Assembly: GCF_029211325.2 (NCBI RefSeq)
Contig: NZ_CP135996.1
Span: 1,178,001 to 1,242,000 of the forward strand
DNA: 64,000 nt
Direction of reading: 5' to 3'
DNA from: Caproicibacterium argilliputei
GTDB taxonomy: Bacteria; Bacillota; Clostridia; Oscillospirales; Acutalibacteraceae
Part shown: piece by piece, positions 1-64,000 of the stretch
Position numbering within the stretch: the first letter of the stretch is position 1
How the letters are laid out: every line of letters starts with the position of its first letter
Translations under genes and position numbers: made by a program
Notes under the pieces: generated by a model
The model's input: only the letters and a program-made list of their open reading frames with translations
What the model was told of the DNA's origin: nothing
Database searches by the model: none

Positions 1-1281
1 CTGATGGCGTATACGCTGGGCGGAAAAGTCGGCAGCTGTGAGGTCAGCGAGTACGGCAAAACAGAATTTACGGTAACGGACTCTTCCAGCTTGCTGTTCC
101 AGGGCGTGCCGCAGACCTCTGCCTGCTGGATGAGCCATACCGATCGTATCACACAGGTACCGGCGGGTTTCCGGACAACGGCAGATTCCAAGTCCTGCCC
201 GGTCACCGCTATGGAAAATGTAGAAAAAGGTCTTTATGCGGTGCAGTTCCATCCGGAAGTGCAGCACACCGCGTTTGGTCAGCAGATGCTGCACAATTTC
301 CTCTTTGAAGTCTGCAAATGCAAAGGGGATTGGGTGATGTCTTCCTTTATTGAGCAGACGGTTGCGCAGATTCGGGAAAAAGTCGGCAACAAGAAAGTGT
401 TGTGCGCACTTTCCGGCGGTGTTGACAGTTCCGTTGCGGCAGTGCTGATGCACAAAGCCATCGGAAAAAACCTGACCTGTATTTTTGTGGATCATGGAAT
501 GCTTCGCAAAGAGGAAGGAAACCAGGTCGAAACCATTTTCCGTAAACAGTTTGACATGAATTTAATCCGTGTCAATGCGGGCAAGCAATTTCTGCAGAAG
601 CTAGAAGGCGTTACCGACCCGGAACGGAAGCGTAAAATCATCGGCGAGGGCTTTATCCGCACGTTTGAGGCGGAGTCTGCCAAACTGGGCAAGATGGAGT
701 TCCTGTGTCAGGGAACCATTTATCCTGATGTAGTCGAAAGCGGCGTAGGCAATTCCGCGACGATTAAGAGCCATCATAACGTCGGTGGCCTGCCGGAAGA
801 CGTCGGTTTTGAGGGAATTATTGAGCCGCTGCGCGACCTGTTCAAGGATGAAGTGCGCGAAGTTGGCACACAGCTTGGCATTCCGGAAAATCTGGTGTGG
901 CGTCAGCCGTTCCCGGGACCGGGTCTGGGCATTCGTATCTTAGGGGAAATTACAGCGGAAAAGATTGCGACGCTGCAGGATGCGGACGCGATTTTCCGGG
1001 AGGAAGTAGCGAACGCCGGCCTGAGCAAAAAAATCAGCCAGTATTTTGCGGTGCTGACCAATATGCGCAGTGTGGGCGTGATGGGGGACGGCAGAACGTA
1101 TGATTATACCATTGCATTGCGTGGCGTGACGACCAGTGACTTTATGACTGCGGATTGGGCGCGGATTCCGTATGACGTGCTTGAAAAAACCAGTGAGCGG
1201 ATTATCAACGAAGTCAAGGGTGTCAATCGCGTTGTTTATGACGTTACCAGTAAGCCGCCGGCTACTATTGAGTGGGAGTAG
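1..1281 (+). CDS. guaA: GMP synthase (glutamine-hydrolysing), 5' truncated by window edge
   Basis: The reading frame is open from base 1, so the true start lies upstream. The product makes GMP from XMP, glutamine and ATP in the cytosol. Visible parts are the end of the class I glutamine amidotransferase domain ([10 protein letters not shown], carrying the catalytic His and Glu), the ATP-pyrophosphatase domain with the P-loop SGGVDSS at about residues 139-145, and the C-terminal dimerization domain ending in the typical ATIEWE. The last codons contain the sequence GAGTGGGA, which is also found at the far end of the downstream mobile island, so the gene end doubles as an attachment site. The reading frame is intact to its stop. 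Confidence 0.97.
1270..1281 (+). other. attL-like core site at guaA 3' end
   Basis: GAGTGGGAGTAG here matches GAGTGGGAATAA at 13975-13986 (eight identical bases, then purine differences around the stop codon). This is what site-specific insertion into the guaA end is expected to leave. The match is short, so the assignment rests on context as well: an integrase gene starts about 1.2 kb inside, and a second repeat pair flanks the element. Confidence 0.75.
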
Positions 1282-1340
1282 AACGAACCGCCGTAAAAAG
1301 CAAGTGTTTATGCGGGTTTGCGGCGTTCGGAGGAGTCTTT

Positions 1341-1360
1341 TGATAACAATTTGATAACAG
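1341..1360. repeat. Putative integrase arm-type repeat, left end
   Basis: TGATAACAATTTGATAACAG contains two TGATAACA units 11 bp apart. A close copy (CGATAACAAACTGATAACAT) lies at 13856-13875 near the other end of the element, in the same orientation. Paired repeats just inside both ends fit arm-binding sites of a tyrosine integrase. This is inferred from position only. Confidence 0.5.
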
Positions 1361-1451
1361 CCATACAAGAGCCATTATTCTTGTAATCCGGTGGTTTATG
1401 GGTTACAGAATGATTGAAAAGCGGTTGTGTGGCAAAAGGAATCCATATTAG

Positions 1452-1498
1452 AAAGCCCTTAGCTGTGGGTAGTAACTCATAGCTAAGGGCTTTTTGTC
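1452..1498. terminator. Bidirectional intrinsic terminator between guaA/attL and xre
   Basis: Perfect 13-bp stem AAAGCCCTTAGCT / AGCTAAGGGCTTT (1452-1464 and 1481-1493) followed by a T run on the plus strand. It lies between the plus-strand guaA end and the 3' end of the minus-strand xre gene, so it can close transcription from both sides. Confidence 0.85.
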
Positions 1499-1502
1499 GT
1501 TG

Positions 1503-2036
1503 TTATTCATCTTTTTTGAGCTTGTCCTGAAATGCCTCCACCAGCGTATCGCTTAACTCTTGCGAGGGCACTTTCGCCCAGAGCTGCGTGGTATCGTATT
1601 TCGGATAGTAGTAACGCCAGCGGTCATAATCGTCCTTGCTGATTTTACCGGCAGAGAGCTTGTCCGCCTGCTCTTTCCAAGCATAGAGCATTTGCAGCAA
1701 CTCGTAAGCCTCTTTGCCCTTATCCTTGTTGACTTTCAGACAAACTTCCCCGTCCGCTTCGCTGACGGTCAGCCCATAAACATCTTCAAGGGTAAATAAG
1801 GTGTGCATAAGACCGATCTGACTGTCAATGTCAGGAACATCAAGAGCCTGTGGGGAAACATCAAGCACCTGCGCCAGTGCAGCCGTTAAATCCGACTTTG
1901 GTTTGCGGGAGCCGGTTTCATATTGCGCCAAGCGCACATCGGCGCTCCTTTCGGGAAAACCGACAGCCGTACCAAGATATTTTTGCGTCATACCACGCAG
2001 AAGTCTGAAAAAATGGATTCTCTCACCAATCGCCAT
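1503..2036 (-). CDS. XRE-family HTH repressor of the mobile element
   Basis: 177 residues. An N-terminal Cro/C1-type helix-turn-helix (about residues 5-60, with the typical RLAQYETGSRKPKSD segment) is followed by an uncharacterized, charged C-terminal region. The start ATG at 2036 is preceded by a good ribosome binding site (GAGGAG). The gene is divergent from the excisionase/integrase pair, and both promoters of the intergenic region contain the same dyad within the -35/-10 spacer. I infer that it represses itself and the integration genes, like a lysogeny repressor. No protease domain is visible, so how repression would be lifted is unknown. Confidence 0.85.
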   Translation of the reverse strand: MAIGERIHFFRLLRGMTQKYLGTAVGFPERSADVRLAQYETGSRKPKSDLTAALAQVLDVSPQALDVPDIDSQIGLMHTLFTLEDVYGLTVSEADGEVCLKVNKDKGKEAYELLQMLYAWKEQADKLSAGKISKDDYDRWRYYYPKYDTTQLWAKVPSQELSDTLVEAFQDKLKKDE

Positions 2037-2069
2037 AGTGTTTACACTCCTCGCTTATGTATCTGCACA

Positions 2070-2172
2070 TAGTATAGCAGATATGCTTAGTGAAAGTCAA
2101 GAGAAAACAAAACAAAAAAGTTTAATATTTTCTCGCAAACTGCTTGACAAAAGCAAATATGCTTAGTATAAT
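2070..2172. promoter_or_regulatory. Divergent xre / xis-int promoters with shared operator dyads
   Basis: Minus-strand promoter for xre: -35 TTGACT (complement of 2095-2100) and -10 TATACT (complement of 2071-2076), 18-bp spacer. Plus-strand promoter: TTGACA 2144-2149, 17-bp spacer, TATAAT 2167-2172. Both spacers carry nearly the same sequence, AGCAGATATGCTTAG at 2076-2090 and AGCAAATATGCTTAG at 2152-2166. A degenerate third copy begins near 2185. Operators sitting inside promoter spacers would block RNA polymerase when bound, probably by the adjacent XRE protein. Confidence 0.75.
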
Positions 2173-2318
2173 GAGAAAGAATTAAGCAAATAAGTTTAAT
2201 TTAATATCCGTAGTGCGTTACGGTAATGGCGTACCCGCCCGGGCAAATCGGAAGGCGGTCAGAAAGTATTCCGACACGAAATAAATGAAATTGAAAAAAG
2301 AAATGAAAGGAGATTTTT

Positions 2319-2507
2319 ATGGGAAATAGATTTATCCGTGCCGATGATGTGGCTCAGGAACTCAATGTATCAAAGCCCTATGCCTATAAACTTATCAGAA
2401 AGCTGAACGAGGAACTGAAAGCAAAGGGTTTTATTACGATTGCAGGGCGTGTCAACCGCCAGTATTTTTATGAAAGGCTCTACGGAGCCGGAAAGGAGAA
2501 AGAGTAA
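2319..2507 (+). CDS. Excisionase-like helix-turn-helix protein
   Basis: 62 residues, forming a single winged-helix/MerR-like DNA-binding unit (FIRADDVAQELNVSKPYAYK) of the kind found in Xis and AlpA-like proteins. A strong ribosome binding site (AAAGGAG) precedes the ATG. The stop codon overlaps the integrase start (TAATG), so the two are translationally coupled. Placement directly before the integrase supports a role as recombination directionality factor. A transcriptional activator role is the alternative. Confidence 0.75.
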   Translation: MGNRFIRADDVAQELNVSKPYAYKLIRKLNEELKAKGFITIAGRVNRQYFYERLYGAGKEKE

Positions 2508-3598
2508 TGCCGGTATTCAAAAATGAGGACAACGGTTCTTGGTATGTGATGGCAAGGTATGTGAACTGGAAAGGCGAGCGCAAGCAGAAATGCAAGCGTG
2601 GCTTTGCCACAAAGAAAGAAGCACAGGAATGGGAGCGAATGTTCCAGTTGCAGAATTCCTCTGACCTTGATATGAGTTTTGAAGCTTTCACGGAGCTGTA
2701 TATCCGAGATGTGAAAAACCGCTTGAAGGAAAACACTTGGCTGACGAAGGAGCATATTATCCGCACAAAGATACTGCCCTTTTTCGGCAAGCTGAAAATC
2801 AGCGAGATTTCTACAAAAGAAATCATCACTTGGCAGAACGAAATGCTTGCCTATCGTGACGAGAGGAAAAAGCCTTATTCGCAGACTTATCTGAAAACGC
2901 TGCACAACCAGCTTTCCGCTATCTTTAACCACGCTGTACGCTATTATGAACTGCGCTCTAATCCAGCCGCAAAGGTGAGGAATATGGGTAGTGAAGAACA
3001 CAGGGAAATGCTGTTCTGGACGAAAGAGGAGTACAAGAAGTTTTCTTTTGAGATGATGGACAAACCCATTTCCTTTTACGCCTTTGAAATGCTCTACTGG
3101 TGCGGTATCCGTGAAGGCGAGCTGCTGGCGCTGACTCCTGCGGACTTCGATTTTGACAAGGAAACGGTCACGATCAACAAGTCCTATCAGCGTCTGCACG
3201 GGGAAGATGTGATTACCACGCCGAAAACAAAGAAAAGCAACCGCACCATTAAAATGCCGCATTTTCTCTGTGAGGAAATGCAGGAGTATCTCGGTATGCT
3301 CTATGGCTTGAAGAAAAAAGACCGTATCTTTATGGTAACGAAAAGCTACCTTCATCACGAGATGGACAGAGGGGCGAAAGCCGCAGGCGTGAAGCGCATC
3401 CGCATTCACGACCTTCGTCACAGCCACATCAGTTTGCTGATCGATATGGGATTTTCGGCGGTGGCGATTGCCGACCGTGTAGGACATGAAAGCATTGAAA
3501 TCACTTATCAATATGCACACCTGTTTCCGTCCAAGCAGACGGAAATGGCAAATAAATTGGACGATTTGGGGAAAGGAGATTTTGAAAATGTCGGCTAA
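2507..3598 (+). CDS. int: Tyrosine site-specific integrase
   Basis: 363 residues. The N-terminal arm-binding domain (about 1-55, with aromatic and Lys-rich strands) is followed by a SAM-like core-binding domain (about 65-150) and a catalytic domain. Catalytic residues are visible: Arg in GIREGEL (near 200), His-Leu-Arg in HDLRHSH (near 300), His in GHESIE (near 326), and the nucleophile Tyr in TYQYAH (near 335). It should integrate the island into the guaA 3' end and, with the small upstream protein, excise it. It is coupled to the upstream gene by a one-base overlap and overlaps the downstream gene by 11 bases. Confidence 0.95.
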   Translation: MPVFKNEDNGSWYVMARYVNWKGERKQKCKRGFATKKEAQEWERMFQLQNSSDLDMSFEAFTELYIRDVKNRLKENTWLTKEHIIRTKILPFFGKLKISEISTKEIITWQNEMLAYRDERKKPYSQTYLKTLHNQLSAIFNHAVRYYELRSNPAAKVRNMGSEEHREMLFWTKEEYKKFSFEMMDKPISFYAFEMLYWCGIREGELLALTPADFDFDKETVTINKSYQRLHGEDVITTPKTKKSNRTIKMPHFLCEEMQEYLGMLYGLKKKDRIFMVTKSYLHHEMDRGAKAAGVKRIRIHDLRHSHISLLIDMGFSAVAIADRVGHESIEITYQYAHLFPSKQTEMANKLDDLGKGDFENVG

Positions 3599-3920
3599 GA
3601 ACAGAGATAACAAAAACCGTTGGAGAAATATTACAGTAGGGTTTCGGGTATCGCCCGAAGAAAATGAACTCATTAACAAGGCGGTTGCTTTATCGGGATT
3701 GCCGAAGCAGGAATACTGCTACCGCCGCTGTCTAAATCAGGATGTGGTTGTGCAGGGCAATCCGAGGGTGTATAAGGCTCTGAAACAGGAGCTTGCCGCC
3801 GTCCTTGCGGAGCTACAAAGGATTGAAGCGGGAAATGGCATAGATGAGGAACTACTCAATGTCATTGAACTGGTTTCTATTATTCTTGGCGGCTTGAAAG
3901 GAGAGGAACAGAATGAATAA
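3588..3920 (+). CDS. MobC-like mobilization (relaxosome) protein
   Basis: 110 residues, starting at ATG 3588 within the end of int (ribosome binding site AAAGGAG at 3572-3578). The start NITVGFRVSPEENELINKAVALSGLPKQEYCYRR has the ribbon-helix-helix-like look of plasmid mobilization MobC proteins, followed by a helical C-terminal half. Such proteins bind near oriT and help the relaxase. It belongs to the int operon and lies upstream of the relaxase region. The family assignment is from the sequence pattern only. Confidence 0.7.
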   Translation: MSAKNRDNKNRWRNITVGFRVSPEENELINKAVALSGLPKQEYCYRRCLNQDVVVQGNPRVYKALKQELAAVLAELQRIEAGNGIDEELLNVIELVSIILGGLKGEEQNE

Positions 3921-4059
3921 GCAAAAAGAAATGACCGCCCGTAACACATCTGTTGGCGCAGACGATAGGCAGTCACTCCATGTATCTATCAATAGTATAG
4001 CCGCATATCACCTGAAAATCAACCGTTTTGTTGTGAAAGGCGGTGGCAGGAATGGCTGA
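3913..4059 (+). CDS. Small hypothetical protein between mobC-like and repA-like genes
   Basis: 48 codons, ATG 3913 with a strong ribosome binding site (GAAAGGAGAGG) just upstream. It overlaps the end of the preceding gene by 8 bases and the start of the following gene by 8 bases. The composition is polar (MNKQKEMTARNTSVGADDR...), with no membrane segment or recognisable domain. Tight packing on both sides supports translation. Function unknown. Confidence 0.5.
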   Translation: MNKQKEMTARNTSVGADDRQSLHVSINSIAAYHLKINRFVVKGGGRNG

Positions 4060-5014
4060 ACTGAAAATTATCAGTATGGACGAAGTCCCTGTGGAAGAAG
4101 TGGAATGGCTCTGGTATCCCTATATCCCATTTGGAAAACTGACCATTATTCACGGTGACGGCGGCGAGGGGAAAACCACTTTGGCGTTAAGACTGGCGGC
4201 GCTTCTCTCTAAAGGAGAAGCACTGCCCTATGACGATACCGAGCGTGAGCCTGTTAAAATCATCTATCAAACTGCCGAGGATGGACTGGAAGATACCATC
4301 AAGCCGAGATTAGAAGCGGCTGAAGCAGACTGTACTCAAATCAAAGTCATAGATGAATCGGAAGCTGTACTTAGTATGCTGGATGAACGAATTGAAAAAG
4401 CAATTATAGAAGTCGGTGCAAGGGTGGTAATCCTTGATCCGATTCAGGCGTATGTCGGCGCAAATATCAATATGAACAACGCCAATGAAGTCCGTAATGT
4501 GATGGCACAGCTTGGAAGAATCGCAGAAAAATATGACTGTGCAGTTCTGCTTGTCGGTCATATGAACAAAGGTAGCGGTAACAAATCTTCTTACCGTGGA
4601 CTTGGTTCCATTGATTTTCAGGCTTCGGCGAGAAGTGTTTTGATTGTTGGGAGAATTAAAGACAATCCGCAGGTCAGAGTGATGGTGCAGGACAAGTCTT
4701 CCCTTGCACCCGAAGGTGAAGCGATTGCCTTTGAACTGGACAAAGAAAACGGATTTAGTTGGCTCGGTCATTACGATATCTCAGTTGATGATTTGTTAAG
4801 CGGTATTCCGAAAGAAAAGAAATCCGAACAGGCTGAAAATTTAATACTCGAATATCTTTCCAAGGGCAAATATCCACAGCAGGCATTGCTGAAAAAAGCA
4901 CAGGCGGTAGGTATCTCCAAGCGTGTGTTGGACGAGGCAAAGAAAGCGCTGAATGTCCAATCGGTTAAAGAGGGCAGTCAGTGGTACTGGCAGCTTCCCG
5001 AAAAAACAGAGTGA
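4052..5014 (+). CDS. RepA-like P-loop ATPase (RecA-type helicase fold)
   Basis: 320 residues from ATG 4052; an in-frame GTG nine bases upstream is less well spaced. Walker A is GDGGEGKTT near residue 35 and Walker B is the VVILDP segment near 130. The GHMNKGSGNKSSYRGLGSIDF stretch is typical of the AAA_25/RepA group. The C-terminal 70 residues look like a winged helix (YPQQALLKKAQAVGISKRVLDEA). Family members act in replication of plasmids, phages and mobile elements, so it may support replication of the excised circle. It sits between the mobilization genes and the oriT-like region. Confidence 0.8.
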   Translation: MAELKIISMDEVPVEEVEWLWYPYIPFGKLTIIHGDGGEGKTTLALRLAALLSKGEALPYDDTEREPVKIIYQTAEDGLEDTIKPRLEAAEADCTQIKVIDESEAVLSMLDERIEKAIIEVGARVVILDPIQAYVGANINMNNANEVRNVMAQLGRIAEKYDCAVLLVGHMNKGSGNKSSYRGLGSIDFQASARSVLIVGRIKDNPQVRVMVQDKSSLAPEGEAIAFELDKENGFSWLGHYDISVDDLLSGIPKEKKSEQAENLILEYLSKGKYPQQALLKKAQAVGISKRVLDEAKKALNVQSVKEGSQWYWQLPEKTE

Positions 5015-5030
5015 AGCTTTTCAAGGTTGC

Positions 5031-5077
5031 AACATTGCAAAGGCAGGCATATCTGCAACCTTGCAATGTTCCTTTTT
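5031..5077 (+). terminator. Large hairpin after the RepA-like gene, terminator candidate
   Basis: Perfect 10-bp arms AACATTGCAA (5031-5040) and TTGCAATGTT (5061-5070) enclose a smaller GCAG/CTGC pairing, and a CCTTTTTC tract follows. It begins 17 bases after the stop codon. It can act as a terminator, but it also borders the palindrome cluster and might be part of the transfer origin. Confidence 0.55.
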
Positions 5078-5113
5078 CGGGAAGTGATAAAGTTTGGTGG
5101 AGAGTGCAGAGAG

Positions 5114-5228
5114 CACCTTTTCAAAGGTGTTCTTTGCCCCTCGGAGAGCGCAAAACCTGCTTGCAGGTCGCATTTTTGATAGGGTTGCCTGTCAAAAGTG
5201 CTTTTGCGTTACTCTTGGCAAGAGTAAC
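5114..5228 (+). other. oriT-like palindrome cluster upstream of the relaxase
   Basis: Four inverted repeats are packed into 115 bp in the non-coding gap before the relaxase start: CACCTTT/AAAGGTG (5114-5129), CCTGC/GCAGG (5156-5167), TTTTGATAGG/CCTGTCAAAA (5174-5197, one mismatch) and GTTACTCTTG/CAAGAGTAAC (5208-5228, perfect arms around one base). Transfer origins of mobilizable elements usually lie directly upstream of the relaxase gene and carry such repeats next to the nick site. The nick position cannot be read from sequence. Confidence 0.55.
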
Positions 5229-5272
5229 AGAACCGAGGAAGCACGATTTTTAAGAGATTGGAGGTGTAACTT

Positions 5273-5425
5273 ATGCAAAGAACAATCAGCGCAATGGTTG
5301 GAAAAGGCTCGGTCAACCACAACAGCCGTAAATTCAAAGCGGAAAATGTGGACGGTAATCGAACACATTTGAACATCGACTACTGCAATGAAAGTATCAA
5401 AAAAGTATATCACGAACTATTCGAT
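5273..5425 (+). pseudogene. Mob/Pre relaxase, N-terminal fragment (split by IS21 element)
   Basis: The first 51 codons of a MobV/Pre-type plasmid recombination relaxase start at ATG 5273 with a good ribosome binding site (TTGGAGG). After codon 51 (…YHELFD) the insertion sequence begins. Read-through into the element gives only 15 unrelated residues before a stop at 5471-5473. The Arg/Asn/His-rich start fits the N-terminus of relaxases encoded beside oriT. Joining it to the fragment at 7992 gives a 386-residue protein in frame. Confidence 0.85.
5417..5425. repeat. Target-site duplication, left copy
   Basis: CTATTCGAT occurs immediately left of the IS end and again at 7983-7991 immediately right of the other end. 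The base before it is A on both sides, so the duplication could be read as 10 bp. Nine bp is at the long end for the IS21 family. Confidence 0.85.
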
Positions 5426-5619
5426 TGTGTTCGTCAAGTAAAAATGTTAGCAAAAGGTCCCCAAAAAGGTTAGCACCTTGGAGCACCTAATTTGTTGTTC
5501 GTGCATGTAGCATCGAGGCCTTTTTCGGGGCAAAACAGGGCGAGACCCAACGCTCACATTTTGGAGACCCACGGGGCCAAACAGGTCGGGGCCCAATGCT
5601 CACTTTTTGGAGCGCTTTT

Positions 5620-7834
<2,215 letters not shown>

Positions 7835-7982
7835 TCTTAACACCTTTCTGCTACCTCCTTAGTCTCTTGACAATTCTAAGGGTAGCTGTTATTTCAGGTG
7901 CTGACAATGGCTCACTTTTTATGCCATTTGGGGTGCTAACTTTTTCGAGACCTTTTGCGATACTTTCATTTTACCGAAAACA

Positions 7983-7991
7983 CTATTCGAT
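7983..7991. repeat. Target-site duplication, right copy
   Basis: Second copy of CTATTCGAT. The codons that follow it (GAA GCG CTG…) continue the relaxase frame that stops being readable at 5425. Confidence 0.85.
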
Positions 7992-8999
7992 GAAGCGCTG
8001 AAAAGATACAACGACAGGCAGACGAGAGCCGATAGAAAAATAGAAAACTACTATGAAAAAATCCGCAGTTCCAAACAGGAAAAACAGTTTCACGAACTGA
8101 TTTTGCAGATCGGCGATAAGGAAAATATGAGCGCCGAAAGCGAAAGCGGAGAGCTTGCCCGACAGATTTTAGATGAATACTATCGTGGGTTTCAGGAGCG
8201 AAACCCTCGGTTAAAAGTGTTCTCGGCTCATCTCCATATGGACGAAGCTACACCGCATTTGCACATTGATTTTATTCCCTTTACCACCGGCAGCAAGCGT
8301 GGACTGGATACAAGGGTGTCTCTGAAACAGGCGCTTGCGGCGCAGGGATTTAAGAGCGGAAGCCGTGGGGATACCGAGTGGAATCAATGGGTACAGTCCG
8401 AAAAAGAACAGCTCGCCGCCGTAATGGAACGCCACGGAATCGAGTGGGAACACAAGGGTACGCACGAAAAACATCTCTCTGTTCTGGACTACAAAAAACA
8501 GGAACGCCAAAAAGAGCTTGAAGTCTTAGAGGATAAGCTTACCGAGAAAAAAGATGAGTTTCGTGTGATGGCTTACCGTATTGAAAACTTTGATAACGGC
8601 GAAAGAGCGTTGAAGAAGCTTGATGAAAGTATCATGAACGAGCCTGAATATCAGCTCCCCGAGCCGGCTGCGATGATGTCGGCAAGAAGCTATAAGGCAA
8701 AGTTTGTCGAGCCGCTTATAGCTAAATTGAAATCGCTGATCAAAACCTTATTCGCACGGTATTTCAAGGCGATAGACAGCTATAACAGGCTTAATGTGAC
8801 GAACAGGAATCTGTATCGGGAGAATGAAAAGCTCTCAAAAATCAACGGTAAGCTTACCGAAGAAAACACAAGACTGAGGGCTGAAAACAAAGATTATTCG
8901 TTGCTTCGCAGAGTATTCGGACACAAACAGATAGACAGCCTGCTTGAACAGGCGAGAAATCTCAAAGGTCAAAAGCGTGACCACACACGCTCAAGATAA
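7992..8999 (+). pseudogene. Mob/Pre relaxase, C-terminal fragment (split by IS21 element)
   Basis: 335 codons continue the frame of the 5273 fragment. The metal-binding/catalytic signature HLHMDEATPHLHIDFIP (three His plus Asp/Glu), typical of Mob_Pre relaxases, lies near residue 130 of the reconstructed protein. Coiled-coil-rich sequence follows (about 160-380: QKELEVLEDKLTEKKDE, NEKLSKINGKLTEENTRL). As interrupted, it has no upstream start of its own. A weak internal TTG at 8103 or ATG at 8127 might give a partial protein lacking the first 90 or so residues. Confidence 0.88.
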
Positions 9000-9023
9000 A
9001 TCAATTTTCAGGAGGTAAACGAA

Positions 9024-9401
9024 ATGGCAAAGACGATTTTTGAAGAAATGGGCGGCGATTATGTACGGCAGGGAGATTATGATCTCCCTTGCCTATCCTT
9101 ACCCGCCGAAAAAGAAAACCAGCTCATTGGAATATGGGGGCAGCGGCATTTACGGTATCTTAAACAGCACCGCAAAGTGTTTTATACCAATCTGCTCACA
9201 AGCGGTAAACTGAACAGCTATCTTGCGGATATTGACAAGCAGGCTGAAGATAGGTTTCTTCGGCTGGTAGAGCAAATGGCAGAGCGTGAAGGTGTGACTG
9301 AGCAGCTAAAGGCGGAAAATCAGATGGAATGGGTTGGTAGGATGAATAATATCCGTAGCAGAACGATGGAGATTGTAAATGAAGAAATCATAATAAAATA
9401 A
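9024..9401 (+). CDS. TnpV-family transposon-encoded protein
   Basis: 125 residues with a strong ribosome binding site (AGGAGG) before ATG 9024. The sequence (MAKTIFEEMGGDYVRQGDYDLPCL, GIWGQRHLRYLKQHR, YLADIDKQAEDRF) matches the TnpV family found next to relaxases in clostridial mobilizable transposons. Its molecular role is not established. It follows the relaxase by 24 bases and was probably in the same transcript before the IS insertion. Confidence 0.85.
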   Translation: MAKTIFEEMGGDYVRQGDYDLPCLSLPAEKENQLIGIWGQRHLRYLKQHRKVFYTNLLTSGKLNSYLADIDKQAEDRFLRLVEQMAEREGVTEQLKAENQMEWVGRMNNIRSRTMEIVNEEIIIK

Positions 9402-9428
9402 AGCAATGTGATACACAAGTGCAAAACT

Positions 9429-9465
9429 ATGGCGGATAGGGATAACACCTTATCCGCCATTTTTA
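9429..9465 (+). terminator. Intrinsic terminator after tnpV
   Basis: Arms ATGGCGGATA (9429-9438) and TATCCGCCAT (9451-9460) are followed by TTTTA. It closes the mobilization operon before the AT-rich cargo region. Confidence 0.85.
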
Positions 9466-9578
9466 CTTGTTTTAAGAGGCTCGAAATAGGGCGTTTTGTT
9501 TCCAGCAATTAGACATATGTCGTTTGCTTTAGCACAATCGTCATTGAAAAAGAATTTCTAACGAAACCGTGAGAACTG

Positions 9579-9607
9579 TTGATTATTTGGCAAAAATATG
9601 CTATTAT
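9579..9607 (+). promoter_or_regulatory. Promoter of the restriction-modification operon
   Basis: TTGATT (9579-9584), a 17-bp spacer and TATTAT (9602-9607), about 50 bases before the GTG start of the methyltransferase. The fused HTH of the methyltransferase may bind here to autoregulate, which is inference from the fusion. Confidence 0.6.
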
Positions 9608-9658
9608 ATAGACAACCCAATTTTGTGTTTTTGATTTTGATGATATGGAGGTAATATT

Positions 9659-10888
9659 GTGGCTGTTTGCTATAACAACCTTTGGAAACTTCTTATAGAT
9701 AAAAATATGAATAAAACAGAGCTCAAAGAAGCAGCAGGCATTAGTTTCAATGTAATGGCTCGTATGGGTAAAAATGAGACGATTTCATTTGAAAGTATTG
9801 AAAAAATTTGTGCTGCATTACAATGCAACATTGGAGATATTATTGAGATTGTTCAAGATAATCACGAAGAGGCTTCCCCTAAAACCTTCACAACGATAGA
9901 GTTGTTTGCTGGTGCGGGCGGATTGGCACTTGGCATTGAAAAAGCTGGATTTGAGACATTGGGACTCATTGAATTTGATAAAGACGCCTCTGACACATTG
10001 AAATGTAATCGTCCAAATTGGCGTGTTATTAACGATGATATAGCAAATATCTCTTGTCTTGATTTAAAAGAGTATTTCGGACTTGCTGAGGGCGAGCTTG
10101 ATCTACTGTCTGGCGGCGCTCCGTGCCAAAGCTTTTCTTATGCTGGAAAGCGATTGGGATTAGAGGATGCTCGTGGAACTCTCTTTTATCATTACGCAAA
10201 ATTCTTAGAGCAATTGCAGCCCAAGATGTTCCTGTTTGAGAATGTGAGAGGGTTGCTTACCCATGACAGAGGGCGCACCTATAAAACGATTACAGACATT
10301 TTTGAAAGTACTGGATACACCATTCAAAAAAAGGTATTGAATGCTTGGGATTATGGGGTTGCTCAAAAACGAGAACGACTTATTACGATAGGTATCCGCA
10401 ATGATTTGAAAGATAAAGTGGTTTTTGAATTTCCTGCTCCCCATAAGTATAAACCTGTTCTGCGAGATGTTTTGCTTGACTGTCCGAAAAGTGAGGGCGC
10501 TTCCTACTCGGAATATAAACGAAAAATATTTGAGCTGGTTCCCCCCGGTGGATACTGGCGTGATATTCCCGAAGATATTGCAAAAGAATATATGAAAAGT
10601 TGCTGGAATATGGAAGGCGGAAGGACTGGAATTTTAAGGAGGTTGAGCTTAGATGAACCTTCACTTACTGTTCTAACCTCTCCAAGCCAAAAGCAAACTG
10701 ATCGTTGCCACCCATTGGAGGCTCGTCCGTTTACAATTAGAGAAAATGCACGATGCCAGAGTTTTCCTGATGATTGGCAATTCTGCGGGAGTGTAGGACA
10801 GCAATATAAACAAGTTGGTAATGCTGTCCCGGTTAATTTGGCATATGAAATTGCAGTAAAAATAAGAGAAGCATTGGAGAGTTTATGA
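9659..10888 (+). CDS. C5-cytosine DNA methyltransferase with N-terminal XRE domain
   Basis: 409 residues, GTG start at 9659 after GGAGG. Residues 1-70 form an XRE-like HTH (ELKEAAGISFNVMARMGKNE…ALQCNIGDI). Residues 80-409 are a m5C methyltransferase with motif I ELFAGAGGLALG, motif IV GGAPCQSFS holding the catalytic Cys, motif VI ENVRG, motif VIII QKRERL and motif X GNAVPVNLA. It protects host DNA against the endonuclease encoded immediately downstream (overlap ATGA). If the partner is of the Eco47II type, the site would be GGNCC or a relative. The HTH fusion probably controls expression timing. AT-rich relative to the host genes. Confidence 0.93.
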   Translation: MAVCYNNLWKLLIDKNMNKTELKEAAGISFNVMARMGKNETISFESIEKICAALQCNIGDIIEIVQDNHEEASPKTFTTIELFAGAGGLALGIEKAGFETLGLIEFDKDASDTLKCNRPNWRVINDDIANISCLDLKEYFGLAEGELDLLSGGAPCQSFSYAGKRLGLEDARGTLFYHYAKFLEQLQPKMFLFENVRGLLTHDRGRTYKTITDIFESTGYTIQKKVLNAWDYGVAQKRERLITIGIRNDLKDKVVFEFPAPHKYKPVLRDVLLDCPKSEGASYSEYKRKIFELVPPGGYWRDIPEDIAKEYMKSCWNMEGGRTGILRRLSLDEPSLTVLTSPSQKQTDRCHPLEARPFTIRENARCQSFPDDWQFCGSVGQQYKQVGNAVPVNLAYEIAVKIREALESL

Positions 10889-11703
10889 TGTGGAATTTAA
10901 CTTTTATAAGTGAAGAAGATTTTACTAGTCATGTAAAAGCTACTATCGAAAAATACGGAGAAAAGCTGGAATCATTTGATTTAAAGCGCTTCAATAAAAA
11001 TATCATTGATCCGATTAAGCTAATTTTTGACAAGACTGTATATCAATCTTCTTGGGAAGAAATTGTGAGCAATGAAATTTTTCGCCAAAGGGACAAGTCT
11101 AATAACAATGATATTGGATATTTTCACCAGCGAATTTTTCAGTATATTAAGAACTGTCATGTTCCGCCTAATGGGGAAGAAGGCGGTTGGGATGTAATTT
11201 ATGAAAATCCTGATGGCATTTCTATTCCCGATGCAGGAATTGTACATACTGTTTATGTGGAAATGAAAAACAAGCATAATACAATGAACTCTGCTTCGGC
11301 GGGTAAAACCTTTATAAAAATGCAAAATCAGTTGTTAAATGATGACGATTGTGCTTGCTTTTTAGTAGAAGCGATTGCACAGCGTTCTCAAAATATCAAA
11401 TGGGAAACAACTGTTGATAAGAAAAAGGTTGGCCATAAGCTTATTCGAAGAGTAAGTCTTGACAAATTTTATGCTTTAGTAACAGGGCAAGAAGATGCCT
11501 TTTATCAAATGTGTATGATACTGCCGTCTGTTATCGAAAAGGTAGTCAAAGAGCTGGAAGGCACAATCGTCCCGCATGATACTGTTATTGATGAGCTGAG
11601 AGCCATGGCGAGTGAGCAGAATATCGAATCGGAAGATTTGGCAATCGCAATGGCCGTGTATATGCTCGGTTTTGGAAGTTATAAGGGATTTACTAAAAAA
11701 TAA
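10885..11703 (+). CDS. Type II restriction endonuclease, Eco47II family
   Basis: 272 residues, starting at ATG 10885 overlapping the methyltransferase stop; a second ATG follows directly. The sequence resembles the Eco47II/Sau96I-like group. A central PD-(D/E)XK-like segment is visible: DAGIVHTVYVEMKNKHN, with Asp, then Glu-x-Lys as candidate catalytic residues near 120-132. Only the restriction partner of the adjacent methyltransferase makes sense in this position. Family assignment is from memory of the sequence pattern, and the recognition site is not proven. Confidence 0.82.
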   Translation: MMWNLTFISEEDFTSHVKATIEKYGEKLESFDLKRFNKNIIDPIKLIFDKTVYQSSWEEIVSNEIFRQRDKSNNNDIGYFHQRIFQYIKNCHVPPNGEEGGWDVIYENPDGISIPDAGIVHTVYVEMKNKHNTMNSASAGKTFIKMQNQLLNDDDCACFLVEAIAQRSQNIKWETTVDKKKVGHKLIRRVSLDKFYALVTGQEDAFYQMCMILPSVIEKVVKELEGTIVPHDTVIDELRAMASEQNIESEDLAIAMAVYMLGFGSYKGFTKK

Positions 11704-11727
11704 TATGTGATTGTGGGGATAACAAAT

Positions 11728-12588
11728 TTGCTGTTTAATGTTTATTATTTAAACTTCTCGAAGGTATATGAAATAAAAATGATGTTAAGTAATGTCATTA
11801 AGACAGATGAAAGCGTTGAAACGGATCAAGGTGATACTCTTAATGCAGATTTGCAGGCGAAAATGGGTACAAAGTTTCTGAAATTATTTAATGCGGAGGT
11901 TGGCGCAGATGTTAAATCTGGATCAACCGATTCTCAAAAGGTTCTTGAAAACTTCAAAGTAACTATGACTAAATCACTTATATTGAGTGAAGTAATGGAT
12001 AAATGCAAAACCGTTACGGACTTTAGCGGTCTTGCTGAAGGGCAACTTGTCAGAATTGATAATGTTTCTCTTTCTTTGGAAAATGAAATGGAATTAAGAA
12101 CAGTCAAAATATTTTCAAATGGTTCTTTCAAGGGTATGCGCTTACCAGAAGCTGGTGGACTTGATGTTAATAATCTATTTAATTCGATGTTTAAGGATTA
12201 TTCCTATAAGCTGAAAGGCGAAATCAAGGACAGTAATGAAAAAGTATTGATAAAAATCCCACTTACCTTTGAAAATGAATTTGAAAATCTTTATAATGTG
12301 GACGATTTGTTTATAGGAAATGTTTCTTTAATCGGAATCTATAAGGGTAAAACAAAGATAAGTGGGTTGAAAAATTCATTTGATTTTTTTCAAGAGCTGG
12401 GGAATGCTTCAAATGCCGATTCAGACAATGAAGTCCATAATAGTCAATACACTACTCCTTCCGTAATCAAATTGAAAAGTGAAGATGACGACGAAGATTA
12501 CAATTATATTGATCTTCTTGCAATAATACAGCTAATTAAGTCAGAGGATGCTGATATTGAGAACAAGTCCCAGAAAATGGTAAAGTGA
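11728..12588 (+). CDS. DUF6414-like protein of unknown function in the R-M operon
   Basis: About 286 residues. The start is uncertain: TTG 11728 follows a GGGGAT site, and an in-frame GTG at 11707 would add seven residues. The N-terminus (FNVYYLNFSKVYEIKMMLSN) and the following Lys/Asp-rich repeat-like region resemble DUF6414 proteins, which I recall as often lying near defence or mobile genes. There is no signal peptide and no catalytic motif I can identify, and the C-terminus is very acidic (KSEDDDEDYNYID). It begins within 25 bases of the endonuclease stop and 15 bases before the AAA+ gene, so all four genes form one operon. Confidence 0.55.
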   Translation: MLFNVYYLNFSKVYEIKMMLSNVIKTDESVETDQGDTLNADLQAKMGTKFLKLFNAEVGADVKSGSTDSQKVLENFKVTMTKSLILSEVMDKCKTVTDFSGLAEGQLVRIDNVSLSLENEMELRTVKIFSNGSFKGMRLPEAGGLDVNNLFNSMFKDYSYKLKGEIKDSNEKVLIKIPLTFENEFENLYNVDDLFIGNVSLIGIYKGKTKISGLKNSFDFFQELGNASNADSDNEVHNSQYTTPSVIKLKSEDDDEDYNYIDLLAIIQLIKSEDADIENKSQKMVK

Positions 12589-12602
12589 AAGAAGGTGGCT
12601 GA

Positions 12603-13799
12603 ATGAGTACATTATTCTTCTATAAAAAAGATCAGTTTTTCAATTTCAAATCTACACAAACAGCTGCTGGATTTGAATTTCTAAGTATGTCTCAGTTGCT
12701 ATCGTCTCAAAAAATTGACGGTTTAGATGCGCATCAGCAATATTATATTGATATTTCTTCTACGGTCAGTTTTGTAAAAGCTAATGACTCGCAATTACTG
12801 AATTTTGAGCAACTGTTTAACAGCTTTGGTGAAAATATTTCTTTTATATGCGATAAAGCTTACGAAAGGGATGTAAAATATAGTTTCCGATATGTATTTA
12901 ATAATTTTTCGGATGTTGAAGCTGAAAGTGATGAGCTCAAAGATGAGGTTGAAGAATCGACTGTTAACAAAACTGCTACTGTCAAAAAAATAACCGATTT
13001 AGAGGATTCTGAATTGGATGCTTTCTTTGCAAATTTCAATGCTAGATTATATGGTCATGAACGATTTAAAAAAGAATTTAAAGAGATTGTTGAATCTTTT
13101 CGAGTGTTTAATAAATTGGGCGAACATAAAATCTTATCGTTATTCTTAATGGGTGATTCGGGTGTTGGTAAAACTGAAGTGGCTCGTTCTATACATAAAG
13201 CTTTAGGTAGTAGAGCTAAATTGGCAAAAGTAAATTTCGGAAATTACAGTAGTCACGATGCCTTAAACAGTTTGATTGGTAGTCCACTCGGATATATAGG
13301 TAGTGATGGTGGAGAGCTTGTTAAACGAATGAATGAATCAGATGTTGGCTTAATTCTAATAGATGAGTTTGAGAAAGCTGATAGTGCTGTCTTCAACTAT
13401 TTTCTTGATGTGTTGGAAAATGGGAAAATAGTAAATTCTCAAGCAGAGGAATATGATGTAAATGGATATATTATAGTGTTTACTTCCAATATCAGCAAAG
13501 AAAATTTCAAAAAGAAGATATCACCTGAGCTACGATCCAGATTTGATTATAAAGGGATGTTCAATCTTCTTACTGATGAAGATAAGATTAAATTTGTACA
13601 TTTTAGAGTAAATCAAATTATAGATAAGTACCGAGAATTCGTTTCCAAAGATTTACCTAAAAGAATACACGATGAAGTAGTAGCTGCTATTGATGTGACA
13701 CAGTTCAAAAATATGAGAGATTTGAACAAGAAAATCAAAGATACTTTTGTCGAGCAAATCAAGGATACATCTCGAATTTCTATGCAAAATCGTTTATAA
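12603..13799 (+). CDS. Solitary Clp-type AAA+ ATPase
   Basis: 398 residues. Residues 1-130 match no domain I know. An acidic linker follows (EAESDELKDEVEES), then a single AAA+ module of the ClpA/B second-domain type: Walker A GDSGVGKTE near 185, GYIGSDGGEL pore-loop-like segment, Walker B LILIDEFEKAD, sensor 1 VFTSN and Arg-finger PELRSRFD, ending in a small helical domain. Normal ClpB/C proteins have two AAA+ modules plus an N-domain, so this is a specialised relative. With the DUF6414-like gene it forms a pair downstream of a restriction-modification system, which suggests anti-phage defence, though the sequence does not prove it. Confidence 0.75.
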   Translation: MSTLFFYKKDQFFNFKSTQTAAGFEFLSMSQLLSSQKIDGLDAHQQYYIDISSTVSFVKANDSQLLNFEQLFNSFGENISFICDKAYERDVKYSFRYVFNNFSDVEAESDELKDEVEESTVNKTATVKKITDLEDSELDAFFANFNARLYGHERFKKEFKEIVESFRVFNKLGEHKILSLFLMGDSGVGKTEVARSIHKALGSRAKLAKVNFGNYSSHDALNSLIGSPLGYIGSDGGELVKRMNESDVGLILIDEFEKADSAVFNYFLDVLENGKIVNSQAEEYDVNGYIIVFTSNISKENFKKKISPELRSRFDYKGMFNLLTDEDKIKFVHFRVNQIIDKYREFVSKDLPKRIHDEVVAAIDVTQFKNMRDLNKKIKDTFVEQIKDTSRISMQNRL

Positions 13800-13855
13800 A
13801 ATGAAGCGTAACATATTGTTATTATCCACAGCCACAGGGCGAGTGTTATCAACAC

Positions 13856-13875
13856 CGATAACAAACTGATAACAT
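13856..13875. repeat. Putative integrase arm-type repeat, right end
   Basis: CGATAACAAACTGATAACAT repeats the pattern found at 1341-1360 in the same orientation, about 100 bp inside the right core site. See the left copy for the reasoning. Confidence 0.5.
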
Positions 13876-13974
13876 TAGCCCATATAGGCAGGATAATATG
13901 GATTCATCAAATAATCAAAAGCACCACGAATACGACAGAGAATAATATCTAAACAAAATTGATTAGGCTTTGTC

Positions 13975-13986
13975 GAGTGGGAATAA
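13975..13986 (+). other. attR-like core site
   Basis: GAGTGGGAATAA would encode the end of guaA (Glu-Trp-Glu-stop) if joined to its upstream part, yet it lies outside any gene here. It therefore looks like the displaced original gene end, or the element-borne copy, and marks the right boundary of the island. Confidence 0.75.
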
Positions 13987-14006
13987 GTCAAAAGGAGCAG
14001 CAGCCG

Positions 14007-14141
14007 ATGCAAAAAAACACTTCTTCGCAGACAAAGGATTTGGATTCTCAAAAGTTAGATGGTACTTTTGAAGAGCAAGGGGAGGCCCTTAGAAAGTGGA
14101 TTGAGGAACATTCAAAAGAATTAGAAAAGAAACAAAAATAA
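14007..14141 (+). CDS. Small acidic/basic hypothetical protein next to attR
   Basis: 44 residues from ATG 14007 with AAGGAG ten bases upstream. The sequence is highly charged and probably helical (EEQGEALRKWIEEHSKELEKKQK). It is followed immediately by a strong terminator, which supports a real transcription unit. Before the island arrived it would have lain about 20 bases after the guaA stop, possibly in the guaA transcript. Function unknown. Confidence 0.55.
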   Translation: MQKNTSSQTKDLDSQKLDGTFEEQGEALRKWIEEHSKELEKKQK

Positions 14142-14148
14142 TTATTTT

Positions 14149-14177
14149 AAAGGCACCCTTAATCGGGTGCCTTTTTT
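14149..14177 (+). terminator. Intrinsic terminator
   Basis: Ten-bp arms AAAGGCACCC / GGGTGCCTTT with a six-base loop and a T run. It ends the transcript of the 44-residue gene and, before the island inserted, probably guaA too. Confidence 0.9.
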
Positions 14178-14980
14178 ATACCTTGGAAGGACGAGAACGC
14201 CATGACATCCAAGACCTTTCATGAAGTTTTTGCAGACAAACTGGCTGCAATGAGGCGCTTGCTGACGCTGACTACTGTACATCAAAATTTCAGCAAAAAA
14301 AGGAAAATGGGAGTTAAAATGCTGATGTGTCTCATGCGCGGCGGTTAGGAAGTTCAGCAACAAGAGCGTCTTCCGGCGTACTTGGTCAAGGCCAAAGCGT
14401 TGGTATTCCGATTAAGGAGTGGATACGCAGTAGAGAAAGTTTCATCTACTTTTACATCAGAAAAAATAGAATATAAAAAATATGGATAATGTGGTTGCAG
14501 TTCATTGGAACTCTGTACCGCCTTTTAAATCCTTTTTACGGAAACGAAGCAGCCTGGTGCTTCGTTTCATCAAATGCTGACCGAGCTGTGTTTTTTTATT
14601 TCAATATCTTGTCGCAACCGGCTGCACGCCAGAGGGTCATACGTTTACGGGGAATCAATTCCAAAATGAAGTACGAAATACGGGACGAAAACAATGACGT
14701 GATCGGTTCCTTTTTCGGCGATGAGCTTATGAACGTGGGCATCACTATGCCAATGTTTTTTGGGGATTTTGGGTCTTGCTTTCTTTTAATAAGAAGCGTA
14801 TAAAGATGTAAAGGCCGCATTGCCTCTGCAAAAACGATGCGGATGAACAGAGAGGGAACGCTGTTAAAGATATTTTATGTATTTCTAAGGGAGGCTACTC
14901 GAAATCATCTCATGTGAAGTGGTACAATACAAGTGGAAGATCAATGTCATATAACACCAATCAGGTTTGGAGGAATAATT
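14178..14980. other. Gene-poor stretch before the GH13 gene
   Basis: No convincing gene is seen in about 800 bases. A perfect 11-bp hairpin GAAACGAAGCA/TGCTTCGTTTC lies at 14541-14568 without a T run. A reading frame at 14667-14803 (MKYEIRDENNDVIGSFFGDE…) has a protein-like start but no ribosome binding site and ends abruptly, so it may be the remnant of a lost gene. Confidence 0.4.
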
Positions 14981-16513
14981 ATGCCAAGTTGGTTAAAAGA
15001 TGCAGTGTTCTACGAAATTTATCCGCAGAGTTTCTATGACACAAACGGTGACGGAATCGGAGATTTTCAGGGCATCATACAAAAATTGGATTACATCAAA
15101 TTGCTCGGTTGCAATGCTCTGTGGATTAATCCGTGTTTTGATTCCCCATTTAAAGACGCTGGTTATGATGTGAGGAATTACAAACTGGTCGCGCCGCGTT
15201 ATGGGACAAACGAAGACCTGTTCCTGCTATTTCGCGAGGCACATCATCGCGGAATCCACGTTTTACTGGATCTTGTACCCGGGCATACGTCGGAAGAACA
15301 CGAATGGTTTCAAAAAAGCAGCCAAGCGGAAAAAAATGTTTACTCGAATCGCTATATCTGGACGGATTTTTGTTTTGCAGCAGCAGATGGTTTTCCGTAT
15401 ATTGCCGGTGAAAGTGAGCGGAGCGGTGCCTATGTGCTGAATTTCTTTAAATGCCAACCGGCACTGAACTATGGCTTCCTTCATCCAAAAGAAAGTTGGC
15501 AGTTGCCAACAGACCATCCTGATTGTGTTGCCACACGTGAAGCAATGAAAGATGTTATGCGTTTTTGGCTTTCTCATGGCTGCGACGGCTTTCGCGTAGA
15601 TATGGCTGCCTCACTTGTAAAAAATGATGACGAGAAGCATTCCGGTACCAGTGAGATATGGAGAAACATTCGAAAGATGCTGGATACAGATTATCCTAAT
15701 GCCGCAATGGTTTCAGAGTGGGATGATCCGCCCCTGGCATTGAGTGCCGGTTTCCATATGGATTTTTATTTGAATTCCCGCAATGGATACACAACACTTA
15801 TGCGGGATTACGATATGGAAGCAGAGGATAAAAGCTATTTCAAAGCAGAAGGAGGCGGTATTTCCCGTTTCCTTGCCGACTACCTGCCTAAATATATGAG
15901 GACAAAGGATACTGGGTACATTAGTTTTATTACTGGCAATCACGATACAATCCGTGCACGGTATAATCTGTCCACATCAGAATTGAAACTTGCGTATGCG
16001 TTTATTCTCACTATGCCGGGTGTGCCCTTTATTTATTATGGCGATGAGATTGGCATGAAATATTTGGATTTGCCAACCAAAGAAGGTGGATATTTCCGTA
16101 CGGGTTCCAGAACGCCGATGCAGTGGAACCATGATAAAAATCTCGGCTTTTCAACGGCCAATTCCAGCCAATTATATTTACCAGTAGATGACGCTGAAGA
16201 TGCTCCTACCGTTGCGGATGAGCAGAAAAATCCGGATTCACTTTGGAATACTGTCCGAAAAATTCTGATGTTGCGTCATCGTAATCGCGATCTTCAAGCA
16301 GACGGAGACTTCGAGGTTTACGAAATGAAAGATCGGCTCTTTGCATATCGAAGAGGGAATTTTCTGCTGGCAGTAAACCCCAGTGGTGCAGAAAGAAGTA
16401 TGTGGGTGCCGTTTACCGTAAAATCGGAATTCCAGCTAGGTACCGGTTCTATTGAAAAGGATAATATTGTAATTGGCCCACAGTCATTTTGCGTATTTAA
16501 AATATCAAACTGA
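14981..16513 (+). CDS. GH13 family alpha-glucosidase / alpha-amylase-like glycosidase
   Basis: 510 residues. Start ATG 14981 is chosen because TTTGGAGGA precedes it and the protein then opens with PSWLKDAVFYEIYPQSF, typical of family GH13. The catalytic triad of the (beta/alpha)8 barrel is visible: nucleophile Asp in GFRVDMA (near 206), acid/base Glu in VSEWDD (near 246) and transition-state Asp in GNHDT (near 321). Conserved region I is DLVPGHTSEEH, with His replaced at the usual NHTS position by GHTS. There is no signal peptide, so it acts on imported alpha-glucosides in the cytosol. It stands alone, with no transporter or regulator beside it. Substrate not determinable. Confidence 0.9.
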   Translation: MPSWLKDAVFYEIYPQSFYDTNGDGIGDFQGIIQKLDYIKLLGCNALWINPCFDSPFKDAGYDVRNYKLVAPRYGTNEDLFLLFREAHHRGIHVLLDLVPGHTSEEHEWFQKSSQAEKNVYSNRYIWTDFCFAAADGFPYIAGESERSGAYVLNFFKCQPALNYGFLHPKESWQLPTDHPDCVATREAMKDVMRFWLSHGCDGFRVDMAASLVKNDDEKHSGTSEIWRNIRKMLDTDYPNAAMVSEWDDPPLALSAGFHMDFYLNSRNGYTTLMRDYDMEAEDKSYFKAEGGGISRFLADYLPKYMRTKDTGYISFITGNHDTIRARYNLSTSELKLAYAFILTMPGVPFIYYGDEIGMKYLDLPTKEGGYFRTGSRTPMQWNHDKNLGFSTANSSQLYLPVDDAEDAPTVADEQKNPDSLWNTVRKILMLRHRNRDLQADGDFEVYEMKDRLFAYRRGNFLLAVNPSGAERSMWVPFTVKSEFQLGTGSIEKDNIVIGPQSFCVFKISN

Positions 16514-16738
16514 ATCAAGGGTCGCTATAAAGCGGTTCGGAACAGTAAAAGCCGGAGCAGCCATTCTTTCTCCGGCTTTTGTGATGCCCAGAACTGCGTG
16601 GACGATTTCCGTGCATTGTTTCGCTTGAGCGAAAGTGTGAAAGAGGCGATGCGGTCAAACGGTGCGGAGACCCGGTGCAGGCTGATTTTAGCATTCCAAT
16701 ATGCCCCCTGCATACCGCACTTTTTGTGTAAGAAATTG

Positions 16739-16779
16739 TTGACAAGAGAGAAAGCAGCGTTTATACTTGTATGTACAAG
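16739..16779 (+). promoter_or_regulatory. marR promoter with palindromic operator
   Basis: TTGACA (16739-16744), a 17-bp spacer and TATACT (16762-16767). The dyad CTTGTATGTACAAG (16766-16779), with perfect 6-bp arms, overlaps the -10 and start point. This is a typical place for an autorepressing MarR protein to bind. Confidence 0.8.
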
Positions 16780-16795
16780 CAAAGGAGTGGAAGAT

Positions 16796-17248
16796 GTGAA
16801 CGAGCCACAGCGAGAGGGAGCGCAGTGCCAACTGGACGGATGTTTGTTCTTTTCAACGGCGAAGCTGGCGCGGGAACTTGGTCGTTTGGCGGATGAAGCT
16901 TTTCAAAAAACCGGCTTGTCGCCTAGCCATGCCATTCTGCTGTACTTGATTAACCTGCATGGCAGGGTTCAGCAAAAGGATGCCGGTGCGCTTCTGCATC
17001 TGACATCATCAACGGTAACGCGCCTGATTGAAAAGCTGGTTCGCAAGGGTTTTGTCAAGCGACAGCAGGTGGGAAAAAACGTCTGCTTGCTTGCGACTGT
17101 GCAGGGTAGGGCACAACAGCAGGAAATTGTTACTGCATGGAATAAGCTGCACAATCGCTACCAAAATATCTTAACAGAACAGGAAACGTTGCAGTTTCTG
17201 AACATCAGCAGGAAGCTTTTAGAGCACTTGACCAATGAAGAAAAATAA
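16796..17248 (+). CDS. MarR-family transcriptional regulator
   Basis: 150 residues from GTG 16796, preceded by AAAGGAGTGG; the ATG two bases earlier is followed at once by a stop. Winged helix-turn-helix of the MarR type: LSPSHAILLYLINLHGRVQQKDAGALLHLTSSTVTRLIEKLVRKGFVKR, with the wing following. Its own promoter carries a perfect palindrome, so autorepression is likely. The next two genes (nitroreductase, DUF1304 protein) follow on the same strand with short gaps and are its probable targets. The ligand is unknown; electrophiles or quinones are a guess from the nitroreductase. Confidence 0.88.
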   Translation: MNEPQREGAQCQLDGCLFFSTAKLARELGRLADEAFQKTGLSPSHAILLYLINLHGRVQQKDAGALLHLTSSTVTRLIEKLVRKGFVKRQQVGKNVCLLATVQGRAQQQEIVTAWNKLHNRYQNILTEQETLQFLNISRKLLEHLTNEEK

Positions 17249-17267
17249 AATAATGGGGGAAGTCAAT

Positions 17268-17771
17268 ATGCAGGAAATCTTTACAAGAAGAAGTATTCGG
17301 AAGTTTACGAATCAGGCAGTGGAGCCGGAAAAGATTGATAAACTGCTGCGCGCTGCCATGCAGGCACCCTCTGCCGCAAACCAGCAGGCGTGGGAGTTCA
17401 TTGTTGTGCAGGATAAACAGAAACTGGCGCAGGTTGCTGAAACCAGCCCCTATGCCAAGCCGGCGGCGGGTTCGGCGGTTACTTTCATCCTGCTGGCGGA
17501 TGAAAAGAAAATGAAGATTCCCACCGGTTGGGAGGAGGACATGGGCGCTGCAGCGGAAAATATGCTGCTGGAGGCGGTTCACCTGGGTCTTGGCGGTGTG
17601 TGGTTCGGCGTGGCAACCGCCGCGCCCGTGGCGGAAAATGTCAGCAAGCTGTTTGGACTGCCTGCCAATATTCGTCCATTTGCGCTGATTTCCGTCGGCT
17701 ATCCGGATGGGCAGAAAAACCAGTTCGTCGACCGCTATCAGCCGGAACGTGTGCACTACGAACATTGGTAA
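17268..17771 (+). CDS. Nitroreductase family protein
   Basis: 167 residues from ATG 17268 (GGGGGA upstream). An FMN-dependent oxidoreductase with the family opening FTRRSIRKFTNQAVEPEKIDKLLRAAM and the central APSAANQQAWEFIVV (FMN-binding Arg and Asn). The C-terminal AVHLGLGGVWFG and SVGYPDG motifs are also present. It reduces nitro-, quinone- or flavin-type substrates with NAD(P)H. It is the second gene of the MarR cluster, 20 bases after marR. Confidence 0.9.
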   Translation: MQEIFTRRSIRKFTNQAVEPEKIDKLLRAAMQAPSAANQQAWEFIVVQDKQKLAQVAETSPYAKPAAGSAVTFILLADEKKMKIPTGWEEDMGAAAENMLLEAVHLGLGGVWFGVATAAPVAENVSKLFGLPANIRPFALISVGYPDGQKNQFVDRYQPERVHYEHW

Positions 17772-17816
17772 GCTGCGCACTTTATAGGGCGTATGCAGGA
17801 GTGAGGGGGAGAAATC

Positions 17817-18182
17817 ATGTCGGCTATCAGCATGATCTTTGTAGGACTGATTGCACTGGAGCATCTGTTTATTGCGTATGTGGAGATTTTTGCGTGGACC
17901 AGCAAAGGCACGCAAATGTTTCCGCATCTCAGTGTGGATTTTATCAACAGCACAAAGGAAATGGCGGCGAATCAGGGCATTTACAATGTGTTTTTGGCGG
18001 GAGGCCTCATTTGGTCGCTGGCCGTTCGCTCAGCACCGTGGAACCTGTATTTGGCAGCTTTTTTCCTTGGTTGTGTCATCCTTGCGGGTATTTTCGGCGC
18101 TTTTACGTCGCATAAATCCATTTTCTTTAAGCAGGCGCTGCCAGCTATTGTGGCGGGCGCAGTGCTGCTTCTGGCACGGTAG
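17817..18182 (+). CDS. DUF1304 small integral membrane protein
   Basis: 121 residues with four hydrophobic segments (about 3-25, 50-70, 75-95, 100-120) and the family-type motif LEHLFIAYVEIFAW. The family function is unknown. It lies 45 bases after the nitroreductase gene and ends at a terminator, so it is the third gene of the MarR-controlled cluster. The RBS GAGGGGGAG precedes the ATG. Confidence 0.85.
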   Translation: MSAISMIFVGLIALEHLFIAYVEIFAWTSKGTQMFPHLSVDFINSTKEMAANQGIYNVFLAGGLIWSLAVRSAPWNLYLAAFFLGCVILAGIFGAFTSHKSIFFKQALPAIVAGAVLLLAR

Positions 18183-18198
18183 ACTAGAAAACACACAC

Positions 18199-18246
18199 AA
18201 AAAAGGCTCAGGCGGCTGCAGAACACGGCTGCCTGAGCCTTTTTCT
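18199..18246. terminator. Bidirectional terminator
   Basis: AAAAAGGCTCAGGC and GCCTGAGCCTTTTT form a 14-bp stem with A and T runs on either side. It separates the MarR cluster from the convergent DNRLRE-like gene. Confidence 0.9.
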
Positions 18247-18256
18247 GTGGCTTTAT

Positions 18257-18811
18257 TTAAATGTGCAACGCTACATCACAAGATACATCGCTCAACGGTG
18301 CAAGCGGTGTATCCTCCCGGCAGGTCATGCGCAGCTGCGGACGCATTCCGGCAACTTCAAAGTCGGCAGACGCGAAAAGGCGGCTGGGGGCATCTGCCTC
18401 GGCGGTCAGAAGCAGTCCTCTGTTTTCCAGAGAGCCAGCATACCAGTTTTTCACAATTTCGGTCAGATCGATTTCGGCACAGCATTGGGTGACTGGCACT
18501 GCAAAATCGACGCGGAGCCTACAGTTAACTGTGGGTGGCGGGTAGTACGCGCTGAAAAGGCTGTAAGGCATTGTCAGCGGATACAGATGAAACGGCGCCG
18601 GTGTGGGGCACTCGCCGCAGTAGTGGTTTGGAAACGGGAAGAGAAGCAGCTTTGCTGCCTGCAAAATGCGGCTTGGCAGGCAGACCGGCAGCGAAAAAAA
18701 CAGATAAGCCGGTTGCGCCGGTCCAACGCCAAACGTGCGGTGAATTCGGTTCTGTAAAAAAGGACTTTGCGCGTTATAAGAATCCTGACAGCAGACATCA
18801 AGTGTTAGCAC
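18257..18811 (-). CDS. DNRLRE-like beta-sandwich protein
   Basis: 184 residues from GTG 18811, chosen because GCGGAGGTG lies at proper distance; an upstream in-frame TTG at 18853 has none. The pattern AYLFFSLPVCLPSRILQAAKLLLFPF and later DLTEIVKNWYAGSLENRGLLLTAE is characteristic of DNRLRE repeats, beta-sandwich units common in secreted or spore-surface proteins. There is no signal peptide or anchor, so a spore-coat or phage-tail-like location is possible. It is divergent from the 97-residue gene at 18951. Confidence 0.7.
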   Translation of the reverse strand: MLTLDVCCQDSYNAQSPFLQNRIHRTFGVGPAQPAYLFFSLPVCLPSRILQAAKLLLFPFPNHYCGECPTPAPFHLYPLTMPYSLFSAYYPPPTVNCRLRVDFAVPVTQCCAEIDLTEIVKNWYAGSLENRGLLLTAEADAPSRLFASADFEVAGMRPQLRMTCREDTPLAPLSDVSCDVALHI

Positions 18812-18950
18812 GCTTTTCACCTCCGCTATTAGTTTATGCACACTTTCTGCCAACGGACAAAATTCAACAATTACAGCGAGGGTGAATACATTAACAAGGG
18901 AGCGGTTTTGACAGCCGCTTACTTTTCCTTAAAAAAGGAGCAATCAGGTT

Positions 18951-19244
18951 ATGAGTGCAATTGAAGTCACGGCGACTGCGGAAGCACTGTCTGAAAACGC
19001 GCCGTATAGCGTTGTAGATCTTTCCTTCCACTATGCCGATACGACCACGCAGGGCGGCACGGCAATTTATTATTCCGCCACCCTTTCCGACGGCGACCTG
19101 TCGGAAGACGTCCTGTTTCCGCTGGCGGTCACCGCAGGCTCCGCAATTCCTGCTGATGAGGAATTTGCTTATACGCCTTCGGCAGCTTTTACAAAAACGG
19201 TTACCGCGTCAAACGGCAAAATTTACTATACGCCCGCTTCTTAA
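18951..19244 (+). CDS. Hypothetical 97-residue Thr/Ala-rich protein
   Basis: ATG 18951 is preceded by AAAAAAGGAG and the gene is followed by a strong terminator. The protein is rich in Thr, Ser, Ala and Tyr and looks all-beta (TATAEALSENAPYSVVDLSF, GKIYYTPAS). There is no Cys, no membrane segment and no signal peptide. It is divergent from the DNRLRE-like gene and may share its function, for example a structural surface or coat role. I recognise no family. Confidence 0.7.
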   Translation: MSAIEVTATAEALSENAPYSVVDLSFHYADTTTQGGTAIYYSATLSDGDLSEDVLFPLAVTAGSAIPADEEFAYTPSAAFTKTVTASNGKIYYTPAS

Positions 19245-19261
19245 ATAGGATCGGCAGAGGT

Positions 19262-19303
19262 AAAAAAGCACTCCGCTGCAAGCGCAGAGGAGCGCTTTTT
19301 TAT
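19262..19303 (+). terminator. Intrinsic terminator
   Basis: Arms AAAAAAGCACTCCGCTGC and GCAGAGGAGCGCTTTTTT pair with two mismatches and end in a T run. It isolates the 97-residue gene from the peptide/ABC locus downstream. Confidence 0.88.
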
Positions 19304-19338
19304 GCACTGCTTTTCCCGCTTTTCATTGAAATCTAATT

Positions 19339-19551
19339 GGACTTAATGGAATTTCAAGAGAAAACCCATATCGTTTATCGCCAATTTACCATCACTTATC
19401 GTTTTGGTGTTGACTTTCGCGGGAAAAAGATGTATAAAAAATATAAAGAAATGGAAAACAAAACAATCAGTAAATTCCTATTTCTAACTTATGATTGTAA
19501 TCGTTCCGCACTTTTCAACGGCCGAAAAAGCGCAGAATGTTTTACATAAAA
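19339..19551 (+). promoter_or_regulatory. Shared promoter/leader repeat, copy 1
   Basis: First of three ~215-bp near-identical upstream regions (others at 23914 and 27774). It contains TATCGTTT at 19369 and 19397 with an extra TATCG at 19376 (21 bp from the second). Next come a promoter, TTGACT 19410-19415 with a 17-bp spacer and TATAAA 19433-19438, and a ~150-base leader with the conserved hairpin CTTTTCAACGGCCGAAAAAG (19511-19530). The direct repeats end next to the -35 box, the usual place for a response-regulator activator. The 21-bp period resembles LytTR-type sites. No such regulator is encoded nearby. Confidence 0.8.
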
Positions 19552-19583
19552 ATACGCGACGTAAATTAATTATTTTAAAAAGA

Positions 19584-20063
19584 GTGGTTTCTAATGACAA
19601 AGCACACAAGAGTTCTGGCATATTTATGGCAGCCATGATGGCGGTTTCCACCGCTGCAATGGTTCCAGTAAATGCAGCAAATACAACTGACTATGGATGG
19701 GCATTCAGCTTCAAGAATGATGTTTTCCATCAACATATATATTCATATAGTGATGCGCGGACAAAGCAGAATACTACCTCAGTTTATGTATATTTCCAAA
19801 AAGGTGACAGCAATTATATGCATTTACAAACGATGGGACGTCGAAATGGCGGAGGGTGGAATAACTGCATACTTAAAAGCAATGTTTATCTTGCAAAGGG
19901 CAATCAATATTCTGTGCAGAATAATATTTACGAAGCGCTAAAACTTAATTCTAGTGATACCGTTCAAGCAGCTCTGCGGGGTAACGCCGATGGCATGAAG
20001 GCTTTTCTAGATGCCAGTGGTGTTTGGAGTCCTGATTCGGCTAGAACTTACATTGTTGTGTAA
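19584..20063 (+). CDS. Secreted protein 1 of the triple peptide/ABC locus; start region may be frameshifted
   Basis: 159 residues if started at GTG 19584. A signal peptide is clear (HKSSGIFMAAMMAVSTAAMVPVNA, cleavage near ANT), followed by a beta-rich mature part with Tyr, Asn and Ser (YGWAFSFKNDVF, SVYVYFQKGDSNYMHL), one Cys and a C-terminal SGVWSPDS. The best ribosome binding site (AAAGAGTGG) is spaced for ATG 19594, which is in another frame and stops after 14 codons. One inserted base after its third codon would give MTKxHKSSGIF…, very like the start of protein 2 (MSKKQSKLSGI…). Possible relation to small secreted DUF2712-type proteins; function unknown, bacteriocin-like role inferred. 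Confidence 0.7.
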   Translation: MVSNDKAHKSSGIFMAAMMAVSTAAMVPVNAANTTDYGWAFSFKNDVFHQHIYSYSDARTKQNTTSVYVYFQKGDSNYMHLQTMGRRNGGGWNNCILKSNVYLAKGNQYSVQNNIYEALKLNSSDTVQAALRGNADGMKAFLDASGVWSPDSARTYIVV

Positions 20064-20080
20064 GACTTAAATTTCATATT

Positions 20081-20132
20081 CCCCGTTTGGCTTCAGAAAG
20101 CTTTTTGAAGTCAAACGGGGTTCTTGTGTCTT
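20081..20132 (+). terminator. Terminator between secreted protein 1 and its ABC genes
   Basis: CCCCGTTTGGCTTCA pairs with TTGAAGTCAAACGGGG (one bulge), followed by a T-rich tract. Partial read-through here would give much more peptide mRNA than transporter mRNA. The same arrangement is present in the other two modules. Confidence 0.85.
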
Positions 20133-20164
20133 TTGAAAAGTAAAACTTCAGGAGGATATGCTAA

Positions 20165-20896
20165 ATGAATCGTAAATATTTATCGGGTATCTCGGCGATT
20201 CTACTTACGGTTGCATTGTTGACTGGATGTACAGACCAGTCGAAAAAGATGGAGGATTTTCCACAGGAGTCTTCTGCCAGCCAGCAAACTGTATCTGGAA
20301 ATGCGGTGCAATCCTCGCAGCCGGTAAACTCAAAAATCGGCAACAATACATTGCATGATATGGGAACCTGGGTTGCGCCAGGTGTTAAAAACTATAGTTA
20401 CCGAATATTATCTGCGAAAACATACGCAACTTTAAAATCTGCCGGAATAAATGTCAAAGACTTATCACAAAACGAAAATGAAAATTGGATTGACGGCAAA
20501 AGTGAGGTTCCATTTTTGCAGGATGGAAGTCTGAAAAGTGGGAACATCCTGCTGCTTGTAAATGGAGAAGTACGACTGGATGATGCCTCCTCAGCTGATT
20601 TTTCACCCATGGTTTCTTCACTATATTTATTTCAAACCAATGAATTAGAAAATCTGGACAAAGCAAAATTTAAACCAGCTTTACTCTATAACAGTAAGGC
20701 ACCTGCCGAAAACAGGGAAAAGGAGTATTGGTATTTACCGCAGCTTGATAAAGTGGGAGCAACTGAGTCGTTTCAAGTAGGCTGGATTATCCCGAAAACT
20801 TATCTAAAAGATGGAAAGTTAGCAGTAATCATTCAAGAAAATATGGATGAGGGATATGCCATCGCTTTGAAAATGGGAGGTTCTGCCGTCAGATGA
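20165..20896 (+). CDS. Lipoprotein of ABC module 1
   Basis: 243 residues. The signal peptide ends in the lipobox LLTGC (Cys 22), so the protein is anchored on the outer face of the membrane. A Ser/Gln-rich linker follows (about 25-60), then a domain of about 180 residues (NYSYRILSAKTYATLKSAGI, LLLVNGEVRLDD) that resembles lipoproteins found beside lantibiotic-type transporters (DUF5027-like, uncertain). RBS AGGAGG. The stop overlaps the start of the first permease. Its position suggests self-immunity or capture of the secreted product. Confidence 0.75.
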   Translation: MNRKYLSGISAILLTVALLTGCTDQSKKMEDFPQESSASQQTVSGNAVQSSQPVNSKIGNNTLHDMGTWVAPGVKNYSYRILSAKTYATLKSAGINVKDLSQNENENWIDGKSEVPFLQDGSLKSGNILLLVNGEVRLDDASSADFSPMVSSLYLFQTNELENLDKAKFKPALLYNSKAPAENREKEYWYLPQLDKVGATESFQVGWIIPKTYLKDGKLAVIIQENMDEGYAIALKMGGSAVR

Positions 20897-21759
20897 AAAA
20901 CGTTTTAAAACTGGAACTTAAAAAGGCCATAAAAAATACAAATTTCTTAGTTTGTATTTTAGTTGGTAGTCTGCTGTGCATTGCCAGTGCAGTCATGCAG
21001 ATTCAAGCATATGAGCAGCATGCAGCGGTGATGGGTTCAGTACAGAAAAGCAAGTATATTATCAATACAATGCTGGAGGTAGAGACGTTTTATAACTCAT
21101 GGATTGGAATGGACGGTTTTTCGTTATTCAATTCTTTGTTTTATACGTTTATGCCACTCATTTGTACGCTGCCGTTTGCATGGAGTTATAACAAGGAAAG
21201 AAATATCTGTTATGAACATAATATGGTAATTCGCTGTGGTCGAAATCGGTACTATGCCGCGAAGTATTTAGCTACTTTCATTTCCGGTGGGCTGGCAGTA
21301 TTGCTGCCAATCGTAATCAATGTATTGTTGGTTGCAATGGTGATTCCCGGTTATACATCAACAATCGATTATGCCCTTTATATCGGCATTCAATATCCAA
21401 TGATTTGGTCGCAGATATTCTATACGAATCCTCTGCTATACGTAATTTTATATTTGCTGTTGACTTTTATCTTCTGTGGTCTGATGGCCGCTTTTGGTAT
21501 GTGTATTTCCTATTTTACGCGGAACAAAGTTGCAGCATTAATTGTTCCGTTTTTTGTGTGCAGTGCATTGGGTGTGATGGAATTACTTTTTGCTTTCAAT
21601 AAAGATGGAGTCACACTGTCTCCTGTGGTCTTCTTACATCCAACACCAACTGGAGGATACCAAAATGCGTGGTGGGTCATTTTACTGGAAGGTGGAATTC
21701 TGACAGCGTTTACGATTATCAGCACTTACATACGGGGGAGAAAGCATGAGATTTACTAG
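20893..21759 (+). CDS. ABC-2-type permease, module 1, subunit A
   Basis: 288 residues with six probable membrane helices (near 18-38, 85-105, 133-155, 180-205, 212-232, 255-275) and a long extracytoplasmic loop after the first. The N-terminus (MKNVLKLELKKAIKNTNFLVCI) is typical of ABC-2 transport permeases used for peptides and bacteriocin immunity. It is coupled to the lipoprotein by ATGA and overlaps the second permease by 14 bases. AT-rich. Confidence 0.82.
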   Translation: MKNVLKLELKKAIKNTNFLVCILVGSLLCIASAVMQIQAYEQHAAVMGSVQKSKYIINTMLEVETFYNSWIGMDGFSLFNSLFYTFMPLICTLPFAWSYNKERNICYEHNMVIRCGRNRYYAAKYLATFISGGLAVLLPIVINVLLVAMVIPGYTSTIDYALYIGIQYPMIWSQIFYTNPLLYVILYLLLTFIFCGLMAAFGMCISYFTRNKVAALIVPFFVCSALGVMELLFAFNKDGVTLSPVVFLHPTPTGGYQNAWWVILLEGGILTAFTIISTYIRGRKHEIY

Positions 21760-22603
21760 ACTGGTGTTATATGATATTCAGCAGGGGCTGTTAAAGAAAT
21801 GGAAATGGTGCATCGGCATCCTTTTAATGAATTTTGGATTTTGTTTGGCTTTTTTGATAAAGACTGTTGCTTATAATAAAGGGGCAGCTTTTGACCATAA
21901 AATTTCTCCGGTAACACCTACGTTTGGTGATGCTGTGTTTTATATTTTTGCTGGTATGAGCGAATATGTTCCGATGCCGGATCAACCGTTCAAAATGCCA
22001 TTTATATGGCTGCTTCTATACATTGTTTTGTTTTGGATGACATTGGAATATGCAAACAATGATTTGACTTCTTCCGGACAGCAGTTATTGATTCGTACGA
22101 AAGGACGTACTCTTTGGTGGCTTTCAAAGTGTGTATGGAATTTCTTTTGTGTCTTAGTGTTCTTTATCTTGGTTTGGGGTGAAACATTACTTTTTTGTAT
22201 CTTACAAGGTTTCAAAGTATCATTGTCCTTGCATGCGACTTTTTTATCTTCCATTATTGGTTCTTCTTTAGACGGCAGCGGCTACTTGTTTCCTTTGCTC
22301 CTTTGTTTATTTGTAATTACTCCGTTGGTTATGTATGCATTAAGTATGCTGCAAATGGTTTTGACTTTATGGCTGAAGCCAATTGTTAGTTATGCAATTA
22401 CCATCGGGATTCTAATTCTGTCGGCCTATATATTTTCTCCATCGTTCATCGGGAATTATGCAATGCCAGTTCGCAACGCCGCATTTGTTGAGGGGGGAGT
22501 AAACGGTACAGTGGGTTTGTGGTTTGCAGCAGCGCTAATTGTCATTTCAGTAATCATTGGAGTTTTCCGTTTTCGGAAATATGATATTTTACCAGTTGAA
22601 TAA
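21746..22603 (+). CDS. ABC-2-type permease, module 1, subunit B
   Basis: 285 residues, about six membrane helices, N-terminal MRFTRLVLYDIQQGLLKKWKW followed by a first helix. Same general design as the preceding permease, so the two probably form a heterodimeric channel energised by the ATPase at 22617. Fourteen bases lie between its stop and the ATPase start, with AAGGAG in the gap. Confidence 0.82.
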   Translation: MRFTRLVLYDIQQGLLKKWKWCIGILLMNFGFCLAFLIKTVAYNKGAAFDHKISPVTPTFGDAVFYIFAGMSEYVPMPDQPFKMPFIWLLLYIVLFWMTLEYANNDLTSSGQQLLIRTKGRTLWWLSKCVWNFFCVLVFFILVWGETLLFCILQGFKVSLSLHATFLSSIIGSSLDGSGYLFPLLLCLFVITPLVMYALSMLQMVLTLWLKPIVSYAITIGILILSAYIFSPSFIGNYAMPVRNAAFVEGGVNGTVGLWFAAALIVISVIIGVFRFRKYDILPVE

Positions 22604-22616
22604 GGAGCAAACAGTG

Positions 22617-23285
22617 ATGACAACAATTGAATGTAAGTCGGTGACGAAAGTCATTAAAAAGAATACAGTAATTGACCATATTTCTTTATCTATGCATTCT
22701 GGAAAGATATACGGCTTGCAGGGGATCAATGGTTCCGGTAAAACAATGCTTATGCGTTTGATTTCCGGATTGATTTATCCAACCGAAGGAGAAGTATTCA
22801 TTAACGGAAAATGTTTGGGCAAAGAAATAACCTTTCCGGAAAGCCTCGGTTTGCTTTTAGAAAATCCTGCATTTTTGGACAACTATACAGGGCTGCAAAA
22901 CCTTTGCCAGTTGGCATCCATCAAGCAGTTAGTAACAAAAGAACATATTCGTTCTGTTATACAGGAAGTTGGTCTGGATCCGGACGATCCTAAAAAATAT
23001 AAAAAGTATTCTTTGGGTATGAAGCAACGTATCGGAATTGCGGCGGCTTATATGGAATTGCCGGATATTGTGATTATGGATGAACCTACAAATGCCTTGG
23101 ATACAACCGGTATCGAACTTGTTAAAAATATTTTACAGGAGCAAAAAAAGCGGGATGCATTGGTAATTATATCTTGCCATGACCTGTCCATATTGCGCAG
23201 CATGTCTGACGAGATTTTCTTATTATGTGCCGGTCATGTGCAAGACCATATTGAAGCTCCGTTTGAAAAGGAAGTATCGGCATGA
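22617..23285 (+). CDS. ABC transporter ATPase, module 1
   Basis: 222 residues from ATG 22617 (RBS TAAGGAG). Walker A is GINGSGKTM near 40, the signature is SLGMKQR near 135, and Walker B IVIMDEPTNALD follows. The signature SLGMKQ instead of LSGGQ is usual for ABC-2 exporters of the bacitracin/lantibiotic immunity type. Closely related to the ATPase at 26357, which shares the same order of genes around it, so modules 1 and 2 arose by duplication or parallel capture. Confidence 0.92.
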   Translation: MTTIECKSVTKVIKKNTVIDHISLSMHSGKIYGLQGINGSGKTMLMRLISGLIYPTEGEVFINGKCLGKEITFPESLGLLLENPAFLDNYTGLQNLCQLASIKQLVTKEHIRSVIQEVGLDPDDPKKYKKYSLGMKQRIGIAAAYMELPDIVIMDEPTNALDTTGIELVKNILQEQKKRDALVIISCHDLSILRSMSDEIFLLCAGHVQDHIEAPFEKEVSA

Positions 23286-23911
23286 AGAAGAGAGTATTTG
23301 CTGTATTGGCGGTTATGCTTGCCCTCTTTGCCTGTGCCGGGCGGATTGCTTATGTCAATGGAACAGCCGAAAAAGCTCCGAAGACATCCTATTATGTAAA
23401 AGGGGAAGAATTGTCGATCGGGAAAAATATATTCGACAAATATATAGATGGCGAGCAAGCGGATGGCTATTATGTAATATTGACCAATGCCAAATTAGTG
23501 CCTATCGAAGAATTCTTGCAGGAATATAAACTTACGAAAGAGAAAGCAATGCCAAAAGCATTAAGAGCCGAAAAGGAAAACACAATGCCGGCGGTCGATT
23601 ATATTTATGAAGTAAAAATACACGTTACAAATAAAACAAATGCTCTGGTAGGGAAAGCAGGAATTAACTTAATGCGATGGGACCTTCTTGCAACAGACTT
23701 TTCCGTGCAAATACAGCAGGAATTGTATACATGCTTGAACCCTTTTGCGAAAGGTTCCTTGACCTTTTCTGTAAAGAAGGGAGCTTCGCGTGACTTTATT
23801 CTACCCTATGGTATTTGCTCCAGTGTGATTTCTCCAGAAAAGCTGAAACAACGCAATCCCTCTGTTATTATATCTGAATATCCCGTTCGAAAAATGATAA
23901 AACTTGTTTAA
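23282..23911 (+). CDS. Membrane-anchored accessory protein of module 1 (DUF5028-like)
   Basis: 209 residues. An N-terminal hydrophobic anchor (VFAVLAVMLALFACAGRIAYVNG) is followed by an extracytoplasmic domain with beta-strand pattern (YYVILTNAKLVPIEEFLQEY, YEVKIHVTNKTN). It resembles DUF5028-type proteins that accompany peptide ABC transporters. Start overlaps the ATPase stop (ATGA). The positional equivalent in module 2 is the gene at 27001. Likely part of export or immunity; no enzymatic motif seen. Confidence 0.7.
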   Translation: MKKRVFAVLAVMLALFACAGRIAYVNGTAEKAPKTSYYVKGEELSIGKNIFDKYIDGEQADGYYVILTNAKLVPIEEFLQEYKLTKEKAMPKALRAEKENTMPAVDYIYEVKIHVTNKTNALVGKAGINLMRWDLLATDFSVQIQQELYTCLNPFAKGSLTFSVKKGASRDFILPYGICSSVISPEKLKQRNPSVIISEYPVRKMIKLV

Positions 23912-23913
23912 AA

Positions 23914-24128
23914 TATTGGATTTAATGTAAATAAAAGAGAAAACCCATATCGTTTATCGCCAATTTACCATCACTTATCGTTTTGGTGTTGACTTTCGCG
24001 GGAAAAAGGTGTATAAAAAATATAAAGAAATGGAAAACAAAACAATCAGTAAATTCCTATTTTTAACTGGTGCTTGTAATCGTTCCGTACTTTTCAACGG
24101 TCGAAAAAGCGCAGAATGTTTTACATAA
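23914..24128 (+). promoter_or_regulatory. Shared promoter/leader repeat, copy 2
   Basis: Nearly identical to copy 1. TATCGTTT at 23948 and 23976, TATCG at 23955; promoter TTGACT 23989-23994, 17-bp spacer, TATAAA 24012-24017. The same leader hairpin (CTTTTCAACGGTCGAAAAAG) follows. It begins right after the stop of the module 1 accessory gene. Confidence 0.82.
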
Positions 24129-24180
24129 TATTTACGCAGTCCCAAATAAAACAACGATGTGAAAAAAGGAGAGATTCATC

Positions 24181-24597
24181 ATGAGCAAAAAGCAGTCTAA
24201 GTTATCTGGTATCGTAGCAACAGTTGGCGCAGTAGCTCTTATGGCGAGTATGGCGGCTCCGGTATTTGCATCATCCACAATAGGTTGGAGTAGAAATTTG
24301 AATCCCCTTAGTGCTGAAACGCATATTACAAGCGGACAGATTTCGAAGAATGGTGCCGGTACATACAGTGTTTGGATTGATAGTATTCAGTTTGGTAAAG
24401 CTTATTTTTGGGTTGCAGGAAGTAATGGCTCCCCAATCGGATATAATACAATCCTTCCTAAGGACAATGGCGGGACATCCACTACTTTGCGCTATTTTGC
24501 TAGACAATCACAGGGTGCGACCGTAAATCTCCGTGGCAAATCTGCTACAGGTAGCGTGTCGTTCAATTATGTAACTGGTCGTGTGAACTTTGGATAA
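24181..24597 (+). CDS. Secreted protein 2 of the triple peptide/ABC locus
   Basis: 138 residues, ATG 24181 with AAAGGAGAG upstream. Signal peptide MSKKQSKLSGIVATVGAVAL…APVFAS, cleavage after Ala about 30. The mature part of about 108 residues has no Cys and looks all-beta, rich in Gly, Ser, Thr and Asn (YSVWIDSIQFGKAYFWVAGS, ATVNLRGKSATGSVSFNYV). No double-glycine leader, so export by Sec is expected, with the ABC genes serving immunity, maturation or signalling rather than secretion. It is not clearly lactococcin-972-like. Function unknown. Confidence 0.85.
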   Translation: MSKKQSKLSGIVATVGAVALMASMAAPVFASSTIGWSRNLNPLSAETHITSGQISKNGAGTYSVWIDSIQFGKAYFWVAGSNGSPIGYNTILPKDNGGTSTTLRYFARQSQGATVNLRGKSATGSVSFNYVTGRVNFG

Positions 24598-24619
24598 TTA
24601 GATTCATATTTTTGCATCG

Positions 24620-24662
24620 AAGTAAAGAGAAACTCTGTTTTCTCTTTACTTCCTTGTTTTTT
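24620..24662 (+). terminator. Terminator between secreted protein 2 and its ABC genes
   Basis: Perfect 13-bp arms AAGTAAAGAGAAA (24620-24632) and TTTCTCTTTACTT (24639-24651), then CCTTGTTTTTT. Directly followed by the Shine-Dalgarno AAGGAGGA of the permease gene, so the terminator must be partly read through, or a weak internal promoter used. Confidence 0.9.
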
Positions 24663-24677
24663 AAGGAGGAAATTTAT

Positions 24678-25550
24678 GTGAAAAAGATATTAAAACTACA
24701 ATTCTATAATATGCTGCGGGGAAAGTCGTTCTATTTTGCATTACTGCTGATGTGCGGGTTAACAGCTGCCTTTATGCTGCAGTCCATATCTACGTTCATC
24801 AATCTGGATCAGACATTGCTGCGTCCGGCATGGTATCTATGGTATCAAAACGCGGTTCAAAGTCTTATGGACAGAGGAAGCACATCTGGTTATATGACAC
24901 TTCTTGGCATGACAGGTTTTTTGCTCCTGCCGTTTGTGGCGGTATTGGGCTATGGTGCAAGCTACTACGATGGCTTGAAAACCGGAACGGTGAAAAGTGT
25001 CTTATCAAGAACCTCGCAAAAAGCGTACTTTGTGTCTGGGGCAATCGTTACCTTTACCGGTGCGTTCCTCGTGATTCTGATTCCATACGTGTTTGAACAA
25101 ATGATTCTGCTGATTCTATGTGCAGGGGCACCACAGCAAAATGCAGCGGCGTTGTCTCCGGTTATGGATAATTGGGGGTATTGGCTGGATGTACCGGAGT
25201 TCCTTTGGTCGCTGCAAATGAATCATCCGGTTTTATTTGACCTGCTTTGCTGCTTGAATCCTGCCATGGTTGGCGGCGCTTTTGCAGTCCTCACATATTC
25301 TCTCTCTTTATTCATACATAAAAATCGTTTTTTAGTGCTCACGCTGCCTGGTATTCTGCTTTGGTTTTTGGCGGACTATGTGATTGGTATGACGAAGCTA
25401 ACGGGAAAGGTAACCACGCTTTCTTCCCTTGTACAATTTTCATCTATGGATACCTATGTTCTTTGGCCGGTTTATGTGCTTGTCCTGCTGCTCATTAGCG
25501 ATATTTTAATATATTTCAAGTGTCATGTAAAAAAGGATGTGCTGGAATGA
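24678..25550 (+). CDS. ABC-2-type permease, module 2, subunit A
   Basis: 290 residues from GTG 24678; the ATG two bases before is followed by a stop, and AAGGAGGA lies at the right distance. About six membrane helices with the family-type start VKKILKLQFYNMLRGKSFYFALLL. It overlaps the next permease by 4 bases (ATGA). Counterpart of the gene at 20893. Confidence 0.82.
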   Translation: MKKILKLQFYNMLRGKSFYFALLLMCGLTAAFMLQSISTFINLDQTLLRPAWYLWYQNAVQSLMDRGSTSGYMTLLGMTGFLLLPFVAVLGYGASYYDGLKTGTVKSVLSRTSQKAYFVSGAIVTFTGAFLVILIPYVFEQMILLILCAGAPQQNAAALSPVMDNWGYWLDVPEFLWSLQMNHPVLFDLLCCLNPAMVGGAFAVLTYSLSLFIHKNRFLVLTLPGILLWFLADYVIGMTKLTGKVTTLSSLVQFSSMDTYVLWPVYVLVLLLISDILIYFKCHVKKDVLE

Positions 25551-26356
25551 AGCAAAAGAAAGTATTGCGTTGCTTTTTGTACTGTGTCCTTGCAATTTTG
25601 GCTTTTTTTCTGCTTTTGTATCAACAGGGGAGCATGCCGCTGGATCCGCATATGGATACCTATTTTTTGCAGGTGTTTGGCGGTGTGCGGGTAGATACCA
25701 CAGATACTTCGGTGATTCTGAGCGTTTTCTTTTATAACATCCCGTGGATTTTGTTTTTGTATGTCTTTGCATCGCTTTTCCAAAAAGACTTTGAGGTACA
25801 GTATGTGTATGTGTTTACACGCATTGGCAGTAAGCAGAGATGGCTGCGGCAAAAGACAGCCGAACTGTTTTTGCACATTTGTATTTCGTGGGGCCTGCTG
25901 TTTGTGGCGGCCTTTGCGTTTGGCGCGGGGTTTGGGTTCGCCCTGCGCGGGTCGGCGCTGCTTTATATAGAGATTTTTGTGTTGCAGGTGCTTGGACTGT
26001 TTACGCTGTCCTTTGCACAAAATCTGCTTTCTATGAAAATGGGAATTACACAGTCCTATATCCTTGCACTTTGCTGTTATGCGCTGGCAATTATAGCAGG
26101 TGTTCTGCTGTATCAAAACGCCAATGTAACAGGTTGGTTGCTTCCGTTGTTTCCAACGGCGGGACAGATGCTGCTTTGGCACGCGGATGCGGCAGTTTTG
26201 CCGGAAACGCAGGCTGTATTTTTTGCGGGTGCCACTGGGTTTTCGGTTTGGAAAAGCATTGCGGTAGAGTTCTTATACATTGCTGTACTATATGTGGGCA
26301 CAGCATTATACCTGCAAAAAGCGGATTTAATTGATTTTGTCAAGGAGGAAAACTGA
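25547..26356 (+). CDS. ABC-2-type permease, module 2, subunit B
   Basis: 269 residues with six or more hydrophobic helices (VLAILAFFLLLYQQ, ILFLYVFASLF, GLLFVAAFAFGAGFGFAL and others). Small Arg/Lys-rich cytoplasmic loop FTRIGSKQRWLRQK, typical of ABC-2 permeases. Stop is directly followed by the ATPase ATG. More GC-rich than the module 1 permeases. Confidence 0.8.
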   Translation: MKQKKVLRCFLYCVLAILAFFLLLYQQGSMPLDPHMDTYFLQVFGGVRVDTTDTSVILSVFFYNIPWILFLYVFASLFQKDFEVQYVYVFTRIGSKQRWLRQKTAELFLHICISWGLLFVAAFAFGAGFGFALRGSALLYIEIFVLQVLGLFTLSFAQNLLSMKMGITQSYILALCCYALAIIAGVLLYQNANVTGWLLPLFPTAGQMLLWHADAAVLPETQAVFFAGATGFSVWKSIAVEFLYIAVLYVGTALYLQKADLIDFVKEEN

Positions 26357-27004
26357 ATGTTAGCAGTTGATATGCATGAATATACAAAAATTATAAAAAA
26401 GCGTGAAATCCTGAAGAATGTCAATCTGCAGTTAGAGGCAGGCGGCATCTATGGACTGTATGGGCATAACGGTTCTGGTAAGTCCATGCTGATGCGCGCA
26501 ATTTCCGGATTGATTATGCCAACCAGCGGGTCGGTCGCAGTCTTCGGCAAAGAGATTGGGAAAGAAGCTCCTTTTCCTGATGACATGGGTTTAATCATTG
26601 AGAATGTGGGGTTTTGGCCGCATTACACCGGATTTGAAAATTTAAAGGCGCTTGCTTCTATTCGCGGCAAACTGACAGATGGGGAAATACGGGATGTGAT
26701 TGCCCGCGTGGGGCTTGACCCAACGGATAAGCGAACCTATCGAAAATATTCATTGGGAATGAAACAGCGGCTCGGAATCGCGCAGGCGATTATGGAACAG
26801 CCGAAACTATTGCTGCTGGATGAACCGACCAACGCACTGGACGAAGATGGTGTGGCACTGGTACGAAAAATCATTCGAGAAGAAAACGACCGCGGTGCAA
26901 CTGTCATTTTGGCAAGTCATAATCAGGAGGATTTAACCAGCTTGTGCGCGAAGTTTTATAAAATGAACGATGGCGTGCTCAAAGAGGAGGCGCTGCAGGC
27001 ATGA
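26357..27004 (+). CDS. ABC transporter ATPase, module 2
   Basis: 215 residues, RBS AAGGAGG. Walker A GHNGSGKSM near 36, signature SLGMKQR near 130, Walker B LLLLDEPTNALD near 150. Strongly similar in pattern to the module 1 ATPase (both have YGL-x-G-x-NGSGK, MLMRxISGLI and KKYSLGMKQR-type sequences). Start follows the permease stop with no gap; its stop overlaps the next start. Confidence 0.92.
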   Translation: MLAVDMHEYTKIIKKREILKNVNLQLEAGGIYGLYGHNGSGKSMLMRAISGLIMPTSGSVAVFGKEIGKEAPFPDDMGLIIENVGFWPHYTGFENLKALASIRGKLTDGEIRDVIARVGLDPTDKRTYRKYSLGMKQRLGIAQAIMEQPKLLLLDEPTNALDEDGVALVRKIIREENDRGATVILASHNQEDLTSLCAKFYKMNDGVLKEEALQA

Positions 27005-27675
27005 AAAAGAAATGGTATCTGATACCTGCCGCGCTTTTGCTTGTATGTGTCGTTTTGGCTTTTGCCGTACGAACCACTTACACGGACACGACAGCGCAGA
27101 GTGGACAGTTTGCCTATTCCTGTTCCACTTCCTTACAGCCGGTGCTGGATTCTCTGAAAGTTCAAAAAGTATCTGACATTCCTGAAAATCTGGTGCAAAA
27201 TGCAGATGCAATTGTAAGGGCAAAGTTTGACGGCGACCGCACTTTCAGTACCAACGCATTTTTTTCGACCGTCAAGGTGACGCAGGTTTACAAGGGTTCG
27301 CAGAGCTTAAAGGGAACGGATTTGAGAATTGTTGAGGCAGTCGATTATTTTTCTTTTGTAAAGACTTTGAATGCGGGAGACAGTTTTTATATCCCTCTGC
27401 AAAAGGGAGATGACTATTTGCTGATTCTAAAAAAAGTACCGTTTCAGTCTTCAAGAAAGTTGACGGATTTTCAAAAAAATCAATATTATCCTTACACCCA
27501 GAGTGCGTTTGGCGCGTTCCGTATGGCGCAGGATAAACAAACGAAATTGTTCGGTAAAAATGACAAACGCACGCTGGATACTCTGCAGGGTTATGATGTC
27601 CCTGCAAGTGACCAGAAGTCGTTGGATGCTTATTATCAGGTAAAAGAAAAAGTGATGCAGCTTTTAAAAATATAG
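27001..27675 (+). CDS. Membrane-anchored accessory protein of module 2
   Basis: 224 residues. N-terminal anchor (WYLIPAALLLVCVVLAFAV) and an external domain with the stretch IVRAKFDGDRTFSTNAFFSTVKVTQVYKGSQSLKGTDLRIVEAVDYF, which resembles beta-rich extracellular domains that read AxVxxVYKG. It occupies the place of the DUF5028-like gene in module 1 but the sequence differs. ATGA overlap with the ATPase. Function unknown; immunity or scaffold suggested by position. Confidence 0.7.
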   Translation: MKKKWYLIPAALLLVCVVLAFAVRTTYTDTTAQSGQFAYSCSTSLQPVLDSLKVQKVSDIPENLVQNADAIVRAKFDGDRTFSTNAFFSTVKVTQVYKGSQSLKGTDLRIVEAVDYFSFVKTLNAGDSFYIPLQKGDDYLLILKKVPFQSSRKLTDFQKNQYYPYTQSAFGAFRMAQDKQTKLFGKNDKRTLDTLQGYDVPASDQKSLDAYYQVKEKVMQLLKI

Positions 27676-27749
27676 GAATTATCAATGCGAATATAGAAGG
27701 ATATCGTGGGTTACAGAGCGTCGTCTGTGGATAAGGATGTGGGATGATT

Positions 27750-27772
27750 AATTCCAATTGTAAATTGGAATT
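27750..27772 (+). repeat. Perfect inverted repeat at the end of module 2
   Basis: AATTCCAATT and AATTGGAATT around GTA. There is no T run after it, so it is a weak terminator or a protein-binding dyad just upstream of the copy 3 promoter region. Confidence 0.55.
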
Positions 27773-27773
27773 A

Positions 27774-27989
27774 TATTGGACTAAATGTAAATAAAAGAGA
27801 AAACCCATATCGTTTATCGCCAATTTACCATCACTTATCGTTTTGGTGTTGACTTTTGTGGAAAAAAGATGTATAATATTATTAAGAAATAGGAAATAAA
27901 TCAAGTCACAAGAAACTATTTCTAACTTGTGTTTGTAAATATTCTGTACTTTTCAACGGCCGAAAAAGCATAGAATGTTTTACATAAAA
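27774..27989 (+). promoter_or_regulatory. Shared promoter/leader repeat, copy 3
   Basis: Third copy. The upstream 70 bp are the same as in copies 1 and 2. The promoter is TTGACT 27849-27854, 17-bp spacer, TATAAT 27872-27877, a better -10 than in the other two. The early leader differs by small insertions and deletions, while the hairpin block CTTTTCAACGGCCGAAAAAG and the AGAATGTTTTACATA end are kept. Conservation of the boxes but not of a reading frame shows regulatory rather than coding constraint. Confidence 0.82.
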
Positions 27990-28044
27990 TGTTTAAAGAA
28001 GCGGTACATGAAATCAAATCAAAATTTTGAAAGGGGAATTTATC

Positions 28045-28449
28045 ATGAAAAAAATCAGTAAAACAGTTGTTGCCATTATGGCAGCGGGACTCGTAACTTG
28101 CGCTGCAAGCCTTCCTGTGTTCGCATCACAGTATAAAAATTACAATATGTCGACTTCTAGTACAACATCAGGTCCTCATAAGTATATGAATAACAGTCCA
28201 ACACACTATCAGATACAGTATGATAACACAATTAGTGGTGCTAATAGTGGAAGAGATTCCGCAGCGGTCAGTTGTTATAAAGATGAATGGACCTATGCCA
28301 CTTTGAAGCCGGATGATCAGACACATCTTGGTAATGGCAGATGGTACCCTTGGTGGGCAAGCTGCGAAGCTGGAGATTACAACTTGGTTTTGACTGTGAA
28401 AGCAAGTGGCAGAACGCTTACCGCAACTGGGACAATACAGAATTTTTAG
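28045..28449 (+). CDS. Secreted protein 3 of the triple peptide/ABC locus
   Basis: 134 residues, ATG 28045 after GAAAGGGGA. Signal peptide MKKISKTVVAIMAAGLVTCA…LPVFAS; mature part about 106 residues, Tyr/Asn/Ser-rich start (YKNYNMSTSSTTSGPHKYMN), two Cys (SCYKDEW, ASCEAGD) that could form a disulfide, and a C-terminal beta strand pair (YNLVLTVKASGRTLTATGTIQNF). Followed by a terminator and then a MacB-like ATPase plus large FtsX permease, the gene set typical of lactococcin-972-like loci, although the peptide itself is not a clear member. Confidence 0.85.
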   Translation: MKKISKTVVAIMAAGLVTCAASLPVFASQYKNYNMSTSSTTSGPHKYMNNSPTHYQIQYDNTISGANSGRDSAAVSCYKDEWTYATLKPDDQTHLGNGRWYPWWASCEAGDYNLVLTVKASGRTLTATGTIQNF

Positions 28450-28524
28450 TTGCATCGTTCGTTAAAATAAGATGAATTGTCAAGACAAGTGCGTCAGTTT
28501 ATGAAAACAATTCACATTGTTTTG

Positions 28525-28564
28525 CACGGAGAATTGCAAATCTGCGGTTCTCCGTGATTTTATT
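28525..28564 (+). terminator. Terminator between secreted protein 3 and its ABC genes
   Basis: CACGGAGAA (28525-28533) pairs with TTCTCCGTG (28548-28556), then ATTTTATT. It lies in the same relative place as in modules 1 and 2. Confidence 0.85.
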
Positions 28565-28591
28565 CGCAAAAAATGATTGGAGGCAGAAATT

Positions 28592-29263
28592 GTGCAGCTG
28601 TTTACGGAAAATATATATCGGGACTATGGGGACGGGGAAACGGTGGTTCATGCCCTGCTTCCAACAACGCTAACCTTTCAACCCGGGGAGCAAGCGGCTA
28701 TCATTGGAGCAAGCGGTTCCGGAAAAAGCACGCTATTAAACTTGCTGGGTGGTTTGGACACGCCGACTGGCGGAATGGTACGCTATGGGGAAGAGAATCT
28801 GTATCAGATGAAAGCGGACGACCTCGCGCGCTTTCGCAGGCGGCACATCGGTTTTGTTTTTCAGGCATACAACTTGATTCCGGAGTTGACCGCCGAAGAA
28901 AACACTCTGGTGCCGCTTTTGTTGGATGGGCAGAAGAAGGAAGAGCCTTTCTTTACAGAGGTTACAGAAGCACTTGGTTTGCAAAATCGCATGACACACT
29001 ATCCGGATGCACTTTCTGGGGGACAGCAGCAGCGTGTCGCCATCGCACGGGCGCTGATTCATCATCCAGATGTGCTGCTGTGTGATGAACCGACCGGCAA
29101 TTTAGACAGTAAAAACAGTCAAGAAGTCATGGACTATTTATTTACGCTTTCGGAGAAATGGAGCATTACCCTTTTGGTGGTGACACATGATGCAAAAATA
29201 GCGCAGCGCTTTCCGCGTATCCTACATATTGAGGACGGACAGGTGGGCGGTGATCTGTCATGA
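28592..29263 (+). CDS. MacB/LolD-type ABC ATPase, module 3
   Basis: 223 residues from GTG 28592 (TTGGAGG eight bases upstream). Walker A GASGSGKST near 38, Q-loop FVFQAYNLIPELTAEEN, canonical signature LSGGQQQRVAIARAL, Walker B LLCDEPTGNLDS. It pairs with the FtsX permease that starts in its stop codon. MacB-type systems move peptides or transduce force across the membrane and often confer bacteriocin immunity. Confidence 0.95.
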   Translation: MQLFTENIYRDYGDGETVVHALLPTTLTFQPGEQAAIIGASGSGKSTLLNLLGGLDTPTGGMVRYGEENLYQMKADDLARFRRRHIGFVFQAYNLIPELTAEENTLVPLLLDGQKKEEPFFTEVTEALGLQNRMTHYPDALSGGQQQRVAIARALIHHPDVLLCDEPTGNLDSKNSQEVMDYLFTLSEKWSITLLVVTHDAKIAQRFPRILHIEDGQVGGDLS

Positions 29264-31848
29264 GCGGAAACAGATTTTTGACGAAGCAGTACATGAAGCA
29301 TCATCGCCGCCAGCAACTGGGGGCCATACTGATTCTCACGTTATTTGCTTCCGCAGTTTTGAGCATGTTGTTTTTAACGCAGTGCTTTCACGCTACAAAT
29401 CAGCAGGCGGCCTATAACCACTATGGTTCCTTTGGCGGCCAGACAATTTTTGCCGATGCAAATAAAGTGGAGCAGAATCAGAAAAAGTTGGCGGCAGAGG
29501 GAGACGGCATCGTTTCCGTGCAGGCACAGGTGGAAACCAGTGACGCGACGGATGCTGTGTATATAGGCTATATGGACGAAAATGCACGAAAGCTGCGTGC
29601 GGTGCGTGTAAAAGAGGGCAGCTTTCCAACCAGTGCACAAGAAATTGCATTGGATCAGGATGCGTACTATCGTCTGAATTTAAATGTCAAGGTCGGTGAT
29701 AAGGTTACATTAAAAACAGAAGCAAATGGCAAGACCCAATCAGAAACTTATACGCTGACTGGCATTTTATATGATTACTGTGACCATTGGAAAAAAATTG
29801 TGCAGGATATTTTGGTGCAATTCAAAAACGTATCCTCTACAGATCCAAAGCTGCCGTCTGTTTTGATCGGTGCAGTTCCGGAGAAAACGATCGCTACGCA
29901 TCTCCTTTATCAAACGGAGGTGGAACGACCGGAATATGGTAGCACTTTTATATACAATATGGAGCTTCACAACGTAGAATACTACACAGAACAGCTTGAC
30001 CGCTCTACCGCAAATGTTACCATGTTTATTGGTGGTTTCTTTTTGGTCTTAACCGTGTTTGGCACTTGGGTGTTGGCACACGTGACTCTGCAGAGTCGCG
30101 AAAAATTCACACGAACGCTGCAGAAAATTGGCTTGACACGCAAGGAACTGCGTACCCAGTTTTTGATGCAGGCAATGCTGTTGACGGGCATTGCGTGGAT
30201 TTTCAGTATCCCCCTTTCTTTCGGCATTTTAGCAGTTGTACTGGCTCTTTCCTCAGCATGGGGTTCGCCTCTTCTGTTTTCAGTTTCGTGGTGGATGCCG
30301 CTTATTTCATTAGGGTTGCTGCTCACGGTAAGTATTCTTATCTTTTTACTGCAGGCGCGCAGTATGCAAAAAGGCAGGAGTAAAAGCAAAGAGAAAAAGC
30401 AGAAAAAAGCCAAGGCGGCACAAACGTTTACACAGTTATGGTCGAAACTTTATCGAAAGTCCCGGTATGGCCGTATGACGGCGCTGACGGTGCTTTGTTT
30501 TGGCTGTGTGCTGATTTTAGAGTTTGGTGCATTTTCGGGGGAAGCGGCTGCTGCCACACATTATTATGGTGTAGTGGATGCGTTGGGAACCATAGATTAT
30601 CAGAGTTCCGTAGAGCAGGGCGCACAATATCCAAGCCTAATGGGAGCCAATCTGCCAAGAGACGCAGGGATGTCTGCAAAAAAACTTGCGCAGCTGCAAA
30701 ATAGTTCTGACTTAGATGTGAAGTGTGCGTATATTAATAATTATCTTTTACCTGCATTCATTCGGGTTCAGAAGGGACATTCCACACCGCTTTTGGATAA
30801 ACTTATGAAAGAGCATACCTATGAAAAAGATTATAATTCATCGAATGACGCGCAATGTGCGAAAGAAAATAAACAAGCAAAACAAGATTTCGGATATACG
30901 GATCAGGATATTCTCATTACCAAGCCAGAAATCATTGCGGTTGACCGTGAGACTATGAGAAAACTTCTGCAGGCCGCGCACCGAACCTGTACAGAAACGG
31001 AATTGGATGAATTTGTACAGGGCAAGAAAGTCTATTCCATGGGAACAGATTTTCAAAAGGGCGATTCTTTTACAATCTCAATGGCAATCGTACCGGTGGG
31101 CATAACCGAACAAAGCATCCATGGAAAAGGGAGAAATAAAGATTTTCGGGTTACTGTGCAGGGGAACTTTACGCTGCCGCAAAAATTATTTGGCAGTCCA
31201 GTCGCATTTCCCTACGGAACGCAACAGGGGAATCCTTCCATTGCAATATCGGCTGAGGCTGTGATGGCTGCAGATCCACAGCTAGGGTATTATAGTGTAT
31301 GGGCGAACCGTGCGCATCCAAATGACGCTGCGTCCAGTGCAAGGGCAAGCGATCTGATTCACAGAGTCACAACTTCCTCAAAAGGAATGGGGATAATTGA
31401 CAGAGAGGAGAGCATCGCTGCATGGCAGCAAAAAGCGCAGCAGGAAAAGTGGCCGGTGTATGCGCTGACGCTTGTGCTGGTTGCAGCGACGCTGGCCGCA
31501 GTTACGGCGCTGAACCGAATCAAACTGAAATCCAACCTGCACAGTTACGCGCTGCTGTGTGCAGCAGGCATGGAGCCCGGTCGGCTTCAAAGAAATCTGG
31601 TCAAAGACAGCATAAAGAGTATTGGCGTCGGGTGCATATTCGGTTTTTGTGCAGCAACGGTTTTCTGCGTACTGCTCATACAGCATTACTGGTATGTCCC
31701 TTTGCTGAATATTTGGCTGAGTGCCGTACTGCCGCTTACACTGCTGTGCATCGTTGCGATTTTGTGCATAACGGTTGTTTCCAGCACCGCAACAGTGCGT
31801 AAAATGTTAAAGAGCAGCATTTTAGCTTCTTTATCGGAACAATATTAA
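29260..31848 (+). CDS. Large FtsX/MacB-type ABC permease, module 3
   Basis: 862 residues. First helix near 20-45, an extracytoplasmic domain (about 45-245), a three-helix FtsX block (about 250-370), a basic cytoplasmic linker (SMQKGRSKSKEKKQKKAKAA), another helix near 405-425, a second external domain and a final FtsX block (about 730-850). The two-FtsX layout and size fit the bacteriocin-associated membrane proteins that accompany lactococcin-972-type peptides and BceB-like detoxification permeases. Start overlaps the ATPase stop. Ends at a strong terminator. Confidence 0.88.
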   Translation: MSGNRFLTKQYMKHHRRQQLGAILILTLFASAVLSMLFLTQCFHATNQQAAYNHYGSFGGQTIFADANKVEQNQKKLAAEGDGIVSVQAQVETSDATDAVYIGYMDENARKLRAVRVKEGSFPTSAQEIALDQDAYYRLNLNVKVGDKVTLKTEANGKTQSETYTLTGILYDYCDHWKKIVQDILVQFKNVSSTDPKLPSVLIGAVPEKTIATHLLYQTEVERPEYGSTFIYNMELHNVEYYTEQLDRSTANVTMFIGGFFLVLTVFGTWVLAHVTLQSREKFTRTLQKIGLTRKELRTQFLMQAMLLTGIAWIFSIPLSFGILAVVLALSSAWGSPLLFSVSWWMPLISLGLLLTVSILIFLLQARSMQKGRSKSKEKKQKKAKAAQTFTQLWSKLYRKSRYGRMTALTVLCFGCVLILEFGAFSGEAAAATHYYGVVDALGTIDYQSSVEQGAQYPSLMGANLPRDAGMSAKKLAQLQNSSDLDVKCAYINNYLLPAFIRVQKGHSTPLLDKLMKEHTYEKDYNSSNDAQCAKENKQAKQDFGYTDQDILITKPEIIAVDRETMRKLLQAAHRTCTETELDEFVQGKKVYSMGTDFQKGDSFTISMAIVPVGITEQSIHGKGRNKDFRVTVQGNFTLPQKLFGSPVAFPYGTQQGNPSIAISAEAVMAADPQLGYYSVWANRAHPNDAASSARASDLIHRVTTSSKGMGIIDREESIAAWQQKAQQEKWPVYALTLVLVAATLAAVTALNRIKLKSNLHSYALLCAAGMEPGRLQRNLVKDSIKSIGVGCIFGFCAATVFCVLLIQHYWYVPLLNIWLSAVLPLTLLCIVAILCITVVSSTATVRKMLKSSILASLSEQY

Positions 31849-31857
31849 AACGCAAAA

Positions 31858-31908
31858 GAAAAGACGGCAGAAGTGTCATGTGAAGTGACACACTGCTGTC
31901 TTTTTCTG
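31858..31908. terminator. Bidirectional terminator
   Basis: AAAAGACGGCAG…GTGTCA pairs with TGACAC…CTGCTGTCTTTTT. It separates the peptide/ABC locus from the convergent CAP gene. Confidence 0.88.
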
Positions 31909-31918
31909 TGTAAGAGAG

Positions 31919-32713
31919 TTATCCAATGAACTGCTGTGTCCAAATGAACTGTCCATTCGCATTTTTTGCAACGCCGACGCCAATTTGCGTAAAGGAGGCG
32001 TTCAAAATATTTTTGCGGTGGCCTTCAGAATTCATCCAGCCATTCATGACCTGTTCCGGAGAGGATTGTCCCATTGCGATATTTTCGCCCGCTGTGCGAT
32101 ACGAAATTCCGAACTGCTTCATCATTTCAAACGGTGTGCCGTAGGTCGGGGAGGTGTGGTCAAAGTAATTCAGCTTTGCCATATCTTCCGATTTCAGTGT
32201 GGCGGTGTTTGTCAGCTGTGTGTTGACAGACAGGGCGCTAAGCCCGTAGGATGCCCGCTGCTGGTTAACTAACTCGACCACTTCCTCTTGAAAGGCAGCG
32301 TAACCTGTTGTGGAAGTCTGGGAGGATGCTGCGCTGGAAGCAGAGGAGGAATCTGTATGGGAGACACTGCTTGCAGAAGAGGAAGCACTGGCTGCTGCTG
32401 ACGACGGGCGGGAGTTGCTGCTTGGTGTGCTGCTGGGCTTGGCGGGTTTTGAGGTCAGCGGGCAGTTAGAAGAAACCGATTCTTTAGAGCTGGCAGAGTT
32501 GGAAGCAGCAGACGCAGAAGACGTACTTGCTGCTTTCGAAGAAGCGGATTTGGAAGCTGGCAGGACCTCCGTGCAGGAGGAGGTGCTTGTTTGGGCTGCG
32601 GCAGAACTGGCAACTGACGCAGCTGGTTGTTCTGCAGACTGCGAAAGGGCGGTGCCGCCGGCAATTAGGCTGGCGAGCAAGGATGCGAGAATCGCGAACA
32701 GTTTAAAATGCAT
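31919..32713 (-). CDS. Secreted CAP-domain (SCP/PR1-like) protein
   Basis: 264 residues. Signal peptide (LFAILASLLASLIAGGTALS), a long low-complexity Ser/Ala linker (about 25-145), then a CAP domain of about 120 residues with the family motifs VVELVNQQRASYGL, HTSPTYGTPFEMM, GENIAMG and GWMNSEGHRKNIL. YkwD-like proteins of this type are secreted by spore-formers; their role is unclear. The Ser-rich stretch may attach the domain to the wall or be glycosylated. Start ATG 32713 has AAGGAGA upstream on the minus strand. Confidence 0.9.
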   Translation of the reverse strand: MHFKLFAILASLLASLIAGGTALSQSAEQPAASVASSAAAQTSTSSCTEVLPASKSASSKAASTSSASAASNSASSKESVSSNCPLTSKPAKPSSTPSSNSRPSSAAASASSSASSVSHTDSSSASSAASSQTSTTGYAAFQEEVVELVNQQRASYGLSALSVNTQLTNTATLKSEDMAKLNYFDHTSPTYGTPFEMMKQFGISYRTAGENIAMGQSSPEQVMNGWMNSEGHRKNILNASFTQIGVGVAKNANGQFIWTQQFIG

Positions 32714-32867
32714 GGTCGTTGTCTCCTTTTCAAAATTTTTAGCAGGTTACAAATATGTAATCTTCTTTGCAATCATGTTACCACTGGAAGGGAAAGCAAG
32801 CAACGCACAAATTCTGGAAGGCTGCTTTGTGCAGGCAAGTACAAGTGTCAGCAAATAAAAAAACCTC

Positions 32868-32923
32868 TTTATTTCCGGCAGTCTGCACAGCGGACTAACC
32901 GGTGATAAAGAAGTTTTTTGGCG
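32868..32923 (-). terminator. Terminator downstream of the 51-residue gene
   Basis: AAAAAACCTCTTTAT pairs with ATAAAGAAGTTTTTT around an inner CCGGCAGTC/GACTAACCGG stem. It lies just after the stop of the small minus-strand gene at 32934. Confidence 0.8.
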
Positions 32924-32933
32924 GAACGGAAAC

Positions 32934-33089
32934 CTATCGCTGATCGTCGATTGTGGCGACGCTGTTGCTGTTGGCAAGTTCAGTAAGGTCGTCATACGGA
33001 ACGTCGGTCGTTGTGCCAACCAGCAGTGCGATATCGACTGCATTTAGCGGTGGGTCGTTTGTTCCATTGTTATAAGGATACACATTCAT
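32934..33089 (-). CDS. Small hypothetical protein, 51 residues
   Basis: Minus-strand gene with TTAGGAGAATCAAC before the ATG (complement of 33087-33089) and a strong terminator after the stop, so it forms a monocistronic unit. The protein (MNVYPYNNGTNDPPLNAVD…VATIDDQR) has no Cys, no signal peptide, is acidic and Asn/Asp/Thr-rich. No family recognised. The remaining bases up to 33294 hold only an extended -10 sequence (TATGCTATAAT, 33249-33259) that probably serves the HD gene. Confidence 0.65.
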   Translation of the reverse strand: MNVYPYNNGTNDPPLNAVDIALLVGTTTDVPYDDLTELANSNSVATIDDQR

Positions 33090-33294
33090 GTTGATTCTCC
33101 TAAGCGCAGGAAAGCAAATGGGAATTCGCTTTACGAGCCAAGTTTTATGTCTGATTCCGGGATATTATATGCGAAACATATAGGCTCCGTGCGGTTTTTC
33201 AAACAACCGTGCATGGTAGCAAGCAGAATCCGCTACCTTCGCAGGGCAAGATATGCTATAATAAACGGCATAGTAGGGAAGGAGCAAAAGCAGA

Positions 33295-33894
33295 ATGGCA
33301 TATCAGGATGAATTTATCGAAATTTTTAATCAGAAGATTCACAGAGCCGGTGCAAGGGAGCTTTTGGAGTGGCTGCAGCACACGGATTTCTTTACAGCAC
33401 CGGCGAGCACCCGGTATCACTGCGCGTGTGAAAGCGGCTTGGTGCAGCACAGCATCAGCGTATACCAGACGATGCTGCGTTGGTTTGAGCCAGAAACCGA
33501 CAGCGAAGAAAGCTTCGCAATCTGTGGGCTTCTGCACGATGTCTGCAAAGCGAATTTTTATAAGCAGAGCGTCCGCAACGTAAAAAATGAGGAAACCGGA
33601 AAGTGGGAGCAGCGCCCGTACTACTCAATTGACGACCAGTTTCCTTATGGGCACGGTGAAAAATCCGTCTTCCTGATTGAACGCTTCCTACGCTTGAAAA
33701 CCAGTGAGGCGATGGCTATCCGCTGGCATATGGGCGGTTTTGACGATGCCGCGCGCGGTGGCTGCACGGCAATTTCGCAGGCATATCAAAAATATCCGCT
33801 TGCGGTGAAGCTGCATTTGGCAGATTTCGAGAGTACCTATCTGCATGAAAACGGAACATCGGCTGTGCCGAACGGACACCATCCAGCAAAGTAG
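33295..33894 (+). CDS. HD-domain phosphohydrolase
   Basis: 199 residues. Metal-binding HD superfamily pattern: His in LVQHSISVY (near 45), HD in LLHDVCKANF (near 80), His in YGHGEKSVFL and RWHMGGFDD, and the late Asp in LHLADFEST. This arrangement fits a cytosolic phosphohydrolase acting on nucleotides or related phosphates. RBS GGAAGGAG. Single gene, ending at a terminator convergent with the lipase. Substrate not determinable. Confidence 0.88.
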   Translation: MAYQDEFIEIFNQKIHRAGARELLEWLQHTDFFTAPASTRYHCACESGLVQHSISVYQTMLRWFEPETDSEESFAICGLLHDVCKANFYKQSVRNVKNEETGKWEQRPYYSIDDQFPYGHGEKSVFLIERFLRLKTSEAMAIRWHMGGFDDAARGGCTAISQAYQKYPLAVKLHLADFESTYLHENGTSAVPNGHHPAK

Positions 33895-33909
33895 AAAAAC
33901 GAGAGTAAA

Positions 33910-33962
33910 AAAATGCGGCTCCGGCAGCTTATGAACAAGCGTGCCGGAGCCGCATTGTGTTT
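33910..33962. terminator. Bidirectional terminator
   Basis: AATGCGGCTCCGGCA and TGCCGGAGCCGCATT form a perfect 15-bp stem, with A and T runs outside. It lies between the convergent HD and lipase genes. Confidence 0.92.
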
Positions 33963-35296
33963 TAGGCGGGGATACTTTTGAGCATTTTAGCAAGCTGATA
34001 GAATTTCCCCTGCAAGTAGGTTTTGTTTTCCGACTGTGCCACGATATTAAGATGATCTGTATGTGTAATTTTTTCTATAAAGTTCCATGTTCCCTTTGCC
34101 GTGCCGGTCTTAAAAACGTATGTACCATCCTGCGCGGTGCCGTAAGATTCGTTGTAAAGGTCAGAAGAACCGCTGTGCGGACGAATTGCAGAGCGGACGC
34201 TGACAATGCCGTCGTTTTCCCACCAGGAACTGTCAATGGTTATATGACCGTATGCGTAGTTAACGTGCTGCCCCATATACAGGGAACTTCTCAGCAGCAG
34301 CGGCGTCATGTTTGCATAGGGCAGATAATTATGCGGCGCCAATGTGGAAGCATATGTGTCGGAGCAGGCGATGGAGAAGTAATAAATATCTTTCTGTGCT
34401 TTGGCATAAGCATTCAGCACAGCGGCTCCGTCGGTATCCAGGTCATAAACGCTCAGATCTTTGGTTTTGTTCCACAAGCCGCTTTCAGTCACGCGTTTCA
34501 AGTAGCTTTTGTAGGATTCTCCCGGCTGACGTTCCAGCCCCCATTGGTCAAGCTTAAAGTCCAAGCCCAGGTTTGTGTCATTGAGATTGGTGCCGGTCAG
34601 TGCGGCCAGTGCGGCAACGTAGCGGTGCAGCAGCGGCTCCAGCTTGTACTGGGTATCGTCGTATTGGCTGCCGTCGTGTGGGGTGGCAATGGTTGTAATG
34701 CTTGCAATCCAATGGCGGCATTTTCCTGTGAAAAGCGGACTGATTGATGCTGCGCCGGAAGAACGCTCTGCCGTGTCGCCATTTTCCAACAGCTGTGCCA
34801 GCATCCGAATGGTTTCACCGCCCATGCTGTGCCCAACCAAGTGCACTTTTACGGTGCTTTTTAGGTCATTCAGTTGTGGCAGAACACCGGCAAAGGTTCT
34901 GCCATACCTTGCGTGTCCGTACTTCTGTGCGTGTGCTGCGCCGTAATCGACCGTTCCGCCGACGAGGTAGGCATACAGTTCGCAGGCGCGATCCCAGTTG
35001 CTCGCCACCGGCCCGATCGAGGGCGTGTAAACCGTGTATCCCTTTTCCTCCAACAGCTGCCGCAGGCTGTTCTGACCGCCCCAATAGTTGGAGCGCGCAA
35101 TCTCGTCGTTTCCCCAGCCGAACAGCCCGTGCACCAGTACAATGGGGTAGGTATTGCCGGATGCGATTTCTTCGCTTGCGGCGGCTGTCGCCTGTGGGGA
35201 TGCGGCGCTGGCAGGCGCCGCAAGCGTGAGGCTTGCGCTGAGCGTAAAAGCCAGCAGCAGGCAAATAGGCTTTTTCAATCTGTAAATGTTCATCAT
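33962..35296 (-). CDS. Secreted lipase, family I.5/I.6-like
   Basis: 444 residues. Signal peptide (PICLLLAFTLSASLTLAAPASA), then an alpha/beta-hydrolase with oxyanion segment PIVLVHGLFGWGND and nucleophile Ser in GHSMGGE (near 157). The RSNYWGG segment and TIATPHDGSQYDD are typical of the Geobacillus/Staphylococcus lipase group, which also binds a zinc and a calcium ion. Candidate catalytic Asp lies in SVYDLDTDGA or DLNTD-like loop and His in the C-terminal THTDHLNIV. Extracellular triacylglycerol hydrolysis is expected. RBS AAAGGAGG before ATG 35296. The two consecutive ATGs leave the exact start open by one residue. Confidence 0.9.
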   Translation of the reverse strand: MMNIYRLKKPICLLLAFTLSASLTLAAPASAASPQATAAASEEIASGNTYPIVLVHGLFGWGNDEIARSNYWGGQNSLRQLLEEKGYTVYTPSIGPVASNWDRACELYAYLVGGTVDYGAAHAQKYGHARYGRTFAGVLPQLNDLKSTVKVHLVGHSMGGETIRMLAQLLENGDTAERSSGAASISPLFTGKCRHWIASITTIATPHDGSQYDDTQYKLEPLLHRYVAALAALTGTNLNDTNLGLDFKLDQWGLERQPGESYKSYLKRVTESGLWNKTKDLSVYDLDTDGAAVLNAYAKAQKDIYYFSIACSDTYASTLAPHNYLPYANMTPLLLRSSLYMGQHVNYAYGHITIDSSWWENDGIVSVRSAIRPHSGSSDLYNESYGTAQDGTYVFKTGTAKGTWNFIEKITHTDHLNIVAQSENKTYLQGKFYQLAKMLKSIPA

Positions 35297-35435
35297 TATA
35301 TTATCCTCCTTTGCAAATGCTTGTCTTATATTTTATTATAAATATTGGCTTGATATAGTAAATATACAATTTTGAGGATGTGTAAAGTTTTCGCATGATT
35401 TTCAAAAAAATCGAAAAACTTTTTGTGCGGAGCCC

Positions 35436-35494
35436 TTGACAAAGGGAAAGAAACTATGTATTATTGTATTAAGATATTAGTACAACAATACAAC
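35436..35494 (+). promoter_or_regulatory. Promoter and operator of the gntR-ABC operon
   Basis: TTGACA (35436-35441), 17-bp spacer, TATTAT (35459-35464). Directly downstream an imperfect dyad, TATTGT…TTAGTACAACAATA (about 35463-35490), covers the start point. YtrA-type GntR repressors usually bind such a dyad in front of their own operon. Confidence 0.7.
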
Positions 35495-35514
35495 GAAATA
35501 AAGGAGGCGGCGCA

Positions 35515-35895
35515 ATGGCATGGAGTCTATCGTCAGACCGTCCCATTTACGCACAGTTGGTCGAGCAGGTCAAACTGCGCATTGTGTCGGGGCTTTATCC
35601 GGCGGGCAGCAAGCTGCCCAGTGTGCGGGATCTGGCAGCAGAGGCGGCTGTGAATCCCAACACCATGCAGCGCGCTCTGGCGCAGCTTGAAACGGAGGGG
35701 CTGATTTTTCCGCAGCGTACCAGCGGCAGATTTGTTACACAGGAGGAGCAGAAGATTATGGAACTGAAGGCGAGCTTGGCGCAAAATGTGATCAGCGATT
35801 TTCTGACACAAATGGCCCGCTTGGGCTTCTCAAAAGAAGAAAGTGTCCATTTGGTGCAGACGGCTGAATACGACCAGGAAGAGGGGGAGATTTGA
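35515..35895 (+). CDS. GntR-family (YtrA subfamily) transcriptional repressor
   Basis: 126 residues. Winged helix of the GntR type (IYAQLVEQVKLRIVSGLYPAGSKLPSVRDLAAEAAVNPNTMQRALAQLETEGLI) with only a short C-terminal tail of about 50 residues, as in the YtrA subfamily that controls ABC transporter operons. RBS AAAGGAGG. Overlaps the ATPase start by one base. Likely represses itself and the two ABC genes; YtrA-type systems often respond to cell-envelope antibiotics. Confidence 0.92.
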   Translation: MAWSLSSDRPIYAQLVEQVKLRIVSGLYPAGSKLPSVRDLAAEAAVNPNTMQRALAQLETEGLIFPQRTSGRFVTQEEQKIMELKASLAQNVISDFLTQMARLGFSKEESVHLVQTAEYDQEEGEI

Positions 35896-36593
35896 TGGAA
35901 CCGATTTTACAGTGCAGCGGTCTTTGCAAAAATTACGCTGGAAAAGAAGCGCTGCGCGGCGTAGACTTGACTGTCGAGCGTGGGCGTATTGTGGGCCTGC
36001 TGGGGCCAAACGGCAGCGGCAAAACCACTTTGATTAAGCTGTGCAACGGCCTGCTCACACCTAGTTCCGGTGTGCTGACTATCAACGATATGCTTCCGGG
36101 ACCGGAAACTAAAAAAATTGTTTCTTATCTGCCGGAGCGAACCTATCTCAGCAACTGGATGTGCGTGAAGGATCTGCTGGATATGTTCAGTGATTTTTAT
36201 GATGATTTTGATAAGGCAAAAGCGCTGGATATGTTGCAGCGCCTGCATGTAAATACGGCAGATCGCCTGCGCACCATGAGCAAGGGTACCAAAGAAAAGG
36301 TGCAGCTGATTTTAGTCATGAGCCGCAGCGCACAGCTTTACCTGCTGGATGAGCCAATCGGCGGTGTGGACCCTGCCGCGCGGGATTACATCCTGCACAC
36401 GATTATCAACAACTACAATGAAAATGCCACCGTGCTGATTAGTACGCACTTGATTGCAGATGTCGAGTCTGTCTTGGATGAAGTCATTTTTATTAGCAAC
36501 GGCAGTCTGGTGCTGCACGCTTCCGTAGATGAGATTCGGGAGCATGAGGGCGCCAGCGTGGACGCTTACTTCCGGGAGGTATTCAAATGCTGA
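35895..36593 (+). CDS. ABC transporter ATPase of the GntR operon
   Basis: 232 residues from ATG 35895, which overlaps the regulator's stop (TGATG) after GAGGGGGAG. Walker A GPNGSGKTT near 38, signature segment TMSKGTKEKVQL (a degenerate LSGGQ as in YtrB/YtrE-like proteins), Walker B LYLLDEPIGGVDP. Exporter-type. Overlaps the permease by 7 bases. Confidence 0.92.
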   Translation: MEPILQCSGLCKNYAGKEALRGVDLTVERGRIVGLLGPNGSGKTTLIKLCNGLLTPSSGVLTINDMLPGPETKKIVSYLPERTYLSNWMCVKDLLDMFSDFYDDFDKAKALDMLQRLHVNTADRLRTMSKGTKEKVQLILVMSRSAQLYLLDEPIGGVDPAARDYILHTIINNYNENATVLISTHLIADVESVLDEVIFISNGSLVLHASVDEIREHEGASVDAYFREVFKC

Positions 36594-37414
36594 AGAAACT
36601 GATTAAGTATGACCTGAAAGCCACTTCCCGCGGTTTTGGCGTTCTGTATATTATTGTTTTGGCGCTGGCAGTTTTGGCTGCAATTTTTGACGCAGCGTGC
36701 AACCGGCTGGCGAATGGCGGAAATTTTGACCCGCTGCGTGTGGCACAGGGGATTTTTGTCGTGCTGTATTGTCTAGCTCTGTTTGGCGTTAACCTTTTTA
36801 CCGTTTTAATCTGTATGCGTTTTTATTACGACAACCTTTTTAAGGATGAGGGCTACTTGATGCACACACTGCCTGTTACGCCGGCAAAGCTGATTTGGAG
36901 CAAAGTCATCATCAGTGCGGTGTGGGGTATTGTGACCACGTTGGTTTCCCTGCTGAGCCTGCTGATTCTCGGCGGCGAGGTCGGGCATCTTGCGCCGAAT
37001 TGGTATCGGCTGGATTTTTCTTGGTTGGGGGAGCATTCGGCATATATTGGTACAACTTTGATGGGAATTGCCACGGTGGTTGTCGGCGTTGTTTTTCTGG
37101 AACTGTGGATTTGCGCGTCCCTGAGCATCGGCAGTCTGCTGCCTAAGCATCACCGCGCGATCAGCGTGGGAATGATCATCGCGTTTGGCGTAGTGCATGT
37201 GGTTCTGCTTATCTGGGTAATTTCTCAGATTTCTGCTCTGCCGGAGAGCAGCGGAATGACGCAGTTTTTCCATGCCTTGAACGTGCAACAGGACGGCAGC
37301 GCATTCGTGGCTGACATTGTTATGGCGTGCGTTTCTGCTTATATGATACTGTTCAGTGTGCTGTACTTTGCCGTTACGCAGTCCATCATGAAAAACCACC
37401 TGAATTTGGAGTAA
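36587..37414 (+). CDS. ABC transporter permease of the GntR operon
   Basis: 275 residues with six membrane helices (about 17-40, 58-82, 105-128, 150-175, 188-212, 240-262). Starts inside the ATPase gene. Central GYLMHTLPVTPAKLIWSKV motif, common in ABC-2 permeases of YtrA operons. Probably forms a homodimer with the ATPase. Substrate unknown. Confidence 0.88.
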   Translation: MLKKLIKYDLKATSRGFGVLYIIVLALAVLAAIFDAACNRLANGGNFDPLRVAQGIFVVLYCLALFGVNLFTVLICMRFYYDNLFKDEGYLMHTLPVTPAKLIWSKVIISAVWGIVTTLVSLLSLLILGGEVGHLAPNWYRLDFSWLGEHSAYIGTTLMGIATVVVGVVFLELWICASLSIGSLLPKHHRAISVGMIIAFGVVHVVLLIWVISQISALPESSGMTQFFHALNVQQDGSAFVADIVMACVSAYMILFSVLYFAVTQSIMKNHLNLE

Positions 37415-37439
37415 ACAGTGGGAAAGGGAGGCCGTACAC

Positions 37440-37577
37440 ATGAAAACCGTGTTTTTTGATACGCTCTGGTACTATGCAGTCGGGTTGCCTCTGTGTTTCC
37501 TTTTTGGTACGGTTCTTCTGCTGAAAGCGAAGCTGGGGCAGCTGTCCCTGCTCCATGGCGCCAGACAGCAAATTTGA
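37440..37577 (+). CDS. Small single-helix membrane protein
   Basis: 45 residues, ATG 37440 with AAGGGAGG at proper spacing, 25 bases after the permease stop, so probably the fourth gene of the GntR operon. One membrane helix (WYYAVGLPLCFLFGTVLLL) followed by a short basic tail. The stop codon falls inside an overlapping frame at 37555 that would extend the protein by about 60 residues if a frameshift were present. Function unknown. Confidence 0.6.
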   Translation: MKTVFFDTLWYYAVGLPLCFLFGTVLLLKAKLGQLSLLHGARQQI

Positions 37578-37740
37578 TTTTCGGGGCGTGGCCAATGCAG
37601 GTACACGGAAGACCGATTTTGCAACGCAGGGTACGGATAAACCGCTGTCCAAGCGGGTTTTTGCAAGGGTAAGCGGTGGCTTTTCGCAGGAGATTCGTGC
37701 GCAAATCAATGCCGGAGATCTGGATTTAAAAATTGCATAA
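37555..37740 (+). CDS. Possible 61-residue protein overlapping the small membrane gene
   Basis: Starts at ATG 37555 within the end of the preceding frame. The sequence is protein-like (MAPDSKFDFRGVANAGTRKTDF…AQINAGDLDLKIA), but no ribosome binding site precedes it. It may be translated by coupling, be the C-terminal part of the membrane protein after a frameshift, or not be expressed. Confidence 0.35.
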   Translation: MAPDSKFDFRGVANAGTRKTDFATQGTDKPLSKRVFARVSGGFSQEIRAQINAGDLDLKIA

Positions 37741-37770
37741 GGGTGTTTCAAGAACGCCAGTACACTAACT

Positions 37771-37797
37771 TTAGCACTCTTTTTAAAAGAGTGCTAA
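37771..37797 (+). promoter_or_regulatory. CIRCE element (HrcA operator) upstream of clpB
   Basis: TTAGCACTC, nine bases, GAGTGCTAA: an exact match to the CIRCE consensus, 150 bases before the clpB start. HrcA binding here represses transcription until heat shock. hrcA itself is not in the window. Confidence 0.97.
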
Positions 37798-37947
37798 AGT
37801 TCTATATCTGTACATTTTTTGGACATGATGTGTTCACAAACTCTGGATATACTAACTCCTGTACACCAAAGGAAAGCTTCCGCAGCGAAGCTGTTCCGGC
37901 GCCGTTTAGCGCTTTTGAAGCTGCTTCTTTTGAAGGAGTGAGATACC

Positions 37948-40560
37948 ATGAATGCACAAAATTTCACACAAAAATCATTGGATGCCGTGCAGCGCGCGCA
38001 GAGTCTGGCGCTTTCGCATGACAATATGCAGATTGAGCAGGCGCACCTGCTCAGCGCACTGCTGACACAGGAAAACGGCCTGATTCCGCAGCTGCTGAAA
38101 AAGTTAAACGTGGACGCACAGGCGTTTCTGAACGCGGTGGACGGTGCGATTGAAAAAATTCCCGGCGTTTCCGGGCCGGGCCGCGAGCCGGGACAGATTT
38201 ACATTTCCCATGATGTGGACACCGCACTGACCGAAGCGGAGTCTGCCGCCAAGCGGATGAGTGATGAGTATGTTTCCGTAGAACATCTGTTTATCGGCTT
38301 GCTGCGCAAGGCAGACGATACACTGAAAAAGCTGTTCCGTGACTTCGGCATTACCGAGAGTCGGTTTCTGGGGGTGCTTTCCAGTGTGCGCGGCAACACG
38401 CGTGTGACCAGCGACAGCCCGGAAGAAACCTACGACGCGCTTTCCAAGTATGCGACCGATCTGGTGCAGGCGGCACGTGAACAAAAGCTTGACCCGGTCA
38501 TCGGCCGCGACTCTGAAATCCGCGACACCATTCGGATTTTGTCCCGGAAAACCAAAAATAACCCGGTGCTCATTGGCGAACCGGGTGTCGGCAAAACCGC
38601 CATTGCGGAAGGGCTTGCGCAGCGAATCGTGCGAGGCGATGTGCCGAACAACCTCAAAGACCACAAGTTGTATTCGCTTGACATGGGCGCATTGGTGGCT
38701 GGCGCAAAGTACCGCGGCGAGTTTGAGGAACGTTTTAAGGCAGTGCTCAACGAAGTGAAAAAGTCAGAAGGCCGCGTCATTTTGTTTATCGATGAGTTGC
38801 ACACTATTGTCGGCGCGGGAAAAACAGAGGGCAGCATGGACGCCGGCAATCTGCTCAAGCCCATGCTGGCGCGTGGCGAGCTGCACTGCATCGGCGCAAC
38901 CACCCTTAATGAATATCACCAGTACATCGAAAAGGATGCCGCCTTGGAACGCCGCTTTCAGCCGGTGATGGTGGATGAGCCGAGCGTGGAAGACACGGTG
39001 TCTATCCTGCGCGGCTTAAAAGAACGGTATGAGGTGTTCCATGGTGTTAAGATTACCGACCAGGCACTGATTGCCGCCGCAACGCTTTCCAATCGGTACA
39101 TTTCCGACCGCTTTCTGCCGGACAAAGCGATTGACCTGGTAGATGAGGCTTGCGCCACTGTCCGTACGGAAATTGACTCTATGCCGAGCGAACTGGATGA
39201 TGTGTCGCGTAAAATCATGCAGTTGGAAATCGAAGAGGCTGCGCTGAAAAAAGAGGACGACCGCCTCAGCCAGCAGCATCTGGTGGATTTGCAGAAAGAA
39301 CTGGCGGAGCTGCGCGAACGTTTCAAGGAAATGAAGGCGCAGTGGGAAAACGAAAAGCAGGATATTGAGGCCGTACAGAAGCTTCGCTCAGATATAGAAC
39401 ACTGCAACGCGGAAATCGAGCAGGCACAGCGTGATTATGACCTGAACAAAGCAGCGGAACTCAAGTACGGCAAACTGCCGCAGATGCAGAAAGCGCTGGA
39501 GGAAGCGGAGCAGCAGGCGGAGAAAAACGACCATCAGCTGCTGCGCGACCGTGTGGATGAGGAAGAAGTGGCACGCATTGTCGGGCGCTGGACGGGCATT
39601 CCGGTCAGCCGCTTGATGGAGGGCGAACGCGGCAAACTGCTGCGTCTGCCGGAAACGCTGCATCAGCGTGTGATTGGGCAGGACGAAGCGGTGCAGAAAG
39701 TCAGCGAAGCCATTCTGCGTTCGCGCGCGGGCATTCAGGACCCGAACCGTCCCATCGGTTCGTTCCTGTTCCTCGGCCCGACCGGCGTGGGTAAAACCGA
39801 ACTGGCAAAAGCGCTTGCGCAGACGCTGTTTGACGATGAGCGCAGCATGGTGCGGATTGATATGTCGGAATATATGGAGAAGTACAGTGTATCGCGCTTA
39901 ATCGGTGCGCCTCCGGGGTATGTCGGGTACGAAGAGGGCGGCCAGCTGACCGAAGCGGTTCGCCGCAAGCCCTACAGTGTGGTGCTGTTTGACGAAGTCG
40001 AAAAGGCGCATCCGGATGTGTTTAATATTCTGCTGCAGGTGCTGGATGACGGCCGCATTACCGACAGTCAGGGGCGCACGGTGGATTTTAAAAACACGAT
40101 TCTGATTTTGACCTCCAACTTAGGTTCGCAGCAGATTCTGGAGGGGATTCAGCCGGATGGTACCATCAGCGAGGAAGCCCGCAAGCAGGTGCAGGCGCAG
40201 CTGCGTGTGCAGTTCCGTCCGGAGTTTCTGAACCGTTTGGATGAAATTGTATTCTATAAGCCGCTTGGGAAAGCTGAGATTAACCAAATTGTCGACCTGC
40301 AGATTGCGTCTTTGCGCCGCAGGCTGGCAGACCGCGAGCTGGATGTGGGGCTGACCGATGCCGCCCGTGCCTATGTGGTGGAGCAGGGTTACGACCCGGT
40401 GTACGGCGCGCGTCCGCTGAAACGTTTTCTGCAGTCGAAAGTGGAAACTCTGATTGCAAAAAAAATGATTGCGGGCGACCTTGCGCCGCGCTCAACCATT
40501 CGCATTGATTATGACGGCAAGCAGTTGACAGCAGGCACAGTTTATAACGCGGAAGTGTAA
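37948..40560 (+). CDS. clpB: Chaperone ClpB (protein disaggregase)
   Basis: 870 residues. N-domain repeats (about 1-145), first AAA+ module with Walker [10 protein letters not shown] near 210 and Walker [11 protein letters not shown], the long coiled-coil middle domain (about 410-530), and a second AAA+ module with Walker [10 protein letters not shown] near 610 and Walker [14 protein letters not shown]. The middle domain and lack of an IGF/IGL loop distinguish it from ClpC/ClpA. It rescues aggregated proteins with DnaK. RBS AAGGAG. CIRCE upstream, terminator downstream, single gene. Confidence 0.97.
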
Positions 40561-40565
40561 CAGCA

Positions 40566-40610
40566 GAAGACGGGAAGCAGAATCGGCTTGCTTCCCGTCT
40601 TTTTCTTTAC
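40566..40610 (+). terminator. Intrinsic terminator of clpB
   Basis: AAGACGGGAAGC pairs with GCTTCCCGTCTT, followed by TTTTCTTT. Confidence 0.92.
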
Positions 40611-40620
40611 AGAATCTTTA

Positions 40621-40648
40621 TTGACAAAATCTGAAAATCAGGTATGCT
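40621..40648 (+). promoter_or_regulatory. Promoter of the ABC exporter at 40706
   Basis: TTGACA (40621-40626), 16-bp spacer, TATGCT (40643-40648), about 57 bases upstream of the ATPase start. Confidence 0.55.
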
Positions 40649-40705
40649 TTTAATAAGACACTGATTATCGCACAGAATGCGGAACTGGAGGCCAGGAGAA
40701 GGCGG

Positions 40706-41614
40706 ATGGATGCAATATTTACGGAAAGACTGACTAAGTCGTTTGACGGCAGGGCAAATGCACTGGATACACTGAGCATAACCGTTCCCGAGGGGGCGGC
40801 GTTTGCGCTGCTTGGTGGGAACGGTGCAGGAAAGACCACAGCGGTCAAACTACTGGCAGGGCTGCTGACACCGACAAGCGGTTACAGCGAAATTTTAGGG
40901 GTTAACCCTATGAAAAAGTCAGCGCGCCTGCACAAGGTGTGCGGTGTGGTCACGCCGTCAGCCCGGATGTATGCCTGTATGACCGGGCAGGAAAATCTGG
41001 CGTTTTTCGGCGAAGCGGCGGGCATGAAAAATACGGACGCGCAGACCCGCACAGCGGAACTGATGAAAGAGCTTGGCATCTGGCAGGCGCGGGATCTGCC
41101 GGTCAGCGAATTTCCCACTGGCATGCTGCAGCGCCTTTCTTTGGCAAGGGCGCTTATGACGCACCCCAGGGTGTTGCTGCTGGACGAACCGACGGTGGGG
41201 TTGGACACAGAGGGTGCAGAGGCCATGGTCGGCGTGATTTCCGGTTTGGTCAAAAAAGAGGGCGTCACGGTTTTCCTCTGCACGCACCACTTTCTGTATG
41301 CCCAGCAACTTTGCACCGAATACGGAATTTTGAGCAAGGGCAGTCTGATTGCCGGCGGTACGCTGGAGGTACTGTGCCGCAAAGCGGGCTGCCGAATCCG
41401 CGCCGGGTTCCGTCTGCCGCCGCAGGATGCCTTGGGCGGCTTTACGCAGGGTGCCGACGATTTTTGGGAAAAGGAAATTGAGCAGGAGGAGGAGATGCCG
41501 GAATTGCTGCGGCGCGCCGTGGCAGAGGGGCACGATATCTATGAAGCCAGACTGTGCAGGCCTACGCTGGCGGATGCATACATGGCACTGTTGGGAAAGG
41601 AGAGATCATTGTGA
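40706..41614 (+). CDS. ABC transporter ATPase (NatA-like)
   Basis: 302 residues. Walker A GGNGAGKTT near 40, the signature region EFPTGMLQRLSLARAL (in place of LSGGMKQR), Walker B VLLLDEPTVGLDT, then an extended C-terminal region of about 90 residues. Export-type ATPase of the NatA/DrrA group. Coupled to the permease by GTGA. Substrate unknown. Confidence 0.92.
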   Translation: MDAIFTERLTKSFDGRANALDTLSITVPEGAAFALLGGNGAGKTTAVKLLAGLLTPTSGYSEILGVNPMKKSARLHKVCGVVTPSARMYACMTGQENLAFFGEAAGMKNTDAQTRTAELMKELGIWQARDLPVSEFPTGMLQRLSLARALMTHPRVLLLDEPTVGLDTEGAEAMVGVISGLVKKEGVTVFLCTHHFLYAQQLCTEYGILSKGSLIAGGTLEVLCRKAGCRIRAGFRLPPQDALGGFTQGADDFWEKEIEQEEEMPELLRRAVAEGHDIYEARLCRPTLADAYMALLGKERSL

Positions 41615-42432
41615 AACTGCCGAAATTCCTGCGCCGCCTGCTGAATGGGCGCCAGATGGTCTTGATTAAGAAAGATTTTCGGGAAATGTGGTACAATCCT
41701 GTGGTGCGTTCCATGCTGGTCGTTGTACCGCTTGTGTTTGTGGTGCTGCTTCCCATTTTGTTTATGGTGCTTGCCAACCTGCTGCCGGCTTCCAGTGTGT
41801 CCGGCATGGAGCAAATGCGCACTCTGCTTTCGGAAAAGCAGAGTTATATGAATGACCGGCAGTCCCTGTTTTACATTTATTCGGATTGCCTTGCGCCCAT
41901 GCTGTACCTGATTGTGCCGCTGATGACCGCGTGCGTCACAGCAGCCAGCAGTTTTGTCGGGGAAAAAGAGCGCGGAACGATTGAAACGCTTTTTCTGACA
42001 CCGCTGACTACCAGAGAGATTTTTAACTCGAAAGTGCTGGGATGTGTGGGCCTTTCCGCTTTGGTGTCCCTGCTTTCCTTTGTTTTGTATGCCATCGTCA
42101 TGTCCATTGGCGATATTCTGCTGGGGGTAACGGCTTTTTTGGCAGATCCCATCTGGCTGCCCATGGTGTTTTTGCTTTCGCCGGCACTGATTTTGTTTGG
42201 GGTGCTGTTTATGGTGCTGGTGTCGGGGCGCAGCCACAGCTTTATGGAATCGGTACAGATTTGTGGCTATGTCCTGCTGCCACTGATTCTTTTGTATGTA
42301 GGGCAGTTTACGGGAACATTCCGCCTAACTGTGCTGCATTACCTGCTGCTTGGTCTGCTGATTGGTGCGGTGGACTGTGTTATCTGGAAAATCACCTCCG
42401 CGCATTTTACACCGGAAAAATTGCTGCGCTGA
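41611..42432 (+). CDS. ABC-2 type permease (NatB-like)
   Basis: 273 residues from GTG 41611, which overlaps the ATPase stop and follows AAAGGAGAG. Six helices (about 37-58, 100-122, 150-175, 190-212, 222-240, 248-265) and the ABC-2 hallmark GEKERGTIETLFLTPLTTREIFNSKVLG after the second helix. With the ATPase it forms an exporter. Confidence 0.9.
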   Translation: MKLPKFLRRLLNGRQMVLIKKDFREMWYNPVVRSMLVVVPLVFVVLLPILFMVLANLLPASSVSGMEQMRTLLSEKQSYMNDRQSLFYIYSDCLAPMLYLIVPLMTACVTAASSFVGEKERGTIETLFLTPLTTREIFNSKVLGCVGLSALVSLLSFVLYAIVMSIGDILLGVTAFLADPIWLPMVFLLSPALILFGVLFMVLVSGRSHSFMESVQICGYVLLPLILLYVGQFTGTFRLTVLHYLLLGLLIGAVDCVIWKITSAHFTPEKLLR

Positions 42433-42473
42433 CAAAAATGAACCGTTTTCGCATACCTGCGCTGTCACTCAGG

Positions 42474-42502
42474 TTGATTCCCATGCCGTTTTGTTCTATA
42501 AT
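42474..42502 (+). promoter_or_regulatory. Promoter of the PHP phosphoesterase gene
   Basis: TTGATT (42474-42479), 17-bp spacer, TATAAT (42497-42502), about 40 bases before the start codon. Confidence 0.65.
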
Positions 42503-42544
42503 AAGATAGAATGATTTGGTATAAGGAAAAGAGGAGGTCTTTTT

Positions 42545-43378
42545 TTGGCGGCGGATTTGCATTGCCACACAAAAATGTCAGATGGCACATTAAGTATTGA
42601 GGAACTGGTGATGCTGGCGAAAAAGCGCGGACTGGACACCATTGCGGTAACGGACCATGATACTTTTGCCGGTGCCGGTCGGGCGGTGATTTACGGAAAA
42701 AGAAAGGGCGTTGAGGTGATTCCGGGCGCGGAATTTTCCACTACAGACGGTAAAACGGGGCGCAAAGCGCATATTCTCTGCTACTGCTGTCCGCACCCCG
42801 ACAGACTGCTGGGGCTGTGCCACAGCATTGCGGAAACACGAAAGCGTGCAACATTGGTCATGCTGCAGAAGGTCTTGCGGCTGTACCGCCTGCCGGTAGA
42901 GATGATTACCCACCGGGCACAGGGGAGCACCAATATTTACAAGCAGCACATCATGCACGCACTGATGGATGCCGGTTATGCAGATTCCATTTACGGGGAT
43001 TTGTATGACCGGCTATTTTCCCCACACGAAGGAGTCGCCTATGTACCGGTGAAGTATCCGGAAACACGGGATGTTATTCGCCAGATTCACGAGGCGGGCG
43101 GTCTGGCGGTTTTGGCACATCCGGCGGAGTATGACAGCTACGATCTTTTGCTGGAGTTGTGCTCGTCCCGCTTGATTGATGGCATCGAGGTTTCCCATCC
43201 GCGCAGTGTGCCGGAAGATGAAAAATGTTTCTGCGCGCTTGCAAAGCAGTACGGGCTGATTATGACCGGCGGCTCGGACTTTCACGGGATGTATTCCCAG
43301 CAGATGAAGCCGCTTGGCAGTTGTACAACGGACGAGGCACAGCTGAGTCTTATGAAACGTATGGCGCAAAGCGCTTAA
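42545..43378 (+). CDS. PHP-domain phosphoesterase (YciV/TrpH-like)
   Basis: 277 residues from TTG 42545 (AGGAGGT upstream), opening AADLHCHTKMSDGTLSIEELV. PHP metal-binding motifs: HCH near 5-7, D in TDHDTFAG, E in IPGAEFST, H in AHILCY, then H in LAHPAEYD and GSDFHGM. Members of this group hydrolyse nucleoside 3',5'-bisphosphates or short RNA 5' ends. Followed 29 bases later by the TSCPD gene, probably in one operon. Confidence 0.9.
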   Translation: MAADLHCHTKMSDGTLSIEELVMLAKKRGLDTIAVTDHDTFAGAGRAVIYGKRKGVEVIPGAEFSTTDGKTGRKAHILCYCCPHPDRLLGLCHSIAETRKRATLVMLQKVLRLYRLPVEMITHRAQGSTNIYKQHIMHALMDAGYADSIYGDLYDRLFSPHEGVAYVPVKYPETRDVIRQIHEAGGLAVLAHPAEYDSYDLLLELCSSRLIDGIEVSHPRSVPEDEKCFCALAKQYGLIMTGGSDFHGMYSQQMKPLGSCTTDEAQLSLMKRMAQSA

Positions 43379-43406
43379 ACATAGTTTGCGTTTGGAGGGA
43401 TTGACC

Positions 43407-43658
43407 ATGGAAGAATATCGTTACAAGACAAAGGGAACCTGCTCCCGCGAAATTCGCCTGCAGTTGGACGGCGATGTGGTTCAGAATGTTCAGGTTATCG
43501 GCGGCTGCGACGGCAACCTAAAGGGCATCAGCGCCCTGGTAAAGGGCATGAAGGCAGACGAAGTGATTCGCAGATGCAGCGGGATTCGCTGCGGCAGTAA
43601 GTCGACTTCCTGCCCGGATCAGTTGGCGCAGGCACTGCGGGAAGCCCTGCACCGGTAA
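43407..43658 (+). CDS. TSCPD-domain protein (TIGR03905 family)
   Basis: 83 residues from ATG 43407 (TTGGAGGGA). The small Cys-containing domain ends in the name-giving CxSKSTSCPDQL motif, with Cys in GTCSREI, GGCDGNL and RRCSGIRCG, likely a metal site. Related domains occur in NrdJ-type ribonucleotide reductases. Function as a stand-alone protein is unknown. Confidence 0.9.
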   Translation: MEEYRYKTKGTCSREIRLQLDGDVVQNVQVIGGCDGNLKGISALVKGMKADEVIRRCSGIRCGSKSTSCPDQLAQALREALHR

Positions 43659-43670
43659 ACAGCAGGACAA

Positions 43671-43704
43671 TGGAAGGGCTGCGGGTGTTCCCGCAGCCCT
43701 TCCA
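43671..43704. terminator. Perfect 15-bp hairpin between convergent genes
   Basis: TGGAAGGGCTGCGGG, TGTT, CCCGCAGCCCTTCCA. No T run on either strand, so it may work as a factor-aided or mRNA-stabilising structure for the convergent TSCPD and Cys-rich genes. Confidence 0.6.
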
Positions 43705-43733
43705 TCTATGAAGCCTTATTTACAGACTGTTTT

Positions 43734-43871
43734 TTAGCATCCGCAGCCATTGTTGCATCCGCAGCCGTCGCAGCTGCTGTTGTTGCCCCAACCACCGCAG
43801 CAGCAAAGGATGAGGATGATAATCAGGATGATCCAGCAGCCGCTGCTGTTGCCACAACCATTGTTACACAT
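43734..43871 (-). CDS. Cys-rich 45-residue membrane protein
   Basis: Minus-strand gene with AAGGAGGCATTTCAAT before the ATG (complement of 43869-43871). Eleven of 45 residues are Cys: MCNNGCGNSSGC, a strongly hydrophobic helix (WIILIIILIL), CCC, and a tail of CDGCGCNNGCGC. This resembles small Gly/Cys-rich sporulation or coat-associated peptides of Firmicutes (YjcZ-like) in layout but with many more Cys. Metal binding or disulfide cross-linking is possible. Function unknown. Confidence 0.7.
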   Translation of the reverse strand: MCNNGCGNSSGCWIILIIILILCCCGGWGNNSSCDGCGCNNGCGC

Positions 43872-44064
43872 ATTGAAATGCCTCCTTGTTTGTTGTTACA
43901 GTCCAGTATATTGCAGAAAGTCCAAATGTGTGAGAAACTTTTTTCAAAAGGATTAAACGGCTGCTTTTTCACAACTATTTCATAAACCTGTGGTATTCTG
44001 AAACTGCGGGATGGCAGCGTGCTTTGCGCTGCTGTTCAGTTTATGCCGGAAAGGACGGATTCGT

Positions 44065-44568
44065 ATGATATGCCAGTCCTGCGGGGAAAATCCCGCAACG
44101 ATGAAGATAAAAACAATTGTAAACGGCCGCCTCACAGAGTATGCTCTTTGTGCGGCCTGTGCGCACCGGCTGGGTTACACCACGCTGCTCAGCGGGCTGG
44201 ACCGCGGCTTTGGCAGCGTTTTCAGTGACTTCCTCGGAGAGGAGCAGTCGGAGCCGGAAGGCGAGCGCTGCCCCCAGTGCGGCGCGACCTTTGAGGAAAT
44301 CGCGCGGACAAATAGGGTGGGCTGCGCCCGCTGCTATGAAACATTTGCCGACCGGCTGCTGCCCATTGTGCAGCGGCTGTATGGCAGCGATATTCACTGC
44401 GGCAAAACACCGGGAGAAAACCTGCCCCAACCCCAGCCGCAAAGCCAGCTGGTTTTGATGCAGGAGGTGCTGCGTCAGGCTGTTGAGCAGGAAAAGGAAG
44501 AACGGCAGACACTGCTTTTGCAGGAGAGCCTGCGCCGTTTGGGAGGAGGTTCTTCGGATGAGCCATAA
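44065..44568 (+). CDS. mcsA: McsA-like zinc-finger activator of protein arginine kinase
   Basis: 167 residues from ATG 44065. Four CxxC zinc-binding motifs as in McsA: CQSC (3-6), CAAC, CPQC and CARC, spread over the first 100 residues, followed by a Gln-rich linker and a helical tail (LVLMQEVLRQAVEQEKEERQ) at the place of the UVR motif. In Bacillus it binds and activates McsB. The gene overlaps mcsB by 11 bases, but neither ctsR nor clpC lies beside them. The ribosome binding site AAAGGAC is fair. Confidence 0.88.
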   Translation: MICQSCGENPATMKIKTIVNGRLTEYALCAACAHRLGYTTLLSGLDRGFGSVFSDFLGEEQSEPEGERCPQCGATFEEIARTNRVGCARCYETFADRLLPIVQRLYGSDIHCGKTPGENLPQPQPQSQLVLMQEVLRQAVEQEKEERQTLLLQESLRRLGGGSSDEP

Positions 44569-45592
44569 ATGGTACGAAAGCACCGGACCGGACAGCGACG
44601 TGGTGCTTGGTTCCTGTGTTTGCATGATGCGCAATCTGGCAGATTTGCCATTCCCAGCGCGAATGTCGCGCTCTGACAAAGAGCGCAGCCGTCTGCGCGT
44701 TGAAAAGGCGCTGTGCGGGGTGCCCAATGCCGCTGGTGCTTTTCTGTGTGCGGATCTGGAGGATTTAGGCGAAACAGCGCGGGTTTCCTTTGTAGAGCGG
44801 CAACTCTGCACACCGGAGTTTATTGCGAAACCAGCGGGGCGCACACTGTTTTATACAGCAGATGAGCATGTGAGCATTATGGTGAATGGTGCCGACCATG
44901 TGCGCCTGCAGCTTGTCCTGCCGGGGTGCCAGCCCGGCAGCGCGCTGTCCGCGGCGGACACGCTCGACACCATGCTGGACCGTGTGCTTCGCTATGCATT
45001 TCATGGGGATATCGGCTATTTGACACAAAGTCTGACGGACTTGGGCACCGGCATGGTGCCCGCTTTGCTGCTGCATTTGCCCGCGCTGCAGCAGGGAGGA
45101 GCTGTGGAACGGCTTTCCAGCGACGTTGCGCAGCTTGGTTTTTCCCTGCGTGGCGTGTTCGATGGTGCAGTGGAGACTGCCGGTGCTGTGTTTGAATTGG
45201 CAAATCGCATTACGCTGGGCATCAGCGAAAAAAACGCGGTCGAAAATCTGCAGTCTATCGGCAGCCAACTGATTGAGCGGGAGCGGCGCGCGCGGACGGA
45301 ACTGCTGGCAACGGTCGAAGCACAGGATGCGGTTTCGCGCGGGCTTGCGGTGATGGTTGGTGCTCGTATGCTGGAGTTCGGCGAATTTCTGCACCTTTAT
45401 GCCAATGTGCGCATGGGGCTGTGTGCCGGCTTGGTTCATGGTCTGCGGCCGGAGCAGATGGATACGCTGCTGTTCGCCGTGCAGCCTGCCACAATGGTGC
45501 TGCGCGCAGGCAAGGCGCTGGACCCGCAGCAGCGCCAGACACGCCGCGCGCAGCTGGTCAGCGGTGCGCTTTCGGCTGCGCAGCGGCTCTAG
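44558..45592 (+). CDS. mcsB: McsB-like protein with decayed arginine-kinase motifs
   Basis: 344 residues from ATG 44558 (GGGAGGAGG). It aligns along its length with protein arginine kinase McsB (phosphagen kinase fold), yet the catalytic motifs are changed. The nucleotide-binding SSRIRLARN is GSCVCMMRN. The catalytic NEEDH is NGADH. The CPTNVGTGLRAS loop is SLTDLGTGMVPA. The RGxYGEGSEA loop is RGVFDGAVETA. Structural motifs around them (HLPAL, NRITLGISE, RMGL) persist. From known family chemistry it should not phosphorylate arginine and may be a regulatory pseudokinase. It is still tightly coupled to mcsA. Convergent with the next gene, overlapping 4 bases. Confidence 0.85.
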   Translation: MSHKWYESTGPDSDVVLGSCVCMMRNLADLPFPARMSRSDKERSRLRVEKALCGVPNAAGAFLCADLEDLGETARVSFVERQLCTPEFIAKPAGRTLFYTADEHVSIMVNGADHVRLQLVLPGCQPGSALSAADTLDTMLDRVLRYAFHGDIGYLTQSLTDLGTGMVPALLLHLPALQQGGAVERLSSDVAQLGFSLRGVFDGAVETAGAVFELANRITLGISEKNAVENLQSIGSQLIERERRARTELLATVEAQDAVSRGLAVMVGARMLEFGEFLHLYANVRMGLCAGLVHGLRPEQMDTLLFAVQPATMVLRAGKALDPQQRQTRRAQLVSGALSAAQRL

Positions 45593-46521
45593 TTTTCCTC
45601 TTTTGTAAAAACGGTTTCGATGATTTTGCTGCTCTCGGGCGGCGAGTACAGGAAGTGATCCATGTGGTCGCCGGTAAAGTAGTAGTGCGGTGGTTCTGGT
45701 TTGCTTTTTAAGTCAAAGGTATCGATAATGACTAATTTGACTTTCATGCGCGCCGGCAGAATGCTTTTGATGTAAACACTCGCCTGCTGGCCAGTCGTCA
45801 CGCTTTCGCGGCATTCGGCAAGTCCCGCGAGGTTTGGGGTAAGCTCCACAAAAATGCCGTAAGGTTCAATGCTGCGCACAATGCCGCCAACGGTTTCACC
45901 ACTGTGAAAATGCGCGGCGTTTTCTTCCCAGGTGCCCAGCAGTTCCCGCTGACTTAGCGTGATGCGCCGCCCTTCAATGCTGCGTACAACTGCGCGGATG
46001 TCCATACCGGTGGTGAAGCGCTGCCGTGGGTGCTCTATGCGCGAAACACTGATGGCATCAATCGGCATCAGAGCCACAATGCCGCAGCCGATGTCGACAA
46101 ACGCGCCGAAAGGCTCCAGATGGGTGATACGTGCGTCCAGCACATCCCCCGGAATCAGCTTGCTCAAGTAGTCCCGCCAACAGGCTTCCTGTGCGGCGCG
46201 GCGGGAAAGCAGTGCGGTGGTGTGCCCGTTTTCTTCTGAAAATCCGGTTATGTAAAAGCAGACCGGCCGGTTAACGCGGGAAAGCAGCGCGATGTCGCGC
46301 ACAGTGCCTTCGCGGATTCCCATGGCACCCTCTTCCCGGGGAATGATGCCCTGCATACAGCCGAGATTCACCACCAGATTGTGCTCGCTGTCACACAGAA
46401 TTGCACGGCTTTCTAAAATTTGACCGGCTCGCGCCGCCTGTGCCAGCGCTGCGGGGGTTCGCAGTGCCGCGCGGTTTTCCGCTTGCTCCAGCCGCCAGCC
46501 CTCGGGTTCATATCCAAACAT
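45589..46521 (-). CDS. S1 RNA-binding domain protein (ribosomal protein S1-like)
   Basis: 310 residues on the minus strand. At least two S1 OB-fold repeats are recognisable: GDVLDARITHLEPFGAFVDIGCGIVALMPID (about 150-180) and GETVGGIVRSIEPYGIFVELTPNLAGLAE (about 230-260). A poorer N-terminal repeat is at 30-65. Shorter than RpsA of proteobacteria and similar to the clostridial S1-like proteins of about 300 residues. Probably binds mRNA or the ribosome. GAGGTAGT before the ATG (complement of 46519-46521). Confidence 0.85.
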   Translation of the reverse strand: MFGYEPEGWRLEQAENRAALRTPAALAQAARAGQILESRAILCDSEHNLVVNLGCMQGIIPREEGAMGIREGTVRDIALLSRVNRPVCFYITGFSEENGHTTALLSRRAAQEACWRDYLSKLIPGDVLDARITHLEPFGAFVDIGCGIVALMPIDAISVSRIEHPRQRFTTGMDIRAVVRSIEGRRITLSQRELLGTWEENAAHFHSGETVGGIVRSIEPYGIFVELTPNLAGLAECRESVTTGQQASVYIKSILPARMKVKLVIIDTFDLKSKPEPPHYYFTGDHMDHFLYSPPESSKIIETVFTKEEN

Positions 46522-46594
46522 TTGACTACCTCCTTTTTGCCGATACTTTTTACTTATATGCAGCAGAAAGTCTGCGAATACCGATGGACAGGAC

Positions 46595-46623
46595 TTGCAT
46601 TACCGGAAAGAATTCTGTACAAT
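46595..46623 (+). promoter_or_regulatory. Promoter of the cyclophilin-trxA unit
   Basis: TTGCAT (46595-46600), 17-bp spacer, TACAAT (46618-46623), about 75 bases before the start. Confidence 0.6.
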
Positions 46624-46699
46624 AAATTTTATCTGTGTTTCGTTTGCAGAAAACGGTTCTGCTTCCGCAGAATCATGAAAGAAGGATGCGTTAAAAAAG

Positions 46700-47611
46700 A
46701 TGCAGTTAAAAAAGAGATTGACAGCCGCCGCGCTGGCTTTGGCAGTTGCGCTGGCTGTTGCGGGCTGCGGCTCGTCTGCCGGCGGTGCTTCGTCTGCGGC
46801 AGATACGGACAGCCAGGCAGCAAGCAGTGCGGCTTCCGCACAGTCGGCGGCGTCCGGCAGCGATACTTCCTCCGAGTCCGCTGTTCGGCCGGATGACGGA
46901 AAGAAACTGGGCTATCAGCTGGAAAAACCTGCGGTAGGAGAAGAAGTTGCGGTTCTGCAGACCAGTCTGGGCACCATCAAGGTACGTCTGTTTCCGGAGG
47001 CTGCGCCGAAAACCGTGGAGAATTTTAAAGGGTTGATTAAAAAAGGATATTACAACGGTGTGACCTTTCACCGTGTCATTAAGGATTTTATGATTCAGTC
47101 CGGCGACCCCACCGCTACCGGCAGCGGCGGTGACAGCATTTGGAACGAAAATTTTTCCGATGAGTTTAATGCCAATTTGGTCAATCTGCGTGGTTCCCTT
47201 GCCATGGCAAACAGTGGGTACAACACAAACGGCAGCCAGTTCTTTATTAACCAGGCGCCCAAAGTTGAAAGTACCCGCTGGGATCAGGTTGCAAGTATGT
47301 ACAAACAGCTGGAGTCTTATGATAAGAGCGAGTGGTCACAGTTTGCAAACAGTTCGCAGTATTACTCGATTCTGGACCCAAACAAACTGACCGATGCTTA
47401 CAAAGCCCTTTACGAAAAACAGGGCGGAAACCCGAATTTGGACGGTGCCTACAATGCCTTTACACCGCCGCGCGGTCACTCTGTGTTCGGTCAGGTTTAC
47501 GAAGGGTTGGACATTGTGGACAAAATTGCAGCAGTGAAAGTAGACAGTGCAGACAAGCCGCTTTCTACGGTAAAAATTGTCAAAGCAACACTTGAAAAAT
47601 ATGCGGGATAA
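46700..47611 (+). CDS. Cyclophilin-type peptidyl-prolyl isomerase, lipoprotein
   Basis: 303 residues. Signal peptide with lipobox ALAVAGC (Cys 23), an Ala/Ser-rich linker (about 24-65), then a cyclophilin domain: FKGLIKKGYYNGVTFHRVIKDFMIQSGDPTATGSGG (catalytic Arg in FHRV and Gln-Ser-Gly), GSLAMANSGYNTNGSQFFI, and GHSVFGQVYEGLDIVDKI. A charged insertion of about 60 residues (SKYKQLESYDKSEW-like) interrupts the domain. It should assist folding of secreted proteins at the outer membrane face. Probably cotranscribed with trxA. Confidence 0.92.
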   Translation: MQLKKRLTAAALALAVALAVAGCGSSAGGASSAADTDSQAASSAASAQSAASGSDTSSESAVRPDDGKKLGYQLEKPAVGEEVAVLQTSLGTIKVRLFPEAAPKTVENFKGLIKKGYYNGVTFHRVIKDFMIQSGDPTATGSGGDSIWNENFSDEFNANLVNLRGSLAMANSGYNTNGSQFFINQAPKVESTRWDQVASMYKQLESYDKSEWSQFANSSQYYSILDPNKLTDAYKALYEKQGGNPNLDGAYNAFTPPRGHSVFGQVYEGLDIVDKIAAVKVDSADKPLSTVKIVKATLEKYAG

Positions 47612-47666
47612 TGGTATGCTGTGTTTGGAATACGGAAATACTGAAAGCGGAAGGGAAGGATCATAA

Positions 47667-47987
47667 ATGGCGGAATTAATTCATGCAGATGAAGCTGTGT
47701 TTGACAAAACGCTGAAAGAGAACAAGGTTGTCCTTTGCGATTTTTGGGCAACCTGGTGCGGTCCCTGCAAAATGCTTGGGCCGGTCATCGAACAGCTTGC
47801 GCAGGAGTACGATGGGCGTGTGGCGGTTATGAAAGTGGATGTGGACAAAAACCAGGATCTTGCGGCGAAATTTGCCGTAATGAGCATCCCAACAGTTTTT
47901 GTTTTCCGTGACGGCAGTCCGGTGGACAGCAAGGTTGGCGCTATGCCGGTTGATGACTACCGTAAAATGTTGGATGCGGTTTTATAA
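47667..47987 (+). CDS. trxA: Thioredoxin
   Basis: 106 residues with the active site WATWCGPCKM (Cys 32 and 35 region), cis-Pro in MSIPTVFVF and the final alpha helix. Normal length. Cytosolic disulfide reductase. RBS GGAAGGGAAGG, 55 bases after the isomerase gene; terminator follows. Confidence 0.97.
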   Translation: MAELIHADEAVFDKTLKENKVVLCDFWATWCGPCKMLGPVIEQLAQEYDGRVAVMKVDVDKNQDLAAKFAVMSIPTVFVFRDGSPVDSKVGAMPVDDYRKMLDAVL

Positions 47988-48000
47988 CGTAGAAAATACA

Positions 48001-48047
48001 GAAAGATGCCCGCGACAGAGCAAAACTTTGGCGCGGGCATCTTTCTG
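48001..48047 (+). terminator. Intrinsic terminator of trxA
   Basis: GAAAGATGCCCGCG and CGCGGGCATCTTTC form a perfect 14-bp stem. Confidence 0.88.
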
Positions 48048-48063
48048 TAGCAGCGGCTTTTCC

Positions 48064-48093
48064 TTGACAAGCATCTAGATGAAGTGCTATCAT
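48064..48093 (+). promoter_or_regulatory. pyrG promoter
   Basis: TTGACA (48064-48069), 18-bp spacer, TATCAT (48088-48093), 67 bases before the chosen start. The G-run needed for reiterative-transcription control of pyrG as in Bacillus is not visible at the start point. Confidence 0.6.
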
Positions 48094-48159
48094 TAAAACA
48101 ATTGTTTTTTGTCGGGAGCAGGCAAAAAAGAGAGAAATCTTATGCGTATGGAGGATGTT

Positions 48160-49770
48160 ATGGCAGCAAAATATATCTTTGTCACAGGCGGTGTCGTTTC
48201 AGGATTGGGAAAGGGAATTACAGCTGCTTCCCTTGGCCGTTTACTGAAAGCGCGCGGTCTGCGTGTTACCATGCAGAAATTTGACCCTTACCTGAATGTG
48301 GACCCAGGTACCATGAATCCGTTTCAGCATGGTGAAGTTTTCGTGACGGATGACGGCGCGGAAACTGATTTGGATTTGGGGCACTACGAGCGGTTTATTG
48401 ACGAAAGCCTGACGCAGAACAGCAATGTTACCTCCGGACGTATTTACTACAACGTGATTCAGAAAGAGCGCAACGGTGACTACGGCGGGGGCACCGTACA
48501 GGTTATTCCGCACATCACCAACGAAATTAAGGAGCGCATTTCTGCCGCGCGGGACAACGTTGATGTGGCAATCATCGAAGTTGGCGGTACTGTCGGCGAT
48601 ATCGAAAGTCAGCCTTTTTTGGAGGCCATTCGCCAGTTTGCAACCGAAGAGGGCCGCGAAAACTGTATGTTCATCCATGTTACGCTGGTTCCATATCTGA
48701 ACTGTTCCCATGAGCATAAATCTAAACCAACGCAGCACAGCGTTAAGGAGCTGCTTTCTATCGGCATTCAGCCGGATGTGATTGTGCTGCGCTCCGAAAA
48801 GAAAATCGGCGAGGATATCAAAAAGAAAATCGCGCTGTTCTGCAATGTGCGTGAAGACTGCGTGATTGAGAACCTGGACTTGCCGCTTTTATATGAAGTT
48901 CCGCTTGCGCTGCGCGATGAAAAGCTAGACGAAATTGTCTGCCGTCGCCTGGCGCTGGATACGCGCGGGCCGGATCTTGCGGACTGGATCAGCATGGTGC
49001 ACACGGCGCTTTCTATGACCGACAGTGTCAACATTGCTCTGGTTGGCAAGTATGTGGAACTGCATGATGCCTATCTCAGCGTTGCAGAAGCGCTCACGCA
49101 TGGCGGGATTGGCAACAATGTCAAGGTCAATGTGCAGTGGATTGACTCCGAAAAAATCACGCCGGAGAATGTGGCGGATATTCTGAAAGACGCAGACGGT
49201 GTTTTGGTGCCGGGCGGCTTTGGCGAGCGCGGCATTGAGGGCATGATCACCGCGATTCATTGGGCGCGTGTCAATCGGGTGCCGCTGCTGGGCATCTGCT
49301 TGGGTATGCAGCTCTGCATTGTGGAGTACGCACGCAACGTGATGGGAATTGCGGACGCGAATTCGGCAGAGTTTGATCCACAGAGCAAAAATCATGTCAT
49401 TGACCTGATGCCGGAGCAGAAGGACGTAGAGCAGTTGGGCGGCACCATGCGCCTGGGCAAATATCCGTGCAAGCTTACCTCCGGCACGCTGGCGTGGCGG
49501 CTTTACAACCAGGAGCCTCTGGTTTACGAGCGCCATCGTCACCGCTTTGAAGTTAACAACGAGTACCGCAGCCGTATGGAAGAAGCGGGTGTAACCTTCG
49601 CCGGCAAGAGCCCGGATGACCGCATTGTAGAGATGATGGAAGTAGACGCCAATCCGTTCTTTATCGGCAGCCAATTTCATCCAGAATTTAAGTCCCGCCC
49701 AAACCGCCCGCATCCGCTGTTTAAAGGTCTGGTGGGGGCAGCAAAGGCATATCAGGCAGAAAAAAAATGA
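48160..49770 (+). CDS. pyrG: CTP synthase
   Basis: 536 residues from ATG 48160, chosen for GGAGG nine bases upstream and because the family starts [20 protein letters not shown]-terminal synthetase domain with ATP/UTP site, [19 protein letters not shown] and [10 protein letters not shown]-terminal glutamine amidotransferase with nucleophile Cys in [11 protein letters not shown] (near 390) and His/Glu in [11 protein letters not shown]. Makes CTP from UTP and glutamine. Monocistronic, between its own promoter and a shared terminator. Confidence 0.98.
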
Positions 49771-49790
49771 CGTGTCGGTTTTGACACAGA

Positions 49791-49838
49791 AAAAATCCAG
49801 CCGTTACGGGAGCTTCCCGAATCCGGCTGGATTTTTAT
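49791..49838. terminator. Bidirectional terminator between pyrG and rex
   Basis: AAAAATCCAGCCG and CGGCTGGATTTTT with an inner CGGGA/TCCCG stem. It serves pyrG and, in the other direction, the acn-traX-icd-rex group. Confidence 0.92.
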
Positions 49839-50500
49839 ATTTGCACTTTTTGGGGTTTTTGAGCTTCCGGTGCGTTGCTGATGCAGTAGCACAGCGTCAG
49901 CAGGCTGTCATTCAGATGTACGTTTTCTACAACCGCATTCGGATACTTCATGTTGATGTCGTAATGGCTGAAGTTCCAGTAGTTGTGAATCCCCAGTGGA
50001 TAAAGCCGGTCAACCGTTGCTTCCACAGCAGTGCGCGGAATGCAGAGGACGGCCATTTCAGGCTTTTTCTCTTTGCAGAAATTTTCAAAGCAAGCGGTGT
50101 TCAAAACTTCCATTCCACGAATCACCGTACCGATTTTCTGCGGCGCGTCATCAAAAATACCGATTAGTTCAAATCCGAGCTGCTCAAAGTTCATGTGCGC
50201 GGCGATGGCGCGCCCCAGATTGCCGGCGCCGAACAGCACGGTGCGGTAGTTATGCTCTACCCCGAGGATATGGCCGATTTCTGCGGCAAGCTGCTCGACA
50301 ATGTAGCCGTATCCCTGCTGACCGAAACCACCGAAGCAGTTTAAGTCCTGCCGAATTTGCGAAGCGGTCAAGCCCAGCTTTCCGGAAAGCTCCGTAGAGG
50401 AAATGCGGGTGACACCGTCGCGCTTCAGCTGATTCAGAAAGCGGTAGTACCGCGGCAGGCGTCGGATAACAGACATCGAAATATTTTCACGTTTGGGCAT
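49835..50500 (-). CDS. rex: Redox-sensing transcriptional repressor Rex
   Basis: 221 residues from ATG 50500 (AAGGA seven bases upstream on the minus strand). N-terminal winged helix (VIRRLPRYYRFLNQLKRDGVTRISSTELSGKLGLTASQIRQDL, with the QIRQDLNCFGGFGQQGYGY core) and C-terminal Rossmann fold GAGNLGRAIAAH for NADH/NAD+ sensing. Represses fermentation and energy genes at low NADH. It lies 78 bases after icd without a clear terminator between them, so it may be the last gene of the acn operon, whose promoter carries a Rex-like site. Confidence 0.96.
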   Translation of the reverse strand: MPKRENISMSVIRRLPRYYRFLNQLKRDGVTRISSTELSGKLGLTASQIRQDLNCFGGFGQQGYGYIVEQLAAEIGHILGVEHNYRTVLFGAGNLGRAIAAHMNFEQLGFELIGIFDDAPQKIGTVIRGMEVLNTACFENFCKEKKPEMAVLCIPRTAVEATVDRLYPLGIHNYWNFSHYDINMKYPNAVVENVHLNDSLLTLCYCISNAPEAQKPQKVQI

Positions 50501-50578
50501 GAACAATCCTTCTTTCTGCGAAGCAGCGGCTGCTGCCCCAAAGGCCTGCGTCCGTATGCACGCAATTTTAAAATCAAA

Positions 50579-51787
50579 TCACAGCAGCGGCTCCAGGCGC
50601 GCTGCAATTTCTTTCAGAAAGGTTTCCGTGTCGGCTTTGCGCTTGGTTGGCAGGCTGGAAAGCTGATAGAGGTCGCCCGTCATTACACCGTCGGCAATGG
50701 TCTGCAGCGCGGCTTTCTCCAACTTTTCACCAAACGCCTGCAGTCGGGGCAGTGCGTCCAGTTCTCCGCGCTTTTTCAGTGCACCGCTCCAGGCAAAGAG
50801 CGTGGCAATGCTGTTGGTGCTGGTTGGCTCGCCCTTGAGGTATTTATAGTAGTGACGCTGCACGGTGCCGTGTGCGGCTTCATATTCGTAAACACCGGCA
50901 GGGGAAACCAGAACGCTCGTCATCATGGCCAAACTGCCGAAGGCTGTTGCCACCATGTCGCTCATGACATCGCCGTCGTAGTTCTTGCACGCCCAGATGT
51001 AGCCACCCTCACTGCGGATGACACGCGCAACGGCATCATCAATCAGCGTGTAGAAGTACGTAATGCCGGCGTTTTTAAACTTTTCCTGATACTCCGTTTC
51101 AAAGATTTCCTGGAAAATATCCTTAAATCGATGGTCGTATTTTTTGGAGATGGTGTCTTTGGAGGAAAACCACAAATCCTGCTTGGTGGTCAATGCATAG
51201 TCGAAGCAGGCGTGCGCGAAAGAGGCGATGGAAGCATCCAGGTTGTGCTGCCCCTGCACGATGCCTGCGCCATCAAAGGTATGAATGGTCTGACGGGTTT
51301 CCCGACCGTCTTTGTCCGTTACGACCAGTTCTGCTTTTGCGCCGGCGAGTACGGTCATTTCCACGTTTTTATAGAGATCACCGTAAGCGTGGCGGGCAAT
51401 CGTGATCGGCTTTTTCCAGCTTGGGAGGAACGGTGTAACTCCCTTTACCAGAATCGGCGCACGAAACACGGTGCCGTCCAGAATGGCGCGGATGGTTCCG
51501 TTCGGGCTTTTCCACATCTGGTGCAGGTTGTATTCTTTGACGCGGGCGGCGTTTGGCGTAATGGTTGCGCATTTAACGCCAACGCCGTATTTTTTGGTTG
51601 CCTGCGCAGCTTCCACAGTTACCTTGTCCGCAGTTTCGTCGCGGTGCTTAAGCCCTAGGTCGTAGTATTCCGTTTTCAGGTCAACATAAGGCTCCAACAG
51701 AATTTCCTTGATCATTTTCCAGAGGATGCGGGTCATTTCGTCGCCGTCCATTTCGACCAGCGGCGTTTTCATTTGTATTTTATCCAT
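50579..51787 (-). CDS. icd: NADP-dependent isocitrate dehydrogenase (eukaryotic-like type II)
   Basis: 402 residues. Starts [28 protein letters not shown], typical of the homodimeric type II NADP-IDH. Substrate-binding KSPNGTIR, catalytic Tyr/Lys region, the metal-binding [22 protein letters not shown] stretch and the cofactor loop [14 protein letters not shown] are present. Converts isocitrate to 2-oxoglutarate. Lies 35 bases after traX and two genes after aconitase, giving the oxidative branch to glutamate. No citrate synthase gene is in the window. Confidence 0.96.
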
Positions 51788-51822
51788 TTAAGGGTACCTC
51801 CATGAATCAAAATTGCCGAAGT

Positions 51823-52545
51823 TTAAGAAATTGGAAATTCGAGCAGACCAAGCAGCAACAGATGGACGGGATAAAAAATGTAAAAAGCCCATTTGTTCAG
51901 CCGCGGATGTGTCTCGCCGCCGCGCCTGCCGTTGTACAGGGCGAGTGGGAAAAGCGCCAGCAAAACGCACAGCTGCATGGCAAACAGCCGCATCGACCGC
52001 AGTTGGGAGAAAAATGCCGCACAGACTAGGGCGGAAAGAATAAATCCCAGTGCCTGCTTTTTAAAATCACCGCGGTAGATCCAGAATACCAGCGTGAACA
52101 CCACGCCAAAAATCGGCCAGTCGCCCAAAAGCGTGGCGGCTATGCAGCCGGCAATCGCCAGAACGCGCAGCGCGGTGTTTTGAATCCGGTCATAGGAAAG
52201 AATTGCCAGCAGAGAAAAAAACAGCGTCCAGATCATTCCGGTTTCAGGCCGCAGTGTGCCGCTTTCAAAATAGGAATAGCAGGGCCACGACAGCAGTGCG
52301 AAAACGCCGAGCCGTAACAGGTACTTGCGCACATTGTGCGTGTAGTGATAGCCTTCTGCCAGAAAGAAGCACATACAGGGCGCCGTGATACGGCCGAAGG
52401 CGTGCAGGGCAAAGCCTGCCGCCGAAAGTGTCGGAACAAATGCCCATGCAATATGGTCAATCAACATACACGCAATGGCGAACCACTTGATGGCGCTGGC
52501 ACTCAGCCCGCGCTGTGCAGGCGCTGAGAAAGTTTCTGTTTTCAT
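51823..52545 (-). CDS. TraX-family integral membrane protein
   Basis: 240 residues with seven or so hydrophobic helices and the TraX pattern SASAIKWFAIACMLIDHIAWAFVP, FGRITAPCMCFFLAEGYHYT and FYIFYPVHLLLLGLL. TraX homologues are putative membrane acyltransferases; the F-plasmid member acetylates pilin. It overlaps the acn stop by 4 bases (ATGA) and sits between acn and icd, an unusual place. No pilus genes nearby, so a surface-polymer substrate is more likely. Confidence 0.85.
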   Translation of the reverse strand: MKTETFSAPAQRGLSASAIKWFAIACMLIDHIAWAFVPTLSAAGFALHAFGRITAPCMCFFLAEGYHYTHNVRKYLLRLGVFALLSWPCYSYFESGTLRPETGMIWTLFFSLLAILSYDRIQNTALRVLAIAGCIAATLLGDWPIFGVVFTLVFWIYRGDFKKQALGFILSALVCAAFFSQLRSMRLFAMQLCVLLALFPLALYNGRRGGETHPRLNKWAFYIFYPVHLLLLGLLEFPIS

Positions 52546-54476
52546 CCGTTTTGCTGCTTGGTGTAGTTTAGCAGACCACCCGCCAAAACCATTTCGCGCT
52601 GCCGGTTTGTGAGCTGAGCCTTTGCCCGGAAAGTAAAGCCTTTGGTTTCATTCTTTACCGTAATCGGCTGTGCGTTTTCCAGTTCCGTGCGTACCTGCGG
52701 CAGGGAAAGGTCGTCCATTTCGTCAATGCGGTCGTAGTCGCTTTCTGCTTCAAATACAAGCGGTAGAATACCCGCGTTGGCCAGATTTGCACAGTGAATC
52801 CGCGCGAAGCTTTTTACCAGCACCGCCTGAATGCCCAGATACAGCGGCACCAGTGCGGCGTGCTCACGGGAGGAACCCTGCCCGTAGTTCTGTCCGCCGA
52901 CGATGATTCCCTTACCGTATTCCTTTGCACGTGCCGGAAATTCCTTGTCACATACGGTGAAGCAGAAATTAGAGAGGTAGGGGATATTGCTGCGGTACGG
53001 CAAAATCTTGGCCCCTGCCGGCATAATGTGGTCCGTGGTGATATTGTCGCCAACTTTCAGCAGCGCCTTAGCGGAAATGGAGTCTGCCAGCGGCGTGGTG
53101 GTCGGAAACGGCTTGATGTTCGGGCCGCGCAGGATCTTGACATTTTTTGCGTCTTCCGGGGTGGCAGGTGCAATGACCATGTTGTCATTGATAAGGAAAG
53201 CGTTCGGCATGGGAATCGCAGCCTCATCGCCCAGGGTGCGCGGGTCGGTCAGCACACCTGTCAGTGCACTGGCTGCTGCGGTTTCCGGACTGACCAGGAA
53301 GATCTGACCGTCTGCCGTGCCGGAACGCCCCTCAAAGTTGCGGTTAAAAGTACGTAGGGAAATGCCGGCGCTGTTTGGGGACTGCCCCATGCCGATGCAG
53401 GGGCCGCAGGCACACTCCAGCACCCGCGCGCCCGCGCCGATGATGTCGCCCAGTGCGCCGTTTTTCGCCAGCATATTGTACACCTGCTTGCTGCCGGGGG
53501 CAATTGCCAGGCTGACGGTATCGGCGGCGGTTTTGCCTTTGAGAATGGATGCAACACGCATCATGTCCAGATAAGAGGAATTTGTACAGGAGCCGATGCA
53601 GACCTGGTCGATTTTCATACCGGTCAACTCCCGCACAGTTTTTACATTGTCTGGGCTGTGGGGGCAGGCCGCCATGGGTTCCAGTGCGGAAAGGTCAATG
53701 GTGATTTCCTCGTCATAAACAGCGTCCGCATCTGAGGAAAGGGGTTTCCAGTCCGCTTCGCGCCCCTGCGCCGCCAAAAACTGGCGTGTAACAGTATCGC
53801 TGGGGAAAATGCTGGTGGTTGCACCAAGCTCCGCGCCCATGTTGGTGATGGTTGCCCGCTCCGGAACTGTCAGCGAGGCAACGCCTTCGCCAGCGTACTC
53901 TACGATTTTGCCGACGCCGCCCTTGACTGTCAGCACCTGCAGAACTTTTAGAATCACATCCTTGGCGCTGACCCATGCGGGCAGCCGTCCGGTCAGGTTG
54001 ACACGCAGCATTTTCGGCATATTGATGTGGTACGCGCCGCCGCCCATTGCCACGGCAACGTCCAGTCCGCCCGCGCCGATGGCGAGCATACCGATACCGC
54101 CGCCGGTCGGGGTGTGGCTGTCGGAACCGATTAAGGTTTTGCCCGGAATACCAAAGCGCTCCAGGTGCACCTGATGGCAGATGCCGTTGCCCGGGCGGGA
54201 AAACCAGATGCCGTGCTTTTTTGCAACACTTTGAATAAAGCGGTGGTCGTCCGCATTTTCAAAGCCGGTCTGCAGCGTGTTGTGGTCAATGTACGCGACA
54301 CTTTTTTCGGTTTTTACGCGGTCAACGCCCATCGCTTCAAATTCCAGATACGCCATGGTGCCGGTGGCATCCTGTGTCAGTGTCTGGTCAATTTTCAGCC
54401 CGATGTCGCTGCCAACGGTCATCTCGCCGGAAACTAGGTGCTCCCGAATGATCTTCTGTGCAATGGTCAGTCCCAT
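52542..54476 (-). CDS. acn: Aconitate hydratase
   Basis: 644 residues from ATG 54476 (AAAGGGGGA upstream). Cluster ligands are visible: Cys in CIGSCTNSSYLDM and the pair in CACGPCIGMGQ. Substrate residues appear in SDSHTPTGGGIGMLAIGAGGLDVA and in the swivelling domain QNYGQGSSREHAALVPLYLG. Its shorter length places it with the mitochondrial-like/AcnX-type IPM-dehydratase-like aconitases of clostridia. Interconverts citrate and isocitrate. First gene of the acn-traX-icd-rex group, under a promoter that overlaps a Rex-like operator. Confidence 0.95.
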   Translation of the reverse strand: MGLTIAQKIIREHLVSGEMTVGSDIGLKIDQTLTQDATGTMAYLEFEAMGVDRVKTEKSVAYIDHNTLQTGFENADDHRFIQSVAKKHGIWFSRPGNGICHQVHLERFGIPGKTLIGSDSHTPTGGGIGMLAIGAGGLDVAVAMGGGAYHINMPKMLRVNLTGRLPAWVSAKDVILKVLQVLTVKGGVGKIVEYAGEGVASLTVPERATITNMGAELGATTSIFPSDTVTRQFLAAQGREADWKPLSSDADAVYDEEITIDLSALEPMAACPHSPDNVKTVRELTGMKIDQVCIGSCTNSSYLDMMRVASILKGKTAADTVSLAIAPGSKQVYNMLAKNGALGDIIGAGARVLECACGPCIGMGQSPNSAGISLRTFNRNFEGRSGTADGQIFLVSPETAAASALTGVLTDPRTLGDEAAIPMPNAFLINDNMVIAPATPEDAKNVKILRGPNIKPFPTTTPLADSISAKALLKVGDNITTDHIMPAGAKILPYRSNIPYLSNFCFTVCDKEFPARAKEYGKGIIVGGQNYGQGSSREHAALVPLYLGIQAVLVKSFARIHCANLANAGILPLVFEAESDYDRIDEMDDLSLPQVRTELENAQPITVKNETKGFTFRAKAQLTNRQREMVLAGGLLNYTKQQNG

Positions 54477-54579
54477 TTTTTGAAGTCCCCCTTTTATTTG
54501 CGCAGGCACTGCCCTTCGGCGCCACAGAAGCGGATGCAGTGCGGCAAAGTCGGCATGCCTGAAAAAGACGCTTTTATCT

Positions 54580-54620
54580 ATTATCTATAAAAAATCATAT
54601 TTTGTCAATCCGTTCACAAA
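54580..54620 (-). promoter_or_regulatory. acn promoter with Rex-like operator
   Basis: On the minus strand: -35 TTGACA (complement of 54603-54608), 17-bp spacer, -10 GATAAT (complement of 54580-54585). The dyad TTGTGAACGGATTGACAA (complement of 54602-54619) covers the -35 box and differs from the Rex consensus TTGTGAA-N4-TTCACAA at a single base. Since rex is encoded at the end of the same gene group, NADH-dependent control is likely. Confidence 0.75.
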
Positions 54621-54858
54621 TGGAATGTGCAGGAGAAGCCTGTGAAAATTGCATGGAAAAACGGTTTTTGAAACTTGTACTGCCCTGCAGTTGGCGCCGT
54701 GCCCGCGGCTTTGCACAATTTTCTTGCGGCGCGGCCGTGCTTTTTCTTTCTTTTTATGGTATACTAAAATACATTCTAAAAGACAACTGCAGACGGTCAG
54801 AAAACTTTTATACATATTTTTTCACCTTCACGGCAGACTAATGCTGCAGGAGGTGGCA

Positions 54859-55635
54859 GTGTTGAGAACGTATAAAAATTATACATCCATGCAGGCACAG
54901 GATGAGCGGGAAACAGCGGATACAGATGCCGATGAGCCTTTTTCAGATGCCGGCACCATTGTGGCCGGCAGCGGGAACCACACCATTCATTGCCTGACGA
55001 TTATCGGTCAGATTGAAGGGCACACGCTTCTGCCCAGTTCCAGTAAAACCACGAAGTACGAGCACGTTATTCCGCAGCTTGTGGAAATCGAGGAGGACGA
55101 AAAAACCGATGGCCTGCTGATTCTGCTTAACACAGTCGGCGGGGATGTGGAGGCCGGTCTGGCTCTGGCAGAACTGGTGGCCAGCATGACCAAGCCCACG
55201 GTCAGTCTGGTGCTGGGCGGCGGGCACAGCATCGGTGTGCCGCTTGCGGTGGCTGCCAAGCGCAGCTTTATTGTGCCCAGCGCAACCATGACCGTGCACC
55301 CGGTGCGCATGAACGGTCTGATGCTGGGTGTTCCCCAGACCATGGATTATTTTCAGCGGATGCAGGAGCGCATCACACAATTCGTGATATCAAACAGCCA
55401 CATTTCGCAGGAGCGCTTTATGCAGCTCGCCATGAACACTAAGGAGTTGGTCATGGATGTCGGAACGGTGCTGGATGGGGAAGAAGCAGTGCGCGAAGGA
55501 CTGATTGACTCCCTCGGTGGTTTGTCCGATGCAGTCAAATGCCTGTACGGCATGATTGACCGCTGCAGAAAGAAAGAGAAAAAGACGGAAAAACAGACGA
55601 AAGCAGCGAAAAAGTCTGCGAAAGCACACAAGTGA
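54859..55635 (+). CDS. tepA: TepA-like ClpP-fold serine protease
   Basis: 258 residues from GTG 54859 (AGGAGG five bases upstream; a TTG three bases later is equally possible). ClpP/crotonase-like fold: [61 protein letters not shown], matching Bacillus TepA/YmfB. The nucleophile is expected in GGGHSIGVP. Long form with Lys-rich tail. In Bacillus the same neighbour is spoIIIE/ftsK, as here. An extended -10 (TATGGTATACT, 54755-54765) is a possible promoter. Confidence 0.88.
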
Positions 55636-55785
55636 TACGGCGCCTGGCGCCGTACATAAAACATCCGTCTTCTCCCCTTTTTTCCGCAGAATGTCTGCGG
55701 AAGTTTTGATAAGATTAAGAAAAGGATCAAAGAATTCTTTTTCCTGCGTTTTGCGGGGAGTTTATGAGAATGAGGAGCATCAAAA

Positions 55786-58407
55786 TTGGCACAGAAGAAG
55801 ACAGCACGTTCACAGAAAAACAGGCAGGCAGCGAAAAAGCCGCCGCAGAAACAAAAACAGAAATCGACAAGCCGCGCGGCGGCTCGCACACCGCGGCAGC
55901 CCCGCACGCCAAAACCGGAGCAGAAGCCGGTTAACCGCCGCACACCGGAAGCAGACCGCCAGCACCGCCAGACAGCCGCCATTCTGCTGTTTGCACTGGC
56001 ACTTTTCCTGTTTTGCGTGGCGGTCATACCGGGTGTACATATCTGGCTGATGCTGCACCACTTGGTGCGCGGCCTTTTCGGTGTCTGTGCGCTGCTTTGG
56101 CCGGTGCTTTTGCTGTACATTGCGTTTTCTACGGCGTTTGAACGGCAGGGGGATGCCCTCAGCGCAAAGGTCTGGCTTTCAGCGGCCTCCATTGTGCTGC
56201 TGTGCGGTACTGTCACCGCATTCGGCACAACGGGGATTCCCGTGGATGAAACGTTCGGCGCACAGCTGCTGATACTGTTTGAATCCTGTAAAGACGGCGG
56301 CGGCGCTGGCTTAATCGGCGGTCTTATCGGCTTGCCGCTGACAGTCGGGCTGGGGCAGGCGGGCGCCTGCATTGTACTGTTGCTGCTGCTGTTTGTTTCT
56401 CTAATGCTGCTGACCGGAACCACCTTGGTACGGTTGTGGAATGGCCTGAAAAAGCCTGCTCAGGTGGTTGGACAGGCAGTGGATACCGTTCGGGAAAGCC
56501 GGGCGGAAACGGTGCAGCAGAAACACCACGACTGGGATATCGATATTCCGTTGGACGATGAGGGAATGCCGATGCATCCGGTAGTACAGCCACCGACTCC
56601 GGCAGCGGAAGCAGAAACGCAGGAGCCGGAGAAAGGTTCTCACTTTAAGGAGATGCTCGGCGGAAAAAGCGGAAGCGGGCGCGGCAGGTCGGTGCCGCCC
56701 TCTGCTGTGGTCGAAAAGGCGGTGCGCCGGGAGAAGAAACGCCCCGAAGAAGCGGCCGGCGGCAGTCCGGAACAGGCCGCAGCAAATTATATGGAACGTG
56801 TCAAGCAGCAGGAAAAGACACAGCAGCAGGCGGATTCTGCCGAGCAGGAAACCGCGCTTTCCGGCAGCCTGCAGCAGGCGCAGGACGGCGGCTACCATAC
56901 GCCGCCGGTTTCCATGCTGGAGGCTGCCGCCATGCCGGATGCCTCGACCGTTCAGCAGGAACTGCAGGTAAATGGGCAGCAGTTGGTGCAGGTTCTGCAC
57001 AGCTTCGGCGTTTCGACGAAGATTGTTGACATCAGCCGCGGCCCGTCTGTTACGCGCTATGAACTGCAGCCGGCGGCAGGCGTAAAAATCAGCAAAATCA
57101 CCAATCTGGCAGACGACATTGCCATGAACTTAGCAGCCTCCGGTGTGCGTATTGAAGCGCCAATTCCGGGAAAGGCGGCAGTCGGCATCGAGGTGCCGAA
57201 CAAGCAGAAAAGCATTGTCCGTATGCGCGACCTGATAGAATCCAATGCGTTTCTGACCGCGAAAAGCAAGCTGACCGTTTGCCTTGGCCGCGACATTGCC
57301 GGTGCGGCGAAAGTGGCGGATCTGGCGAAAATGCCCCATTTGCTCATCGCCGGTACCACCGGCTCCGGCAAGTCCGTGTGTCTGAATTCTTTCATTGTCA
57401 GTCTGCTTTACAAATCCGCGCCGGAAGACGTGCGGTTTTTAATGATTGATCCGAAGGTTGTGGAACTTTCCGTTTACAATGGCATTCCGCAGCTTCTGGT
57501 GCCAGTTGTGACTGACCCGCGCAAAGCGGCCGGTGCGCTTGGCTGGGCGGTTACGGAGATGCTCAAGCGTTACAAAATTTTTGCGGAGTACAACGTCCGC
57601 GACATCAAGTCTTACAATGCCATGGCGTCGCAGCACGGGTTTGTAACAGAGGACGGTCAGCCAATGGACCGTATGCCGCAGATTGTGATTTTTATCGAAG
57701 AACTGGCTGACCTGATGATGGCCGCGCCCAATGAAGTGGAGGACAGCATCTGCCGTCTGGCGCAGATGGCGCGTGCTGCCGGTATGCATCTGGTCATCGC
57801 AACGCAGCGGCCGAGTGTGGACGTTGTGACCGGCTTGATTAAGGCAAACATTCCCAGCCGAATTGCGCTTTCTGTTTCTTCGCAGGTGGACAGCCGCACC
57901 ATTATTGACACCGGCGGCGCCGAAAAGCTGCTGGGCAACGGCGATATGCTGTTTTCGCCGGTGGGTGCACAGAAGCCGGTGCGTGTGCAGGGCGCGTTTG
58001 TGAGTGACGGTGAAATCGAAAGCATTGTGGAGTTCATTAAAAAGTCGCAGGAGCCGGGCTACGACCCCGCTATTGCAGAGGAAATCGAGAAAAACGCGGT
58101 TGCGGACAAAAAGGACACCGGCCCTGCACCGGAAGCAGATACCGACCCACTGCTGGAAGACGCGGTCAAGTGTGTGGTGGAGGCGGGACAGGCGTCAACC
58201 TCCCTGCTGCAGCGCCGCCTGCGGTTGGGTTACGCGCGCGCAGGCCGCATTGTCGACCAGATGGAGCAGCTTGGCATTGTCGGGCCGCATGAGGGCAGCA
58301 AGCCACGCCAGGTGCTGATGACCTACCAGCAGTGGTTGGAACGCAGCATGAACGCGCAGGCGCCCGCAGACTCGGAAGCGCCCGAAAAGGCCGTTTCAAA
58401 CGAATAA
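55786..58407 (+). CDS. FtsK/SpoIIIE DNA translocase
   Basis: 873 residues from TTG 55786 (GAGGAG upstream). A basic N-terminal tail of about 65 residues, four membrane helices (about 65-215), an acidic/Gln-rich linker (about 230-390), the RecA-like motor with Walker [11 protein letters not shown] near 525 and Walker [13 protein letters not shown], and the gamma domain ([37 protein letters not shown]) that reads oriented chromosomal sequences. Pumps DNA through the division or sporulation septum. Whether it is the vegetative or sporulation paralogue cannot be told. Confidence 0.95.
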
Positions 58408-58432
58408 ACGAATAACGGAAGGATGAATCTGT

Positions 58433-58660
58433 ATGAAAAAAGTGAGTATCGACCGCTTTGAGGGGACTTTGGCAATTTGTGAGGATGCAGACGGTAAGTT
58501 TTTCGGGATTGAAAGCGCCGAGCTGCCGCAGGGAGCCAAGGAGGGCACTGTCCTAAAAATTGATGATGCAGAGGGCACCCTTGCCATTGATGAGGAAGAA
58601 ACCGCGCGCCGCCGCAAAAAAAATGCAAGACTGCAGAATGACGTTTTCGGCGGGAAATAA
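58433..58660 (+). CDS. DUF3006 family protein
   Basis: 75 residues: KKVSIDRFEGTLAICEDADGKFFGIESAELPQGAKEGTVLKIDD is the family core, followed by a basic helix (TARRRKKNARLQ). No signal peptide. RBS GGAAGG. DUF3006 genes often accompany hydrolases of clostridia; function unknown. It lies between ftsK and spoIIR. Confidence 0.88.
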   Translation: MKKVSIDRFEGTLAICEDADGKFFGIESAELPQGAKEGTVLKIDDAEGTLAIDEEETARRRKKNARLQNDVFGGK

Positions 58661-58727
58661 AAATCACACGCATAAGATTCCATTTTATTCCAATACTTCT
58701 GACAGATAAAAACGGAGGTAAAGCAGA

Positions 58728-59336
58728 ATGAAATGGAAACTTTGGGAACGTGCGGCAGCTGTGGGGCTGATTCTGTCACTTGCGCTGAGCTGTACGGGCA
58801 CCATTGCCGCCAGCGAGGATATTCCGAGCCGGGTGCTGCGACTGCACGTGTTGGCAAACAGTGACTCTGCCGCAGACCAGGCGCTCAAGCTCAAGGTGCG
58901 CGACCGGATTTTAAAGGACAGCGGCGTTTGGTTTACCAATGCTGACACACGGGCGCAGGCGGAAGCGCAGGCGCAGGCGCATTTGTCCGACCTGCAGCGG
59001 CAGGCGGAAGACGAGCTGCGGCAAAATGGCTGTCACGACCGCGTGCGCGTTTCTCTGGAGGATACATGGTTCCCAACGCGGCAGTATGGCAAGCTTACCT
59101 TTCCTGCCGGTACTTACCGCGCTCTGCGGGTTGTCATTGGGCAAGGTGCGGGGCACAACTGGTGGTGCGTGCTGTTTCCGGCGCTGTGCCTGCCCACCGC
59201 AGAACCCAAAAAAGATCTGGACGATGTGCTGACCAAGCCGGAGGAGCAGCTGACCGGCAGTCAATACCGGATTCAATTTAAAACGGTAGAGCTGTATGAA
59301 TCTTTGGAAAACTGGCTGAAAAATTTGAATTTTTAA
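58728..59336 (+). CDS. spoIIR: Stage II sporulation protein R
   Basis: 202 residues. Signal peptide/anchor (AAAVGLILSLALSCTGTIAAS), then the family opening IPSRVLRLHVLANSDSAADQALKLKVRDRIL and the WWCVLFPALCLP motif. SpoIIR is made in the forespore and signals SpoIIGA to process pro-sigma-E in the mother cell. This is the clearest sign that the host forms endospores. RBS ACGGAGG. Confidence 0.95.
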   Translation: MKWKLWERAAAVGLILSLALSCTGTIAASEDIPSRVLRLHVLANSDSAADQALKLKVRDRILKDSGVWFTNADTRAQAEAQAQAHLSDLQRQAEDELRQNGCHDRVRVSLEDTWFPTRQYGKLTFPAGTYRALRVVIGQGAGHNWWCVLFPALCLPTAEPKKDLDDVLTKPEEQLTGSQYRIQFKTVELYESLENWLKNLNF

Positions 59337-59403
59337 GACAGACAGCGGCGGTGCACATCCTGTGCCGGCGCTGTTTGCTGTAAACGGAACAGGAGGGACC
59401 GAG

Positions 59404-62400
59404 ATGCTTCATCTTCTGCTGGGAAGAGCCGGAAGCGGCAAAACAACAACCCTGCGCGCACGTCTGCATCAGCACGCGGCTGCCGGGCAGGAGCGGCTTG
59501 TACTGCTGGTGCCGGAGCAGGCTTCCTTTGACAATGAGCGCGCGTTGCTGCGGCTGCTGGGGCCAAAAGCCGCGCAGAATGTGCAGGTGTACAGCTTTTC
59601 CAGACTCTGCGACGCTTTGGCAAGACGTTATGGCGGCGGTGCGGGACGCCGCCTGGATGACGGCGGCCGTGCCATTCTTATGAGTCAGGCGGTAGAGCAG
59701 GTCAAGGATACCCTGCAGTATTACCGGCGCAGCGCACGCGGAACGGAACTGGTGCCCATGCTGCTGGATGCGAATGCAGAGTTTAAATCCTGTGGCGTCG
59801 GTGCCGAGGAGCTGCGAAAGGCTGCCACGGGTGCGGAAATGCCGATGCTGGGTGAAAAGCTGAACGAACTGGCGCGGATTTTGGAGTGCTACGATGCGCT
59901 GGTTCGGCAAAGCTGGCTGGACCCGCAGGATGACCTGACGCGCGCGGCGGCGTGCTTGCAGCAGCACCGCTTTTTTGCGGATGCTCTGGTATACATCGAT
60001 GGTTTTCAGAGCTTTACCAAACAGCAATACGGGGTTCTCCGTCCGATGCTGCGGCAGGCGGCAGACGTGACAGTGTCACTCTGTGCGGACTCTCTGGCGG
60101 ATCCGGAGCAGGGCATGGGGGTATTCTCCATTGTGCGTCAGACCGCCGCGGGGCTGATTCGCGCGGCAAAGGAGGAAGATGTGCGCGTGGCGCCGCCGGA
60201 GGTGCTGCCGTGCGGGGTACGCTTTCAGAGCGACGACCTGAAAGCGCTGGAAGCCAGCCTCTACCGCACGGAAAAGCCGGCACCGCAGCCTGCGGAAAAC
60301 GTTTTTCTGTATGAAGCGTCTGATCCGTACGATGAAGCCGCATATACGGCGGCGGCAGTGCGCCATCTGCTGATGGAGGGGTTTTGCCGCGCACGTGACA
60401 TCGCGATTGTGGCACGAGATATCGACAGCTACCACGGTATTATGGATACGGCATTGGATGCCTATGAAATTCCGTACTTTATGGATGAGGCGCGCGACAT
60501 CACGCATGAACCGCTGATGCGCATGATTCTGGCGGCATTTGCCGTGGTGCGCACCGGCTTTGACAGCGAAGCGGTGTTTACATATCTCAAAACCGAACTG
60601 ACGGATCTTTCTCCGGACACAACGGCGGCACTCGAAAACTACTGCTTTGTCTGGCATATCAGCGGTCGGGCGTGGCACAGCTCCTTTACAGCCAATCCGG
60701 AAGGCTTTGCGAAAGCCTTTACAGACAAATCGAAAGAGCAGTTGGTCACTTTGGAGCGGGCGCGGAAAACCATTGTTTCTCCGCTGGAAGCCTTTGCGGC
60801 TGCTACGGCGGATGCCGACGGCGTGGCTCTTGCCAAGGCAGCTTACCAACTTTTGCAGGACGCGCACGTTCCGGCAAACTTGAAGGCACTGGCTGCTTCT
60901 CTGGAGCGGGCAGGTCAGCCGGCGCTTGCGGATGATACCCTGCGCCTTTGGGATCTGCTGATGCAGGTGCTTGACCAGTGCGCACTGGTTTTGGGAACAC
61001 AGCCGGTCACCCGCAGCCGCTTTGAGGAGCTTATGCGTTTGGTACTGTCTAACAGCCAGATGGCAAGCATTCCGCAGGGCGTGGATGAAGTCACCGTGGG
61101 CGCGGCAGACCGGATTCGCACGGAAGCCCCCAAAGTTGTGTTCGTTTTGGATGCCGCGAAGGATGACTTTCCTAAAACGCCGGGCACGGCAGGCGTGCTT
61201 AGCTTTGCAGAACGTCTGTCTTTGATCCGTGGCGGTCTGCCGCTGAATGATACCCTGGAGGGGGTGGATGTGCAGGAACGTTTTCTGGCGTATGCGGCAG
61301 TCAGCGCGCCCTCACGGCGGCTGTATCTTTCGTGGCCCGCTTCCGGCACGGACGGCGCCGCCAAGCTGCCCTCTTCGCTGATTTCGCAGGTGCGGGAGAC
61401 TTTGAGCGGGGTTCCCCTGCAAACTGCCGCCACACTGCCGGTCGGCTGGCTTGCCTGCAGCCGCAAAGCTGCCTTTGCGCAGCTTGCGCGCACCTGGCGT
61501 CACCGAACGCCAGAGGAAGCAGCCCTGCGGGAGCTGTTTTCTGCTGACGCGGATGCGCCGCGGGTTTCCGCATTGGAGCGCGCGGCTGTGCGTGCGCCGC
61601 AGCAGTTTGCGGATGCTGCCTGCGCGCAGGAATTGTTTCATCGGGATATGCGCCTTTCCGCTTCGCAGGCGGAGGTGTACGCGCTGTGTCCGTTCCAGTA
61701 TTTTTGCCGGTACGGTCTGCAGGCGCGGGAGCGGCGCGCGGCGGAGTTGGATCCCATGGAATACGGCAGCCTCATGCATTACCTGCTGGAGCATTTGTTC
61801 CGCGACACGGGTGCTAAGAAGCTGCACAGCATGGAACAGGCGCAGCTGCAGGAACTGATTCACAGCCTGCTGCAGACCTATGTGAAAGAAAATCTGGGCG
61901 TTTCCGGAGAAAAGGAACCGCGCTTTGCGTTTTTGTTGGGCAGGGTTGCCGCTGCCGCCGCAGTGGTTGCGGCGCATATTGCGGAGGAACTGTGCCAGAG
62001 CAATTTTAAGCCGGTGAATTTTGAATTGCCCATTGGGCAGCAGCCGGACGGCGTGCCGGGGCTGCGCCTGCCGTTGGAGGACGGCGGCAGCGTGGAGCTG
62101 ATCGGCAAGGTGGACCGCGTGGATGTATGGGATAATGAAGTAGATCAAACCAAATGGCTGCGCGTGGTGGACTACAAAACCGGGAAAAAGAAATTTCGGG
62201 TTTCAGATGTTTTGTACGGTATGAATATGCAAATGCTGCTGTACCTTGCGGCGCTGTACGAAAACGGTGCGCCACAGCAGAAACTGAAACCGGCCGGTGT
62301 GCTGTATATGCCTGCGGCGGTGCCGGCAGCTTCGGTTGACCGCCGCATGCCAGCGGAAAAGCAGCTGCAAAAGCAGGAAGCGGAACTGTGCATGAGCGGG

Positions 62401-62754
62401 CTTGTGCGCGATGATCCGGCCATTGTGCGGGCCATGGAGGAAGAGGCTGCCGGACGGTACTTGCCGGTCAAATTGAAAAACGGAGAGCCGGACGGAAAGG
62501 GCAGCGCGGTTTCCGGGCCGGAACTGGAGGCACTTCTGGCGTATGTGCAGAACCGCATCCGGGAAATGGCGCAGCAGCTGCACAAGGGCGCCGTGCAGGC
62601 GTCCCCGCTGGTCGGCAAGGGCTACGATGCCTGCGCATGGTGTCCTTACGCGCCGGTGTGCGGGCGTGAGCAGGACGATCCGGTACGCGAGATGAATCCG
62701 CCCAAACCGGAAGAAGCACTGCAGATGATCAGCAAAGGGGGAAAACCGGAATGA
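59404..62754 (+). CDS. addB: ATP-dependent helicase/nuclease subunit B
   Basis: 1116 residues from ATG 59404 (CAGGAGGGA). P-loop GRAGSGKTT at 7-15, degenerate helicase domains, and a C-terminal RecB-type nuclease domain (VDYKTGKKKFRVSDVLYGMNMQML, near 920-945, with catalytic Asp and the D-x-K). Four Cys for a 4Fe-4S cluster: one in YALCPFQYFCRYG and three in CAWCPYAPVCG. Works with AddA in double-strand-break repair. Stop overlaps the addA start. Confidence 0.95.
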   Translation: MLHLLLGRAGSGKTTTLRARLHQHAAAGQERLVLLVPEQASFDNERALLRLLGPKAAQNVQVYSFSRLCDALARRYGGGAGRRLDDGGRAILMSQAVEQVKDTLQYYRRSARGTELVPMLLDANAEFKSCGVGAEELRKAATGAEMPMLGEKLNELARILECYDALVRQSWLDPQDDLTRAAACLQQHRFFADALVYIDGFQSFTKQQYGVLRPMLRQAADVTVSLCADSLADPEQGMGVFSIVRQTAAGLIRAAKEEDVRVAPPEVLPCGVRFQSDDLKALEASLYRTEKPAPQPAENVFLYEASDPYDEAAYTAAAVRHLLMEGFCRARDIAIVARDIDSYHGIMDTALDAYEIPYFMDEARDITHEPLMRMILAAFAVVRTGFDSEAVFTYLKTELTDLSPDTTAALENYCFVWHISGRAWHSSFTANPEGFAKAFTDKSKEQLVTLERARKTIVSPLEAFAAATADADGVALAKAAYQLLQDAHVPANLKALAASLERAGQPALADDTLRLWDLLMQVLDQCALVLGTQPVTRSRFEELMRLVLSNSQMASIPQGVDEVTVGAADRIRTEAPKVVFVLDAAKDDFPKTPGTAGVLSFAERLSLIRGGLPLNDTLEGVDVQERFLAYAAVSAPSRRLYLSWPASGTDGAAKLPSSLISQVRETLSGVPLQTAATLPVGWLACSRKAAFAQLARTWRHRTPEEAALRELFSADADAPRVSALERAAVRAPQQFADAACAQELFHRDMRLSASQAEVYALCPFQYFCRYGLQARERRAAELDPMEYGSLMHYLLEHLFRDTGAKKLHSMEQAQLQELIHSLLQTYVKENLGVSGEKEPRFAFLLGRVAAAAAVVAAHIAEELCQSNFKPVNFELPIGQQPDGVPGLRLPLEDGGSVELIGKVDRVDVWDNEVDQTKWLRVVDYKTGKKKFRVSDVLYGMNMQMLLYLAALYENGAPQQKLKPAGVLYMPAAVPAASVDRRMPAEKQLQKQEAELCMSGLVRDDPAIVRAMEEEAAGRYLPVKLKNGEPDGKGSAVSGPELEALLAYVQNRIREMAQQLHKGAVQASPLVGKGYDACAWCPYAPVCGREQDDPVREMNPPKPEEALQMISKGGKPE

Positions 62755-64000
62755 GTACCAATTGGACATCGGAACAGCAGGATGCCATTGCCGCCCGCGG
62801 TGGTCCGCTGCTGGTTTCCGCGGCAGCGGGTTCGGGCAAAACAGCCGTTTTGGTCGAGCGGATGGTCGGTTTGATTTTGGATGAACACGCACCGGTGGAT
62901 GCGGACCGCCTGCTGGTGGTCACCTTTACCAAGGCGGCGGCGGCAGAGATGCGCGACCGCATCGACAAGCGGCTTTCGCAGGAACTGCGCAATCATCCTG
63001 CAAGTGCGTTTCTGCAGCGGCAGAAAATTCTGCTTTCCCGTGCGCACATCGGGACGGTCGACAGCTTCTGCAGCGATTTGGTTCGGGAAAACTTCAGCCT
63101 GCTGGGGATTCCCGCGGACTTTCGCGTGGCAGATCCCGGAGAAATGGAAGTGCTGCGTGCCCAGACGCTTTCCCGTGTTTTGGATGGGTTCTACTGTGCG
63201 GATGACCGCACGTTTTTGGAACTGCTGGACTGCTTTTCCGCGGGGCGGGACGACCGCCCCCTGACCCGCATGGTGCAGCAGCTGTATGACTTTGTGCGCA
63301 GCCACCCGTTTCCGCAGCGTTGGCTCAAGGACAAGGCGGCCATGTACCGCGCGGAGCATCCGGACGAAACACTGTGGGGAAAGGCAGTGCGTCTGTATGC
63401 GCAGGAAGCGCTGGCCTACTGTGTGCAGACACTGCGGCAGACCATTGTCATGCTGCAGGAGGATGCCATACTTTCCGAAAAGTGCGCGCCGGTGCTGGTG
63501 CAGGATTTGCAGCAGTTGGAAACAGCCGCGGCGGCGCTGCCGCAAGCAGACTGGGATGCGGCAGGCGAATTGCTGCGCGGCATTTCCTTTGGGCGGATGG
63601 CTGCCGTGCGCGGTTATAAGGAAGACCCGCTGAAGCTTGCCGCCGATGCCAACCGCAAAGAAGTGAAAACAGCGGTGCAGCAGGTGCAGAGCCTGCTGAG
63701 CTGCACGGCGCAGGAGTGTGCGCAGGACTTCGAGCGCCTTCTGCCAATGGTGGAAAAGCTGTTTGCAGTGGTTGAAACGTTCGGCAGGGAACTGGATGCT
63801 GCCAAGGCAGAACGGAAGCTGGCGGATTTCGGTGACTTGGAGCACTGGGCGCTGCGGCTGCTGGCGGAGGAAACGCCGGACGGCTGGAAGCGTACCCGCA
63901 CTGCCGAAGAAACCGCACAGCGGTACGATGAAATTTTGGTGGACGAATACCAGGATACCAATGAACTGCAGGACCTTTTGTTCCGCGCGGTTTCCAAAGA
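62751..64000 (+). CDS. addA: ATP-dependent helicase/nuclease subunit A, 3' truncated by window edge
   Basis: 416 codons are visible from ATG 62751 (overlap ATGA with addB). UvrD/Rep-type helicase: Walker A SAAAGSGKTAVLVERM near 24-35, motif Ia VTFTKAAAAEMRDRI, GTVDSFC and Walker B DEILVDEYQDTNELQ. The nuclease domain lies beyond the end of the window. With AddB it forms the AddAB nuclease. Confidence 0.96.
   Translation, partial: MSTNWTSEQQDAIAARGGPLLVSAAAGSGKTAVLVERMVGLILDEHAPVDADRLLVVTFTKAAAAEMRDRIDKRLSQELRNHPASAFLQRQKILLSRAHIGTVDSFCSDLVRENFSLLGIPADFRVADPGEMEVLRAQTLSRVLDGFYCADDRTFLELLDCFSAGRDDRPLTRMVQQLYDFVRSHPFPQRWLKDKAAMYRAEHPDETLWGKAVRLYAQEALAYCVQTLRQTIVMLQEDAILSEKCAPVLVQDLQQLETAAAALPQADWDAAGELLRGISFGRMAAVRGYKEDPLKLAADANRKEVKTAVQQVQSLLSCTAQECAQDFERLLPMVEKLFAVVETFGRELDAAKAERKLADFGDLEHWALRLLAEETPDGWKRTRTAEETAQRYDEILVDEYQDTNELQDLLFRAVSK

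What the first reader, a model, noticed from the sequence alone, without database searches (positions are those of the whole stretch)
19339..31848. Three consecutive secreted-protein/ABC modules under the same promoter
Three units in a row share one plan: a conserved ~215-bp promoter/leader, a small protein with a Sec-type signal peptide (159, 138 and 134 residues), a terminator, then ABC genes. The three mature proteins are unlike one another, and none carries a double-glycine leader. Modules 1 and 2 have ABC-2 permease pairs, related ATPases and a membrane-anchored accessory protein (module 1 adds a lipoprotein). Module 3 has a MacB-like pair with an 862-residue FtsX permease. ABC plus small secreted peptide is known for lactococcin-972-like loci, but three different products on a duplicated control region look new. 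Possible roles are multi-component bacteriocin with separate immunity pumps, or surface effectors.
Basis: partly seen in the sequence, partly recalled or inferred. Interest (0 to 1): 0.78.

Follow-up and report, generated by a model that had tools for sequence, protein, structure and literature searches.

The report
Quorum-controlled family of secreted bacteriocin-like modules
Three neighbouring gene sets in a clostridial bacterium each pair one small secreted protein with its own membrane pump and share a control region with the cell-density (agr) signal gene, as does a known type of bacteriocin in a related species, which suggests an interchangeable arsenal of antibacterial proteins.

Summary
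The shared leader has a direct repeat of 21-bp period exactly 8 bp before a -35 element. Genome-wide (up to 3 mismatches) the repeat occurs five times: before agrD of an agrACDB locus, before the three window modules, and before a fourth module of the same plan at 888 kb. A covarying 5'-UTR hairpin follows, and a strong terminator separates each secreted gene from its ABC genes. The modules are most likely an agr quorum-sensing regulon. In the nearest relative the same box and hairpin precede a lactococcin-972 locus whose signal peptide is about 80% identical in DNA to module-4-type genes while the mature parts are unrelated, and the module-2 cassette lies directly behind a second agrBD. Each secreted family keeps its own transporter type in other genera (module 1: Bacillota, Actinomycetota, two plasmids; remote DUF2712 kin, predicted beta-sandwich). 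Best reading: Sec-exported bacteriocin-like proteins with cognate ABC self-protection under agr control. The regulon is strongly supported; toxicity is inferred. New variant of the lactococcin-972 plan.

The parts
19336..19549 (+). leader 1: direct repeat 19370-19401, -35 19410-19415, -10 19433-19438, UTR hairpin 19494-19549
19584..20063 (+). module 1 secreted protein (DUF2712-like family), long frame; start region apparently frame-shifted
20081..20120 (+). terminator/attenuator hairpin 1
20165..20896 (+). module 1 lipoprotein, DUF5027 (PF16430, 30 bits, cut-off 25)
20893..21759 (+). module 1 ABC-2-type permease 1
21746..22603 (+). module 1 ABC-2-type permease 2 (DUF2705-like, E 4.7e-4, below cut-off)
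22617..23285 (+). module 1 ABC ATPase (best NCBIfam TIGR03740 lantibiotic protection, below cut-off); start inferred, ORF from 22557
23282..23911 (+). module 1 membrane-anchored DUF5028 protein (PF16431, 34.9 bits, cut-off 29.9)
23915..24128 (+). leader 2: repeat 23949-23980, -35 23989-23994, -10 24012-24017, hairpin 24073-24128
24181..24597 (+). module 2 secreted protein, 138 aa
24619..24652 (+). terminator/attenuator hairpin 2
24612..25550 (+). module 2 permease 1 (ORF; true start probably ~24678, behind the hairpin)
   Evidence: orthologue
25520..26356 (+). module 2 permease 2
   Evidence: orthologue
26357..27004 (+). module 2 ABC ATPase (TIGR03740-like, below cut-off)
27001..27675 (+). module 2 membrane-anchored accessory protein
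27775..27987 (+). leader 3: repeat 27809-27840, -35 27849-27854, -10 27872-27877, hairpin 27932-27987
28045..28449 (+). module 3 secreted protein, 134 aa
28525..28556 (+). terminator/attenuator hairpin 3
28577..29263 (+). module 3 MacB/LolD-like ATPase
29260..31848 (+). module 3 FtsX-type permease, 862 aa

Best explanation
The three modules are part of a small agr quorum-sensing regulon. AgrB processes AgrD into a cyclic peptide; AgrC and the LytTR regulator AgrA respond; AgrA binds the direct repeat and raises transcription from the adjacent sigma-A promoter at agrD and at four secreted-protein/ABC modules, three of them in the window. Each module transcript carries a common 5' hairpin, a highly expressed small protein exported by Sec, and, past a leaky terminator, lower amounts of a dedicated ABC transporter. 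The secreted proteins are most likely bacteriocin-like proteins that act outside the cell on related bacteria, each ABC set (with lipoprotein or anchored helper) giving self-protection, as proposed for lactococcin 972. Shown: the anatomy, the shared box and hairpin, their restriction to these loci in the scans made, conservation of each cassette. Inferred: AgrA binding, induction by density, leaky termination, antibacterial action, immunity role of the pumps.
For: Five boxes genome-wide: agrD, mod1, mod2, mod3, mod4. agr genes by family: AgrD TIGR04223 38.5 bits (cut-off 19), AgrB PF04647, LytTR+receiver, GHKL kinase. 8 of 8 boxes in two species lie exactly 8 bp before a TTGnnn hexamer. Relative G001: boxes at agrD (by reading), at a mod4-like module, and at a PF09683 gene (37.4 bits, cut-off 22) followed by a 7TM protein (TIGR01654 206.9 bits, cut-off 189.35) and ATPase (TIGR03608 256, cut-off 254.85); its mod2 cassette lies directly behind a second AgrB (PF04647) and an agrD-like peptide, with a LytTR regulator. 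The UTR hairpin model finds 10 accepted places in 11 genomes; 7 are its own training sequences, the 3 independent ones (L059, L060, L029) also precede secreted-protein genes. Signal-peptide DNA shared (69 and 74 of 87), mature parts not (21 and 23 of the next 87) between the lactococcin-972 gene and mod4-type genes. ATPases of modules 1, 2 and 4 score best against lantibiotic-protection TIGR03740. Precedents: mediterrocin (PMC12345188); Fsr/LytTR-controlled Sec-secreted enterocin O16 (PMC5454873).
Against: No secreted protein of the window or of mod4 matches a bacteriocin family. TIGR03740 matches are well below cut-off (167-191 of 309.75 bits). In other genera related cassettes sit beside sigma factors (L066, L070/L037, L087, L098) or an OmpR-type regulator (L064) rather than agr, which fits envelope stress too. 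The module 1 secreted gene seems broken, and G001's lactococcin-972 gene has an in-frame stop. The mod1-family fold matches PDB only near chance level. The triple tandem is not conserved, and the hairpin was not found in 24 cassette loci outside the genus. The consensus promoter scan lists only leader 3; leaders 1 and 2 have TATAAA, which its rule excludes. AgrA binding was not tested.
Confidence: 0.62

Rival explanations
1. Envelope-defence modules: the secreted proteins bind or decoy foreign peptides or antibiotics at the cell surface and the ABC sets expel or sense them; agr (or sigma factors elsewhere) times this defence.
For: Sigma factor or OmpR-type regulators beside cassettes in other genera; MacB-like and LanFEG-like transporters also serve resistance (recalled); the predicted beta-sandwich resembles carbohydrate-binding modules as much as toxins.
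Against: A lactococcin-972-family gene shares leader and signal peptide in G001; the small protein stands ahead of a terminator; cassettes are patchy and sometimes plasmid-borne.
Confidence: 0.2
2. Surface or community effectors: secreted binding proteins (aggregation, matrix, glycan binding) with ABC machinery for maturation or recycling, no killing.
For: High-confidence beta-sandwich of the module 1 family (pLDDT 91.6), with PirA, XepA, CBM and GOLD domains as remote matches; agr commonly controls exoproteins (recalled).
Against: Sec-type signal peptides need no dedicated exporter; one protein with one pump set across phyla; the shared leader with a lactococcin-972 gene.
Confidence: 0.12
3. 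A multi-component bacteriocin whose three products act together.
For: Same promoter, adjacent in the window; L095 has a fragment read as module-2-like upstream of its module-3-type cassette.
Against: Cassettes occur without the others: mod2 behind agr2 in G001, mod1-type secreted protein plus ABC in 10 loci, mod3 type in L096; each has its own transporter type.
Confidence: 0.04

Closest known systems
Lactococcin 972 family loci (PF09683 + TIGR01654/DUF1430 7TM + TIGR03608 ATPase), incl. mediterrocin
   Same: Small Sec-exported protein followed by a membrane protein and ATPase proposed for immunity; a locus over all three cut-offs sits in the same agr regulon of relative G001, and its 7TM/ATPase pair, just under the TIGR cut-offs, remains in the own genome.
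   Different: Window secreted proteins lack PF09683; transporters are two permeases plus ATPase with lipoprotein/anchored helpers, or a MacB-like pair, not the 7TM type; several unlike products under one leader; agr control.
agr/Fsr quorum-sensing regulons (S. aureus agr, E. faecalis Fsr with enterocin O16)
   Same: AgrABCD complete; LytTR-type direct repeats before the promoters; a Sec-secreted antimicrobial protein as target in Fsr (PMC5454873).
   Different: By its boxes the regulon consists only of agrD and secreted-protein/ABC modules; the modules share one 5'-UTR hairpin; no RNAIII-like gene was looked for.
LanFEG/LanI lantibiotic self-protection
   Same: Two permeases plus ATPase (best NCBIfam hit TIGR03740) and a lipoprotein in modules 1 and 4.
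   Different: Scores far below cut-off; product is a Sec-secreted protein of about 100-130 residues.
DUF2712 (PF10916) with DUF2705 permeases
   Same: 5 of 11 members of the module 1 family match PF10916, best E 0.002; the one shown in full covers most of the profile; permease 2 matches DUF2705 weakly.
   Different: Matches are weak; no paper naming these families was found.

Membership tests
Lactococcin 972 bacteriocins | mature domain PF09683 | tested here: not met
   No hit at E<=1 for mod1, mod2, mod3, mod4; the G001 sister gene L026 hits at 37.4 bits
Lactococcin 972 bacteriocins | 7TM TIGR01654/DUF1430 partner | tested here: not met
   None in the window modules; L026 pair over cut-off, L008 pair under the TIGR cut-offs, DUF1430 over
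Lactococcin 972 bacteriocins | Sec signal peptide without double-glycine leader | tested here: met
   By reading mod2 and mod3, no predictor run; module 1 start is disrupted
Lactococcin 972 bacteriocins | antibacterial activity, lipid II target | not testable with these tools
   needs bench work
agr quorum-sensing system | AgrB, AgrD, AgrC (GHKL), AgrA (LytTR) together | tested here: met
   L007 3458-6386:
agr quorum-sensing system | LytTR-type direct repeat at target promoters | tested here: met
   repeat of 21-bp period, 5 sites in genome, 8 of 8 with the same geometry; the spacing rule for AgrA is recalled
agr quorum-sensing system | AgrA binds these sites | not testable with these tools
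   inferred only
LanFEG lantibiotic protection | ATPase over TIGR03740 cut-off | tested here: not met
   167.5, 167.1 and 190.7 bits against 309.75
LanFEG lantibiotic protection | lanthipeptide precursor and synthetase nearby | not tested
   only selected ORFs around the modules were scanned
DUF2712 (module 1 secreted protein) | PF10916 match over 22 bits | tested here: inconclusive
   5 of 11 family members match weakly, best E 0.002 (its bits not shown); the window protein itself no match at E<=1
DUF5027/DUF5028 cassette | PF16430 lipoprotein and PF16431 anchored protein with permease pair and ATPase | tested here: met
   both over cut-off in module 1

The most novel reading that the evidence does not exclude
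An interchangeable arsenal: one agr-controlled promoter, UTR hairpin and signal peptide is reused as a launching platform while unrelated mature proteins, each with its own ABC self-protection, are swapped in behind it. That would make at least three new families of Sec-secreted bacteriocins (types of modules 1, 2 and 3), the first found across Bacillota and Actinomycetota and partly on plasmids.
Probability: 0.5. Interest if true: 0.76.

Novelty: new variant of a known kind. Interest (0 to 1): 0.64.

Why it matters
If true, several uncharacterised secreted-protein families (including kin of DUF2712) and their DUF5027/DUF5028/ABC neighbours gain a testable role, genome miners gain a handle (AgrA box plus UTR hairpin, or the cassette permease) for unmodified Sec-secreted bacteriocins that the family models used here miss, and agr in Clostridia is tied to bacterial competition.

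Tried and rejected
Rfam scan of the window: nothing at gathering threshold. PDB sequence searches: none for the module 1 family at E<=10; module 2 gave 11 nanobody/Ig-type chains at E>=0.076, regarded as chance. Viral contigs: no relatives for module 2 or the module 1 family. Module 3 protein in 72,556 plasmid records: no match. Single-sequence model of module 2 useless (pLDDT 34). Profile comparison of the module 1 family with the mod4 pair aligned mainly signal peptides. Pairwise blastp gave short weak local matches of mod4-type proteins with module 2 (27 residues, E 8e-4 and 0.007) and module 3 (E 0.007), composition correction off; too little to claim a common fold, but not excluded. Lactococcin 972 did not appear in the structure list, which excludes nothing. 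A global-alignment attempt at the signal-peptide boundary was uninformative (shuffled baseline 75%) and was replaced by ungapped counts. A LytTR repeat before the Natronobacillus cassette was not convincing, and no agrB or agrD was read there. The G008 hairpin hit (E 0.0095) is a terminator behind an aldolase-like gene (by reading), rejected. One search lists 21 rows at E<=1: 9 at E<=1e-3, one at 0.0045 (L029), the G008 row, four on the opposite strand of an element already counted, and six weak ones (E 0.235-0.616) not examined; in that search only 150 first-look candidates per genome were scored (of 1433 in the own genome), so weaker copies may be missed. L029 was dropped from the hairpin alignment before the model was built, because its hairpin is shorter. 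The L027 and L028 half-boxes have no module behind them: L027 is a decayed agr locus, L028 unrelated genes. Weak module 2 hits other than L082 (L083-L086) and module 3 hits L091-L094 were not accepted; L083, L084 and L086 were read, L085 and L091-L094 were not. The agrD-like peptide of L062 gave no NCBIfam match at E<=1e-6, a limit that may be too strict for 49 residues; it is named from reading.
Full report
Observation. The window is part of a single-contig genome of 2.90 Mb. Three leaders start at 19336, 23915 and 27775. Against the first they are 94% and 65% identical without gaps and 94% and 85% by BLAST. Behind each lies a small ORF with a signal peptide, then a strong hairpin terminator, then ABC genes. 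The three terminators have the longest stems among 22 terminator-like sites in 19200-32000. Module 1 carries a DUF5027 lipoprotein, two permeases, an ATPase and a DUF5028 protein, the two DUF proteins over their cut-offs. Module 2 has two permeases, an ATPase and an anchored protein; module 3 a MacB/LolD-like ATPase and an 862-aa FtsX permease. Correction: the ATG with a Shine-Dalgarno in module 1 (19594) stops after 14 codons, and the 159-residue frame starts at a GTG without one. A related copy on the minus strand of L008 has the intact signal-peptide frame. The gene looks frame-shifted, or the assembly is wrong there.

Control region. The leader has three parts. First, a direct repeat ATCxxTTATCG with 21-bp period. 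A scan of the whole genome with up to three mismatches found five sites and none for the reversed control pattern: before agrD at 417.5 kb, before a fourth module at 888 kb (secreted protein, lipoprotein, two permeases, ATPase), and before the three window modules. Next to agrD are AgrB (PF04647), a LytTR response regulator and a GHKL kinase; AgrD matches TIGR04223 over its cut-off. Second, a sigma-A type promoter: in 8 of 8 sites of two species a TTGnnn hexamer begins exactly 8 bp after the repeat. The consensus scanner lists only leader 3, because its rule wants T at the end of the second hexamer and leaders 1 and 2 have TATAAA. Third, a 56-nt hairpin in the 5' UTR. On seven sequences (three of them the close window copies; L029 left out) its 18 pairs score 0.294 for covariation against 0.180 in shuffles (1 of 500 as high) with 10 cells changed on both sides (2 of 500), but the number of pairs with such a change, 5, is reached by 67 of 500 shuffles. 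Single-sequence fold z-scores are modest (-2.3, -1.2, -3.3). A covariance model searched in 11 genomes of the genus gave 9 hits at E<=1e-3 and one at 0.0045 that I accept. Seven are the model's own sequences; the three others (L059, L060, L029) also precede secreted-protein genes, L060's being a remnant. Only 150 candidates per genome were scored. The model hits none of 24 cassette loci outside the genus, two of which are held twice (the 25th source, L062, repeats a known hit), so it seems local to this genus.

The regulon in relatives. Of 11 genomes in the genus (7 at least 90% complete), only the own one and G001 have the boxes at up to three mismatches. G001's three boxes precede agrD, a mod4-like module, and a gene whose product matches Lactococcin_972 (PF09683, 37.4 bits, cut-off 22) but is interrupted by an in-frame stop. 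It is followed by a 738-aa TIGR01654 protein (206.9 bits, cut-off 189.35) and a TIGR03608 ATPase (256, cut-off 254.85), so the locus passes all three family cut-offs. The own genome keeps a corresponding pair (174.6 and 252.7 bits, both just under cut-off) with the hairpin but without box or secreted gene. In G001 the module 2 orthologue (72% identical secreted protein, same gene order) sits directly behind a second AgrB (PF04647, 99.7 bits) and an agrD-like peptide; a LytTR regulator is upstream and the kinase frame is split by what reads as an insertion element. G001's copy of the MacB-like pair lies behind the mod4-like module instead. So the cassettes move, and the tandem of three is not conserved. 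In G006 agr has decayed.

Swapping. The lactococcin-972-family gene L026 shares 69 and 74 of 87 signal-peptide bases, without gaps, with mod4 and L029, but only 21 and 23 of the next 87, which is chance level. Leader, hairpin and signal peptide are thus common while the mature proteins differ. Between G000 and G001 the module 2 secreted protein is under purifying selection (dN/dS 0.24, mature part 70% identical) and is the fastest gene of its cassette (ATPase 0.03, 96%). In module 4 the secreted protein (37%) and lipoprotein (33%) diverge together while the ATPase stays at 86%, with synonymous sites saturated. This fits a cognate pair but is one comparison.

Mechanism. The best account is an agr regulon for Sec-exported bacteriocin-like proteins with cognate ABC self-protection. 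Shown by sequence: common promoter with agrD, its restriction to these loci in the scan, a lactococcin-972 locus in the same regulon of a relative, conserved cassettes. Inferred: AgrA binding, density dependence, killing, immunity. The immunity role rests on lactococcin 972, where orf2-orf3 are described as putative immunity ABC genes and lipid II as target (PMC4055356, passages), and on mediterrocin, an 89-residue clostridial member with predicted Sec signal, DUF1430 protein and ABC gene, shown active by purification and gene disruption (PMC12345188, abstract and passages; [quoted passage not shown] Control of a Sec-secreted bacteriocin by an agr-like LytTR system is reviewed for enterocin O16 (PMC5454873, passages). 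Against this: other genera place related cassettes beside sigma factors or an OmpR-type regulator, which allows an envelope-defence role, and none of the window proteins matches a known toxin family.

Novelty. Searches for DUF2712, DUF5027, DUF5028 and DUF2705 found no paper. 'Accessory gene regulator' with 'lactococcin 972' gave three papers; the one read in passages lists both as separate clusters of a Staphylococcus and in those passages does not link them (PMC11161930); the other two were seen in the listing only. A wider search (lactococcin 972, agr, ABC transporter) gave 45 papers, 20 listed, of which PMC11161930 and PMC4055356 were opened. The library is partial, so this is not proof of absence. 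The plan is a variant of the lactococcin-972 type: unlike products, other transporters, one agr platform. The genome belongs to the same GTDB family as Candidatus Heritagella, since L034 (same family) and L075 (titled so) carry the same sequence; the family name Acutalibacteraceae is recalled.

Noticed in passing
L008 3100-4840 (minus), G000 ~443.1-444.8 kb: Remains of a further module: UTR hairpin, signal peptide like module 1 run into an ABC ATPase remnant plus a permease; divergent from the orphaned lactococcin-972-type 7TM/ATPase pair.
   Followed up: partly
L062 reverse strand, frames 5658-10246 (G001 ~1.64 Mb): Second agr locus with LytTR regulator and AgrB plus agrD-like peptide; its kinase frame is split by what reads as an insertion element, and a short gene that reads like a mobilisation protein lies next to it.
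   Followed up: partly
L027 3143-5300 (G006): Decayed agr: agrA intact, agrC truncated, agrBD not seen, repeat still present (by reading).
   Followed up: partly
L060 3024-3721 (G006): UTR hairpin before a short secreted-protein remnant followed by frames that read like a transposase.
   Followed up: partly
L037, L087, L098 (and L035): Sigma factor (by Pfam in L037 and L087, by annotation in L098) upstream of module 1- or 2-type cassettes; L035 and L087 also show an anti-sigma-like gene and an extra secreted protein by reading.
   Followed up: partly
window 31919-32713 (-) and 33962-35296 (-): Secreted CAP/YkwD-family protein with a Ser/Ala-rich linker and a lipase related to staphylococcal secreted lipases beside the modules; neither has an AgrA box (only five in the genome).
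   Followed up: no
window 18951-19241: 97-aa protein without any Pfam or NCBIfam match at E<=1 just before module 1.
   Followed up: no
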